A program made the translations under genes and the position numbers. Shown in pieces: positions 1 through 64,000 of a stretch of 64,000 nt of DNA. Below the pieces are notes generated by a model. That model ran no database searches and was not told the DNA's origin. It saw only the letters and a program-made list of their open reading frames with translations. Source of the DNA: Bolinopsis microptera (lineage: Eukaryota; Ctenophora; Tentaculata; Lobata; Bolinopsidae); NCBI RefSeq assembly GCF_026151205.1, contig NC_087082.1:9122901-9186900 (forward strand). Direction: 5' to 3'. The number at the start of each line of letters is the position of its first letter. The first letter of the stretch is position 1.

Positions 1-55
1 ATCATTTCGTTCATATACGCTCATTCCCATTGCAAATTAAATTACTTGTCTTCAG

Positions 56-3000
56 ATGACCCCTGTAAGATTGCCATTTATGAAATGCACGTGATCCCCT
101 TGATAGAAGATCTTCTCTCAAAAGAATATGGCATCACGCTTTCCCAGATACGGGAATTCGTCTCAGAAAAAGTCCCAGGCGTTACATTTTACAACCACAT
201 GATTAAGAATTTTCTTCTAAGACGTTTTGCTGGACGAATATCATTTTGCCCTCCATATAGGAAAAACGAAGCTGAAGTCGTTTTTCCGTCCTCTATTGAC
301 CCTAAACTTATGGTAGCTAAACTGCAAGTTCTTAATGAGTTAAAGTCAGCAGGCAAGTTTCTTCGAGGCAAATTGAAAGAGATGTCCTTTGGGCTAGAGG
401 ACAGCTTCTGTGATGCTAACGATCTTAAGGCATCTGTAAGAAATACTCGGATGCCAGAATCTGTCATGGAATTTTTAGGAGCATTGCTAAATATCAGCAA
501 AGCTGATTTTGTCCGATTCCAGAAACGGGTAGGCGATGAGGAACTGCCAGAATATAACGATGATGATGACGATGTGGAAGACGATAATACAAACAGACGT
601 ATCCCAAAGAAAATCCTTAAAGCCAACTCTTTGTTTCAGATTATGTTTTACATCGTTAACAACGGCAACAAGAAGTGTCCATTTCATGTTATGTTTGCTC
701 ACGCCATATATGAGATCTGTAAAAGTAGAGGTTTGATCACAATTGGCGAACACCTAGGTTTCTGTATCAGTTATCCGACCATGTTAAGAATGCGTGCATT
801 ACTTGGATTCTATGTCATGTGTTTGTGCAGACTAGGGAACGTACCACTGCCAAGTCACTTCAACACACATGATCCAATGATAGTTTCTCTCGATAACTTT
901 GACCATCATGATGCATCATCTTCAACAGGAAAGAATGACACACATGACAGTGTCATGGTTTTATTCCAGAGAATTCCATTTGGCATGGGCCATTTATCCT
1001 TTACATCCAAAGGAAAAGTATCTCATTACACAGATTTTGTGGTACAAGGCCGAAGGTACATATCTAGTTTACCTTGCCAGCAACTCCAACCATTCTACTT
1101 TGGGAATAAAAGTCAACCACTTCCTGAGAGTTTCTCCTCCGAAAAGTTTGTTTACGAGCCTAATGAGAAGAAAGAAGATGCTTTGCAACTTGCCAGGAAT
1201 CTGAACTTACCTGCACAGGCTAGTAGTAGTTTTTACTCTGTTAAAGTTCCGTCCTGGGCTGGATGCGAAAGTATAATCTCAACATCTGATGATATACCTT
1301 TAAGTAAAGTCGGCTTTGGTCCCACAGTTCCCTACCCAATAACAGATATCCAGACTGTCTACACATGTCTCAGAAATTGTGACAACATCGCTTCTCAGTT
1401 GCGTCAAAAAACTCTTCCAGTGGTATGCGACGAAGGAGTTTACCATTTGGTCACTAAAATTTACCTGCAGCAGCCAGAACTGTTCTCGAGGATATTTCCC
1501 ATGCTTGGTGGATTCCACTTGACTAAAACTGCCTTGCACTGTGCTGGAAAATTTTTGAAAGGGTCTGGAGTCGAGGACATATTCATAGAATGTGGAATCT
1601 TTGGTCCAAAGACTGTAGATTCAGTAATGAATGGAAAGCATTACTATCGTTCTTTAGAGGGTCTCACAATTCTAAGCGACTCTATGACGAGAATGAAAAT
1701 GACGGCTTTTTGGAAAGAGAATCCACCGCAAAACTACTCTGATGCTATAGTTAAGCTGGAACGATTTCAGCAAGCTCTTTGTGACAACAATAAGGCACTT
1801 TCTCAATCGGTCATGTCTGATCTCTTAGAATGTAATACTGTCAATAAGTTGAAACAGGATATTGATCGTTTTGAGAAAACCTGTTCGGAAAGCTCGTCAC
1901 AATGCAAGTATTGGTTCAACTTTATGAAAATCATGAACCTCATAAGGAACTTCATACGATCAGAAAAATATGGAGACTTTTTGCTGAATATGAAGACCAT
2001 CCAAGACCTTTTACCTGTGTTTCTTGGTTGTGACAGTCTCAACTATTTGAGATACGGTTCCTTTTACTTGGAGCTTCTTAAAAATGTCAAGCACACTCAT
2101 CCAGAGTTATATGACTCCTTTTTGAAGAAGCATTTTGTAGTAAAAAGAACCTCGGGCTCATTTAACGCAGTGTCGCCAGATCTTGCTCTTGAACAAACAA
2201 TACAACGTAGTTCAAAGAGTTCACACGGAATCATAGGGCAGACAAAGAAACAGGAATACGCTGCGGAATGGGCCCTCATTTACCACGAGGTTCTCTCTAT
2301 AACCAACACCTTTAGGGAGATAACAAACTCGGATAAAGGAGGGAACACGGAGACTGCCAATGCATCTTCCCACCATCATTTAAGTCCTAGAAAGATTCAA
2401 GAGATCAATGCTCGCACTGACAGTATCACAAGTTTTGTAAGTAGTCAAGGAAATCCATTTTGCAAGGAGAATCACGACAAAGTTAAAAACCTTGTGACGC
2501 AAGTTTATGCTGAAGACAGTGTTGCCAAGATGCATTATGATTTCTTTGAGATTGTATCTGAGAAGTATGAGGAGTTCCAAAAATCAGTTTACAAAGAAAA
2601 GACAAGGTTATTGGCAGACAAGATCAGCAAGACAAATTTACTTCCTGTGGATCATGTAACAGCTGCTAAATCAGATGCCACTGAAAAGACTATCAAGAAA
2701 AACGAGCGAGCTTCAAGGCTGGCAATCAAAGTTCTTTCTATTGCAAAAAGTAAAGATGGAGATTTAGCAAGAGTTCTTAAGTATGATATTACAAACTATA
2801 GTACCCTCTTCGACGGTTCTTTGATGGTGAAACCAATCAAAAATAAAATGAGGGAGGAGCTTGAAAAGAAAGCATCCTTCAAAACTGACGATCTTATATG
2901 CAATCCTTCTAACGAAGAGGCTGTTGTGGTCGACTTTATGTCGTTCATCAGGGGACAAAGCTTGGATACAAGAGTTAAAGACCTGAAAGCACCGTCTTTA

Positions 3001-4209
3001 TTTGGAATCCAGGATAACCCTTCAACCTGGACATTCGGGATGATGGTGGCAGAGGCATTTGCCAGAGTTTTCAAGAGGTTTCCCGATGTAGCACTTTTTC
3101 ACATCGTTTTTGACAGCTACATGGAAAATTCTCTTAAAGGCGGTGAAAGAGCTACCAGGATTGCTGCCGCTGGCGGTATAATCCGCCTAGCAAGAATAAG
3201 AAGCGACACTAAAGTTCCCGAACAGATGCCTAAGTTTTGGGCATGCTCTGCAAACAAAGAAAAGTTCCAGAGCTTTGTAACGTCGCATGTTCTTGATTTG
3301 GCTCGTAAGGTCAACAAATCAATCATTTTTAGTGGTACAGTCGTGGAAAATGTCTCTAAACCAGCACTCCATCTTAATGAACTGGGTAATGTACAACAAA
3401 CTGATCAGCTGAACCTCAAATACGAAGAAGCAGACCTCAGGATAATACCACATATTGGATGGGACATAACTATGTTTTCAAGGTCTCGTGTCACAGTGAT
3501 ATCAGAGGACACTGATGTACTGGTGCTGTTGTTACACTACTTTGAAAAATTTCATAGTCTTGGGTTACAGAACTTATTCTTGCAGCTTGGTAAAGGTGAG
3601 AAGCGAAGGATGTTGCCAGTGCACATAATGTTTGAAAGATTCGGAAAAGACTTTTGTCAAGAAATTCTCAGTGCACATCTAGCAACAGGATCTGATCACC
3701 TAAGCAAAGTGGGGTCAAAGAGATGTGCACTGACTGCTGACCCGGAGAAAAGTCTTCGCAGTTTTGGCAAAACAGCAACTTTAGACGAGGAGCAACTAAA
3801 GGTCGCAGAAGAATATCTTGTAAACGTTTTATCAGCTTCAAATGGAGTCAAAACATTTGATGAGCTGAGACTTCAGGTTCACAAGAAAACTGGTTCTGCT
3901 CTTGGTCTTCCTCCAACCTCTTATTCTATTAGGAATGGGCATATAAGACGATGGTGGTACCTTTTGAAAGAAAATTCCAATCTTTTAACACCAGAACATG
4001 AACGCTGTCTCCTTAATGCTCTTGAATATGGCTGGAAAGATCAGGAGGGCGACCTTTATGCCAACAAGCAACTTCACCTCATTCCTGATGAACTTTGCAA
4101 CACTTGCCGATGTAAAACTGGATGCAAAACTAAACATTGTTCTTGTGTTAAAGCGGAGGGGTCAAAATATTCAGACTTTTGCCTTTGCATTAATTGCGAA
4201 AATAAATGA
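56..4209 (+). CDS. Large protein with FEN1/XPG-like PIN nuclease core and C-terminal CXC motif (3' exon, start outside window)
   Basis: A 1,380-codon open frame ends at TGA 4207-4209. It is probably not complete: a pyrimidine-rich 3' splice acceptor (cttgtcttcag) ends at 55 and the frame has no good ATG there, so a first exon should lie to the left. Residue numbers count from base 46. The N-terminal ~950 residues match nothing I recognise, apart from an acidic run near residue 172. From ~955 the sequence reads like a FEN1/XPG-type PIN nuclease: VVVDFMSF (~961), EEADLRI (~1127), SEDTDVLVLL (~1153) and TGSDHLSK (~1214). These are the spaced acidic blocks that bind metal in flap endonucleases. 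The C-terminus (~1351 on) has C-x2-C-x-C-x3-C-x4-C-x-C and further cysteines, like tesmin/TSO1 CXC zinc motifs. I recall similar large proteins as repeated unannotated genes in cnidarians and molluscs. It could be a host nuclease or a transposon-borne gene. Family function is unknown. Confidence 0.7.
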
Positions 4210-4312
4210 CCATACTTATGATTTTATTTATTTTTATCATTAATAGCCATTATGTTTATATATTATATTATTTTGATGCAACCTATTTCAAAAGCTGTTT
4301 CAATTTCGTTCT

Positions 4313-4690
4313 GTGTGGCATTTTCGTGCAATAGACGTAACCAATCGATTTCCTGTGCCAAAAAAACAACGATTTCAACACCCAACTTGTCCAAGAAAAT
4401 TACTTAAATTTTTGGGAATTTTGAGGCTCAATTGTGAATATGGGCGTGGTCATCTCATCAGGGAGTGGTCTAAGAGTCAAATATACATCGCCAATCGATT
4501 TCCCGAGCCAAAAAACATTGGTTTCGACACCCAATTTGTCCAAGAAAATCACTTACATTTTTTGGAATTTTATAGCTCGATTGTGAATATGGGCGTGGTT
4601 ATCTTATCAGGGAGTGGTCTGAGAGTCAAATTGACATCACCAATCGATTTCCCGAGCCAAAAAACATTGGTTTGGATACCCTATATGCTT
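4313..4690. repeat. Tandem repeat, about 150-bp unit, 2.5 copies
   Basis: The motif CCAATCGATTTCC recurs near 4341, 4491 and 4640, and each copy also carries a GGGCGTGGT...CAGGGAGTGGTCT block. The copies differ at several positions, so the array is not very recent. It lies in the ~700-bp gap between the nuclease/CXC gene and the Gypsy remnant and belongs to neither by sequence. Confidence 0.85.
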
Positions 4691-4889
4691 TAATTATAAG
4701 AATATGAATTTATTTCAGGAACATGTAAGATTTTCCCACGATCGTATAAAAGGGCGTCGCCACAGACTTCATAGACACAGAAATTTAATTTCCACCCAAA
4801 TTTTTTTTTGATCTATAAACCCTACTGGAGCCAAATAACATCACAAACCTACTATACTCAAATGATTGTGCGGATTTTTGGTCAGATAC

Positions 4890-5292
4890 AGGATACAGCC
4901 TGCTTCATTATAGAATATATTTGGAGAATACTTCATTTCGTGTAATTACAGATTGTAAAAGTTTGCTCAACTTGACGACTATTTTTCGCAAGGAAAATAG
5001 TTATATGCAAAGAAGGCTGGCTGACTTGGCGTCTTTCCGGTTTAAGGTAGTGCATGTCTCCGGGGAGAGCAATGATATTCAGTGGGCGGATTATCTTAGT
5101 CGGAATCCTGTGGAAATAGAGACCACGTCAGTAGCCACGCAGACCAGTGATGATGCAATTGCATCGATCAAATCCATCGTGGTAGATAGAGAACAGGATT
5201 CATTTGACAAAGTTGAGAGTAAGCAGCAGGGATCAGAGAAACAGTACACACGGACGCACATTACACGGGTGCTGAAATCGGAGATTTCCTGA
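4890..5292 (+). pseudogene. Gypsy RNase H C-terminal fragment
   Basis: The translation includes FRVITDCKSLL (an RNase H acidic block) and ADYLSRNP, the usual C-terminal signature of Ty3/Gypsy RNase H. The frame ends at a TGA at 5290-5292. The sequence continues in the next frame from ~5288 (PEQPITLAEIR...) and runs open into the integrase, so a single small indel near 5280-5290 separates RNase H from integrase. The N-terminal half of RNase H and all of RT are absent upstream. The frame has no native ATG, as expected for a pol interior. Confidence 0.85.
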
Positions 5293-6532
5293 GCAGCCCA
5301 TTACGCTGGCAGAAATTCGGAGAGAATATGCTAATGATACAATTTTATCAACAGTAATTAAATGGGTAGAAAGTGGGCAACCTCCAGATAATGTCAGTTA
5401 CCGTAGGGATTCTGCTGAGCTTTGTCACTATAGACAAAATTTTGACATGATGACGGTCAAGAAGGGGATCCTACATCGCAGATGGGTAAATCCCACTAAC
5501 AGACAGGACGACAGAGATCTTATTGTGGTGCCGAGGCCACTTATTGACAGAGTTTTACATTCGTACCACGATGGCAATTGCCACGTGGGTGCGGATCTAG
5601 CACTGGAACACTGCCAGAAGAGCTTTTACTTCTACAAACAGCGCAAAATTTACAAGTTATATTGCGAAGCATGTATCACGTGTGCACAGGGTAAGCAGCC
5701 TCGCAGTTTCAAGAAAGCTCCATTGAAACCCATTGTTTACAGCCACTTCGGGCAGTGTGTTGCCATTGATTACTTAGAGCTGTCTAAGAAGCCTACGAAA
5801 AGGGGCCATACAGCACTGTTAACAATGGTAGATATGTTTTCAAATTATGTGGTGTGCAAACCAGTGAAATCTACAGGCACAGAGGAAGCCATTAAGGTTA
5901 TCATAAATGAATGGATCCTGAAATTTGGAGTCATGTCTACAATCATACACGACTTAGGACCGAGTTTCTCGAGCACTTTGTTCAAGTCGGTCTTAAAAAT
6001 GTTCAACATTAAGGATATACACGGAGTTCCGTGGAAATGTCAGACCAACGGACGAGCTGAGGCCTTCAACAAGAAAATCAATGTTTGTATGAGAACATGT
6101 CTAAATGAGAATCAGTGGCAGGACTATGACTTGTGGATTAACTACATAGTGTTTGTGCTCAACAGCTTGAAATCCACTAGGACCAAATACTCAGCCAATT
6201 TTCTGTTATTTGGGCGTGAAGTCATGAGTGTGAGAAACTTGTACATACAGGATGATGAGAGATTAGAGCAGATCTATTCCGAAATAGATGACGATGACGC
6301 TAGACAACTTCTTGCATACAATTTGTATCGAAACATAGCTGAGGTGACTAGAAAAGCAGCTGCGAACAATGCTGTAAAGGCGAAGTTTATGAAGACGAGC
6401 TACGATAAAGGAGTAAGAGGGCCATTTTTCGAGAGTGGGGAGTGGGGAGTGGTGCATGTTATTGGTTCAAAGACCTGGACACAAGTTTGCTCCCAGATTT
6501 CAGGGACCATACAAGATAGTAGAGAAGCTTAG
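5288..6532 (+). pseudogene. Gypsy integrase (H2C2 zinc finger and DDE core)
   Basis: The open frame runs from ~5288; its first ATG is at 5447. The zinc-binding part is visible as HVGADLALEHC followed by CEACITCAQ (H-C-C pattern). The catalytic core follows: first Asp in AIDYLEL, second in IHDLGPSF and Glu in GRAEAFNKKI, in the right order and at spacing typical of retroviral-type integrases. The frame is lost after ~6430 by a short tandem duplication (separate finding) and ends at 6532. The next module continues in another frame. It catalysed cDNA joining in the intact element. This copy cannot make a full pol protein. Confidence 0.88.
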
Positions 6533-7313
6533 TGATTGGAACTACATTGTCCAGGTGGGACAGGAGAAGAAGGTAACCAGCATCACGAAGATGAAACCTT
6601 ATAAAGGGGGAAAACCACTCACCAAGGTTCCTGGAGCGGCTGTGGGATTTCCCAGCGGCTGTTCTGTGGAAAATGAAGGCAACGTGAGTGAGGTGAGCCT
6701 TCTATCACCTGGAGCGGCTGTGGGATTTCCCAACGGTTGTTCCGGGGTAAGTGAAGGCAACATGAGTGAAGTGAGCCTGGTCACTGATAGTGATTCAGAT
6801 GATTCAGATGATTATCACATCATCACGAGGAGTCGGAAGAAGAAGAGGGATCAAGGAATTCCTTGTCCTTCATCTAAAATCAGTAAAAGTGGAGGAAAAG
6901 CGTCAGCACCAGTGAATCTCACAAGTTCTGGAAATGATGTACCACAAACTGAAGTTGGGAGCGGAGATCCGGCCATTGTGGTGGAAGAGGAGGAACGAGG
7001 ATTGGATGACACGATAGTAAACTCATCGCTCAACGATGTACCGCGTCAGGAAGACGATCCACAATTAAATCTAAGTGCAGATACCACCGAATCTTTTCAC
7101 GATGCACTAGATTCAAGTCAATCTCAAAACATTGACTCTAGTCCGGAAGTAGCGGCTGCATCTGCTGGACCAAGCAGAGAGGGAAATATGCACTTCGGAG
7201 AAATAGATAGTAGAGGACTTACTCTTGCTGAGATAGGTCGTGAGGAAGACGGCAGAAATCCGAGGAGAAAGTACGAACTCAGACCGAGAAGGAATAAACC
7301 GAAGTACGTTTAG
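6435..7313 (+). pseudogene. Gypsy integrase C-terminal GPY/F-like module plus hydrophilic tail
   Basis: The frame opens with GHKFAPRFQGPYKIVEKL, which matches the GPY/F module (PRFxGPYxIxxxL) at integrase C-termini of many Gypsy elements. It continues with a basic and acidic low-complexity tail to TAG at 7311-7313. Residues ~62-115 hold a two-fold internal duplication: GAAVGFPSGCS and GAAVGFPNGCS, each followed by EGN(V/M)SEVSL. The tail resembles neither a chromodomain nor an envelope protein. The module joins the integrase after removal of a 7-bp slippage duplication. Confidence 0.8.
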
Positions 7314-7840
7314 TACAGGTGAGATTCCTGGAATGACTTTATTTAAGTAAGATAGCCTGGAAAGGTTATTTACGTGAGATATATATTAATTATTGTGCAC
7401 AATGGTATTTTGTTTAAATATTTACAACAATATCACGGTATCCGGAATTTGAACAGTATATTGTAAAGATAGACCTTGTTGTTGCCCTTTTCGTTTTAAC
7501 AGTCATATTGTATTACTAGGGCCCTGAGTGTGGATTCCTACCGTATTCGGGAGATTGATCACCTCTTTTTTACATTAAGTTTGAATCATAACAACACTTT
7601 ACTTAAAGTAATACTAATCTTGACATCAATTAGAACATGGTTATTTTCAACTTGGTGATGACATTGATTTTGGGCAGCTTTGGTGCCAGTTTTAATAGCA
7701 AGAGAGACACATTTTTTTTTTCAATTTCATGTGGGTTTTAAAAAACACTTTGTAGGTAGATTTGATATATATTAGAATTTGTAAAGTTATCCATTGCAAT
7801 TGCAACGGGAGAACTTCCACAAAATTTTGTGGGGAGGATA

Positions 7841-8340
7841 TGTTATATACTCGTTTTAGCAGTTTTAGTACTAGACATTAAACAGTATTTTACCGTAGTA
7901 TTTTAGGGCATTTATTAGTGTACGACATTTAGTACAGCAGGGTAGTGCAGAGAGTTTTAGGGAAACAGAAAGTTTATTTTAACATCTCTGTTTTGGTTAT
8001 CAAAGAGTTCAGTTTAACAACTCTGTTTTGGCTATAGGAGGATAGTTAAAGATATTGTTAAGCCTAAGGGCAGAGAGTTTTAGGGAAACAGAAAGTTTAT
8101 TTTAACATCTCTGTTTTGGTTATCAGAGAGTTCAATTTTACACCTCTGTTTTGGCTATATGAAGGATAGTTTGGGATTTGTTTAGGGATTGCTAAAACGA
8201 GTGGGAGATTGTTTATACTATCTAAGGATATTTCAGAGTGGGCCTGTTGGATGGCAGGACACTTTTTGGTTTGAATACAGCAGACGTTTACAGCTAATGT
8301 TTACAGTTAAAGAACTAGACTATTCGAATTATTGACACTA
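7841..8340 (+). repeat. Probable 3' LTR with an internal ~95-bp direct repeat
   Basis: It starts TGTTATATACTCG immediately after a polypurine tract. Two similar blocks (about 7948-8043 and 8071-8166) both begin CAGAGAGTTTTAGGGAAACAG and end near CTCTGTTTTGGCTAT. The 3' boundary is uncertain. Confidence 0.6.
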
Positions 8341-9033
8341 GCAGGAACCCGTCTAACCCTAAAATGGTGTAAAGACTCAAGAGACTAAAACAATTATTAC
8401 CTATTTAATTCGCGTTTTTGACACCACTTGGGGTACCAAATTTTGGGCTCTAAAACTCCTATTTCTTGGCCAATTTTTTATTTTTTCATGCTGATTTGGA
8501 GGCTATTAAAGCATTTGATCCAGTCAAAAAAGTTGCAGTTGTATATCTTTTACGGTTTTTGCAGAAATTCGCGTTAAAGTTGATGCCGTGGTGTCAGTAA
8601 AATGGCACAGATAAATATATATATATCGTCTCGCTTTATATATAGTAAGATAGTATTTGAGGAACAGTCACTGAGATATTGTAATTACAATTCTTAACGG
8701 TTTATTCGAATTGAAGTATTTTCCCTTGTCACCTTGCTGAACAAAATATAAAGGAAAAGAGCCTTTTATCACCTTCATTCCTCCGCCATGATACATGATC
8801 CACGCCATACATGTATGCTGTAGGTCTATAAACCTGGCTTAGTGAAAACTCATGTGTTTGTCAGGCACATTTTGATCCACGTCATTACTCATTAGTAAAA
8901 CGTCCGTTCGTTTTAACCGTGCATTAACCGTGCGTTATTTGACAATCGACAGATTACTAAATTGCCTAATTCCCTTCTTAATAAGCACCTCAGATAAATT
9001 CTCAACTTAAATTCCGTAATCCTCCTCAGTTAG
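8341..9033. other. Intergenic, no gene seen
   Basis: AT-rich sequence between the Gypsy remnant and the three-domain secreted gene. It has a short TA run near 8617-8643. No credible coding frame or RNA gene was seen. It must contain the promoter of the gene starting at 9034, but I cannot point to a specific element. Confidence 0.6.
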
Positions 9034-10395
9034 ATGAGAATGACCTGGTTTCAAATCACACTCTTTGTGGTGATTGTGGCAGCTATCGCTCCTCAGTCTC
9101 TAGCGGCAAATGATGAGATCTACACTCTCAGAGCTACATGTGACAATCAGATGACTGTATTTGTGGATGGAGTGCAGCAGGCAGCGGAAGGACTGGATAA
9201 TTGGTGGACCGAGTCTCGAATCTCTGTCCCCTCTAACTTCAAAGTTATTGGTATCCAATGTCTGGACTATGGAGTTATCCCCGGAATCCTGGCTTCACTT
9301 CATGATGAAAACGGGGACGAGGTTTTGGTTACTGATGAAAGCTGGACCTGTACACAGAAACAAGAAGAAGGATGGACAGCACCTGGGTTTGATTCTGGAA
9401 CATGGGAAGAAGGAGACGTAATTGGCCAACACGGAGTTGGACCTTGGGGGGTCATCGGGCAAATCTCTAGGAACGCAGGCTGGATCTGGACCAAAGACCA
9501 CAAGATTCATACAACTGTCTATTGTCGCTACGAGCCAGTGGTGAGTTACACTCTCAGAGCTACATGTGACAATACGATGACTGTATTTGTGGATGGAGTG
9601 CAGCAGGCAGCGGAAGGATTGGAAAATTGGCCAGTCGAGTCTCAAATCTCTGTCCCCTCTAACTTCAAAGTTATTGGTATCCAATGTCTGGACTACGGAG
9701 TTATCCCCGGAATCCTGGCTTCACTTCATGATGAAAACGGGGACGAGGTTTTGGTTACTGATGAAAGCTGGACCTGTACACAGAAACAAGAAGAAGGATG
9801 GACAGCACCTGGGTTTGATTCTGGAACATGGGAAGAAGGAGACGTAATTGGCCAACACGGAGTTAGACCTTGGGGGGTCATCGGGCAAATCTCTAGGAAC
9901 GCAGGCTGGATCTGGACCAAAGACCACAAGACTTACACAACTGTCTATTGTCGCTACGAGTCAGTGGTGAGTTACACTCTCAGAGCTACATGTGACAATA
10001 CGATGATTGTATTTGTGGATGGAGTGCAGCAGGCAGCGGACGGACTGGATAATTGGCGAACCGAGTCTCGAATCTCTGTCCCCTCTAACTTCAAAGAAAT
10101 TGTTATCCAATGTCTGGACTACGGAGTTATCCCCGGAATCCTGGCTTCACTTCATGATGAAAATGGGGACGAGGTTTTGGTTACTGATGAAAGCTGGACC
10201 TGTACACAGAAACAAGAAGAAGGATGGACAGCACCTGGGTTTGATTCTGGAACATGGGAAGAAGGAGACGTAATTGGCCAACACGGAGTTGGACCTTGGG
10301 GGGTCATCGGGCAAATCTCAAGAGATGCAAGTTGGATCTGGACGGAGGGTCACCAGACTTTCACTACTGTCTACTGCCGATACGTGAAGGTGTAG
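9034..10395 (+). CDS. Secreted protein with three near-identical ~140-aa domains (jelly-roll/galactose-binding-like)
   Basis: This is a single-exon gene of 453 codons. Residues 1-24 form a classic signal peptide (hydrophobic FQITLFVVIVAAIA, cleavage near SLA-AND). The mature chain is three tandem domains starting YTLRATCDN at about residues 30, 170 and 311. Each has a VFVDG turn, four cysteines (ATCDN, IQCLD, WTCTQ, VYCRY), a GWTAPGFDSGTWEEGD segment and a terminal WIWT...YCRY. The FDSGTW pattern and all-beta look resemble galactose-binding-like modules such as those of rhamnosidases, so an extracellular carbohydrate-binding role is possible; that is inference. The three repeats are nearly identical in DNA too, meaning recent duplication or gene conversion. 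A polyadenylation signal AATAAA lies just after the TAG (about 10398). No partner gene is evident. Confidence 0.88.
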   Translation: MRMTWFQITLFVVIVAAIAPQSLAANDEIYTLRATCDNQMTVFVDGVQQAAEGLDNWWTESRISVPSNFKVIGIQCLDYGVIPGILASLHDENGDEVLVTDESWTCTQKQEEGWTAPGFDSGTWEEGDVIGQHGVGPWGVIGQISRNAGWIWTKDHKIHTTVYCRYEPVVSYTLRATCDNTMTVFVDGVQQAAEGLENWPVESQISVPSNFKVIGIQCLDYGVIPGILASLHDENGDEVLVTDESWTCTQKQEEGWTAPGFDSGTWEEGDVIGQHGVRPWGVIGQISRNAGWIWTKDHKTYTTVYCRYESVVSYTLRATCDNTMIVFVDGVQQAADGLDNWRTESRISVPSNFKEIVIQCLDYGVIPGILASLHDENGDEVLVTDESWTCTQKQEEGWTAPGFDSGTWEEGDVIGQHGVGPWGVIGQISRDASWIWTEGHQTFTTVYCRYVKV

Positions 10396-10530
10396 AAAAT
10401 AAATTGTGTCCAATAGTTTTCGGGGTTAGAATTAGGATTTTTTCGTTTTATTTGCCAATAATGATAAACTATTCAATGTTTTTTTTGTTTATTGTGAAAG
10501 CATAAATATAAAAATGTATACTAATATGTA

Positions 10531-10735
10531 GTGATAATATGTAATGATATGAAGTGATATGTTATGATATGTTATGATATGTTATGATATGTTATGATAT
10601 GTTATGATATGTTATGATATGTTATGATATGTTATGATATGTTATGATATATTATGATATGTTATGATATGTTATGATATGGAATGATATGTATGTAATG
10701 ATATGTAGTGATAATATGTTATGATAATGAATGAG
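10531..10735. repeat. 10-bp microsatellite-like array (TGATATGTTA)
   Basis: About 14 almost perfect head-to-tail copies of TGATATGTTA occupy ~10545-10690, with degenerate copies on both sides. It lies 150 bp downstream of the secreted gene's stop, between two convergent genes. Confidence 0.92.
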
Positions 10736-11011
10736 CTAAAAAATATGATCTTTTAAAAACAAGTTGCAACTTGACAGATTCTATTATTGACTTCATAATA
10801 GCGATGTACAATGTACATATCACGTCGTGACATGACGAATTTGGAAATCAGAGGTAAATGAATCGGACAATAAAAATCAAAGGAATTAGGAAATTCTTTT
10901 AAATTATACAGGATTTCAGCTGAAATTCCATAATTACGGTTCTTAAAATCAGTTGATACTAATAGTGGATACCACTTACCAGAAAATTATATGTTTAATT
11001 TTTTAAATGTA

Positions 11012-14000
11012 CTACCAATTTCTAGATATGACAGCCGACAGGGCGTGCGTGTACTTCAAAAATTGAACTGACATACCGCAGTACATAAAAGCATACAGGA
11101 ACATGAAAATCTGCAGTAGGACCCCGGAAAATACGGTGAAGTAAGCTGAGGTATAGTGGGTTGACGAGCTGTAAGAACCGCATGGCCCAGTCTTGTATAT
11201 CATCAGATACTTGTCCACTGCGAGAGGGGATTAGTTATCTATTGATTCGGATTCTGTTGGGGTGGAAAACAATATTTTTGTCACGTGATAGTGACTATGG
11301 GTTTTGATCAGTCAAATAAGATTTCAGAAAATGTATGTTTAAATCCTCATCAGTAATCAGTTCTACTGTTTTTAGAATAAAATAATGCACTTCATATTAA
11401 CTTCAGGTCAATATTGTAACCATACTGTGACTATATTGTAATCGTATTGCAATCATTACATATACGTGGTCTTCTTAAACTCGGTGAGTTAAAAAACCAA
11501 CCTGCGTATTTTATGACAAGTAAAAGCATCCCGTAGGCAGTAATTATTGGGCAGATAAGAGAGAATGAAATGACAACGCAGAGGTACGCTTGCAGTTTGG
11601 CGTAGTTGTAGCCGATGTTGAAATCTCTTTTAATTTTCTGAAACATTAAAGATGAAAAGTGAGTTAATGAACAGTTATACTTTCACAAAAATAACCCAGC
11701 ATATATATCTTAATATAATTTTATCATGCCATTAAAGTCTTCTGTCCTCTCCTTTCATTATTCGACTCACTTTGAAAATTTTGAGATATTCTCGTTTAGT
11801 CCGGGCAAAACTTCGCTCCCAAATGTAAATGTAGATTCCTTTAATTTGAAGCAGTTCTATCGATCGACCTGTTGTAAGGTTTCAAATTGATATGCTACGA
11901 TATTAGTAGGGCTAGTCATCGTAGAATACATAGACTCTAAATTAAATCACCCAAATAATTGAAAAATTGTCACATGACCAAGGTAATAATAATAGAGCTT
12001 TGTCTACACTAATTAAGAAGAGTAAAATGTGATACACGAATGATACAATTAGGCTTGTTATCGTACGAAATTTGATTTATATTTGAGATATTAATTTCCT
12101 CCCAAGTTTAACATACCAACAAAAGCGGCTGCGAGAATTAGATTACAAAAGAACGCAGAGTTGTAGACTGAAAAAACGCACTGGAATATGGACCTGAACC
12201 CTTTCCAATCACCTGAGATGAAATTGAATCTTAGCAAAGTCATTGTTAAGCTGATCCACGTCATGACACCAAAATTGATGTATTGTCGACTATATCAAAC
12301 TGAAGAGTAACCGCAAAAAATCTGATTTAGAAAATCACATTCAACCAGTAATATTACTTGAGAAGATCTCTTCGAAGAAATTTGCAATGCTGGTGTCGCC
12401 CACCAGAGGCAGCAGCTCGATAGATATCAGTAAATATACAAACGCTTTCTTTAGCATCCAGTGAAAATAACCTGTTTTGAAAGTTGTTTGTAGTCAGACA
12501 CGTGTAAAAAAACGTTCACAACTCCCAAAGATACCTTTTAAAATGTAACATCCAGTAATTAATCTAGATTGGTATTATAAAACTCAGTATAAATACCACA
12601 CCTGTATTTACCTGATTTTGTTCGATGCTTCTCTAGTTTGCAAGTCCAGTTGACTATTTCAGGTAGAATGTTAGTGAGGAGGATCAAAAGGAGTATCGTG
12701 AAATAAACGTAGTAGAATGTGGACTGAAATAAGATTTATCAAATTTATCTTCCTTTGGATATTTGTGATTTTGATTCGATCGAGTTTATCGGCTGCCTAT
12801 ATTAGTTGACAAGGTAGAGGTTATTTATTACAATACTATATAGACAAGGTAAAGTATCTTTTGCTCACCATATAAAGTCGTATTTGCAGAGATACCGTTA
12901 TAAAGCTTATAATTATAAGCGGCGTGGTGAAGAAAATCACAAACAGGAGAAGAACTGAAAAAACGTGTTTAGCCAATCATTGGATATAATCTGTTCGATA
13001 TTCATCTTTAAAGCCGTAAGGGTAAGAACAAGACTGTTGACCACATTAAAACTAAAACAGTGTTGAAAACATGTGCGGATCGAGGAAGCGCTCATGCGTC
13101 CAACATTAACTCGCGTGATGCGCGCCAATAAGTATTAATTTAGTATCGCGCGTTTTAAAATAAATTTTCTGTAGACCGTTTTACGCCAAACTTTCTGGCT
13201 AAAACGCAAAATCAATTAACTTGATATGACAAATAAGTCATGACTCGACATGCAACTCACTCAAATTGATAACAGCAGCCCGAGTCCACCAAAACCATTT
13301 GGGAGTTGACATGTTGTCCCTGTAAAGTGTTCATTGTTCGATCTAGCTGAAATTTACTCTGAAATCCATCATTTGAAATAATGTACCCATTTTGTCCTAT
13401 TTGCAACTCAAGAAGTCAACTTCAGATTGCATGCTGTCCTATTACATACTGACAGCACCAAAACGATGGTTAAATTTTCAATATTTCTACCGACAAAAAA
13501 GAAAGAAAAAGAAGAACGAACCACATGATGTCATAGTGTATCGGCGCCAATCTTACTTGCCATTTCTGACTTCTGAACTGTTTCTCTTCTTTTATTACTT
13601 TGCATATGTTCACCGGCTTATGGGTATTAATAAACCTGTAGCAGGCACCGATTCATTAATTAGTTGACATAAAGTGTTAAAAGCTTCATCGCATTTAAGA
13701 AATCAGAGCTTTTTTTTCTATGAGTAGCGATTTCGGCTATAATTTCATCATCCAAAGATCTAATACTGTCAAAACTCCGCATGATACACATGCACTGACA
13801 GAAAACCCAGAGTTGAAACGCCTCACCACACCAATTATAGTTAAGATTCACAAACATTTTGCAATTTCCAGGAGAAGTCCACACCACAAAGGCAAAGTTA
13901 CATCGTTTTATAGTTCTAATAGTGTTACGCTCCATTCGTAAAGCCTCGTCACACTCATCTAGTTTACAGGAATAATACTCCAAACCATCCACCTGATGGA

Positions 14001-17000
14001 ATGTGTTATTTACTTGTTGCTTCCTGTCATGGAATGTGGATCTCCAGAATGTACTCAATAGACAATTAGTAATTTGTAAAACTAGATTAACAAATTAATT
14101 ATTTCATTTATATGAATCTGAAGCTGAGCTTGGGGAAAAAGTGAGATATTTAGTGTTAACTGCAAGATACGTCCGCTACTTCCATACGGAACAATGTTCG
14201 GTGCGAGGAAACCTTTACAGGTCGAAATCAAACATAACAAGAAGGGTTTTAAGAGGGTTTTCTAACCTTGTCACCACAACAATAGCCAGTATTGTAGATA
14301 TGTTCACTGTCGGGCTCTTCTACATGTAGATCTTTATATCTTGTGAGCAGACGTTTTACCTCCTCCCTGATAAAATGTCTGTAAGTGAAACAGAAAACGC
14401 AAGAAATTGGGCAGAAAAACAAAGTGTTAGTCGCACATAATAATATGTTGTACGAAAAATAGTGCAAATAAATAAAGGCAACAATATTTATGACATTTAT
14501 TAATTGTTGGATTCTACCTCTGCCTGATAAGACTATAAAGATGACTGACATCGTACCCAAGCTGTATGTCCACAACATTATCCTTCATTTTTATAGTTCT
14601 GTAACACCATTTCAAGATTACAATATAATTTAGCACAGATTAGCAACTAACTAATAAAACCACATAACAAATTAATTTCAATTCATGGAACAAAGGTATC
14701 AATAATCAATATATGGTGCATATAATAAGAAGTAAATTGTTGATATAAGAAGTAAATTCACAGAATTTCTCACTCGAAGTAGTTCCAGAAGTGTTCCTCA
14801 TTCCAGGCGAGGTCCACGTTCCTGACTATAGCCACCTGCTCAGCTTCCACAAGCTTCACTGCTCCCAGCTCCCACGTGTACATCCACACTACAACTGTGA
14901 GGGGGAAATCTGGGTTAAACCTTGGGTATCCACACTACAACTGTGAGGGGGAAATCCGGGTTAAACCTTGGGTATCCACACCACAACTGTGAGGGGGAAA
15001 TCCGGGTTAAACCTTGGGTATCCACACCACAACTGTGAGGGGGAAATCCGGGTAAAACCTTGGGAATCCACACCACAACTGTGAGGGGGAAATCCGGGTT
15101 AAACCTTGGGTATCCACACCACAACTGTGAGGGGGAAATCCGGGTTAAACCTTGGGTATCCACACCACAACTGTGAGAGGGAAATCCGGGTTAAACCTTG
15201 GGTATCCACACCACAACTGTGAGGGGGAAATCCGGGTTAAACCTTGGGTATCCACACCACAACTGTGAGGGGGAAATCCGGGTTAAACCTTGGGTATCTA
15301 CACCACAACTGTGAGGGGGAAATCTGGGTTAAACCTTGAGTATCCACACCACAACTGTGAGGGGGAAATCTGGGTTAAACCTTGGGTATCCACACTACAA
15401 CTGTGAGGGGGAAATCCGGGTTAAACCTTGGGTATCCACACCACAACTGTGAGGGGGAAATCTGGGTTAAACCTTGGGTATCCACACCACAACTGTCAGG
15501 GAGAAATCCGGGTTAAACCTTGGGTATCCACACCACAACTGTGAGGGGAAAATCCGGGTTAAACCTTGGGTATCCACACCACAACTGTGAGGGGGAAATC
15601 CGGGTTAAACCTTGGGTATCCACACCACAACTGTGAGGGGGAAATCCGGGTTAAACCTTGGGTATCCACACCACAACTGTGAGGGAGAAATCCGGGTTAA
15701 ACCTTGGGTATCCACACCACAACTGTGAGGGGGAAATCCGGGTTAAACCTTGGGTATCCACACTACAACTGTGAGGGGGAAATCTGGGTTAAACCTTGGG
15801 TATCCACACCACAACTGTGAGGGGGAAATCTGGGTTAAACCTTGGGTATCCACACCACAACTGTGAGGGGGAAATCTGGGTTAAACCTTGGGTATCGACT
15901 ATCGATATATTCAGTATATCAACTGTTTTATATTCTTACGGGTCAGAGGCAACATATAAGTGCAGTCAAATTTTGTAAATAGTGTGATCCCGCATCTGCC
16001 CATAAATGTTTTATATGCGGAAAATTTGGAGGGAAAAACACCACGTTTAAGCTGAACAATTCGCCAGTGGTATTCTCAGACTGGATTGTTTAACAGCGTA
16101 GTATATTTAACGTTGCATTACACGATTGTTTACTTTTAACACATCAATAACTCACAAGGTTAATTTATCATGTATTACACTGAGTTTCCTGGAAATTCAA
16201 GATTAAAATTCTAGAACGACCCTTATAAAAGCTTGTATAATTATATGTGCAGGATGAATGGGGTTAGTTGAGCTGACGATGAGTGTAATTGAGGCAGGAT
16301 ATTCAATATTGTAATTTTACAATATTGTACTTCAACATTATTATTATTATCCCATATTTTATGGAGGAAGTTTGTTCTATTATATTTTGACCCTAATCAA
16401 GTAATCATATTTATGGGCATATTTTCTTAATTGTACACAGCAATACCAAGTGCACAAATCTTATAGAACGAATATCGGCCTATAGTGTGGAAAAGTGTGG
16501 TATTAGGTCAACAGTGTGACTCCACACCACTGCACTTACATATTGCCTTTGTAACGGGTTTAAGTTTAACTGGTAGAATTTTGAAGAGACTAACTAAACA
16601 AACGGTGTTTGAGCACTTATTACTAATTGAGTACTAATTAGAGTAGGTGAGGGTATTATAACAGACAGGTAGAAGCAAGACGCATACAAATTATGTCCAG
16701 ATATTTGCTACTAGGTCCATTTGACGAACTTATGGAAAGGAAATGGACAAAAAATATTCCGGAAAAACATTGGAGTCGGCTTTGATTTGAAGGCAATTTT
16801 ACCAATTTGCCAACGTTGGCTGATGATCCAGATAGTCTGTGTGTAACTTAAGCTTCATACCTGCAAACGTCCACACTTTGTATTTACCGACTACATGGGG
16901 CTGTGAAATAAGGCGGTAGTTGTTTACATCGCAACATTCCTCGTAACATTCCTCGTAAAATTCCTCGTAACAGTTGTTGCAACAGTTGTCGCAACAGTTG

Positions 17001-20000
17001 TCGCAACAGTTGTCGCAACAGTTGTCGCATGTTTCGGTCTCAGTTTCAGATTAACATCACGAGGAACCGGATACAATATACATTTAATTAACTTTGTAAC
17101 ACTGTCCAGAACTAAGTAAACAATAACTGTAGATTTTTTAAAGATTTTGTTTAAATATTTTTAGGAGAGGCGAATCAGTTTTAAATAATAACTGTTCTCT
17201 CTCAAAACAATTGAATCACTTTATTTGTATGAAAGCAAAATAGTTCTATCCCAACGTCATGCTTTTTTCCCTATAATTTATATGTGTAAAGTGGATATTA
17301 TGTAAAACTTCCTTTTGATAGTTGTTATTTCTATTCAACTGTTAACCGGAAATTTTAGAGAAACAAGATAAAAGGTTTAGCATGCAATTTTGATTTTATT
17401 TGAAGGCAATCAATGCTGCCATAAAAAAGTCCGATTTACAAGAAAAGATCAAAAATCAGATAACTATAGAGAAAATTGTCTCCTGTTCTTTCTGCCACTG
17501 TGACACCCACATTCACGCCTCCATACCCCAAACATCAACATTCTTCTCGCACTGGTCAACTACGAGGCCACCGTCCAGCATCCACATCTCAATCACATCA
17601 CAATCAAAAATGGGATGAGAACAGTCAGCTATCCTATAGCTGAGTCTTTGTCCAGCTGCCATCCAGCCAGCATCTTGATACAGCTTACCAGTGAAGATGT
17701 AGGATGTACAGACTTGTTCCTCCGGACACATGAACCCTTTCTGGGGGGAGGCACACGGGATCCTCCCCTCCGCATACGTTCCATCCTCGAACATTAACTC
17801 CATACACACGTCACAAGTTTCAGCAGATATACCCACGCATGTTAACATTAACAAACATGCTGTTTTTAACATCATAGCCATTGTGGTCCTGGGTCATGTT
17901 ATAAATCGGGTGAAAAAGGAGATTATTTTGAGACAACATCAAAAGTGTCAGACTCATGTAACAAGTAATGTGGGCTGTAGGGAAAATCCTTTCCTGTTTT
18001 AGTTCGTAATGGAAAATTGGTTCGTGAGCTATAAAACTTCGTAATAAATTAATAATGCGTGTAGCTGTTCGAAGTTTACGGAAGGGCTACCAAATGAAAC
18101 ATCAGAATTCAGATACGCAAAATAAAATATCAAACGTACAAAACCTTTTGAAAGATGAACATCAAACGATTCTCTCGAAATTTTATTAACGTTTTACCGA
18201 ATAATTGCAACATATCAATTCGCATTCCCAGTACCTCGGCCTTATCACACTTCTAATCTTAATTCGAAATCTACAAATTTGATTAGGAACCATTCATTAC
18301 TTAACATGAGACGTGACTTCTGAACAAAGAATGGTGAACGTAATTGGCTTATCAGTAATTTCAAGGAAACTGCAAAAACAAGGAACATTGGTGAAATAGG
18401 TCAGTCACCTCATTTTCTAATTTTATATCCCAAATTCTATTTATTTTATTTTTCGGCAATTAAATGGTTTACTTACCAATCAGCTTCGAAGAATGTACCT
18501 GTCATCCTCAATCAAATAAACAGAACGAAACACGCTCGAATACCACAGAAAGGATGAAATAATGATACCATACCCAGTATGAGAAGAAGGTAGAGAGGAG
18601 CCAGGATGTAATGGGCCCAAAGTAAAGACGAGCCCGGATCTAAATTTGTTATACAAAACTTTCCGAACAGCGTCGATTCTGAAAATGTTTATCGATAAAT
18701 GGAAGACAAATTAACTGAAATTACAGTATAAAAGATAGTTGAAATGATAGCTAAGTAAAAAATGTTACCTGCTTCAGCTCTTAATAAAGGGTTATGGCGT
18801 ATACTAGGGTAGCAGATACACTAAAAGTCAGAAACCTCAGGCTAGAAAATCATTAAAATCAGATAATTTAAAATAACAACTTGAAAACAATACTGACCTC
18901 TATCACCAGACAGATTTATAGGTAGAATTATACACAAGCAGCATATTGTTATCACCAGAAGTGTTATCTGTAAATACTCTGAGAGGTGAATGTAGCGCAC
19001 TCCGTCGATACCTTGACTTAGTTCCACTGTGGAATCACTGTTGTGGTGTCAGGTTTTGAGGCTTTAAAGAGGGGTTGATGAAATTCAGTTTAAAGTAAAA
19101 AAATTAGTGCTTTGTATAATTTTTGCAACAGATAACGCTGAATAAGACTGGAAATCTTACAGGTCTGTGGAAACTAATTTAAAGCTATCAAGTATTCTGA
19201 TATAAAATATCAAAGTTTACAATTTAATTATCTACTCAGCTGATTTATTGCAGCAGGTATGCTGTTCAGAATGTAACATAACATTATAGATTATAATATC
19301 TAATATGTAAGAGTGTGTAAGTGTGTATTGAAAGCTTACACACTGGCTAAAGATAGTTTACACTATCCCAACAAGATGAGCAGTGCTGCACAAGTGTATC
19401 ATGATGTAGAATTCAAACTTGCTTTCAGGAATAAATAACATCATGCCTCATACTGTAAAATTAGTATTTTATTGTAAAATGGGCATTTTACTGTCAATTA
19501 ACGGTGCTATAGGTAAGGAGTGAACGCTTATTTGAGATGAAATTAACCTGGTTATCCAAATTTGGTAAATTGCCTTGTACCACACCAACTGTAAAACAAC
19601 CTGTTTACTTTAAACAGTTGAATAAGTTTATAATTCAAACATAAAATAAAACAGATTGACAAAAACTCAGAATCATTGACAAGCGTGAAAAAAAATATGG
19701 CTCACTTCCTAACAAAATAAACAACGTACTTGCTCTTTAGGCTGATTTAGAATGTTTTCATCGTCAGAATCAGTACCATCTGCATCTTGATCTCTGGGCA
19801 AAAGAAGGATTTTATTCATGTCAGGATAAGAATCAATTGTTGAGGTTATCTTATAAATATTGGTTATCTTTATGGAATTGAATCATCATTATTTACAAAT
19901 GCTTCAAAACTTACTGTGTATTGGCTGACAAAGCCTTTTGTTCTTCCTTTCCTAACCAAAATTTCCAAGCTATAAAAGTCGCCAGCAGTATTAACTGTAA

Positions 20001-20385
20001 ATTTCATCATTTTAAAATCTAAAATAATTCAAGAAATATTGTGTCCCATCTTCAAATACCTTATTCGATCACCAATTGAGATCAGCACTTCGATTCTCAA
20101 ATTTCAATATTATGGCTAATTAAATTAATTTTAAAAATTATATAGTTATTCCAAAAACTCACCCCAGCTACAATAATATCAGCTAGCAAGTTTAAAACCA
20201 CTCCTCCATCATTAGGAATGCCACTACATATATAAGACTGATCATGACTTGCCCCATCAGGTTGAGATACAAATGAAGTGGTATCTGTGGGTAAACTTAT
20301 GGATGAAATATAAACGTTGTCTTGATTGTTGGTTCCATTATCATTTGCATTGTTGATTTTTACAATGTAAGACCATACTGTCATG
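11012..20385 (-). CDS. TMEM63: TMEM63/OSCA (CSC1-like) mechanosensitive cation channel, 18 exons
   Basis: Exons in coding order: 20385-20163, 19994-19915, 19793-19730, 19588-19548, 19037-18898, 18678-18574, ~14894-14774, 14378-~14267, ~14081-13852, 13577-13522, 13319-13261, 12954-12869, 12723-12612, 12471-12358, 12212-12117, 11856-11771, 11637-11502, 11217-11012. All have GT/AG borders; phases agree except around the 14267/14081 junction, where a donor 5 bases earlier would fit. Diagnostic peptides match TMEM63: DGVRYIHLSEYLQ, IILPINLSGD, FGKFCITNLDPGSSLLW, KWQVRLAPIHYDIMW, WFWWTRAAVINL, VIFFTTPLIII, ICPIITAYGMLLLVIKY, VDKYLMIYK. The family forms plasma-membrane or endolysosomal channels opened by membrane tension. 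About 688 residues are seen, versus ~800 usual. The N-terminus may have another exon, since an acceptor precedes Met 20384. The last exon ends ISRNW at TAG 11014-11012, and the usual final membrane helix is not found. An ATTAAA signal follows the stop. Confidence 0.9.
14884..15894. repeat. 46-bp minisatellite, about 22 copies, inside a TMEM63 intron
   Basis: Contiguous 46-bp units, each containing CCACAACTGTGAGGGGG and AAATCYGGGTTAAACCTTG, fill this interval with only scattered substitutions. It is head-to-tail with no spacers, so it is not a CRISPR. On the minus (coding) strand of the TMEM63 gene, each unit contains TTTCCCCCTCACAG, a pyrimidine tract plus AG. The left-most unit merges into the acceptor of the exon ending at ~14894. 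Confidence 0.95.
15895..16930. other. TMEM63 intron, no gene seen
   Basis: AT-rich intronic DNA between the minisatellite and the short arrays at 16.93 kb. No conserved exon peptide was found on either strand here. Confidence 0.55.
16931..17030. repeat. Two adjoining short tandem arrays
   Basis: Three ~13-bp units (ACATTCCTCGTA-like) are followed by about five 12-bp units CAACAGTTGTCG (16968-17030). The second unit contains the palindrome CAACAGTTG, so single strands could form short hairpins. The array lies in the long TMEM63 intron. Confidence 0.85.
17513..17881 (-). CDS. Small secreted cysteine-rich protein, Ly6/three-finger-like
   Basis: A single-exon frame of 122 codons with a signal peptide (residues 1-19: hydrophobic TACLLMLTCVGIS, cleavage near SAE). 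The mature part has ten cysteines in an order resembling Ly6/uPAR domains: CDVC at the start, C-PEEQ-VC-TSYIF in the middle, and a final DQCEKN similar to the Ly6 C-terminal CN. There is no hydrophobic tail, so it is probably secreted and not GPI-anchored. It sits on the same strand within the large intron (14895-18573) of the TMEM63 gene. A same-strand nested gene needs its own promoter and must be spliced out of the host transcript. Fold assignment is by cysteine pattern only; it could be another small disulfide-rich fold. Confidence 0.7.
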   Translation of the reverse strand: MAMMLKTACLLMLTCVGISAETCDVCMELMFEDGTYAEGRIPCASPQKGFMCPEEQVCTSYIFTGKLYQDAGWMAAGQRLSYRIADCSHPIFDCDVIEMWMLDGGLVVDQCEKNVDVWGMEA

Positions 20386-20775
20386 CTGTCAAGAAAAATA
20401 ATGATCATTAGTAATTGTTTTTAATGTCCCGTTAGACATACAAATTTTAATTGAGTTAAATAATTTCTTTATTAAACAAATTTTTAATTCTGTTCTTTAT
20501 TTACAATCAAATAATATAATCAAAATCAAAAGCTCCCGTGCCGATAGTTTTAAAAAGAAAAATAGTCACAATTGATTTTTATTTTGTGTTATTACACCAC
20601 AAGATAAGCTACCTAGGCCAGGGGTTTTACCAAATAATTATAGAATAATGCAATGGATAAAGTAGTATAACAACATGTTTTATAAAATTGATTTGAATTT
20701 TGGTATATTCTTAATTCGAGCAGGCAAATGGTTAAAATCATTGATAGTCACTATCTTTATGCAATATACCATTAA

Positions 20776-22785
20776 GGGGGGGGGGGGGGGGGTTCACCCT
20801 GATTTTTTTGTGAAACTTGGTTTCGAGATAGCAGTTGACCAACAAACTAGGACCGGTGACCGAACTTTTGAGGGGGTCCCCGACCCCAACCGCCAAACGG
20901 TGCTCGCGGGGCAGCCACACCCATATTTGGTTCAAATTAGGCCCTATTTAGCCAAATACCCTGGACATGCCCAAAACTCAGATTTTATGTGCTCTTCTTG
21001 TAGCTAGTGGTCCCCTGAACAAGTATATGAATTTTCATCAACATTGGGCAAAAAATGACTGTGTTATGAGCCAAAAACCATATGACCATATTTGGGCATA
21101 CGCACCAAATTTGATCGATTTTGGCCCATAAATTGGTCAAATATCAATATTTTTGAATTGAACCAACTTTATATGAAAGGTAAGCTTATACTACACATTC
21201 TCTATGATTATCAGCTCAGTATCTACCTAACTGTGGATTCTGTGTTCAAATAATCACAAAAAATGAACTAAATCGTCCATATCTCAGTTCGCGATATTTG
21301 CAAAACTGATTTCGCTCAAAACAATAGAACTGAATAGGGTTTCAATATTCTTACATAAAATTTTCAGAATCAACGTAGAATCGCATTTCGTCCTTATCTC
21401 TTGTATTGAAATTTTGAGTTAGGCCTTTAAAAAAATTTGGCGGCCAAATTCTGAATAATGCCTGGCAAATTTTGGAATTTGGCCGCCAAATTTTTTTAAA
21501 GGTCTAACTCAAAATTTCAATACAAGAAATAAGGTCGAAATGCGATTCTACGTTGATTCTGAAAATTTCATGTAAAAATATTGAAACCCTATTGAGTTCT
21601 ATTATATTGTTTTGAGCGAAATCAGTTTTGCAAATATCGCGAACTGAGATATGGACGATTTAGTTCATTTTTTGTGATTATTTGAACACAGAATCCACAG
21701 TTAGGTAGATACTGAGCTGATAATCATAGAGAATGTGTAGTATAAGCTTACCTTTCATATAAAGTTGGTTTCATACAAAAATATTGATATTTGACCAATT
21801 TATGGGCCAAAATCGATCAAATTTGGTGCGTATGCCCAAATATGATCATATGGTTTTTGGCTCATAACTCAGTCATTTTTTGCCCAATGTTGATGAAAAT
21901 TCATATACTTGTTCAGGGGACCACTAGCTACAAGTAGAGCACATAAAATCTGGGTTTTGGGCATGTTCAGGGTATTTGGCTAAATTGGGCCTAATTTGAA
22001 CCAAATATGGGCGTGGCTGCCCCGCGGGCACCAGTTTGGCGGTTGGGGTCGGGGACCCCCTCAAAAGTTTGGTCACCGGTCCTAGTTTGTTGGTCAACCA
22101 AATTCTGAATAATGCCTGGCAAATTTTGGAATTTGGCCGCCAAATTTTTTAAAGGTCTAACTCAAAATTTCAATACAAGAAATAAGGTCGAAATGCGATT
22201 CTACGTTGATTCTGAAAATTTCATGTAAAAATATTGAAACCCTATTGAGTTCTATTGTTTTGAGCGAAATCAGTTTTGCAAATATCGCGAACTGAGATAT
22301 GGACGATTTAGTTCATTTTTTGTGATTATTTGAACACAGAATCCACAGTTAGGTAGATACTGAGCTGATAATCATAGAGAATGTGTAGTATAAGCTTACC
22401 TTTCATATAAAGTTGGTTTCATACAAAAATATTGATATTTGACCAATTTATGGGCCAAAATCGATCAAATTTGGTGCGTATGCCCAAATATGATCATATG
22501 GTTTTTGGCTCATAACTCAGTCATTTTTTGCCCAATGTTGATGAAAATTCATATACTTGTTCAGGGGACCACTAGCTACAAGTAGAGCACATAAAATCTG
22601 GGTTTTGGGCATGTTCAGGGTATTTGGCTAAATTGGGCCTAATTTGAACCAAATATGGGCGTGGCTGCCCCGCGGGCACCGTTTGGCAGGTTGGGGTCGG
22701 GGACCCCCTCAAAAGTTTGGTCACCGGTCCTAGTTTGTTGGTCAACTGCTATCTCGAAACCAAGTTTTACAAAAAAATTAGGGTG

Positions 22786-22822
<37 letters not shown>
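20776..22822. mobile_element. Large foldback (inverted-repeat) element with G/C-tract ends and a duplicated right arm
   Basis: A ~670-bp left arm (20776-21448) starts with 17 G then TTCACCCT. It is followed by a ~29-bp spacer and a reverse-complement arm (~21478-22098). Then the spacer plus right arm is repeated (~22099-22822), ending AGGGTGAA followed by 35 C. The central motif GGCGGCCAAATT / AATTTGGCCGCC marks the hairpin turn. The first right arm lacks the outer ~70 bp, and only the second reaches the C tract. No coding sequence and no clear target duplication were seen. It looks like a non-autonomous foldback-type DNA element or amplified palindrome. Confidence 0.88.
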
Positions 22823-23344
22823 TTTGCAGTAGCTTCTTTCGCTCACATGTACACATACATACTAATTACTTATTTTATAGATTAAACATATTCTTAACTA
22901 CAAGTTGTGAATTTGTCCAATCACCAGTCATACTAGTTCCAAAGTATTATTATTCCTTAGTTTTCAGTGTAAAATTATGACTAGTTGCAAGGATAAGGAC
23001 CAGAGTGCCTATACAGCTTTCTTGAGCCCCTTTGGACCACTAGTTCAGGTATAATATTAGGTTGGTCTCTAAATTAATCATATTTTATAGATAATTACTT
23101 AAAGAAAATTTATGAGACCATTGGGTCACTCAGATATCAGCGGAGGGAGGGGTTTTGTTTCTCTAATTCATAGTTATCTCATGACTTTGACGAGATTGTG
23201 TCATATCAAGCCTAATTTGTAAAATTTGCGTACAATCAGTTATTTCAAATGTAAATTGGACAAACTTGATATATTTAAAAGACACTACAGGTGAAGAAGC
23301 TAAGTGTTGCATGATAAATTGTCCACAACTATAACCTACGTACA

Positions 23345-23412
23345 GAGAATATGTAGTTTAAGCTTACCTTTCATATAAAGTAAGTCTCATTCAAAAATAT
23401 TGATATTTGAGA
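23345..23412. repeat. Solo remnant of the foldback arm
   Basis: It shares TTAAGCTTACCTTTCATATA-like sequence and the following AAAATATTGATATTTGA with the right arm of the foldback at 20.8-22.8 kb, with several substitutions. This indicates an interspersed family, not a single local palindrome. Confidence 0.7.
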
Positions 23413-23769
23413 TTCTAACTAATATTTGTGTGAGATTGTTTATTGATAAAGTTGAAAATTTACATTGAATATGAATTAGCAGCCCCTCCTTACCCCAGCC
23501 CCTTCCCCATCATTGCACATTCACTCCATTTTACATCTCATCCAACACATTTGACGTTTCAGTATACTTTATTCATTTTCAATTGACTTTATAACTCATT
23601 AACTAGCCTTAAATCTACTGGTGATTCCTGCTAAGCTTAACGTGATCACTGATAAATTTATGTTACTCATCTCACTGCCGCCTAGCTTGTTTCAGGTTTA
23701 CTGGTCTGGTTCGATGGGTCTGACCCTGGCCGCCTCCGCTCACCCCTGTACTCCGCATCCATTATCACC

Positions 23770-25062
23770 ATGAAAACGACCGACAAGAAACTCGACAAGA
23801 AACTCGACAGGAAATCGGACCTCTTTAATGCCACGTCTCGAGGGTGCAAGTCAGCTGGATCCACCCCTATTTCAAGCCCTGTTTTAAGCCGAAAAGTCAC
23901 TAGCAGAATACATAATAGGAACACAGAGCCAGATGCAGATCTAACATCTGATGGAGACTTCCTAGATGTAGAGAGCAACGAACCAGCATCGATCCCAGCC
24001 ACGCTACTCTCTAAGTGTCCCTGCTTCGTAGAGTCTAAGAACCCCGTGACAATCGTATGTGTTAATTGTAAGCAGACCTTCCATTCCAACTGTGTTAACC
24101 TGGCTGGCCTCACAGTAGCGTCTCTAAAGAAGCTCAGCACTTCCTGGAAGTGCCCGGACTGCTTTATCTTTCCTTACACAAGAAGATTGAAGGAGGAGGA
24201 TAAATCCAAAGCCTTAACAGAATTCTTTAGCAACATTGCTAAGATATCCAAATGTAATGAGGACCTCAAAGATAGTACAACAACCATAGAGTTCTTCAAC
24301 GAGCATATCAAACACCTCATACTCAAGGAGGACGGTTTCAAAGAACACTCCAAAAAAACAGAACGATTAGTAACTGGAATTGAAGACATCACTGAAGACA
24401 TAGCTGTTATCAAGGATGTACTTACGAAAGTAAAGGAGAGTGGCTCAGCTCTTGAGACAACCAGTTATTCTCTCAAACAGGAGATTGATGACCTAAAGGA
24501 CTCTCTCAAAAGTATTCCTATTACAGAGCAACCTTCGACTAACAGCAGTACTTTCGATCATGTTGATAACCTGATGACTCAGATCAAAGTGCAATTGGAA
24601 AAGATCAATGATCATGTTTGTCCCTCAACGTCCACACAGAAATTTGATGAAGGTGAACTACCCAACGACGACTCTATCGTTATGACCCCTAACACTACTT
24701 CTCCTCACTTTACTGCATCTGAAATTTCTATAGACCCTGCATGTGACCCTTATATAACTTATCAGGAAGATATAGTGCCTGTTGAGCTTCACAGCAAACT
24801 TATAAAGCTGCTGGAGGACAGTAGTGCAGATTTTTCTTCGGTTGGTAGCAGCAGGGATGTCATCTACTTTGGTGAACATGGATACTGGTATACAGGAGCA
24901 TATCATCAGGCAAAGGAAACTCCAGTAGAGATACAAGATCTTTTGGACTGTGTGCGACCCTCTCTCCCCAATAGGAAGAGCTGGCTGAACTCTTGCCTTG
25001 TAACAAGATATACAGGCAACAGTAGCCATATCCCTCAGCACTGTGACAATGGTACTTATTGA
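23770..25062 (+). pseudogene. LINE ORF1: PHD finger, coiled coil and N-terminal half of AlkB-like domain
   Basis: It starts at ATG 23770 in a good context (caccATGa). Residues ~1-80 are basic and serine-rich. Residues ~83-135 form a PHD-type zinc finger: CPC, then CVNC, then HSNC, then CPDC. Residues ~145-290 are lysine/glutamate-rich with heptad character (coiled coil, probable oligomerisation). Residues ~355-430 begin an AlkB-like fold: VIYFGEHGYWYTG, NSCLVTRYTGNSSHIPQH-C-D, where H424-x-D426 is the iron-binding HxD pair. The frame then shifts: it stops at 25060-25062, while the fold continues in the frame seen from 25043. The PHD might bind histone tails and the oxygenase might act on nucleic acid; both roles are inference from family. 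Confidence 0.85.
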
Positions 25063-25480
25063 CCCTGAATCAATAATAGTCACTGTGTCTCTTGGTGAAG
25101 AACGCACAATAAAGTTCACACATAAGTCGACTGAAAAGTCCTTAAAGCTCAAAGATGGAAGTGTGTACGTGATGTCCAGGTTGTCCCAGGAAATCTGGAA
25201 TCATGGTATTGAACCCCTCGCTAATGAAGAAGATGAAGAGGAATCTGATGAGACAAATTCTGTGAGGTACAGCTTTACCTTTAGGCATATTGCGCCTTAC
25301 TACAAAAATAGCACAGTTTTAATTGGGGACTCAAACACTAAATACATTCAATTTGGTAAAGATGTTGGAACTCTCGGAAAATGGGTTCCTGGTAAGCGAA
25401 TGTGGGCTGCTAAAATTGACGATATGATGAGGAAGGTTTTGAAAAATTTGTCGAAACTGTCCATGAAAAAATCGAACTGA
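25043..25480 (+). pseudogene. LINE ORF1 continued: C-terminal half of AlkB-like domain and start of SGNH esterase
   Basis: After a one-base-type frameshift near 25048-25060 the dioxygenase continues: IDPESIIVTVSLGEERTIKF, LKDGSVYVMS, IWNHGIEP (second iron histidine), then RYSFTFR (the two arginines that bind 2-oxoglutarate in AlkB proteins). With the HxD upstream, all the expected active-site residues are present in order. Next comes STVLIGDSNTKYIQFG, a block-I GDS motif of SGNH hydrolases, the esterase known from CR1 ORF1. The esterase breaks off within ~40 residues at an internal deletion, and the frame reaches a stop at 25480. It is not functional as it stands. Confidence 0.85.
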
Positions 25481-26197
25481 ATTTCAAAGTGGACTCTACT
25501 GCTGGTTTTCAATCAAAACGAAATAGATTGATGAATCCATGGATCACTTCTGCGTTAATTAAATCTGTGTTTACTAAAGGCTTTCACTACAAGCAATGAA
25601 GGCTTCGTGTACCAAAATCAACCCATTAGGTGAGGAAACTTTATATCTTAAGTATAAGGAGTATCGTTCTATCCTAAACAAAGCTATAAAATCTGCGAAA
25701 AAAGCCCACTATGGGAAAAAATTTGAACTTGCTAAAGGAAATATTAAAAAAACCTGGGAATTGATTAACGAACTCAGGGGTAAATCTAAAAAAGATATAA
25801 AAGCATCATTCTTAATTGATGGTAGAATTGTAACTGAACGCCGTGAGATTGCTAACGGATTTAACATCTACTTCTCGTCTATTGCTCGTACTCTTAATTC
25901 AAAAGTTCAATCTTCTGTACCATCTCGTACGGTAACTGATGGCAATTTCAATAAAAGAAAGTTTAAACAATACCTCAAGGGCAGAGAAAGAATAGTGAAC
26001 TCTTTTTTTCTCAGCCCCTGTGACGAGGAAGAGATAAGTAAAATTATTGGTAGCCTTGAAAATGGGAAGGCAAGTGATATCTCTGTTAAAGTCTTAAAAA
26101 AGAGTGTAAATTATCTGTCTGGTCATATCTCTAGATTCTTTAATTGGTTCTTGGACAATGGGGTCTTTCCAAACAAGCTTAAAACGGGCTCTATTAC
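25428..26197 (+). pseudogene. LINE ORF2 fragment: pre-RT linker and RT N-terminus
   Basis: In another frame than the SGNH piece, 25428-25600 encodes a linker with KRNRLMNPWITSALIKSVFT, typical of the stretch between endonuclease and RT in CR1/Jockey-like LINEs. A stop and frameshift near 25597 are followed by 25596-26197, with YRSILNKAIKSAKKAHYGKK, KTWELINELRG and FPNKLKT, the start of RT (fingers). It is cut at 26197 by the inserted element and resumes at 27107 with PIYKKGD. Confidence 0.85.
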
Positions 26198-27099
26198 TAG
26201 GTGATAATCAATAATTATTTTAACACACGGCCATAATTCTGGGAAAACTTGTATTGTTGGAATATCGTGATTTTAAAACGGCATTGAATCAAAAAAAGTG
26301 TTACGAAAAAACGGCGTTATTTTGCTGAAATTTGGGCTCAGCGTCGGACTGTTTTCAAAAGCTCATGATAAATTGTAATAAAATGATGCAATCATGAAAA
26401 TTTCTGGAATCTATGTACAAATAACTTTTCCAAACGATAGCATAAAGTATGATAAGTTTACAAATATCCGTGTATTTGATAAACGCAATAATATAAGTCA
26501 AGTCAGAAACACGCCTACTCGCACACATTTTGAAATATAACTCCAGCTAGCAACGGCGCAAAAAAACCAAAGTTTCAGTGAAATGGTGCCAAGAAGACTG
26601 TGGCACGCGCAGTAGAGCTATCGCACGTGAGAAATGTTTCAGTCAGTCGACCTCGTTATGCGCGCTGTTTCGTTTCCATCAGAAATTTTGACCTTGTACG
26701 CCATTTTGTCGCCATTTTGTCAATTTATACGTAATTTCGTAAATTTCGTCAATACCACGTTTAGCCAAATTCCACATAGAGCTTATAATTTACTTCCAAC
26801 ACGAAATAAACATTGCTAAGGCCATGAAGTTACCTAATGGCTACTTTTAACGGAAAATCAAGTCATTCTGTGACATGTAGCGTCCTTTTGTCACTTAAAT
26901 GGATGACGTTGACTCTAGAACATCGTGAAACTTTCCATCAGTAAAGCTAAAAGTATTTCCATTCTAAAAAACTTTACTTCAAGATAATTGCACGAAAGAT
27001 GAATAAGTGTCAAAAGATCCATTTGATTGAACTTGTCTTCAACTTTTAAGCTGTATTACGTCTCGAAATAAGCGATCGACCGCGCAGGATTACCACCTA
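26198..27099. mobile_element. 902-bp non-autonomous DNA transposon with 7-bp TSD, inserted in the LINE RT
   Basis: It is flanked by CTATTAC at 26191-26197 and 27100-27106. Ends: TAGGTGATAATC left, and right end reverse-complement TAGGTGGTAATC (12-bp TIR, one mismatch). Joining the flanks across one TSD copy restores the RT reading frame (…GSIT-PIYKKGD…). No transposase is seen. A 7-bp TSD does not by itself identify a superfamily; I leave it unassigned. Confidence 0.9.
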
Positions 27100-27106
27100 C
27101 TATTAC

Positions 27107-27204
27107 ACCAATTTATAAAAAAGGAGACTCACGATGCCTTGATAACTATCGACCTGTTTCTACATTACCGATATTTGGAAAAATACTTGAAAAAATAATT
27201 TATA
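27107..27204 (+). pseudogene. LINE RT middle fragment
   Basis: It encodes PIYKKGDSRCLDNYRPVS and ILEKIIY, the RT block around NYRPVS found in CR1/Jockey-like LINEs. It lies between the two DNA-element insertions and is in register with 27786 onward after one TA is removed. Confidence 0.88.
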
Positions 27205-27783
27205 CCTTACAAGACATTTTTGTGGCGGACCAATGTGCGACGACCGAAATTTTGGCGGTCCGAAAATATGGCGAAATTGAACAAAAACCGTCACATTTCG
27301 GACGTCACAGAAAATAAGGGTATTTTTCATCATTTTGTTTTCTGACACAAAGGAAATTCAAAATTTTCTAAAAATCGGTAAAATCATGTTGAAACAAAAT
27401 GAAACTTATAAATCGATTTCTTCATCTTTCTCTAAGGGGTCCGGCTCGAATCTTTCAGTTTCACTTATTGAGTTTGGTATTAAATTGTTTATCTTGACTT
27501 AGTCTATAAGACGTTTATGTTAGCACATAAATGTAATTTATTGTAAATTTAAAACGTATAACTTGACATTAAATTCATCATGGAATATTGTGTTTATTTG
27601 TCCCACCATCATATCACTAACTTTTCAAGAACAAAATGAATCGATGAAGCCACAATTATTGGAATAAGCTAAAAATAATGCGACGGATTCTATTACGACG
27701 ACCGAAATTTTGGCGGTCCGAAAATATGGCGAAATTTCGGGAAAACCGTCGCATTTCGTACGTTATAAAAATGTCTTGTAAGG
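27205..27783. mobile_element. 579-bp MITE-like element with TA target duplication
   Basis: The ends CCTTACAAGACATTTTT and their inverted copy flank the element, with TA at 27203-27204 and 27784-27785. Just inside each end a ~70-bp block (GACCGAAATTTTGGCGGTCC...) appears in the same orientation at ~27240 and ~27702, so subterminal direct repeats exist besides the TIRs. No ORF of note. The TA duplication is compatible with Tc1/mariner-like mobilisation, but the family is unproven. Confidence 0.9.
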
Positions 27784-27785
27784 TA

Positions 27786-29206
27786 ATAGGTTATATAATT
27801 ACCTCAGTGCTATGAACGTGATTTATGATCGACAATTTGGTTTTAGAAAACAACACTCAACATCTCATGCCGTAAACTATTCTGTCAATAAAATACTTAA
27901 TGAGATTGAACAGAAAAATCATGTAATTGGAATATTTATTGATCTAAGTAAAGCATTTGACACAATTGAGCACGATAAACTCCTGCATAAACTTGAACAC
28001 TATGGAGTAAGAGGTATTGCACTAAAAACTCTTGCTAGCTATCTAACAAACCGTAGCCAAGTAACTTCTTTTCAAACTGAAAAATCGGACAAGTGTTCAG
28101 TTGAGTATGGTGTACCTCAGGGGTCAGTGTTAGGACCTCTACTATTTCTGATTTATATAAATGATATTGTGAGCTCCTCAAGCTTGGCTGAATTCGTCCT
28201 GTTTGCTGATGATACAAATATTTTTGTGATAGGTAGTTCAGCACAGGAAGCTTTTGATAAAGCTAATCATGTAATGAAACAGGTCAGTAACTATATGGAG
28301 TCTAACAAGTTACATATAAATGCAGGGAAAAGTTGTTATATGCATTTTCAGCCAGGTTTGTCAAGAGCAACACAGACCTGTGCCAGAACACGGCCCTTTA
28401 ACAGGAATCTAACGATTTTAATAGATGGCAAAAAGCTAGAAAAAGTTCAATGTACAAAGTTTCTTGGGGTGATAATAGACGAACAGCTAAGCTGGGAACC
28501 ACATCTTAATCATTTATCTTTAAAGCTGAACTCCAGTATTGTATCGATTAAGAGAATTTGCAAATTCATTCCCAAATCTGAATATTTGAAACTATACAAT
28601 GCTCTTTTTATGTCACATCTTAGCTATTGTATAAGTTGATGGGGTGGGATCCCTAAACATAAGCTGAATAAAATCTTTGCAATTCAAAAACGATGTATAA
28701 GACTGCTATTTGGTAACATTCCCAATTTTGATCATAAAGAATACTATTTAACCTGTGCACGTTCAAGAACTTATAACGAACATATGGCTAGCAAGAACTA
28801 CTGTCTTGAACACACTAAACCGCTATTCACTGAGCAGAAAATTATGAACCTGGAGAATCTGCACATGTACCATACATTTATGGAACTATTCAAAATTCTT
28901 AAATTTGATGTCACCCAGTCGATTAAAGATCTTTTCAAGCTCTGTCCTAGAAATGAAAAACTTCGTCTGATTGTCCCATTACTGAGGTTAGATATCTCCC
29001 AACAGAACTTTTTGTACACCTCTACGAAAATTTGGAATGACCTCAGCCCCTATGTATTCGAAATTTGTGATGCTAATGAAGATGGGATAATAATCCCGGG
29101 TTCTTCCAAGAATTCAGACTTGTCAGCCTTGTCAGGTATTATTAAATCTAACCTTAAAAAGCACTTGCTATCCCTCCAAAATCGAGATGACCCTAATACA
29201 TGGTAA
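27786..29206 (+). pseudogene. LINE reverse transcriptase palm/thumb and C-terminus
   Basis: The frame continues from ~27786 and shows RQFGFRKQHSTSHA, IFIDLSKAFDTIEHD (first catalytic Asp), YGVPQGSVLGPLLF, FVLFADDTNIFV (the ADD active site) and KFLGVIIDEQLSW. A single TGA at 28637-28639 interrupts the LSYCIS-WGGIP region, after which the same frame continues to TAA at ~29206 with the C-terminal KIWNDLS motif. All RT catalytic aspartates are intact. One nonsense codon plus the upstream insertions make it inactive. There is no RNase H domain after RT, in line with CR1-like elements. Confidence 0.9.
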
Positions 29207-29576
29207 CTACTTTATATTATATCTCAAATTCTAAATCCGGTACGGCTCTGCACACATGATATCTCTCTCTGCCATGAAACATGGCTAACCTTTTAAACTA
29301 TAATTTAAAACCTAAACCTAAACTAAAACTCAACTGGGCTCTCCTATGTCACCAAACTAAACCAATAAGTAATTTTATATTATCATATTTTTCTATATTT
29401 GTATAACATATATTTGTATTGACGTAGTGGATGGTTGAGGGGGTTTCAAGCACAGGTCACTCTCAAATCCTAAAGATAAGCAGTGGCCTTCGGCACTTGA
29501 AACCTCTTCAAACCTCCCCTGATTTATTTATTATTGATATTGTTTGATTGTGCCGTAAAAATAAATATTTGTTTTA

Positions 29577-30263
29577 TTAAATATTTGTCTTATTATAACA
29601 TTTAAATGTTTTGTATATGGAATGTTCTGAAGAGATGTTATCTTTCAGCCTGTTAATATCAGACTCTATGGTATCCAGAGACTTCTTAGGCTGAATTTTC
29701 TTCTTTCCATTCCCTCTGCCACGTTTGTATCGAGCAATCTGTCCACTAAAATAATTCATAACCCGATCTTGGGAGATGTTACCCGTTCCTTTCTTCTTGT
29801 CATTAAGACCAAGAGGGAATGCTGGCCCAAGCTTCTCTATCCAGTAATCCTCCAGGAGAAGTAAATCATTTTTGACATCGGTGGACATGTCAGAATCAAC
29901 ATAATCTACAATCTGTATGGAAGCATCTGAGAAGACGTGACCAGGAATATTAAAATGTTCATATAAAAATGTGGATGATTTGGCTTTGACACAATTTCTG
30001 TGGCCATTGACTCTTTTATGAAGTGGTTGAGTTGTTTCTCCAACATATTGTTTTTTACAGGTAGAGCAGGTAATAACATAAATAACATTATTAGTTTTAC
30101 AATTAAATATAAAATTTGTATGTCCAAAGATAAAATCATTATTAAAAGTACTGCTCCTAAATGTATTTACAGGATTAAAACTGTTGCAAGTGAGACAAAC
30201 TCTACCATTGCAACATCTAAAAGTGCTAGAAAAGACATTACTAGGGGTTACCCATTTATTCAA
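29577..30263 (-). pseudogene. GIY-YIG endonuclease ORF of a Penelope-like retroelement
   Basis: A 228-codon open frame. Residues ~62-95 carry the GIY-YIG signature in the Penelope-like form NVIYVITCSTCKKQYVGETT, then LHKRVNGHR, followed later by a catalytic-type acidic region and LEDYWIEKLGP. The N-terminal part has a cysteine knuckle (CCNGRVCLTC) commonly upstream of GIY-YIG in these elements. In Penelope-like elements this domain follows RT. I do not find an RT upstream on the same strand (30.27-31 kb), so this is a fragment. The C-terminus is lysine-rich. It directly abuts the 3' end of the CR1-like LINE, which is on the opposite strand. Confidence 0.78.
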
Positions 30264-31152
30264 GGATTTTGAGAAAAATTTACCATTACGTTTAAGTCAA
30301 GAAGGTAACATCATCCCTTTCGGCGTTTCCGCCTAGACCCAACGACTCAAGATAGGCCAAGGACAACGGGTCGGACATCAACCTATTGTCATGGGGCTGC
30401 CATGATTGGGCGGGCGTTAGATGTCATGAACCTAAATAGTTCTCCCACCGACGCAGTGTAGCCTGGCGAGATTCTTCGCGACCATAAAAATCTCTTAGAA
30501 CCGGATCTTGCACTGCCGCTGTTTCTCGTACCGTAGCATGGCGGACAGCTCACGCCAGAAAATGAAATAAACAGGTAAATACAGGATAAATCAGGAGATG
30601 TATATACAACAACAAGACTTCAAGGAGGGCGCCCAAGAAAACAAAGATCAACCAAATCTCGGAACCAATGGCCGGGAGAGATATAAATGTAATTATAGAG
30701 CAATATCAAGAAAAGCTATCAATTATGTAATGGTAATGTTTGCACTAGATTGGATATCTTTACCTCCCATCTTCACAAAATATTCAAAATTCTAATTGAT
30801 AGAGGATATAGCCGTGATAGACTGATTAAAGGCATTAAACGTTGTCTGAGGAAATATGATAACGTTTTCAGGAAGTTCGGTATTCTAGATGACCATAACA
30901 TTATTAAAGAACTCCCCTGATATCTTTTGATTTATTGAAACACGGGTACTAACTCTGCTAAACTGAACAAATTCTGAAACTTAGGTGAATAAGTGTACAA
31001 CGTGCTAAACCGAAGTTCAGACTGACCAGTGAAAATGGGCGAGCGTACCAAGTGTCATTTTAATTAGAAGTTTTAGTCAGTGATTTATTATTGAAGCTTG
31101 TAATTACAATAACTAATGCTCCTATAAATACTTTAATTAATTGTTTGTTCCG
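30264..31152. other. Mixed remnant DNA, GC-richer block at 30.3-30.56 kb
   Basis: The ~250 bp at 30305-30560 are clearly GC-richer than their surroundings and have no coding frame. At 30777-30920 a plus-strand frame encodes a basic helix-like stretch (RGYSRDRLIKGIKRCLRK) ending in a stop; this may be a retroelement fragment, but I cannot assign it. Confidence 0.4.
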
Positions 31153-31425
31153 TTATTCTTTTTCCTTCCACTTTTCCTTGTCATCCCCTTTAGTTTTAAG
31201 ATTCTTGCTATAAATGGCTACAGCTAACAGTAACACTATTAATGCTAAGTACCAAACAACAAGTGGGAGGTGGATCGTTGGTATACCATTAAATCGATTT
31301 AACACCGCAATTCCAGTCGCAAGCCTGGGACCACTACTAGCATAGTCACAACATCGACAAAGCTGCCATATAGCCTGACTGACAATTTTCTTGACTGACT
31401 GACAATGTTTCTTCTTTTTCCCCAT
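31153..31425 (-). CDS. Possible 90-aa single-pass membrane protein
   Basis: The frame begins with a basic MGKKKKHC and has a central cysteine cluster (CRCCDY). It contains one strong hydrophobic helix (IHLPLVVWYLALIVLLLAVAI, ~residues 51-71) and ends in a charged lysine/glutamate tail. It looks like a small single-pass protein. An AATAAA lies on the same strand ~60 bp past the stop. I do not recognise a family. A chance frame in AT-rich DNA or an exon of a larger gene are alternatives. Confidence 0.35.
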   Translation of the reverse strand: MGKKKKHCQSVKKIVSQAIWQLCRCCDYASSGPRLATGIAVLNRFNGIPTIHLPLVVWYLALIVLLLAVAIYSKNLKTKGDDKEKWKEKE

Positions 31426-31456
31426 TTAGAATACAAAGATTAGTACATTTGAGCTT

Positions 31457-31987
31457 ATGATTAATATTATATTTTTACCTATAGTTTACCTAGATTGGAT
31501 TGTAAGGAATTTAGTTATTAGAGAAAAGGTTGTTATGATTGCTATATATAAAGCTTTAATAAGACCTCATCTTGAGTATTGTGTCCAATTGTGGAATCCA
31601 CCTGCGGCTCATGGAAGTTGGGGGACTGTTTTGGAGCTGGAGAGCGTCCAGAGGCGGTTTACCCGTCTGATTGATGAGGTGGGTACTCTTCCTTACAGCC
31701 GTAGACTGGAAATCCTCAATTTGACAACGCTGGCAGAGCGGCGAATACGTGGGGACCTTATTGAAGCTTTTAAGGTTATTAATGGTATGACTGATTATGG
31801 TTCAGACTTGTTCAGACCAAGCAGATCAGGTCTTAATCTGGTTTCATCCAATAGATGTAGTAAAAGTGTGACAAAGGTCAAGAATATCCAGAAGTCTTTT
31901 CTCCCGGAGCGAGTTATTCCATATTGGAACAAACTCCCTCCGGACGTCAAGAACTCTGTGACAGTTTTAGGTTTTAAATTAAATTAG
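31457..31987 (+). pseudogene. LINE RT C-terminal fragment (second CR1/Jockey-like family)
   Basis: The frame encodes IYKALIRPHLEYCVQLWNPP followed by LESVQRRFTRLI and later VIPYWNKLPPDV. This is the typical region just after RT in CR1/Jockey-like elements. It has no catalytic RT blocks, no poly-A and no upstream coding, so it is a short 3' remnant. It differs from the LINE at 23.6-29.6 kb and from the RNase H LINE at 47.7-53.3 kb. Confidence 0.8.
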
Positions 31988-32521
31988 AAGGATATAAGAT
32001 AGATATGATTTCTAAAAGTATTACAAATGATTGCTTTTTTTGGAATGTTTCTAATGAAGTTTTAGTAAGAATTGAGGGAGCCAGTTATGTCAGTAATAAA
32101 GAGAAACATAACAATTATCTTTGGTTCCATCCTTATGTGGCAAAGAAGCGTTTTATAAATCTTTGTTCCACTGAGAAGTTTTTAAAATAGGATAATGTTT
32201 TTGATGAAATTGTTTTTAAATATTGTATTTGATAATTAATTAATGTTGGTGGGGAAATATTTATTATATATTTTTTCACACAGTGCGATGATAGTTTGTA
32301 GACATGTGTGATGATGTGATGTCATAAATTTTACTTTATTACTTTACTTTACCTTGTACATAGTACAAGAGCAAGAGAATATGATAACTAAACAATTGAT
32401 CCCACTTTTCAAGCAACAAAACATTATGGCTTTTTAAAATCTATACACATACCACATTTAAACAGAAGTTTTTTAAATATTCAAACTTGGCGATACCTCA
32501 ATTTATTCTATAAATGAAAAA

Positions 32522-33712
32522 CAAATTTTATAAAAAGTATAAACAGTATTCAAACAATATACACATGATATTACGATGACCCTACATAAAATCAAACCGT
32601 CAAAATTCAGTAAATTCCCAATCCTAAATATTGACTAAACTATTTAAAATTCACAGTTGTATTGGCCTTGTGGCTCTGAGTTCAAGTTTAGACTCTCTAT
32701 TATAGCAACTCTGTCTCCGGCCTTGAAGAGAAATTACGAATTTTATTCTTTATGCTTGATTGATAAATGATAATGTCAACCCTTCCAAATCGTTCGCGTT
32801 GCTCTGCGAATTAACAAAGCAGCGATCCCGAAGTACTTCGATGCGAAGTAAAAATGATAGTTTGCGCAGGCGCGTCGATTAAGCGGCGAAGTCCTTCCAT
32901 CTTTATGCTTATTGTCATTTATGTACTATTTTCGTTTAAAATAAGGTTAAAATCAACAATCATGAAAATCTGGAAAGGTTGACACCGTCAATTTCAATCA
33001 AAATAAAATAAACTTTGATATAATCATACAATAAACTTTGACTGTGAATAGCAACTTTTTTAATGAAATTATTCAGGCAATTTTGTTTTAAAAAACTTTT
33101 TTTAAAGAAGCTAGCCAGCTGAGCAAGCGCAGCATAAATAACGATAATGCGCGCGGTGCATCAAGGAAAACAAATTTTTAGCGCTTACATATTTTCTAAA
33201 ATAAATTTTTAAAACTTATTGACACACGTTTAAGTGTAATATTTTTCGCACACTAAGCATGCATGACGCGGTGGCCGCATCTATTTTTTGTAAAACATGG
33301 AAGTAATATACAAGCTAAATAAAATGCAAATGTTTACCTGGGACCCCAGGCTATTATGTTCATAAACGAATAAAGATTTGGCGGGATGACAGGCTGAGCG
33401 CGGCCCAGTAAATTATATATATAATATATATTATATTATAAATAACCAGGAAGCGCCTTGGTTTCGAAATCCTAAGAATAACAGTGATTTCTCTCCGGGG
33501 AGACAGAGGTGCAAGAAAGAACTTTGTTAATATAGATAGTCTAGATTTGAATTTGGAGCCACAAGGCCAAGGGTGATTTTCAAATGTTTCTCCCAATATT
33601 TGAGATAGGGAATATATAGATTTTTTGAAGGGCTGTTTTTATATAGGGTCATTGTGACAATTATGTGTATATTGTTTGAATAATTTTTACTTTTAAAAAA
33701 AGAAAAAATATT
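32522..33712. mobile_element. Foldback element with ~220-bp diverged terminal inverted repeats
   Basis: The left arm (~32522-32745) and right arm (~33487-33712) are reverse complements with many mismatches. Shared landmarks include ATTCAAACAATATACACAT near the outer ends, TGACCCTA, TTGGCCTTGTGGCTC, TAGACT and CTCTGTCTCC near the inner ends. The ~740-bp centre is non-coding and contains a GC-rich patch (32820-32900). It is an old non-autonomous element with long TIRs. The exact ends and target duplication are not clear. Confidence 0.75.
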
Positions 33713-33794
33713 TGGAAATATCGCAATATAAAGCTTGTTATTTTACTCAAATGTTTGAATGTAAGCGCAAGCATGATCTTTGTGAAATCATGTT

Positions 33795-33827
33795 CTGAGG
33801 CGTCCAATCCCCGTTTGGACGCCTCAG
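33795..33827. other. Perfect 13-bp stem-loop
   Basis: CTGAGGCGTCCAA and its exact reverse complement are separated by a 7-base loop (TCCCCGT). The stem is GC-rich in an AT-rich neighbourhood. It may be part of a repeat or an RNA structure; no function is assigned. Confidence 0.75.
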
Positions 33828-34046
33828 CGTGTAGTAGTCAACACATAGTTAGTTGCAAATGCTACAAAGCACATCATCGCATCAACGTACTGGAAATTTA
33901 TACAATCAGGGCATCCAGGACCCTTGCGATTTGAACTATCTGCTATGTGCTAGTATCAGTTAGAGGTGTACTTGGGAAGGCAAAGAAGGCATGTAACCTG
34001 ATACCTGAGGAGAAGAGCTACAAGGGATAGATGATTTTTATTTCTC

Positions 34047-34185
34047 ATGATTTACGATTGTGCTCTGCCAATTGCATCACTTGATTTAATTTATTGTATC
34101 AACCCCATTTTTTTGGACTCTGGTCGCTTATACGGCCTAAGCGATATACAAATAAAGCGTTATAATAATAATTATTATTATATAT
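34047..34185 (+). repeat. Probable LINE/SINE 3' tail
   Basis: A GCTTATACGGCCTAAGCG stem followed by a TATACAAATAAAGCG-type sequence and a (TAA/ATT)n run (34160-34183) has the form of retroposon 3' ends that finish in short AT microsatellites. No coding part is attached. Confidence 0.5.
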
Positions 34186-34656
34186 ACTGTTTGACACCCA
34201 GCTATCTGCTATCATACTGTGCGGCTGAGATCATACACGTGTGGTGTCCTATATTTCACTAATTTTATAAGTTTCCATTTTTGTTTGCTGTTGCCTGTTA
34301 CACATTACATCGGCAAATAGCCTCCAGCAGTTGGGGGAGGGGGAGGCGCCCCCTGAGTACGATGATCAGACGCCCAACATAACCACCAGCAAGCTCCCAC
34401 AAGCCGCCTCTGGATCTAATGCGAATTGTTTTACTGTGTCTCCTTTTTTACATTTTGGCTCATCTTCAACTTCTTCTTATCTCAAAAAAGGAGTTTTTTT
34501 AGTTAATTTTTGTCAATGTATCAATGTTTGTCAAACTACCTAGAAGTGTTTTCTTAGTTAAATTTCTATTGATCCCGTTAGATGCGACAAGGAAAAGGCG
34601 CTTATCAGGAAAGGAATTATTTAACGTTTCAATGTGACAACATCGTATTCATGATA

Positions 34657-34692
34657 TCAAATTATTTGTTATATAGTAGTGTTGAAAGTATT
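34657..34692. repeat. 36-bp exact match to the 5' end region of the LINE at 53.2 kb
   Basis: Positions 34657-34692 equal 53232-53267 base for base (TCAAATTATTTG...GAAAGTATT), in the same orientation. At 53.2 kb this lies in the 5' UTR of the minus-strand LINE. Flanks on both sides do not match. Confidence 0.85.
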
Positions 34693-35106
34693 TAATATTT
34701 AAATTTACCCAAGAAACATTTCAACTATGCGACTCATGAATATTATTCCAATCCGGATTTTACCTAGAAGTGGTTGACTTAAAATTTCAATTATTGGTTG
34801 AAAATAAATATCCAAAAGACTAGAAATAAAAACTTTTGTGTTATTTCTATTAGTAGACTACTAGTTTCACAAGCATTGCAAGATAGTGCGGAAGGTAAAT
34901 AAATTAATTAATAGATTTTATAGCATTTTACAATATCATGACTGAACCCAATTTTAGTATGAAAAATTACAATAATTACATGCATCATGTTTTAAAATTT
35001 CTCACTGTATTTTATTTATAGGATGCAGAAGATGTTTGGTGAAGAAGCCACTTATGATTTTTAATAATACCTACAGCCTGTACATATCTTAAAGAATAGA
35101 ATTTAC

Positions 35107-35555
35107 ATGACAGCAATATTGAAAGCTCTTGCGCTCTATAATAATGAGGCTGAAGATTCGGACGAATTGTCATTCAAGATAAATGATCTTCTTGTAGTCT
35201 TGAAAGAAAACTTCCAAGATGGATGGCACCTATGTCAGGTAAGCCTATTGAACAATTATGCACAGTAAATTTTTATTGAAGCTTGCACTCAAGTCTAAGA
35301 CCATTATTTCTCTATTGTTTTGGGGTTTTAGATGATGCAATGACAGTTTAGATTTCAGTAAATTTTCAAAAATGTAACCAATTATTTCAGCTTGGAGACA
35401 AGAAAGGAGTGGCACCCTCAAACTATCTTCAGATACTTGTCAAGCCCATGAATGCAAATCACAATGAAGAAAGTATTTATGATAGCCCCAAGAACCACAA
35501 CAACCAAAGCAATGTTTACATCAATAACCAAACTGCAAAAAGTCCAGTTGATGGG
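35107..35555 (+). other. SH3 domain exons of the adaptor gene
   Basis: Exon 1 (44 codons) ends exactly in phase 0 at CAG|GTAAGC. Exon 2 begins CTTGGAGAC after TTATTTCAG. Together they encode the complete SH3 with ALYxx, the acidic RT loop (EAEDSDE), the GWHLC tryptophan and the final P-x2-Y (PSNY). These are the residues that form the PxxP-binding groove. The first Crk-type site, YDSP, follows within exon 2. Confidence 0.9.
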
Positions 35556-38500
35556 GTAAGATTGTACTTTTCAATATGAAAATAATCTAAGATCGGGTTG
35601 CTACAATACATTTAGACTCAATCAAAATATTCAATATACCTTGAAGAGACGTGCCCTTATTAATTTTTCCATAGTTATTTACTAAATAATATTTAGTTAT
35701 CGAGTTAATATTGAGCGTTCAAAATATTGATCAATTTGTTGATTGTGTTAGTGGTGAATTACATATTTTATGAATAGAAAGTAAAAGTTACCGTCCCCAA
35801 TTTCAGAACGATATGTATGTATACTCAGACTACCAGAATATGCAAGGAAGCAATGAAGAAGAGGAAATATACATGAACACCTCAGCTGCAGCATTGAAAG
35901 ATCTGAACAAAGGATCACTCACTCATCTCCAACCTTCTCCTAAACGTACACCAGAACCAAGGAGAATCAACTACCCTGCTTCACCGGTCAAAGTTGTTCT
36001 TCAGCACCAAACCAGTGAGTATATGGATATGGACGCACCTGGTGGAGTTACCGATTACAGTGAGATTGCTGAGGATGAAGTTGGGGCTGATTACGACGAA
36101 GTCCCATCTCACGAAGCATATGATAGTGGAGCTCCGAACAATTCCAGGTTTGGATCTTATGCTTTTCTATTGCATATTGTGTTTATCATTAGTGTTAGGA
36201 AGGTTTGATTTATGGCGGGAACCATGCTATGATTCCTATTTTTACCCAAATAGCATGTTTATTATATTCGTTACCAAGCGGCTTCAACCAGTACTATTCA
36301 GTGTTTCATGTATGATGTAACTAATATACTTTACAGTAACGAATCAATGAAATCATGCTCCTCCCAAATCTACCCAACGAACAGAAGCAATGAGTCCCTA
36401 CATTCAACCAAAGTTTCATCTGAATCAATCAGATCGAATGATTCAGGAATATCTTCTTCACAGCAAGGTTAACTTTTCAAAACACTGAATTTTCCGAATG
36501 TTACGGTGCTTTGAGTATTTCATTCAGACTGATCGCAAATTTGCACCAACGTCCAACTTGTTTTCAAAACGCATTCTTTTCAGAAAGTGCTAGAAGAGAA
36601 AGCCCACCGTCCATTCCACAGAAACAGGGTCCCCACACATCCCCTCACTCCCCAAACTCACACTTAGACGATGAATCTGATATCTACATGGTCCCTCCCA
36701 GTGCTATTACACAAAACACAGTTAGTTTAACTTAAATAATAAAGTTTTTTTAACTTGCGATGATCTTATCTTATTTCACACCTTTAACACTACCGTATCA
36801 CTTTCAATATTCTCTCAACATTTCAACACTAGCATTACTGAAGTCACAACTAAAAACCCTTTTAAACATCTACATAGGAACAACACAGATTTCTGTTCAG
36901 TGTTCCATTCCAAAGTTCTAAGTATAGATTACTCCTCACTATAAATAACCTTTCTCCTTTCCTTGTCATATATATAAGTAAACTACAAAGTTGAGCAATA
37001 CTGCGCGCTGGCTCTCACTCCATTCGTAATATAATTAGAACTTGACATGTATGTCTTGAGTGGTCTGTAGATTAGAAAAGCGAGGGTCGGGAGAGAAGAG
37101 CTCGAGGCGGAGGTTTACATCGTGTGCTGACATGCACAAACTTTGGGAATACATCCCCCCGAGCAGCGTCAATATTTATGGTGTTTACTGTGCCAATACT
37201 TGGGGAGTCAAGAGGAGCTGGTATATTTGTATGTTAACATGGAATGTGTATTTCACTATTGATAAGATTGTGGACTGTGGTGTACTCTTCAATCTTTATA
37301 AAGTTTATGAACACCTTACAACCTAACTTTTCATACTATATATCCAAATATTTATTACACGCTAACATATTTTATTACTACCTTACGTTTGATAATACAT
37401 AGTCAACATACCTTACTTTTAATGCTTCCTGGAATTCTATCGTCTTAAACTTAATACAAACTGTTAAAATTTGTAACAGTGGCCACGAGTATTTCTGAAT
37501 CAAATTTAATGAAAGTTTCACTTTGCAGGAAAATAAGAGGAGGAGTGACCACGATTACTTTAACCCTCCCACGCCAACCTCTACCATTCCTCCAGCTAAA
37601 CCTGCGCTAAAAAAGGTTACATTTCTTTACATTTTGCCGAAGCGTTGATAATTTTAGGGTTCATACTGTAGAACTGTAACTGGTTCATCATAAGATCATA
37701 CAACCCGGTAGATATCCTTATTCTTCACCCTGTATATTATGCATATAATATAAAAACTGGGTATTTGTTGAGTAATATCACAGTTATCAGTTGTTGGTCA
37801 CATTTTAAGATTGTAGTATATTTCGGACAATAATTTGGACAGAGTACTGCAAGAATACTTATAATAGATTATAACAAAGCGCCGTCAATTGGGTTTGCTA
37901 ACTTTAATTGCAGGTCGGGTGTCATTGTTTCACAGTTTGACGAGCACATTTAAGTTCGGATTATTTTTTAACTATTTTATGTTTTTACTAGAAAGTGTTA
38001 CCTAACTTAGAAAGAACTGCTCTCAAAGTTAGAAAGTATATAATTCAATGGCAATCTTTGAACAATCCCTGTAAAATTCTGAGAGAGTAGATTAATTAGT
38101 AATATGAACTTCTCAGAGATAATATAATCAGTCTCACGCCTACCAACTTGAGCTTGAGATAGTTGTTTGTTGAGTAGCTTGTGGGAGAGCAGAACTGGAG
38201 TGAGGATTATTAAATTAATTCAAAATTTTTGAATTGAAGAAACAAAATTTGTAAAAAAATGCATATAAAAACTGGGTATTTGTTGAGTAATATCACAGTT
38301 ATCAGTTGGATATGTACAGTTATTAACTATTAAGCGCCATCAATTGGATATGCTAACTTTAATTGCAGGCCGGGTGTCATTGTTTCACAGTATTTTTCCC
38401 TAAAAAATATACTTTAAACTAGTTCATTATACGTTCACCGTAATTTTGAACAATTTTTAAATGTTTACTTACATATGTATAGTTTCATTGCGTCCTAATA

Positions 38501-41500
38501 TAATACCCACCACAGAAGTCCTCCAAAGACGCATCAGAAGTGGTGATGCTTGACGAGGGTCTTGAGTATGCAAGGGCGTCTGAAGCTATCAGTAAAACCA
38601 AGAAATTAGGCACTCCTCATTCCGATAAAAAGAAGAAGAAAACAGCTGGTAAATCATTATACTGTTTGTACATGTCTAACAGATTTAACATTTTATAGTT
38701 AACACTTAAACCACTTGTAACATAAGAACTACATAATTAAACTTAGGGGACATCATTTAAAATACCAATCTTTATTTGATGAAATATTCAGGACTTGATC
38801 TGTTCCTACTGCGTAAGTTAAATACCTCCTGTAGTGCCGTGTACTATCATATTATAATTATTGTCCGTTATTTATAATGTGTTTTGTACTAAGCACTTTC
38901 ACTGTACATATTATTAAGTGGGGCAGCTGAGCACACATTCTTAGCATATCAGGTTGTGGATAATTAGTTATCTGTAAAACTGTGAGAATTATGTAGATTA
39001 CATACTGGAAGTTGAGAGGTTCAGGAGGGTAATTAAAGTTTTCACTCACTAATATACATGTAAATAGTGTAAAAAGTGGTAGTTTTCACTCACTAATATA
39101 CATGTAAATAGTGTAAAAAGTGGTAGTTTTCACTCACTAATATACATGTAAATTGTGTAAAAAGTGGTAGTTGTTGCCACTCTGGTGTAGGTTTAAAAGA
39201 AAGTGGGATAAATGTTTTAAAGTTTGGAATGTTGTGTCACCATTAGCTCATCCGTTACGCAATTCTGCCAACTATTTGACAACAAATTTGCATTATTCTG
39301 TACTTTGATGTGCATATTAATTCTTATTAGATAATAATTCATTTTAATTTTAAGGGTTTCGATCGCTGATTATATGTTTTCTATCAGTCATCAAGTTGTC
39401 GACACTTTACCTGTAAGTATCATTAACTTTTATCTGGGACAATCAAACAATGACGTCATCTCATGGCAAACATTTTGAATTTTTCACATGTAAATTTGTA
39501 AGTAATTAAAGAATTTGGAACCAATCCACACAGTTAATTAAACCACAACACGCAGCACTCAGTGCCCATTAGGTTAATTACATAATATGAGTTATACAAA
39601 TTTGTAGAAACATAACTCCAGCCCACATTTAAGTTTCACAGAAGTCAGAACTTTATTATACCAGTTTTATTTTATCAGCCCAAGAATTTGAAGATATGAT
39701 CACTACTCTAAAAATCTTACTTCACATTAAACATTTAAATGAATGTGTGAATGGACTTGAAAATGACAATGTACCTATTTCTGAGATGCAGATATCATAT
39801 ATCTATACCAGATAAAATAACAGAGTAGATTTCAGCAAACAGTGAAGTGTATCAGCACATTCACTACACAACACATGATCTCTCGTATTTTGCACCAACA
39901 CGGGAAATCACACTTGCAACTTAAATAATCAAGACACTGAGTCAGCTAGTCTGGGAGAAGGCACATTTCTCACATTCTTCACATTTCTCGTTTAAAGTGA
40001 ATTAAGATGTAATGTGGCCAATTCCAAACTCTACCGTGCGATCAGCTGAACCACATTACGCTTTTCAAATATCAGAGTAGCAGTGAATTTTAGTACGTCT
40101 CAACCAGTGTGCAGTAGCACTGTATAATGTATACAATGCAGTAGCACTGTATAGTTTATACAATGCAGTAGCACTGTATAGTTTATACAATGCAGTAGCA
40201 CTGTATAGTATATACAATCGGGCACTATTATCTAGCTGAAACACATTACCTTGCACCAATGGTATAAATATTGAGGTAGTACTTACTTCTACAGTAAAGT
40301 ACAATAGTACTTACTTATACAGTAAAGTATAATAGTATATCTAAAGCACTGTATTATTACCAATATAAATAGTAATACCAGTGAAGTACAGTATACAGTA
40401 TACACTAGGGTACTATCCTGTACTGTGCTGGGTTGTTCCCCACTCCAATGTGGCGAGCAGTGAGCACCACATCATGTGTTGTGTATTTAGACTCATTTTG
40501 TCGGAAATGTCGAGCAGGCCAATCAGATTGGAGTATTTTGTCACGTGATCAGGTTTAAACACCAGGAAGTGATTGATCTCCCGGTGTAAATACACGTCAA
40601 GTAATGCTAACATTCGCGATGTACTTTCACACTTTTTGAATACCAGAGAAAATAGTTTATCTTGGCAATTTGTCATGAAAACATAGGTATGTGCCGTGCT
40701 ATTTAAGTGCCTGCCTACACATTTATATATTAGAGCTCACTGTTTAGTGTTTGGCACACCCCGGACCGAGGGAAGCTCTACATCAAATATTTTGTGAATT
40801 CAGAATATTTTGTGCAGTTTGACTGTTCCGGGTGCCAAGATCGTGTTTTACTGTAATCCTAGCACTTAATTAAGTGAAGTAATCACGTGTTTTGGAGCAG
40901 TGTAGAATGTTTAATTAGATTACACGTGGAATGTGAGAGATGTGGTTGAATGTTGGGCCAAGTGCAGCTGTTCATATCATCTTTGCAAAAGTTCAACTTA
41001 CACAACTGAAAATTAATTAATTAATTTAACGGGCTAAGACAGGTAACATATCTCAGAAATGTAAGCACTCTCCGTATCTCACTACCACTGTAATAACAAT
41101 AACACTATATCCTCCACAGTACGTTCAAGTAATACCCTGTTTACAGCAGGAGTAGACAAGCTGCTAAGTAACCTGACTCTGAAGAAAAGCCACAAAGATA
41201 GCCACAAAGATAGTAAACATCACGGTGGAGGAGGAGGGAGCTTGGTGAAGGGACAAACACTCTCAAAGAGCTTGGAGAATATCAACAAACACACCGTGAA
41301 CACGGCTAGGCCTCTACCTACCTTACCCAGTATGTGCTGTTTTTATGTTTTGATGTTTTGTTGTTACTAATGTATTCAAGTTGTTAGATTATATTAAGAA
41401 TATAAATTGTTAGTACTACACTCCGAGGCTATCCATTTTTCAAATTCCAAATATGACATAATTGCTTTAAAGGGTAGAATAGATGCTTAAAATACTTTAT

Positions 41501-44500
41501 TTCAAAACTTACAAAGGATCTAATATGATGAGCAGTCTCATAAAGTTTTAAACCACAAAACTGCATTATGAAACCACTGATTAACTGCACTATTTAAACA
41601 ATAATCTGGAATGTTCCAAGTCTCTCACGCTCAATATAATATATACCAACCACTCCAAATAACTTCCCCTCCGTGCCAGTCAAACCACAGTTTGTAACTT
41701 CACATGTCCCCTCCGTGCCAGTCAAACCACGGTTTGCTCTCCGCCTCAACTGTAAGACCCAGCTTGTATCCGGGACCCGGAAATGAGTTTGCTTCCTCCG
41801 ACACGAATATAGCGTAGTTCCCAAACGAACCACGGCCACTTCTTCCCAACTCCTTCCACCCGGCTCCAAAATCGGTTCCTAGTAGATAGAAATATCCACT
41901 TGCTATGTTCAGAACTTCACTTGCCCACTTTTTGATTGAAACCCCAGTTTTAGGATTGCACTGCAAGTCATTTCCTAAACCTCTTGTTTTGTCGTCGTTA
42001 CTATCCACTGTAGACAGGTGACCTCCTGTCATCACTACCCGGTGTCCGTTATTTGTGTAGATCCAGTTAAATGCTAGATCTCCTCCCACTGAAAATATGG
42101 TATCTTCATCCATGTTCTGAGCGTGGTTACTGACACTTACCTGTAGCGGACCTCCCTCAGTAACAACCTCCCTCCCTGGATCTGTTGCATTGAACCTCGA
42201 CAGCATAGATCTATCACTCTCCTTGAACCGGAACACTTTCACTGCGTCCACCTCCCCTGCATGGTGTCTAACTATTGCTATGTAGCTTACTGGGTGTCTC
42301 CAGACCAGTCTGTTCAGATAATCATTAGTTAGAGCCTCAGCGTGGGTTCCAATGAAAACATCATCTGTCCACCCTACAGTATAGCTCATCATGTGACCAT
42401 CACTGGGGTTCAGGTTCATGGCTAGGTGCCAGGTGGTTCTTGGCTCCATCTTCTCTGCACGCTCGATAGTCCTTGTTTTAACCACTCCAAGTAGTCCCCA
42501 CAGAAGGACAGTTAGTAGAGTTAGTGTGGCGACGTTCATACTCTGTATTTAAATCTAGCTTCACTAGGCAGGTAAATTATGATATTATAACAAACGTGAG
42601 AAATGTGACAAAGACAATGGTAATTTAGAAGTCCTCTGTTGTGTGCCCTATTTAAAAGATCTGTTCTGAAAATTGAATTGCATCTTCTTTTCTTTGTAAC
42701 CTCCGGTAGGTTAGATTCACGACTTTTTAACTCGGGTTACAAAATGTATTATGCTGTCCAAAACCGATTTAATACCCTTAATCAAATAATCTTAGTCCAG
42801 ATTTGCGGTATAGAAGCAGTAATTTCTAAACAATATCTGACTTCTAACATCAAATTGACCGAATATATATATATGAGGTCTTTGTAAAAAGTAATTTTTT
42901 CGTCAAATTTGCAGTTCTAATTTTATTATCCCTGTCTTTATTTGGAATAGCTTTTTAACAACCTTTGCTATTCGGGCTAACCTATAGAGGGTTAAATCAC
43001 AATATGCCTTGCATTATAGACTACTTGTTCAACCCATAATATATAAAACTGTATTCTAACTCTTCGATGGTAAAATAACATCCCAAAGTTCTGCCAGACG
43101 GACAACTATCTAAAATCAATTAAAAGATGTAAAAGTATTTAAAGCTTATATCATCTTTCACGCTCACGTTAGATGCTAACATTCAACATTGGATCTTTGT
43201 AAAACAGCGAGGACCTATTTTACCCATTTTTTTCTTAAAGCCATTGTATTAGAAATAATAAAAAATAAATAATTCTAATAGGAAATAAAGTCACGAGAAT
43301 CCAGAACTCATTGTAGCTACTATAAGTGAATTTCCCATGGCGTATTATGTTCCTAATAATAAATTTGATACAATAATATAGGAAATAAAGTCGCAACAAT
43401 CCAAAAGTCACTGTAGCTACTATAAGTAAGATTCTCACAGTGCATTATCTTCGTCAGAGATAATTTGATACAAAAGAGCAAGTTACCTAGTATTTTTCCG
43501 CAGTTCATTTCGGGATTGTGTAGTTAGTTCTTTCCCTCCAAATCCTCGTAAAGTTACCCTGCAGAACAATGATCTGGACAAATAATATGACTACTGCTAA
43601 CTCGCCTCCCAGTACCTCTGTAGTCGTGGACGGTCATTTATGGGGGTATCAGTATATATCCCCACTCAATATTAGTACAGCTCTTTATATTATTATCCAG
43701 AACTCCGTGATCATATATGATTACCACAAGGACTGGAGAAGGATTTCTTGCCGATTCTTCATTCTGATTGGTGCTGTGGACATTGGAAGTGCGTGTTTTG
43801 AGATAGGACGAGGCTCAATATCACTACTGTGTTTGAAGGACCCTTCTATGAGGATGCATACTTGGACATTTGTGGTCTGTAAAAGTTTGGTGTACTCTGC
43901 TACGTTACTTCGACGTTTTGTGTTCTTGTGCTAACGGTTGTGAAGACTATTAACATAATGCGTCCATTTTACACGCAGAATAACCGACTTTTGAAAATAG
44001 TCCTCTTCATTTACCCGTCCATTCTCCTGGTCCTGTGCATTATTGATGTTTCGGCCTGGAATGATTTCATAACTAGTGTTAATGATAGCCCAAAATGTGG
44101 TGTTATGATGGGTCCATGGAACGTTATACCTGAAATAGAAACAATTGGACGAGGCACAACAAGACTTGTAACAGATTTGATGGTGCGTTATTTTGCATTG
44201 TCTGATGGCGCAGCAACTTTTATTATAACTATCATGCAGATAGTTGTGGCTTTAGTTCAGTTTGGTCTGCCTTGCTTGATCGTGCTTGTATGCATGGTTC
44301 TTCAGATGATCTATATAAAGAAAGCCTTTGGAGGTCACGAAAACCCACAGCTGAACACTGCAAACCAAGTTAACTTAACAATGTTTCTAATCTCGTTACT
44401 GTATTTGAGTAGCGTCTCTTTGTACTATATTATGACATACCCCTTGATGATGTATATTTTCAACGTATTGCCAGTACCCATGATCTGTGTAATGTTACAA

Positions 44501-46578
44501 TTCACACTTCCTCTGATGAACGCAGCACTGTTCCCAACCATCCTGATCCTGCGTAAACCGGAAATGAGAGCACGGTACAGAAACTACATAGAAAAAGTTC
44601 TCCTTCTACCACTCACCATCTATGGAAAAGTTTGTCATCTGGCTCAAAGAAGACGAGGATATACAGAAATCTGATCAGAACTACTTTATACATTTGATCT
44701 CCATCCTCTTCCCACATTAAGTGATCATTTTCGTTTTATAACTCTGATTTAGGCGAACATTTAAATTTTCAATGATTAAGATGAGTGATTAAAATTATTG
44801 CCCTACGATCTACGTGGGGCAAAATTGATTAAGATGTTTGGTTTTTTTAATTTACAAAAAGTAAAAAAAGTATCGATTTAAGATGATTGGTCAAAATGAT
44901 CGATGAACAATGAAAAGCCTGAACTGGAGAAAATTTGATTAAGATGATAGTTTTTAAATTTTTTTAAAGAGAAAAAGGGAAAAAAAAGGTGATTGTTTTT
45001 TTGAAGAACTTAAGAAGATTGACAATAATGATATTCGTTCTATTGATATTCGAATTCATTTCTATTTTAAATGATCGGTAAAAAGGATCGATGAACAATA
45101 AAATGCCAGGAGCAAATTTGATTAAGATGATTGATTTTTAACATTTTTAAAGGAAATAATGTGATTGTTAAGATGATCGAATATAATGATATTCGTTCGA
45201 TTATTATTCGAATTCATGTCTATTTTGTGAAAACTAAAAGGAGGTATATTTGTTATTATATCTTTAAAATGAACTGTCTGAATTAGTATTTCTCCTTTAT
45301 CGTTTGACTGTCATAATATGTTTCCACTTTCCATGTGAAATTTGTCTCCAATCTTGACAGATTCCGATCCTTATGGCATACCAAATAAATACAGTTACAT
45401 AACTTTTATATTTTGCGTGGGTTTATGTACTTCTCTTGATTTGTATTTCTTTCTTTTTTTTCTAAAAATGAATGGTCATTGGGTAAATTATAAGCTATTC
45501 TAATTTTAGACAAATGGAAAAAGTATAATAATTCAATTGTGGTCATCAACGCTTAGATTTAGGAAAAAGAAGTTTGAGCTTGTGATATCGGAGTGTATAG
45601 TGGCTGGCCTAGGGACACTAACAAACCCATAGAAGATGAAAATAACCGAAGCATAACTTTTCCATAATCGATATCTACGCAACCTATCAACAATAACATG
45701 GTTTCAAACGAAGGGAACGATGTTCAGGGCCAAGTAACGACTTTCATATAGTTGGATAAATCATCCAGAAATTACAATTTCACCACGCATATGTAGGAAT
45801 AAAAATAACCGGATAAAAATGACCGGCGCATATAGCTTTGTGATAATTGGACTCAACGCAACCTATCAACAATGATGTGGTTCCAAAGAATTGAACTATG
45901 TTTAGGTCAAGCTCCAACTTTTATTCGTGTTACATCCAGAATCTACAATAATTCTACCACGCACATTGCAAAAGCATCAGGGAACATCGTATAAATAGTA
46001 CATAAATTGATAAGCACAGAGTTCCATAATCCAGAATATATTATATATATTTCACACTTAAGTTATCATTTTGGTAATCTGGATTCTGGATATTACATTA
46101 TGATAAAAATAATTTAAATTTTAGTCGATTTTGCATTTAACAGACCTATCATAATAGTTTGTACAATCATATCATTTTCAGAATATACCTACCATAAGTA
46201 AAACCAGTAAATGTTTTCAGTGCATAAAACAGTGGGAGAGCCCAGCAAAGGAGGGACTCATAAGAACAGAGAACGACCCCTCCCTCCGACACCCCCAGAC
46301 CATGAGCTACAGGTATTTACTGTCACCTGTAACACCTCAACATCACCTGTAACCATCACCTAGTCACCCACTACAGCTCCAATATCATCTGTCAAAGTTT
46401 CAATATTATCACAAATCACCTTTCATTCGCTTCAAAACGACTGCAGGTAACATTATATGAAATCCATTACGATATAATATGTACTTTGTTAGTATTTTTA
46501 TTCGTGCACATTCTTTTTGATAGTTAGGTGTGCTGTGTCTGTCTTATTATTATTATACTCGTGTCACGTGTCACCCCC

Positions 46579-46620
<42 letters not shown>

Positions 46621-49600
46621 TTATTCCTATACTTCTGTTATTTTATCTGTTGCACGATGTTCATTAGGTTTCAAACATTATACGTCTCTAGCATATAATA
46701 TATATTACGTTTCTTCATATAATGTAAAAGCATGCATCTTTTCCTTAAAAAGATTGATGAAGGAGCGTTATTGGGACACGTCAAGATGCGACGATCTACG
46801 GTTGCCGGACTGATGAACATTCAAATTTGGAAACCATCCAACTTTCTAGCGCCTTCCTGTATGATGGCAATGTCACGTGACGAGCTGGCCTCGCCATCGT
46901 ACCACGTAATTACTGTGCCACGGTACATGTCAGATCTATAATGTGGAGATTGTACACGTGATCCAGATACTGCAGAGGGTGATCTACTACAGAGAGCTGT
47001 TGTTGTGATTAGTACGTGTTCTAGATTGTTAGGAAAACTGTGCCATGTTCCACTCTATTTGAAAATGTAATCGTCATATTTGATTGAAACACGTACAAAC
47101 CTGTCAAACATCTGTTGATGAAACTGATTGTTATCAACCGAAATTATTAATAACAAAATTGATTGTATGAACAAAAAGCAGAAATTAATATGACTAAATT
47201 ACAATACTCGGGTTAACAATGTAATGTATACAAAAGTAAAGCACTTTATTTGTAGATGTTTAACCCTGTCACACGTGTGCGCGCCCCTTTTGTTTCCTGG
47301 TTCTTAACTCACTAAACAATACCACTGATGAACTCACTCCTTTTAATCGATTGGTAAACTGATATATTCAATCACCTTGACCTGGATAGAAACCTGGGTA
47401 GCCGAATTGGCGAATTATATCATATTGATTCTGGAAACGTTGCCAAGTTATCTCCAGTACCAACCTCAGTACCAACCATAATACCAGGTCATCATGTAAA
47501 TGTGTCACCACGTGTTACACCACGTGTTACACCACGTGTTACACCACGTGTTACACCACGTGTTACACCACGTGTTACACCACGTGTTACACGAGTTCAT
47601 ATAAAACTCCTACTACCAATTCTAGTGATCTCTCCACTGCTTAGGAAGTTTGAAGAAGAATATCAAATATAAGCGATGATTTAAGGCAAGAACTTAGATC
47701 ACTAATTACTGAATTTGGGCGAATTTGAACGTTTTTTTTTTTTTTTTTTTTTTTAAAGAGAGGCTGGGCCTGGTTGGCCCACGAGAGGATAGCATATGGA
47801 TGCTTTGCCTACCTCTGGGGTATGGCAGTCCTGTGGGAGGATGCCAGCGGAATCAAGATGTGTAATCACGGATGATGGTAAGTGTTGTGGGGTGTGTTAT
47901 AGATAAACGCTTAATTAGTGGTTGAGTGTGGAAGAGAGGGGCGAAACAAGACGGCGTTAAAGTAGTCGCTATGTTACACCTGTCTGGTCCAACTCCTCCG
48001 GCACCACTAAGCGTTTAGTGTGGTTTGTAAAGTTGACAATGGTGGAGATGTGTTGGTTGTCGAATATGTCATTGACAGAGAGGTAGTAGTCCCGGAAATA
48101 TTGACCTCTTATTTGGGCAATAGCCGGGCACTGTCCGAGAAAGTGTGAGACAGTCTCCTCTCCGTCGCCGCATTTTGGACAAGCACTTGTGTCTGATTTG
48201 TGGATGGTGTGTAGGTGTTTGTTGAGGCCACAATGTCCCGTGATGAGGTGCACTGCAGTTCTGTAATTTTGTCTGTTGTTGCTGAGTGTAGTGTTGAGAT
48301 TTTTGATGATGTTGATGTTTTTATGTCCAAGTGTCAGTTTAGTGTGTCTGGGACCATTAGTAATCCATGATTCTTGATTAAGTTTTGTGACTTTGTCGTT
48401 GATCAGGCGTTTGATGTAAGATTGTGGAATTGGGCAATTCAAAGTGGATTCACTGGTTGTGCCATTTTTGGCCAGCTCGTCTGCTTTTTCATTACCCCAC
48501 AATCCGATGTGTGCTGCTATCCATCTGATCTCTAAGGTGTTAGTGGATCCGAGTGTATTGAGGGTGTCGTAGCAGTCTCTAGTGGTTCTACTCCTCGTTG
48601 AAGGTGAGGATATAGCTTGAATAGAGGAGAGACTGTCTGACCATATGATGATATGTGTGTTTGTGTAAGTTGATAGATATTTACAAGCTTCGATGATGGC
48701 AGTGAGTTCAGTTTGATAAACGGTGCAATAATCAGGAAGCTTGAATGATCTTTCATCTAGTGTAGTGTTGTTGTTGTCTGTGGTGATAATATAACCAGCC
48801 CCGCTACCTGAGTCTGTGCGTGACCCGTCTGTGTAGCAGGTGATGGTTTCACTGGGGATGTTGTCGATGGTGTTTTGGAGTGAGCCTCTATATTCAATGT
48901 TGTCAGCTCCAGGAGTGGTGACCGTGAAGCGTCGTTCAAGCATCATGGTTGGTATAGATAGGTCTCTCTCTGCTTTGGGTGGTATGTTGAGGTCTACCAT
49001 GAATTGTTTGTTGATAGTGGTGTGAGTTGTGATGGTACCTTTTCTGGGGGCGATAGTTTCGAGGGTTAGGCTTCCATATGCTTGAAGCCTGGCTGTGCCC
49101 TTTGCTGCTTCACCTCTCAGGAAAAGTATGATATCTGGAGTGTTAGTGAGGTGGTTCAGTGCGATGAAGGGAGTACTAGGCATGGCACCAGACATCATTC
49201 TCAATGCCAATGCCTGAACTCGTTTGAACTTCCTCGCGTTGGTGTCTGTTTGGGTTGCCCTAATCCATATACTACAGCAGTATGATAGAATAGGTCTGAT
49301 GACAGCGGTGTACATCCATTTGCATGTTTTAGGGCTCATACCCCAAGTGGGGCCGACAGCTCTTCTACATTGCATAAGGGATGCCGTAGCTTTTTTGGTG
49401 GTATTGGTGATATGTTCATTGAAATTGAGCTTGCTGTCGAGGGTCACTCCTAGGAATTTGGCAGATTTGGATAGACCTATAGTGGTGTTACCCACCACCA
49501 CAGGTCTAAGTGTCCATTTCTTATTCCAGGTAAACATGACTATTTGTGTTTTGAGTGCGCTTATGGATAGATCTTTGGTTTGGCACCATTTTTCTATTGT

Positions 49601-52600
49601 GTTGATGGTTTTGCGTGTTCTGTTCCAGATGATGTCTAAATCATTCCCCTCCGCTAGAGAAAGCAGATCATCTGCAAAAGCTTGCAGATAACCTGGTATG
49701 TCTCTTGCGGTGTAGGCCAGGAGATCATCGACTACCAGGTTCCAAAGGAAAGGGGAAAGGATGCCACCTTGGGGGCACCCTCTCCGGATCCGAACCCTTT
49801 TCGACTTATCCTTATGATTTAATGTGATGAATCTGTTAGTTACCATGTTGATGATCCATTGTGCTGTGGCCGGGTCCACTTTCGTGGTCTTGATAGCGTC
49901 AGAAATAGCCTTGAAAGAGACATTATCAAAAGCTCCCTCTATATCTAGAAAGACTCCTAAGACATATCCCTTCTTAGCTATCCTGCGCTCGATGGTGTGA
50001 GTAACTTTATGAAGGGCTGCTTCGGTTGAACATCCCTTTTTAAAGCCAAATTGTCGTTTGTTGATGTCTTTAGCGATATTAAGGTCGTGTTGCATATGCC
50101 ACAGTATCACCTTCTCCTGTAGTTTTAACATCACAGGAGAAAGGGTGATAGTGCGAAATGATTTTGGTTGGTTGTAGTCAGTTTTTCCAGGCTTTGGGAG
50201 AAAGATTCCAAGGGATTCTTTCCACAAAGTTGGAATGTGTTGGGTTTCATGATTTTTTGTCATAATGGTTCTGGTGATGTCTTTGATGTGTGTCCAAGCT
50301 TTCTGTATGATGATAGGTTTGAGGGTGTCGGGTCCAGCAGCTTTTAACGGATCAAAGGATTTAAGAGCCTCCTCGATTCTGTCTGGGCTGTAGATGGTAT
50401 TGAGTAAGGTGGTGGTGATTGGTAGAGGTCCAGGTGGAGGCACTGGCGGGTCAGTGACACTATCCTTGAAGTGGGTTTGTGTCATGACCTCCAGTGTCTC
50501 CTCTGCATTTTTGGTGATGTCTCCGTTTGGTTTGTAAACGGCTTCTAGTGTGTGCTTGTTGTCGTTGCAGGATTTCAGAATCTTGTTCATCCTTCCGGAT
50601 TCCTTAACAGACTCTGTTTCCTGACAAAAAGTTCTCCAGGCATTACGCTGGGAGTTGGATATAAGTCTGTTGTATTGTTTGTTGCTCTCTCTAAGAGCGA
50701 GCCACAGGGCATCAGTTTTCTTTTTTCGGGCTGTAATCAGTTTTTGTCTTATTCCCCTCTGTGCTTCCTCTACTTCTCGAGTTAGCCAGGGGGGTTTGCG
50801 GACGGAACTTGAGATGTAAGTAATGGGGCATGCCTCCTCGAAGGCTTCCTTAAGTGCAGTATTGATGATGTCTATATTGTGATCAATTTCGGTCGTAGTG
50901 TTGATTTGTGTGTTGTTAAGGTTGGGGTTATTCGATAGGATCTCATCAAATCTGTCCCAGTCAGTGTTTTTGACTAGTCGGATCTGTTTGGGTTCCTTCT
51001 TTGGCCCTGTAGTTATGTCGAACATAATATAGCGATGGTCAGAGTTGGAGTAGAGGTCACTAACATGCCAATTGCTAATGAGGTCTCCTCCCAACTGGTT
51101 TGTTATTGTAAGATCGATAATTGAATTGTGGCCTCGAGAGTTGAGGAAGGTTGGGGATGATCCTTTGTTGGCACATGACAGCCCTAGGGAGGAGAGAAAG
51201 TCAAGTAGCTCCTCTCCCCTCGTATTGCATGTCTTGTTCCCCCAAAGGGTGTGATGGGAATTCGTGTCCGACCCTATAATGAGCGGGATGTTGTTATCAT
51301 TGGCATATTTTGCTAGAGGTGATGTTTCTTGTGGCGGTACCGGTCCGTTTATATCCATGTATGAAGCTGCCAGAATGAGTTCTGTCGAGCTGAGTTGGAT
51401 TTTAACGGCCACTTGATCGGGTGTTGTGAATTGTGTAAGTTCCCAACATTTAGCTGTCAGGTTTTTGTGCAGTACAATTGCGGCACGGGGTCTTTTATCC
51501 CCGATTTTGTAGTAGAAGTTGGACAGATCTTTATTTATAGGTGGTATGATATTTTTGTTATTCGAGTACGGTTCAGTAGCAAGAATGACTGGATTTTTCC
51601 TGCCATGTATGTTGGCTAGGAGGGTTTTCCATGCATTAAACTTGCGTTTGAGGTTAATCTGAGTAATAGAATAAGAATCCAAGCAATTCTTACCATTTTT
51701 GTGAGTAGTCTTTTGACACAGTCTGCCCCTCTGTGTCTTATTGTGTCGTTTTTTGTTTTTGTTTTTGTTGTTGTTAGTGTTGTTGTTGTTGTTGTTTTGT
51801 TGAGTGTTGATGTTTGTGTTGCTATGGGTGGTGTTATTAGGGGGGATATTGTTGGTCTGGGGAACAGTAGTTGAAGCGACTGATACTCCTCCATCATGCA
51901 AGGTCCTAGGACCTGTTACGACGGAAGGTGCGGTTGCGGGGGGCCTCCCTGAGGCGCACGGCAGCGGTCAGCGTGCACAGGAGATGACCTGTCTTCATGA
52001 GGTATTCTTCACCCTGAGGTGAGACATCAACCCATAAACGCATCCGCCGTCGCGCCGCCGCAGTGCCACCTTCAGCCGCCTCCACCTTAACTGTTTCCCA
52101 AGCGTGCGATACATATCGGATCGAGTCCAACGGCAAGCCGTAGTGGACGTTCCGAGATATAAGCCCGCGAACCAAAGTTACTGGGTCCAACCCGTCCGCA
52201 GCGTGTTCCAATCCAGAGAGCTGGAATGGAACAGGAAATTGGTATCGGTTCCACACATCAGTCTCAGTCACGTTCCACCCCTCTCTACGAAGGGTTTCTG
52301 CGATCGTGATGGCCGATGGCTTATCCTCCACCTCTATCCTTGCCCCGTCGATGGTTGGTTGCAGTAGAGTGATTTTGAGTGGTTGTGAGACCACGAACAG
52401 GAGACGTGTGATGTGATCACATGCGTCACTGAGTGCCTCCGCCTTGGTTACGATCAGGGTGAGTAATGGATCACCCTTCCTGAAAACCTCGTCGGGGTCT
52501 GTCAGTTTCACAGCTTCTGTTTCGCAGTCTGAGGTGTCTGTTTCCTTTTGTCTTTCGGATTTGGACTTCTGCTTCCTCCTCCTCTTCTCAGCCCCGCTTT

Positions 52601-55600
52601 TCTGTACTGGTAGAATTGCGGTGGAGGTTTCAGGCTGTTCCGGCTTCCGAGTTTTGTCCATCCCCGAGGATCCCGACCCGGTGTTATCTTGGATCGGCAT
52701 CGACTCAGGTTTGGACTCAACTGCGGGAGCTTTCGCATCCGTCACCTCCATTGGGCTGACTTCGGACGGGGCAGCAGTCGCCTCCGCGGGAGAACTGAGG
52801 GAGACCGCCGGAACATCACTTTCGTCCTCGAAGAGATCCTGATCGTGGAGCCCTCTGTTGCCAGAGGCTACTGAATCACGTCCAGAATTTCTTCTCTGTC
52901 TGTGAAGTTCCCGGTTTCTCCGTCTCAGATCCTCAACGGCGTCACCTTTAATGTTGCTGTATTTGAGCTGTTGTCTGATTGTGTGGTCCGTGCTTGTAGA
53001 GTTTTCACTAATATACGACTTTCGTCGTATATTTGAGTTGTCTATTTGGGGTGATTTCAATAAATCGTCGGAATTGTTAGAGGGACAGACTGATGTGCTG
53101 TCCTCCAATACTTCAAGACGAAGAAGTTCATTCGTCGTCGTGCTTGAGATCGATTCACTCTCTGCGGTTTCCGTGATGTTGTCGATTTGCTGTGTTTCAC
53201 CGGAGTTGGACATTTTTGTGACTTGTCTTGCTCAAATTATTTGTTATATAGTAGTGTTGAAAGTATTAAAACAACGTTCAAAATTAAAATTTGAACGTTG
53301 ATTCGATATGTAATCTGCTCAGGGTACAATATTTTGATATTATCCTGATTCACTTTTGCCATGTTGTAGAGAATTAAGATTTCCCAACACTCGGATATCA
53401 GACAAGTGTTACAGCTGTGCCGTGTGCTGTGACGTAAAAGTATTGAGAGTGAAAGTAGAAGTACAAAGTAGTGGGTTGTACTTGTAGCACAGTTGGTGAG
53501 GGTTGTCACACATTTTGTCACACATCTTGTCACACCGCTACAATCCCCGTCATTATTAGCTATATTGTCATCTTAATTCTCAATAAAATTCCAGATGCTC
53601 ATACGTCACTTGTTAAAGTACCTCATTATTTATTCACACCATGTAATTCCACAAAATAACAAACACAGCCCAAAACTCTTATATGTTTAAACAAAACACC
53701 CAAAACAGAGTAATTCTAAAATTTCCAGAGTGATCAGTGCACGCTTACCAGTACGAGTAACGCTTGTGCCGTGTAACTTAGTATCACGAGTAACTTCTTG
53801 ATCGTCCTTACACTTTTGTATAATACATATTTTACATATTCTGGTTTATCATATCATTACTCTTTCCTTAGTTAACATACAAGTGAATATATTATGTTAT
53901 CCCAACCACTGCACTAAGTGGAGATGAAAAATGGCACCGTCTCCAGCAGCCTTCTAACCGCGTTCTAAACAGATTCCTAAACGGTTGTAACGCAGTATTA
54001 GTTAATGGGCAGATTGCCTTGTGGGCTGGAATACCACTTGGGCTGGGATACCACGTGGTAGTTACACCAACAGGTAAAGTCACCTGTCACCCGAGACCCA
54101 TAGTTAGCACGTTGTTTTAACAAAGGTCACGTGACTTTGACCACTAAACGACCTGGCGAAACTAGATATAAGACTGTAAACTGAGGGGGTGATGGTACGC
54201 TCTCTTAACCGTAAAGTAGATTAGGGGAATTGTTCCCAATTTATTAGACTATTTTCTCAATTTGTGGTTTGTAATTTGAATAATATGTTTGAAATTTGAA
54301 TAATATGTGAATAATATGTGAAATGTGAATAATATGTGAATAATATGTGAACAATATGTGCTATCCCTCGATAGACCAAGAATTTTTTATCATAACAAAA
54401 AAGCTTGCTACCTGCTACAAGACTTACCATTTACATCAAACGCCTGATCAACGACAAAGTCACAAAACTTAATCAAGAATCATGGATTACTGATGGTCCC
54501 AGACACACTAAACTGACACTTGGACATAAAAACATCAACATCATCAAAAATCTCAACACTACACTCAGTAACAACAGACAAAATTACAGAACTGCAGTGC
54601 ACCTCATCACGGGACATTGTGGCCTCAACAAACACCTACACACCATTCACAAATCAGACACAAGTGCTTGTCCTAAATGCGGCGACGGAGAGGAGACTGT
54701 CTCACACTTTCTCGGACAGTGCCCGGCTATTGCCCAAATAAGAGGTCAATATTTCCGGGACTACTACCTCTCTGTCAATGACATATTCGACAACCAACAC
54801 ATCTCCACCATTGTCAACTTTACAAACCACACTAAACGCTTAGTGGTGCCGGAGGAGTTGGACCAGACAGGTGTAACATAGCGACTACTTTAACGCCGCC
54901 TTGTTTCGCCCCTCTCTTCCACACTCAACCACCACTTAAGCGTTTATCTATGAGTTATGACACACCCCACAACACTTACCATCATCCTTGATTACACATC
55001 TTGATTCCACTGGCATCCTCCCACAGGACTGCCATACCCCAGAGGTAGGCAAAGCATCCATATGCTATCCTCTCGTGGGCCAACCAGGCCCAGCCTCTCT
55101 TAAAAAAAAGAAAAAGAAAAAAAAAGACTTACCATACAATTCCGAGTTTTATCACAAAATCTCTCAAAAGAAATAATATAATATTGTTACTTTGTTAGTT
55201 TGTTGACAAGTTACCCAACCCAACATAATGCCAACTTAGTACAACGCACCACGTTTTACATAACATATTATTTACAATTATACTATCTGTAACTTGTCGG
55301 AGGAGTGTTTTGCCAATTATCATTATCAACACGGGGACACAGTATAATAAACACACTGCAGCATTGCATACTAAGGTTAGGGAGGCCTTTGTATGTTATC
55401 ACCCCTGTCACTTATACTGGTTTACTATGGGTTCCCTGTAAAGTTTATTGTACGGTATAGCTCAGCTTGGCGATGGACGTGTTATTAAGCGATATAGTCA
55501 TCATGTGAGGACATGGCGAGCAGTGAAAGTGGGATTTTGCCATGAAAAAAGAAAGAAGTTGCTTACACGCACCACGACTTATTGCTCTAAAATCGGGATT

Positions 55601-58600
55601 ATTTTTAGTTATATTTTGCTTCCTTAATGTCAGAGAAGATTTATTTTATTGTTATTAGTTATGTGAGTTGAGTTAAGATTCAGTATCTGCTAGCAGTATA
55701 AGAATCAAGCATAACATCATAATATTATTATAATGTGTGAATTGTGATTGTACTAACTCTGATATCTTGAATAAGAAAGGGTTGACAGAATCTCTTGTCA
55801 GCTCACAGAGATATAGTTCAAAGGTTCAATAAACCAATAATAAAGTGCCCTGCATGCATCCTGATTTAATTTCTAAATATCACTCCCATATTATCAGGGA
55901 GAAATAATCATACTCTCATGATTCCTGCCTACATGCATGTGTTCGGACTAGACATTTTAAAATGTGGGAAATATGCATGTTATTCTCTCTGAAAAATGTG
56001 TTAGATCGGACGCTGGAAAGTTACGCGGTCACGAGATTGAGAAAGTAAGGACTTGTGGACTTTTCAGGAGTTGTTGCGGCGCTTATTATATATAACGTTT
56101 AGAGTCATTCTCGGCCGTAAAGCCTTACAGAATATAGCAGAATACTATAATACGGTAATGGACTTATAATCTTTGTAAGTTTAGTTAATAATAACTGTAA
56201 GTTTTTACAAGGGATATTACTGAGTATAAAATGTTGGGTCTGTACTGTGAGCTTGCATCTGATTTAAGTAACACTTCCTATCATGTTTACGTTTAAACAG
56301 GTTTACGGGTTTAGAAGCTTATCTAGAATAGCAGCTTATCTAGTGAACCAGCTTATCTAAATTGGTTGAATATTCTAAAACTGTGGTAGAAAAGAGAAAG
56401 AAATCTGAGAATGATATGAAAACCAGGCTGTACCTGTAATTAGATTAATTCTTGGAGGTTTACCAAGTTGCAGTGCTGATATAAATTACACGGTGTCAGT
56501 ACGTGGTAACACAGTGGTGGTGTGTGGGTTGCTAACCACTTCTTCTCACGCTACAAGATGACGTAATGTGTGCTGGAGGATTTCTAATTTAACATGAGCT
56601 GTAAATCTTGTCTTTCCTTACACTCAATCTGATCATTGGTGTAATGTTAAATGTATTTTCATGCGAATCTTTTGTGTTGTCAATAATGAGGATATGTGTG
56701 TAATTGTAATTATAAGCGGGAGATTGAGACTTGTGCTAATCAATGTTGGGTTACACGTAATTAAAATTACATCCAATTAACATACACACCATTAGCGTGG
56801 GACCCCAATCCTAATTAAGGTGAACGCCCATATCAAATTTATGGTAAATTGATAGCGCAGTTTCGCGGGAGTTCTAATTTACCATGAGTACTGTGTCCCT
56901 AACTGTATAACCAAGTGTGTACCTGATTTAACACCACACTCCCCAGGACTACGCAGAAATAGAAGATGGTCCCGAGTACGTGGAGGTGATAACTCCAGAA
57001 CACCCACCCCCCTCCTCCGCACTCAGCCCTCTCCCTCACCATCTCCCACAGTCCAATACCTTCCACTCGGCTCCTGGCAGGGTCATGTTGGAACGGCAGA
57101 GGAGTAAGAGTGTGACAGGAGCGCTGTGTAGTGAGCTCGCTAACGAACGCAGACATTCCACCCCTCTCAGGTATTACAAGGCTGTGTTAATTACAGGCTA
57201 CTCTTCGTTAATTTGTTAATCAGTTACTTTTTATTGATTGGTGAAAAATAATGGGCATTTCTTTAGATAATACTATGTTTGTGTATTGTCTGGGGTTTCA
57301 GGCTATTCAGGGTTGCTATTTGTATTGGATCATATTGGGAAACCATCAAAATTGCATCCAATTTAGATTTTAGAGTCTATCATGGCCTCTGTAACTATTG
57401 CACCCGTTTCAATATAACGAACCAACCATAATTATAATCGAAATACGTCATGAAAATAATAACTCCATACGTATCCCAACCTGTATCGTCACCGCGCCTC
57501 CTTGGCAATACATAACGAGTGCAATACCGTACGTCAAACGACCAGCAGTTATAATTTAACTACATTTCGCTACAACATAACGTCATGAAATACCAGTTAT
57601 CCCCAATGTTATGAGCACTGTGTGGGCTAATAACTAAATAGGTAAATTGTAGTCTGCGTCATGATATCAACTAAAGACACTCCCACTTGGAGGCTCCTCC
57701 CACTTCATATCCAGCAACCATACTGTAACCTCAAAATGCTATCTGAAATTGATCCATATGTTTGAGTTAAAAGTCTTTTGAGTTAAAAGTCCTAACACTA
57801 ATAGCAGTGTAGGTCAAAGCGACTTCTTTTTATAATGCTCATGAACATTCGCTGAGATATTTAAATGAAAGTAAATGATCCCTTTTCCAGGAACGATAGA
57901 GAACCCTCAATGTACGAAGGTTGCAGCTATGTAACCCACGACCCCGGCCCACTAGAAGACGAAGAATTTCACGACTACACAGAAGTACCCGACCTAGAGG
58001 GGGTACCCAGCAGTTTCCATAGCAACTCCAGTGGTTACCATAGCAACGGGAGCAGCGTTCAGAGTCGTCACCATCTCCCTGGCAGCTTAGATAGGTGAGT
58101 TAGTAAGTCACGTGGTCTCACTCTAGTGGGTCACGTGCTCACTGTTACTTTACTAATGTGTTCTGTAAAGTGTTTTATGTGAGTGGTTTGATGAACTGTA
58201 GCTAGAGATAGAGAGAGAGAGAGAGAGAGAGAGGCTATTTTGGGAGATTTCGTAAGTCATAAATCTTTAATTTCAACATGTAACATATGGTCGGCTTATC
58301 ATCGTGGTGAAAATTAAAATTAAATGTTGAGACGCTGTTTTAAATTACGTGACAAATTGTGTTTTAAAGTGTGTGAATAATGTGTCCTCTACTATAAAAT
58401 ACAGATAAAGAAGTGATAAGGGTTATTTTAGTGGTTTATGAGACTCCTTGTTAAATCAGTTTGACTGACACTTGACTAACACGTGATACTGACACGTGAT
58501 ACTTTTAATCAGTCATAGTGTTGAGAGTCTGTTGTCCAAAATGGACGTCCTAAGTTTTGTCCTGGCGCCAGATTTTGCTGATCTGTAAGTTTACCAGAAC

Positions 58601-61600
58601 CCTGCCCTATGTTAACTGATGTTAACAAGCAAAGATTCAACAACTTTTAAAGCAACGTATTGCTTTTCAGGAAGATTATGGAAACTTAGAAATGATTGAT
58701 CAATGCAAGTTTGGATAACATAATATCTAACTTTCATATATTTTCATAATTCCCATCAAATACAATATTATCAAACACTGATCGTGATATCATATGATCT
58801 GTAGCATTTGTAATAATTACTTAAATTTGAAAACAAATTCTGCAATTTAAAAACTTCGATAAATACTTCGATGGAATCATCGGTTAAATCCATCATAATT
58901 TCTGATTCCGCCCTCAATCCTCATGTGATTTCTGAATTTCAGGCAATTGGTTTATCAATAAATCTTTACATGATTGTTTGGGGCAAATCGCAATCTGTCT
59001 TTCAATTCAAGAGATTCGTTTGGAAAGTATCCAAAACTAACAATAATCTTCTCCAGCTGTAAGAGTCTGACTGAAACAGATGACCAATACCGCCCTCCAC
59101 TCCCCTGTTCACAACCTCCTCGCCTCCCCACCTCCCAACCTCCTCCCCTCGCAGAACCAAACCGTCCTCCTCCTCAAGAACCAAACCGCGCTCCACCTAA
59201 ACCCCCTAAGATAGGAGACCCTCCAGCGCAGCGTGGCATGCAGATTAAACCTGTAGCGCACGTCTCCCCGGTTATGCAGATAGCGAACGTGTCACCGGTT
59301 ACCCAGATAGCGGCAGCTCAGCAGGTTGCGCCGGTAGTACGTGTTGGGGGCAGCGCACGGAGTTCGGGGAGCTCGACTCCAGGAAGTGCGGGGTCTACTT
59401 CAACTCTGGGGACTATTGGGCCTTCCTCTGCGGCCAATTCTCCTTCTCTCACTCCTCTTGCTCACCAGGTTCGTGCTAAATCTCAACATTGGTTTTCTTT
59501 AAATACTGTTATTTCTTTATTGCTCCTATTTTATAAAGCAGTGCGATTATTGTTTCTTGAGCTATCTCCACCCCCTTAATGGAACATATTTAACATTCTT
59601 GACACATACTATCCAAATGTTATAATTATGTTTACAACTGACATTCCCTCAAGGTATGCGGTTTAATGACACCATCCCCCCCTACATTCTACTCACCCTC
59701 CACCCTCGCCAAACTGCCCACCACCACAGTGGAGAGAGCTGAACCTGTCTCTCCCTCCGACATGATGCAGCGGACCCAGTCCTATACTCCTTACCCTCAC
59801 CATCTTTCTAAACCACCGGTTAGATTAACATCCAAACTATGCTGAATCAAAATAATAATCGTTCTCAGATCAAATACGATATTATAACATTTGATAGTCA
59901 CATCTGTAGTGATATATATATATATAAAATATGAAAACAAACCATGCATATTACCATTTTTAAACTTATCGCTACCACAACAAGATCTTTAATATTTTAT
60001 TCCATCATATCCATGAGTTGTGATCGTGCCCTCACGTGTTTCCCAATTCAAAACAATTTATTTATAACTTTAATAATTGCTGTATTTATCATGTGACACA
60101 ATAAGAATGACCGTCTTTAAACATGCCATTTCCATCGTCTTTTCCCGGCAATTGGTTCATCTACAATCAGACTTTAATTGTAAATCAATCGTCTGCAGTT
60201 TGCGAGATGATTTACCCTCATCGGCTAACAAAACCGCCGGTAGGATTTACTTTGTTTTTTACATGACGTCAAGGATTAGGTTTTGAGTTTTAGGTGCTTA
60301 CTCCTTGCAATAAATTCTACATCTTTTCCGTTTACTTTGCTGTAAACGATACCTCAAATCGAATATAGGGTTTCCCTGAACAGTGAACACACAATGAAAT
60401 CACATTACCTTACTCCTTAAACTTTCTCTGGAAACGAGATTATACACATGATTATGTCATGTTTAAAGTCATTGTAGTTTCGTATGCTACTTTTGCTGAG
60501 CGCGTGTCATGTGTAAGGTCCGTTAGTTTAGGATATTAAACTGACGTTGTAATTACACAGTTAACATATTAAGTTATAATTAAGCTAAAAGTGGACAGGT
60601 TGGTGGGAACCAGGTGTATCTTTAGTCTATTAGTTATAATTAGTTATAATATTATGTACTAACCTGTGCAGTATAAATTATAATGCATAAAAACTATGTA
60701 TTTGTTGAATAATTACTGACGAGTAAATACTTAGGTTTTCCTGAGTCTCAGATTTGGTAAATTAATGAAAAGTATATAGAAAGAACTGCTTAAAGTTAGA
60801 AAGTATATTATATTTAATATAATAATATAATTTAATGGCAATATTGTAACAATCCCTGTGAATTTCTGAGAGAGTAGATTAATTAGTTCTATGAACTTCT
60901 CACAGATAATATTATCAGTCTCTACCAACTTGAGCTTGAGATAATTGTTTGTTGAGCAGCTTGTGGGGGAACAGAACTTGATTTAATATTTAAATCCTAA
61001 CCTCTGTTCCAATATGTGTTTTCAAGAGAACCTATTAATGCACGTTGAATACCTCAACTCTAAATTAAATACGCCAAACCTACATTTTTCTGTACTTTGA
61101 AAGTTGTGTCTAAGGAAAACGAGACAACAAGAATTGCGCCCGTTGTTTCGTTTTGGCGGACGCTAGATTTCCGTTCACTATAACTATAAATATAAGCTCC
61201 AATCAGCTCACTTCATAATAATAATATTGATACACGTCAGTACACTATACTACGCATGCCAAGTACAAATCGGGCTTGGCCCGTTTATAAACCCCTCCGG
61301 GATAGAATAAGATTCTGATAATCCCGGCTCCCGCTAAATAGATTCTGATAATCCCGGCTCCCGCTGTTAGTTTTTTCCCGCTGAATAAATAACCCCGGCA
61401 CAGCTTTTATAATCCCGCCCCGCTAATTTGGCTCAACAAGATTTGTTTTGTTTTGATATTCCATGAGAATCTCAACCGCGTACTGTCACGTGTTTTGATG
61501 ACGTGTATCACGTGACTAACTACTACGACGCGCATTGGTAAAAAATGTCACGTGACCTATGGCTTAACGTAAGAACTATAAATACACTCGATCTACGTAT

Positions 61601-62589
61601 CGGTCTAATTGCAGGCGCTGGCAAAACTCCAGCACACTACATTACTTAAACTCTTACATTAATTGGACCAGTTCCAAAACTTGTCTCGACGGTTACATTT
61701 GATTTTGTCCGGTTCGGTTAATTTTGTCGAGTTTGATATAAGCCATGTATTATAGTCGTCTACTTTGATGAACTTCATGACACGATATCATTATTAGCTT
61801 TTATCGCTTGCCAGGCTTAACTCGACGCCCCTTATCGATATTCATATTCATTCAACGTTCTGACTGAGGAATAGTGTTTAGATATAACGCCAATTTCAAA
61901 AGTCATAGTACCTTAGTTGTATTTATTTGGAAGTCCCCAATTCCATTTCATATTTTCCATAATGATCTCATATAGCTAGAATTAAGAGTAAAATGTCAAA
62001 TTTGTTGGTCCTAGCACTAACCCGGAGGGGTTTATAACACATAACACCGGCACGCTTAAGTTATATTAAAATAACCCCTCGTGCTAAAGCACGTCGGGGT
62101 TATTTTCATAATAATCCCTCGTGCTTCGCACTCGAAATTATTATAAATTTTTCCCGCGCGTCGCGGGAAAAATTGAAATATAATCCCTGCGCATGCCGGG
62201 GTTATGTGTGTTATAACCTAATACTATACATTACACCGTTATATACATTGAAACACAGTCGCGCCGCGCATTCATTGACCACAGGCTATCTATACATCAC
62301 ATCTCCGCAAGCAATCCTCGCGCGCTGCACTGCACGCTGGTTGTCATGGTAACGGACGGAAGGACAGATGACAACATATTCAGACCTGCCTACCGCTATC
62401 TCCAAAATCCACGTTTTTCTGCAAAAACGTCCATTCGTAACCTTTCACTATTGCCTTTTTTCAAAAGGGCGAACGGAAAAAATTAAGACTTGTACGATAA
62501 AAAGTGATAAGCTTTATCAATTAAATACCACTCAGCCCTCTTCGAATACCCTGGCAGTCACCCCCCAGAAATTGGCAGGGAAACCCTAG
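35107..62589 (+). CDS. SH3-tyrosine docking adaptor, Cas (p130Cas/NEDD9)-like, 14 exons
   Basis: Exons: 35107-35238, 35391-35555, 35807-36147, 36337-36467, 36584-36720, 37529-37615, 38516-38648, 41120-41329, 46221-46312, 56947-57170, 57891-58094, 59057-59468, 59654-59818, 62536-62589. All have GT/AG borders, and phases join into one 828-residue frame ending TAG; the last exon is the least certain. Residues 1-64 are an SH3 domain closest to Cas proteins: ALALYNNEAEDSDELSF, GWHLC, GVAPSNYLQILVKPM. Behind it are many docking tyrosines: YDSP (Y74), YMVP, YFNP and YRPP (YxxP, Crk-SH2 type), YMDM (PI3K p85 type), YDEVP, YAEIED. There are also proline-rich runs (RPLPPTPP, exon 12) for SH3 partners. 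Cas proteins relay integrin/FAK/Src signals at adhesions. The Cas C-terminal FAT-like domain is not found, so family placement is moderate; another SH3 docking adaptor is possible. Confidence 0.8.
37740..38400. repeat. Interspersed repeat family, tandem full and partial copies (intron 6)
   Basis: Blocks from 37740-38200 recur in part at ~38261-38400: AAAACTGGGTATTTGTTGAG, TTTAATTGCAGG and GGGTGTCATTGTTTCACAGT. Other blocks (AGTTAGAAAGTATAT..., CTGAGAGAGTAGATTAATTAG, CCAACTTGAGCTTGAGATA) recur at 60.67-60.98 kb. No coding content. It is a non-autonomous element of unknown type. Confidence 0.85.
39030..39175. repeat. 44-bp tandem repeat, three copies (intron 7)
   Basis: GTTTTCACTCACTAATATAC followed by ATGTAAATAGTGTAAAAAGTGGTA occurs three times in a row with a single difference in the last copy, so the expansion is recent. 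Confidence 0.9.
40105..40218. repeat. 27-bp tandem repeat, four copies (intron 7)
   Basis: The unit GCAGTAGCACTGTATAGTTT plus ATACAAT is repeated four times with few changes. Related GTACTTACTT...ACAGTAAAGTA doublets follow at 40276-40330. Confidence 0.88.
41700..42539 (-). CDS. Secreted single-exon protein nested antisense in adaptor intron 8
   Basis: The frame has 279 codons from an ATG at 42539 to TGA at 41700. Residues 1-22 form a signal peptide (TLLTVLLWGLLGVV, cleavage near KT-RT). The rest is one soluble domain with TTWHLAMNLNPSDGHMMSY, a tryptophan-rich LVWRHPVSYIAIVRHHAGEVD block, DAVKVFRFKE, LCxxC-poor composition, FYLLGTDFGAGWKELGRSGR and a terminal GYKLGLTVEAE. There is no membrane anchor. 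I recall similar secreted proteins with the WRHPVSYIAIVRHH block from cnidarians, without a known function. The gene lies inside a 4.9-kb intron of the SH3 adaptor and reads the other way, so the transcripts would be antisense only over intron sequence. A 28-bp piece around its stop is duplicated just downstream (41664-41692 versus 41706-41734). Confidence 0.8.
   Translation of the reverse strand: MNVATLTLLTVLLWGLLGVVKTRTIERAEKMEPRTTWHLAMNLNPSDGHMMSYTVGWTDDVFIGTHAEALTNDYLNRLVWRHPVSYIAIVRHHAGEVDAVKVFRFKESDRSMLSRFNATDPGREVVTEGGPLQVSVSNHAQNMDEDTIFSVGGDLAFNWIYTNNGHRVVMTGGHLSTVDSNDDKTRGLGNDLQCNPKTGVSIKKWASEVLNIASGYFYLLGTDFGAGWKELGRSGRGSFGNYAIFVSEEANSFPGPGYKLGLTVEAESKPWFDWHGGDM
42540..43568. other. 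Intron 8 spacer between two nested genes; one ~100-bp tandem duplication
   Basis: Two diverged copies of a ~100-bp unit (GGAAATAAAGTC...ATTGTAGCTACTATAAGT) lie at ~43280 and ~43380. Otherwise AT-rich DNA with no gene seen. Promoters of the divergently placed secreted gene and GPCR should be in this ~1-kb interval. Confidence 0.6.
43569..44674 (+). CDS. Divergent seven-helix receptor (rhodopsin-class GPCR-like), one frameshift
   Basis: Two overlapping frames together make one seven-helix protein of ~368 residues. Frame 1 (43569-43934) has an N-terminal tail with an N-glycosylation site (NMT) and helices 1-3 start. Frame 2 (open upstream of its first codon at 43928, to TGA 44672-44674) continues with FCVLVLTVVKTINIMRPFY, i.e. 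helix 3 ending in an NIMRPF motif in place of DRY, then four or five more helices, a PLMNAALFPTILILRK helix-7-like end and a basic tail. The change of frame is near 43890-43915 and looks like a one-base indel; a short intron is not supported by good splice sites. It is either a recent pseudogene or an assembly error. The ligand is unknown. It lies single-exon and same-strand inside adaptor intron 8. Confidence 0.65.
44870..45235. repeat. Two diverged ~185-bp tandem units
   Basis: GATCGATGAACAAT recurs at ~44898 and ~45082, and ATAATGATATTCGTTC with ATTCGAATTCAT at ~45027 and ~45188. The same short word GATTAAGATGAT is scattered through both units. Non-coding, in adaptor intron 8. Confidence 0.75.
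45640..45990. repeat. Two diverged ~185-bp tandem units, different family
   Basis: ACGCAACCTATCAACAAT occurs at ~45675 and ~45854, each followed by GTGGTTYCAAA/ATGGTTTCAAA and by TTCACCACGCA or TCTACCACGCA. No coding content was seen. Adaptor intron 8. Confidence 0.75.
46581..46620. repeat. Homopolymer of 40 C
   Basis: An uninterrupted C run just 3' of exon 9 of the adaptor gene. It resembles the C tract that ends the foldback at 22.8 kb, but no arm sequence adjoins it. It should form G-quadruplex on the other strand, and its length is probably unreliable in the assembly. Confidence 0.9.
47505..47594. repeat. 12-bp array of seven CACGTG palindromes
   Basis: The unit ACCACGTGTTAC is repeated so that CACGTG falls at 47509, 47521, 47533, 47545, 47557, 47569 and 47581, exactly 12 bp apart. 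It lies in adaptor intron 9, ~140 bp before the full-length LINE. Confidence 0.92.
47969..51901 (-). CDS. LINE ORF2: APE-type endonuclease, reverse transcriptase, RNase H, zinc knuckle; intact
   Basis: A 1,310-codon frame without breaks. Residues ~1-60 are Asn/Thr/Lys low complexity. Residues ~70-290 are an APE-like endonuclease: ATEPYSN, IIGSDTNSHHTLWG, SIIDLTI, NSDHRYI (catalytic SDH). RT spans ~500-780: KSFRTITLSPV, GVFLDIEGAFDNVS, RRGCPQGGILSPFLW, LQAFADDLLSLAEG (ADD). RNase H spans ~1020-1150 with its full acidic set: CYTDGSRTDSGSGAG, YQTELTAIIEA, IWSDSLSSIQA, GNEKADELAK. Near the end is a zinc knuckle, CPKCGDGEETVSHFLGQC. The protein nicks DNA, primes cDNA synthesis on the target and degrades RNA. 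There is no in-frame ATG at the start, so initiation probably follows ORF1 termination. All catalytic residues seem intact. Confidence 0.93.
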   Translation of the reverse strand: MHDGGVSVASTTVPQTNNIPPNNTTHSNTNINTQQNNNNNNTNNNKNKNKKRHNKTQRGRLCQKTTHKNGKNCLDSYSITQINLKRKFNAWKTLLANIHGRKNPVILATEPYSNNKNIIPPINKDLSNFYYKIGDKRPRAAIVLHKNLTAKCWELTQFTTPDQVAVKIQLSSTELILAASYMDINGPVPPQETSPLAKYANDNNIPLIIGSDTNSHHTLWGNKTCNTRGEELLDFLSSLGLSCANKGSSPTFLNSRGHNSIIDLTITNQLGGDLISNWHVSDLYSNSDHRYIMFDITTGPKKEPKQIRLVKNTDWDRFDEILSNNPNLNNTQINTTTEIDHNIDIINTALKEAFEEACPITYISSSVRKPPWLTREVEEAQRGIRQKLITARKKKTDALWLALRESNKQYNRLISNSQRNAWRTFCQETESVKESGRMNKILKSCNDNKHTLEAVYKPNGDITKNAEETLEVMTQTHFKDSVTDPPVPPPGPLPITTTLLNTIYSPDRIEEALKSFDPLKAAGPDTLKPIIIQKAWTHIKDITRTIMTKNHETQHIPTLWKESLGIFLPKPGKTDYNQPKSFRTITLSPVMLKLQEKVILWHMQHDLNIAKDINKRQFGFKKGCSTEAALHKVTHTIERRIAKKGYVLGVFLDIEGAFDNVSFKAISDAIKTTKVDPATAQWIINMVTNRFITLNHKDKSKRVRIRRGCPQGGILSPFLWNLVVDDLLAYTARDIPGYLQAFADDLLSLAEGNDLDIIWNRTRKTINTIEKWCQTKDLSISALKTQIVMFTWNKKWTLRPVVVGNTTIGLSKSAKFLGVTLDSKLNFNEHITNTTKKATASLMQCRRAVGPTWGMSPKTCKWMYTAVIRPILSYCCSIWIRATQTDTNARKFKRVQALALRMMSGAMPSTPFIALNHLTNTPDIILFLRGEAAKGTARLQAYGSLTLETIAPRKGTITTHTTINKQFMVDLNIPPKAERDLSIPTMMLERRFTVTTPGADNIEYRGSLQNTIDNIPSETITCYTDGSRTDSGSGAGYIITTDNNNTTLDERSFKLPDYCTVYQTELTAIIEACKYLSTYTNTHIIIWSDSLSSIQAISSPSTRSRTTRDCYDTLNTLGSTNTLEIRWIAAHIGLWGNEKADELAKNGTTSESTLNCPIPQSYIKRLINDKVTKLNQESWITNGPRHTKLTLGHKNINIIKNLNTTLSNNRQNYRTAVHLITGHCGLNKHLHTIHKSDTSACPKCGDGEETVSHFLGQCPAIAQIRGQYFRDYYLSVNDIFDNQHISTIVNFTNHTKRLVVPEELDQTGVT
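51906..53213 (-). CDS. LINE ORF1 protein (RNA-binding/Gag-like), intact
   Basis: 435 codons starting with ATG (53213). The N-terminal ~250 residues are rich in serine, glutamate and lysine (disordered), with RRNRELHRQRRNSGRD and KRRRKQKSKSERQKE as basic nuclear/RNA-binding patches. The C-terminal ~180 residues are folded (LTLIVTKAEALSDACDHITR, DGARIEVEDKPSAITIAETL, WVDVSPQGEEYLM). They contain no CCHC knuckles, unlike many I/R1-type ORF1 proteins. The family role is to bind the element RNA as a ribonucleoprotein. It ends RNRS-TAG four bases before ORF2 opens, suggesting coupled translation. Confidence 0.85.
   Translation of the reverse strand: MSNSGETQQIDNITETAESESISSTTTNELLRLEVLEDSTSVCPSNNSDDLLKSPQIDNSNIRRKSYISENSTSTDHTIRQQLKYSNIKGDAVEDLRRRNRELHRQRRNSGRDSVASGNRGLHDQDLFEDESDVPAVSLSSPAEATAAPSEVSPMEVTDAKAPAVESKPESMPIQDNTGSGSSGMDKTRKPEQPETSTAILPVQKSGAEKRRRKQKSKSERQKETDTSDCETEAVKLTDPDEVFRKGDPLLTLIVTKAEALSDACDHITRLLFVVSQPLKITLLQPTIDGARIEVEDKPSAITIAETLRREGWNVTETDVWNRYQFPVPFQLSGLEHAADGLDPVTLVRGLISRNVHYGLPLDSIRYVSHAWETVKVEAAEGGTAAARRRMRLWVDVSPQGEEYLMKTGHLLCTLTAAVRLREAPRNRTFRRNRS
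54431..55123 (+). mobile_element. 5'-truncated second copy of the same LINE, 12-bp TSD
   Basis: It is nearly identical to the 3' end of the LINE at 47.7 kb, in the opposite orientation, ending in an A-rich tail interrupted by G. The TSD AAGACTTACCAT lies at 54419-54430 and 55124-55135. The piece encodes the last ~150 residues of ORF2 (zinc knuckle CPKCGDGEETVSHFLGQC and RLVVPEELDQTGVT), with one visible replacement (ITNGPRH to ITDGPRH). 5' truncation is the usual result of incomplete target-primed reverse transcription. Confidence 0.95.
55136..56946. other. Adaptor intron 9, 3' part; no gene seen
   Basis: AT-rich intron DNA. No ORF with protein-like composition and no inverted repeat was noticed. 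It ends in the acceptor CACTCCCCAG used by exon 10. Confidence 0.55.
58201..58236. repeat. (GA)n microsatellite
   Basis: About 13 consecutive GA dinucleotides, flanked by GATA, 100 bp 3' of exon 11 of the adaptor gene. Confidence 0.9.
60670..60985. repeat. Second copy of the 37.7-38.2 kb repeat family
   Basis: It shares several blocks with intron 6: AAGTTAGAAAGTATAT, ACAATCCCTGTG/AAATTCTGAGAGAG, TAGATTAATTAG and CCAACTTGAGCTTGAGATA, in the same order and orientation. Divergence is moderate. Confidence 0.85.
61285..62037. mobile_element. Candidate non-autonomous element with 17-bp terminal inverted repeats
   Basis: TTATAAACCCCTCCGGG (61285-61301) is exactly inverted at 62021-62037, enclosing ~720 bp. 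The left end carries a tandem doublet (GATTCTGATAATCCCGGCTC, twice, 61311-61365). The interior is non-coding. No clear target duplication was found, so mobility is only suggested. Confidence 0.55.
62068..62207. repeat. Cluster of four GC-stemmed hairpins
   Basis: The first stem-loop (62068-62106) pairs AAAATAACCCC and CGTGCT with AGCACG and CGGGGTTATTTT around an AA turn. A second lies at ~62108-62144 (TCGTGC-TTCG-CACTCG). A third at ~62146-62174 pairs AATTTTTCCCGCG with CGCGGGAAAAATT. A fourth at ~62181-62207 pairs ATAATCCC-GC with GC-GGGGTTAT. Each top half begins with a TAAYCCC-like word. Confidence 0.8.
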
Positions 62590-64000
62590 CTAGAAGGATG
62601 TTGACAGCACCAACTAGGTATTTACTAATGGTGTGGTTGCTCTTAAACCGTGTGCACGTTACTACGCGCCCTGTTCACACCCCACACGCATTCTCAACAC
62701 CTTTAGTAACGTCTTTACCCTAGAGACTTGGACTGTTCTTGTACATAACTCAACCATTGTACCTCTGTTATTGTGGTCCAGTGTTATAGACACTGATCTG
62801 TGCTTATTGTCCTGATCAGTTATTGGACTTTACTAATACCTAGAATGCAGCCACCACTAGAGCCCTGAACTTTACTAGTGTAAAGAATGCAGTCACCTAG
62901 CTATTTATCGTGGATCAGTTCTGGTGGAATAGTTCAGGTTTACATGGCATGACTGTAGTTATTGCCCTGATGAAGTGACGACATGTATCCCCCGCCCACT
63001 ACTCCTTACAGTTACATTGTGTCCTAAATGTAGACAAAGTTCATTGTGTTTCTATATATATATATAATATATATACCTTAGATATACTATGTGTTTCTAT
63101 GTCTTCAGCCAATTGCCAATTTGAAAACTGTACAAGTTTTGATATATATGTATTTAAAGTTACTTCTAAAAATACCTTCTAGATAGAATTTCTAGTTTAC
63201 TGAGAACGGTGTGGAGTCATTCTCTAATTTTGGATGTTTTTCCGTTAAGTTTTATACAGGATTAAGTTTTACGTACTAGCGCCCTGAAAAATAAACAGTA
63301 TTATGTAATATGTATACTGTGTAGTATAGTGTGAATACTCTTATGGGATATTAAACATTAAACAAGGTTTGTAGTACGTTTACGTAGACAGTAGCTGCGT
63401 TTTAACAGTAACCGGCATATTTACTAAACAAAAGTGTTCAGTTACCAAAAACAGGTATACAAATTCTGGTGTATTTGGAATTATTGTGCATCATGTGACT
63501 GTATTTACTTAAAGTGACTGTATTTACTAAAAGTGACTGTATTTACTAAAAGTACTCACGCTGTTCTGTTTCTGTTGCTAAGTACCGGACATCACTTTTA
63601 ACATGTACTAAAATACTCTAGATGACATAAAACAGTAAACACTTACAAATACCCCCAAGAGAACGCGCCATAATATGAGTTCATTACTCACACAAAAATA
63701 TCATTTAATACTCGACTAGTCGTCAGGTATTAATACATCAAATCAATTAGGACACTGTCCCGTTTGTTGAAGCCTCTAGGGGACACAGCAATGTTCGAGC
63801 CTGGCTGGCACATTATCCTCATTAATATGCCCATGTTTTATGATGTCAGGTATGTTGGAGCATATTTGTGGGTGTTGAATTTCACTCAACAGGATTCAGC
63901 TCACTTATCTGACACTTCTTAATTTTAAAAGTTTTGTACTGGAACTTGGAAGTACCGAGCACTGGGATTTTGGCATACAAACGCGTGGAACTGCATCCTG
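62590..64000. other. 3' flank of the adaptor gene; no gene seen
   Basis: It probably includes the 3' UTR: an AATAAA occurs at about 63287. Short TA microsatellites lie at 63055-63075 and a three-fold TGACTGTATTTACT repeat at ~63497-63550. No convincing coding frame. Confidence 0.5.

Follow-up and report, generated by a model that had tools for sequence, protein, structure and literature searches.

The window analysed here, a stretch of 64,000 nucleotides, contains two open frames (23686-25062 and 25004-25480) that proved to be a single ORF1 split by a frameshift near 25052. This ORF1 belongs to a LINE copy which, when aligned by blastn to a full-length copy from the same genome (L025), fell into four collinear pieces of 96.5 to 99.0% identity. 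The features of the copy were as follows.

23399..29607, + strand, whole LINE copy, 5'-truncated and internally deleted, with two nested insertions (blastn against L025)
23770..25426, + strand, ORF1 remnant, first ATG at 23770 (tblastn, 82% and 88% identity)
24016..24162, + strand, PHD zinc finger, CPC/CVNC/HSNC/CPDC (Pfam PHD below cut-off; DIDO1 PHD, E 0.003)
24190..24615, + strand, coiled-coil region, approximate limits (helices 130-271 of the P0003 model, transferred by alignment)
24745..25288, + strand, AlkB-type 2OG-Fe(II) dioxygenase domain
25039, 25045 and 25202, + strand, AlkB Fe ligands His, Asp and His; 25265 and 25283, 2OG arginines
25052 (approximate), + strand, frameshift inside AlkB (tblastn pieces stop at 25050 and restart at 25052 in the other frame)
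25314..25426, + strand, N-terminal piece of the SGNH esterase, with GDSN at 25325-25336 (alignment to P0003)
25423..25426, + strand, internal deletion junction, L025 position 3700 adjoining 5357 (blastn)
25428..26197, + strand, ORF2 fragment between endonuclease and reverse transcriptase (RT) (98% to L025 5357-6132)
26199..27098, + strand, nested insertion with short inverted-repeat ends, absent from L025
27100..27204, + strand, ORF2 fragment, start of RT (99% to L025 6126-6230)
27204..27784, + strand, second nested insertion, with 18-base inverted-repeat ends
27784..29206, + strand, ORF2 fragment with the reverse transcriptase and C-terminal part (PF00078; 97.5% to L025)
29207..29607, + strand, 3' UTR, ending in AAATATTTGTTTTATT-like repeats

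By tblastn, positions 23809-25426 aligned to residues 7-541 of a related protein of 714 amino acids (P0003). The AlkB domain is divided between the two frames, with the HxD motif (codons 25039-25047) in the first and the distal His (25202-25204) and both arginines (25265-25267 and 25283-25285) in the second. Likeness to the SGNH part of the ORF1 relatives stops at 25426, and the esterase is cut off before its Asn and Asp-His; about 1.66 kb, comprising the rest of SGNH and the start of ORF2, has been lost at 25423-25426. The first nested insertion ends in AGGTGATAATC and GATTACCACCT, an inverted repeat with one mismatch, and the second in 18-base perfect inverted repeats, ACCTTACAAGACATTTTT and its reverse complement. 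The last ORF2 fragment (27784-29206) contains one stop, at 28637. We conclude that the element in the window is the degraded remnant of a LINE with two ORFs that was active recently. An initial annotation of this DNA had placed a PHD finger, a coiled coil, an AlkB domain, an SGNH esterase and a LINE RT here, and both Pfam and alignment put them in the same places: the AlkB key residues (HxD, distal His, Arg pair) were located in order by sequence and by alignment to P0003, which also aligned with the GDSN esterase block, and the RT matched PF00078 (RVT_1, 6.5e-32, 27782-28636) downstream of ORF1, after the internal deletion.

A search of the genome (264.65 Mb, in which the window lies on contig C11) with P0003 gave 68 matches, a lower bound on the number of pieces, with some copies, including that in the window, giving at least two of the match rows. 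Nine of the 68 rows covered residues 2-714 without a stop. Fourteen copies of the best-matching group were retrieved for study. ORF1 was open over 636-750 codons in 13 of them, and in nine an open ORF1 with PHD-coiled coil-AlkB-SGNH was followed by an open 1147-codon ORF2 with endonuclease and RT (in two of these nine, L035 and L037, the match to P0003 leaves out its first 17 and 62 residues, respectively). The initial annotation had proposed looking for such copies elsewhere in the genome, and AlkB was indeed regular between PHD and SGNH in them, ahead of an ORF2 with EN and RT. The element is about 7.2 kb long, the 3' tail repeats are common to the copies, and target-site duplications sought in seven copies gave 6-9-base matches in three and none in four. 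L025 and L037 were 99.7% identical over 5.77 kb and 97.2% identical over the whole aligned ORFs, the latter figure being lower because the L037 frame begins in unrelated sequence; six of the nine (L026 and L028-L032) were 99.1-99.8% identical to each other.

The ORF2 of L025 matched RVT_1 at 2.1e-38 and the endonuclease PF03372 at 7e-4, below cut-off, and its best solved relative was human L1 ORF2p (1.6e-17); RNase H was not found in it with Pfam at E <= 0.01. Three more distant copies in the same genome (L039, L040 and L041) had ORF1s 43%, 33% and 31% identical to P0003, with AlkB scores of 76, 59 and 51 bits, and ORF2s with EN (PF03372) and RT above cut-off, L040 also matching PF14529. Their PHD and SGNH domains were recognised by alignment and ligands, Pfam giving a weak PHD in L039 only. 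In L025 and L041 the stop codon of ORF1 overlaps the start codon of ORF2 (ATGA), and in L039 and L040 the ATG comes within 6 bases after the stop; this arrangement resembles the stop-restart coupling of SART1. It was also noted that in L025, L039, L040, L041 and L046 the endonuclease is preceded, at the start of ORF2, by a zinc-finger-like stretch rich in C and H, to which Pfam gave weak matches of C1_1 or RING type in L039-L041 and none in L025.

On its own, the second window frame matched PF13532 (2OG-FeII_Oxy_2, AlkB) at 2.7e-13 (51 bits, cut-off 31.2), so that the AlkB assignment of the initial annotation held under a profile search, and L025 reached 69 bits against the same cut-off. For the homologue search, the two frames of ORF1 were joined across the frameshift, with an X between them, and residues 328-563 were scored at E <= 1e-3. 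Of 613 candidates, 76 were homologous proteins, the best at 88% identity and three named Mnemiopsis leidyi; PF13532 was annotated beforehand in 74 of the 76 and matched all 25 that we scanned (E <= 0.01). H412 and D414 were identical in all 74 rows of the alignment covering them, and H467 and both 2OG arginines in all 76. Fifteen of the 144 well-filled AlkB columns were invariant, and all five ligands were among them, unchanged between proteins down to 24% identity. Since AlkB-SGNH similarity was used for finding the homologues, the presence of the domains was expected, whereas unchanged ligands were not. Within the genome itself, every tested AlkB and SGNH catalytic residue was kept in 23 of 23 copies (the 20 best-scoring matches and L039-L041, a choice that favours intact copies), even in L018, which has nine stops.

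When the family profile was compared with solved structures, ALKBH2 scored best (9.6e-25), followed by ALKBH3 (3.1e-17), ALKBH8 (3.3e-12) and E. coli AlkB (2.1e-6), and by this measure the LINE AlkB most resembles ALKBH2/ALKBH3. The fold was that of an AlkB and ALKBH2/3-like, the best 50 fold matches covering mainly residues 310-501; ALKBH1, 4, 7, 8 and FTO were not among these 50. The likeness to human ALKBH2 and ALKBH3 covers sequence profile, fold, ligand set and HxDxE. The window pieces used alone as queries gave no AlkB match in PDB. ALKBH2 has a DNA-flipping aromatic finger, of which the family profile alignment, as we read it, contains no clear counterpart, and for this reason any inference of substrate from ALKBH2 is loose.

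The remaining ORF1 domains were less uniform. The window PHD scored 19.9 bits with Pfam PHD (7.5e-4) and 20.6 bits with PHD_4, both under the cut-off; the window frame matched solved PHD fingers at E 0.003-0.01, DIDO1 being at 0.003, and the family profile matched the BPTF PHD at 8e-4. Pfam PHD was also below cut-off in L025 and L039, with no match in L040 and L041, and all eight C4HC3 zinc ligands were kept in the 20-21 of the 23 own-genome copies covering them. Among the homologues, the PHD pattern was found in 35 of 76 (PHD_4 in 13 and PHD in nine of the 25 scanned, E <= 0.01), and the 41 without it kept AlkB, some being fragments and some, such as P0050 and P0064, having another N-terminus. 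Before AlkB, 49 of the 76 homologues, including the PHD-less P0050 and P0064, carry PNTxSP (or PSTxSP), which looks like a proline-directed phosphorylation site.

For the esterase, the family profile matched the zebrafish LINE esterase 4c1b at 4.4e-5. The catalytic Ser was present in 74 of 76 homologues (one gap; P0078 differs), the oxyanion residues Gly558 and Asn560 in 74 (two gaps), Asp660 in 72 (three gaps; P0078 differs) and His663 in 73 (two gaps; the fragment P0073 differs). PF13472 (GDSL) matched seven of the 25 scanned homologues at E <= 0.01, and the Pfam SGNH/GDSL profile had no match in L025, L039, L040 or L041. The distance from RxSxTFR to GDSN was exactly 20 residues in all 74 proteins having both; a GDSN-type block was not found in P0053, which ends early, or in P0078, whose esterase has diverged. 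AlkB and the esterase are closely joined in ORF1 as a unit of fixed spacing.

Selection on ORF1 was estimated from 10 of the 14 copies (without L034, L036, L037 and L038), which are similar to one another and whose pairs are not independent. The dN/dS was 0.147 for AlkB (bootstrap 0.065-0.275; 0.163 using 13 copies), 0.070 for SGNH (0.027-0.136), 0.283 for the coiled coil and linker (0.162-0.509) and 0.430 for PHD, with a wide interval (0.142-1.390). For ORF2, 8 of 9 copies gave 0.164 (0.113-0.236). These values show that AlkB is under purifying selection, at a level similar to that of ORF2.

Several parts of this ORF1 have precedents. Esterase-type ORF1s are described from CR1, RTEX and Penelope-like elements (PMC3905857), and ZfL2-1 ORF1p (PDB 4c1b) likewise has a coiled coil followed by an SGNH esterase, whose catalytic residues are the same; in the window's LINE family, unlike ZfL2-1, AlkB stands between the two, at a fixed distance. 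A survey of ORF1 domains in 448 Jockey-superfamily elements listed PHD, RRM, CCHC, Tnp22, coiled coil, esterase and zinc finger/leucine zipper, and its main text mentions no oxygenase (PMC4120745). CR1/L2-lineage ORF1s share the PHD finger, but in that report it stands alone or with RRM, Tnp22, CCHC or coiled coil, not with AlkB, and no subgroup in its Table 1 pairs PHD with an esterase (PMC4120745). A retrotransposon-encoded AlkB with intact cofactor residues has been described in orchid Ty3/Gypsy elements; there, however, it is an ALKBH5-like separate ORF of an LTR element and is called recent (PMC9289625), whereas in the window's LINE family it is ALKBH2/3-like and fused inside ORF1. AlkBs of plant RNA viruses, for which fold matches were found in BFVD, are also fused to proteins of RNA-based replicators, although these viruses do not use reverse transcription (PMC9289625). 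No LINE AlkB was found in the literature searched, from which subscription papers and Repbase Reports were outside scope, so that absence from print is not proven.

The domain is not confined to this family. The genome held at least 151 PF13532 matches (150 of 587 candidates were scored), with all rows listed above cut-off, and seven of these loci were retrieved (L042-L048). L042 was an ALKBH2-like gene, and L043 and L044 were ALKBH3-like genes. Three others (L045:776-5286, L046:676-5499 and L047:822-5501) were other LINEs, in which an ORF1 with AlkB and a divergent SGNH-like domain (20-27 bits, below the Pfam cut-off of 32.9; Ser block changed to SSSMF, HDSI or SSSIF) was followed by an EN and RT frame, the L046 and L047 frames running off the retrieved stretch. 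L048 and L051 formed one giant frame (L048:2883-8501 and L051:3-2999; G000:C10, about 16874382-16882898) with SGNH (27 bits, below cut-off), AlkB (77 bits), DUF6570, Helitron_like_N and PIF1, which by its predicted domains is a Helitron. Here SGNH precedes AlkB, the reverse of the order in LINE ORF1, and the two are far apart, with a Pro/Ala-rich stretch between them. Five further AlkB matches in the genome lay in frames of 2225-3366 codons.

ORF2 sequences formed three groups: A-D, with 40-52% identity inside the group; E and G, 48% identical; and F. Between groups identity was 23-29%, and AlkB with predicted SGNH is accordingly present in three far-separate LINE groups and one Helitron. The initial annotation had suggested that the element gained a demethylase. 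The genome copies support the AlkB domain as part of ORF1, but since AlkB is common to several element types, the window's LINE is not special in having gained it.

In a 27-row tree, 21 transposon AlkBs stood opposite six cellular and phage rows, human ALKBH2 and ALKBH3 among them, with support 100/99. When two long rows (a Rhizobium plasmid AlkB and an IMG/VR AlkB) were added, the cellular rows, including human ALKBH2/ALKBH3, fell among the transposon AlkBs and the forks were open. A tree constrained to unite the 20 LINE rows and leave the Helitron apart was not rejected either (p-AU 0.46). Recent capture of a host ALKBH2 or ALKBH3 was not supported, as in the 27-row tree L042-L044 grouped with human ALKBH2/3 and apart from all 21 transposon AlkBs, a separation that is lost once the two long rows are added. 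Nor did the searches bring up a close viral, phage or plasmid source: IMG/VR gave four AlkB-only matches at 28-31%, of which three are in neither tree (their AlkB was missed by the pattern used), and none with P0003 alone as query; phages gave three records at 25-35%, and plasmids 60 records, the ten listed being at 28-31%.

ALKBH2/3-type enzymes remove m1A and m3C, methylated bases whose methyl group sits on the pairing face and stops polymerases. We propose that the LINE AlkB is an active N-demethylase of this type which clears m1A and m3C from the element's own single-stranded RNA and cDNA, so that target-primed reverse transcription is completed, and we consider this reading about as likely to be right as wrong. 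The ORF1 protein would be a multidomain component of the ribonucleoprotein, consisting of the PHD finger, the coiled coil and the joined AlkB-esterase unit. Coiled-coil multimerisation would keep this unit on the RNA, and the PHD finger may anchor the particle on chromatin. The Fe(II)/2-oxoglutarate AlkB would take polymerase-blocking methyl groups off single-stranded nucleic acid, its chief targets being the LINE RNA template and the first cDNA strand, and reverse transcription on a cleared template could reach the end. Because a LINE copies its whole RNA in one go, an ORF1p holding AlkB on that RNA would pay. The enzymatic activity, the substrate and the benefit to reverse transcription are what we infer; what was observed is a nucleic-acid demethylase domain sitting within a LINE ORF1 protein. 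In a study of the OTTR method, m1A was among the modifications lowering capture by an R2-type RT, and AlkB removed m1A and m3C, with modest gains for intact tRNA (PMC12140624). AlkB has already been added in laboratories to help such an RT read modified RNA (PMC12140624), and evolution may have paired the two as well. If the LINE enzyme is active, base methylation of RNA or cDNA would be so strong a limit on LINE copying that elements bring a countermeasure with them. The fixed AlkB-esterase coupling offers a new handle on the role of the esterase in ORF1.

Since AlkB and SGNH also occur in a Helitron, which is without a reverse transcriptase, freeing the RT from blocks cannot fully explain why AlkB is carried, and a role on single-stranded DNA and RNA in general fits better. 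A broader reading, which we hold tentatively and at slightly less than an even chance, is that a transposon-borne AlkB lineage distinct from host ALKBH2/3 forms, with the SGNH esterase, a portable two-enzyme module. On this reading, three or more LINE groups of deep divergence and a Helitron would have kept the module and passed it between them, and it would have expanded to at least 151 AlkB matches in the genome, serving mobile DNA as a general device that demethylates the single-stranded intermediates of its replication.

Other explanations were weighed against demethylation in aid of copying. AlkB might instead reverse chemical alkylation damage, not regulated marks, in LINE RNA, cDNA or nicked target DNA. 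The ALKBH2/3-type profile and fold, the single-stranded intermediates shared by LINEs and Helitron, and the plant-virus precedent as told in PMC9289625 are consistent with such repair, which we nevertheless consider unlikely: ALKBH2-like and ALKBH3-like genes of the genome itself already provide for generic repair, except if it is supply within the particle that counts. For the orchid Gypsy elements, whose ALKBH5-like AlkB demethylates m6A in vitro, it has been proposed that erasing m6A lets the RNA evade epitranscriptomic surveillance by the host (PMC9289625). The same role for the LINE AlkB appears improbable, as by profile this domain appears nearer ALKBH2/3 than ALKBH5, which lowers the m6A eraser as a first choice, and in human L1 m6A helps and ALKBH5 suppresses retrotransposition (PMC7873242).

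The PHD finger in the same protein, whose pattern recurs in nearly half of the homologues (35/76), would suit an AlkB guided by it to DNA marks such as 6mA or to a chromatin protein at the target site; yet the 41 homologues lacking the pattern (some of them fragments) keep AlkB, and the PHD dN/dS of 0.43 has an interval of 0.14-1.39, making this highly improbable. We give slightly less credence still to a catalytically idle AlkB serving as a nucleic-acid-binding fold. Esterase ORF1s are without other structured RNA-binding domains (PMC3905857), and something must bind the RNA, but an idle fold is at odds with Fe and 2OG ligands that are all unchanged down to 24% identity. That a dead LINE received the AlkB segment by chance or in a single event, as the broken window copy might suggest, has a negligible probability and is ruled out by the 76 homologues, three of them from Mnemiopsis leidyi, and by the many genomic copies (68 matches, several rows for some copies, nine spanning residues 2-714 without a stop).

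Other features were noted in the window. A GIY-YIG nuclease frame (29583-30296, - strand) directly follows the AlkB LINE on the opposite strand. In a second LINE of another kind (47975-53231, - strand), a single frame of 1331 codons holds EN, RT and RNase H, and ahead of it lies a 440-codon frame that no Pfam profile matches. Integrase pieces of an LTR-type element lie at 5276-7310 (+ strand), with Integrase_H2C2 and, below cut-off, rve, p58 C-terminal and SH3_Tf2-1, and a 1402-codon open frame at 1-4206 (+ strand), with DUF6589 below cut-off, runs off the start of the window.
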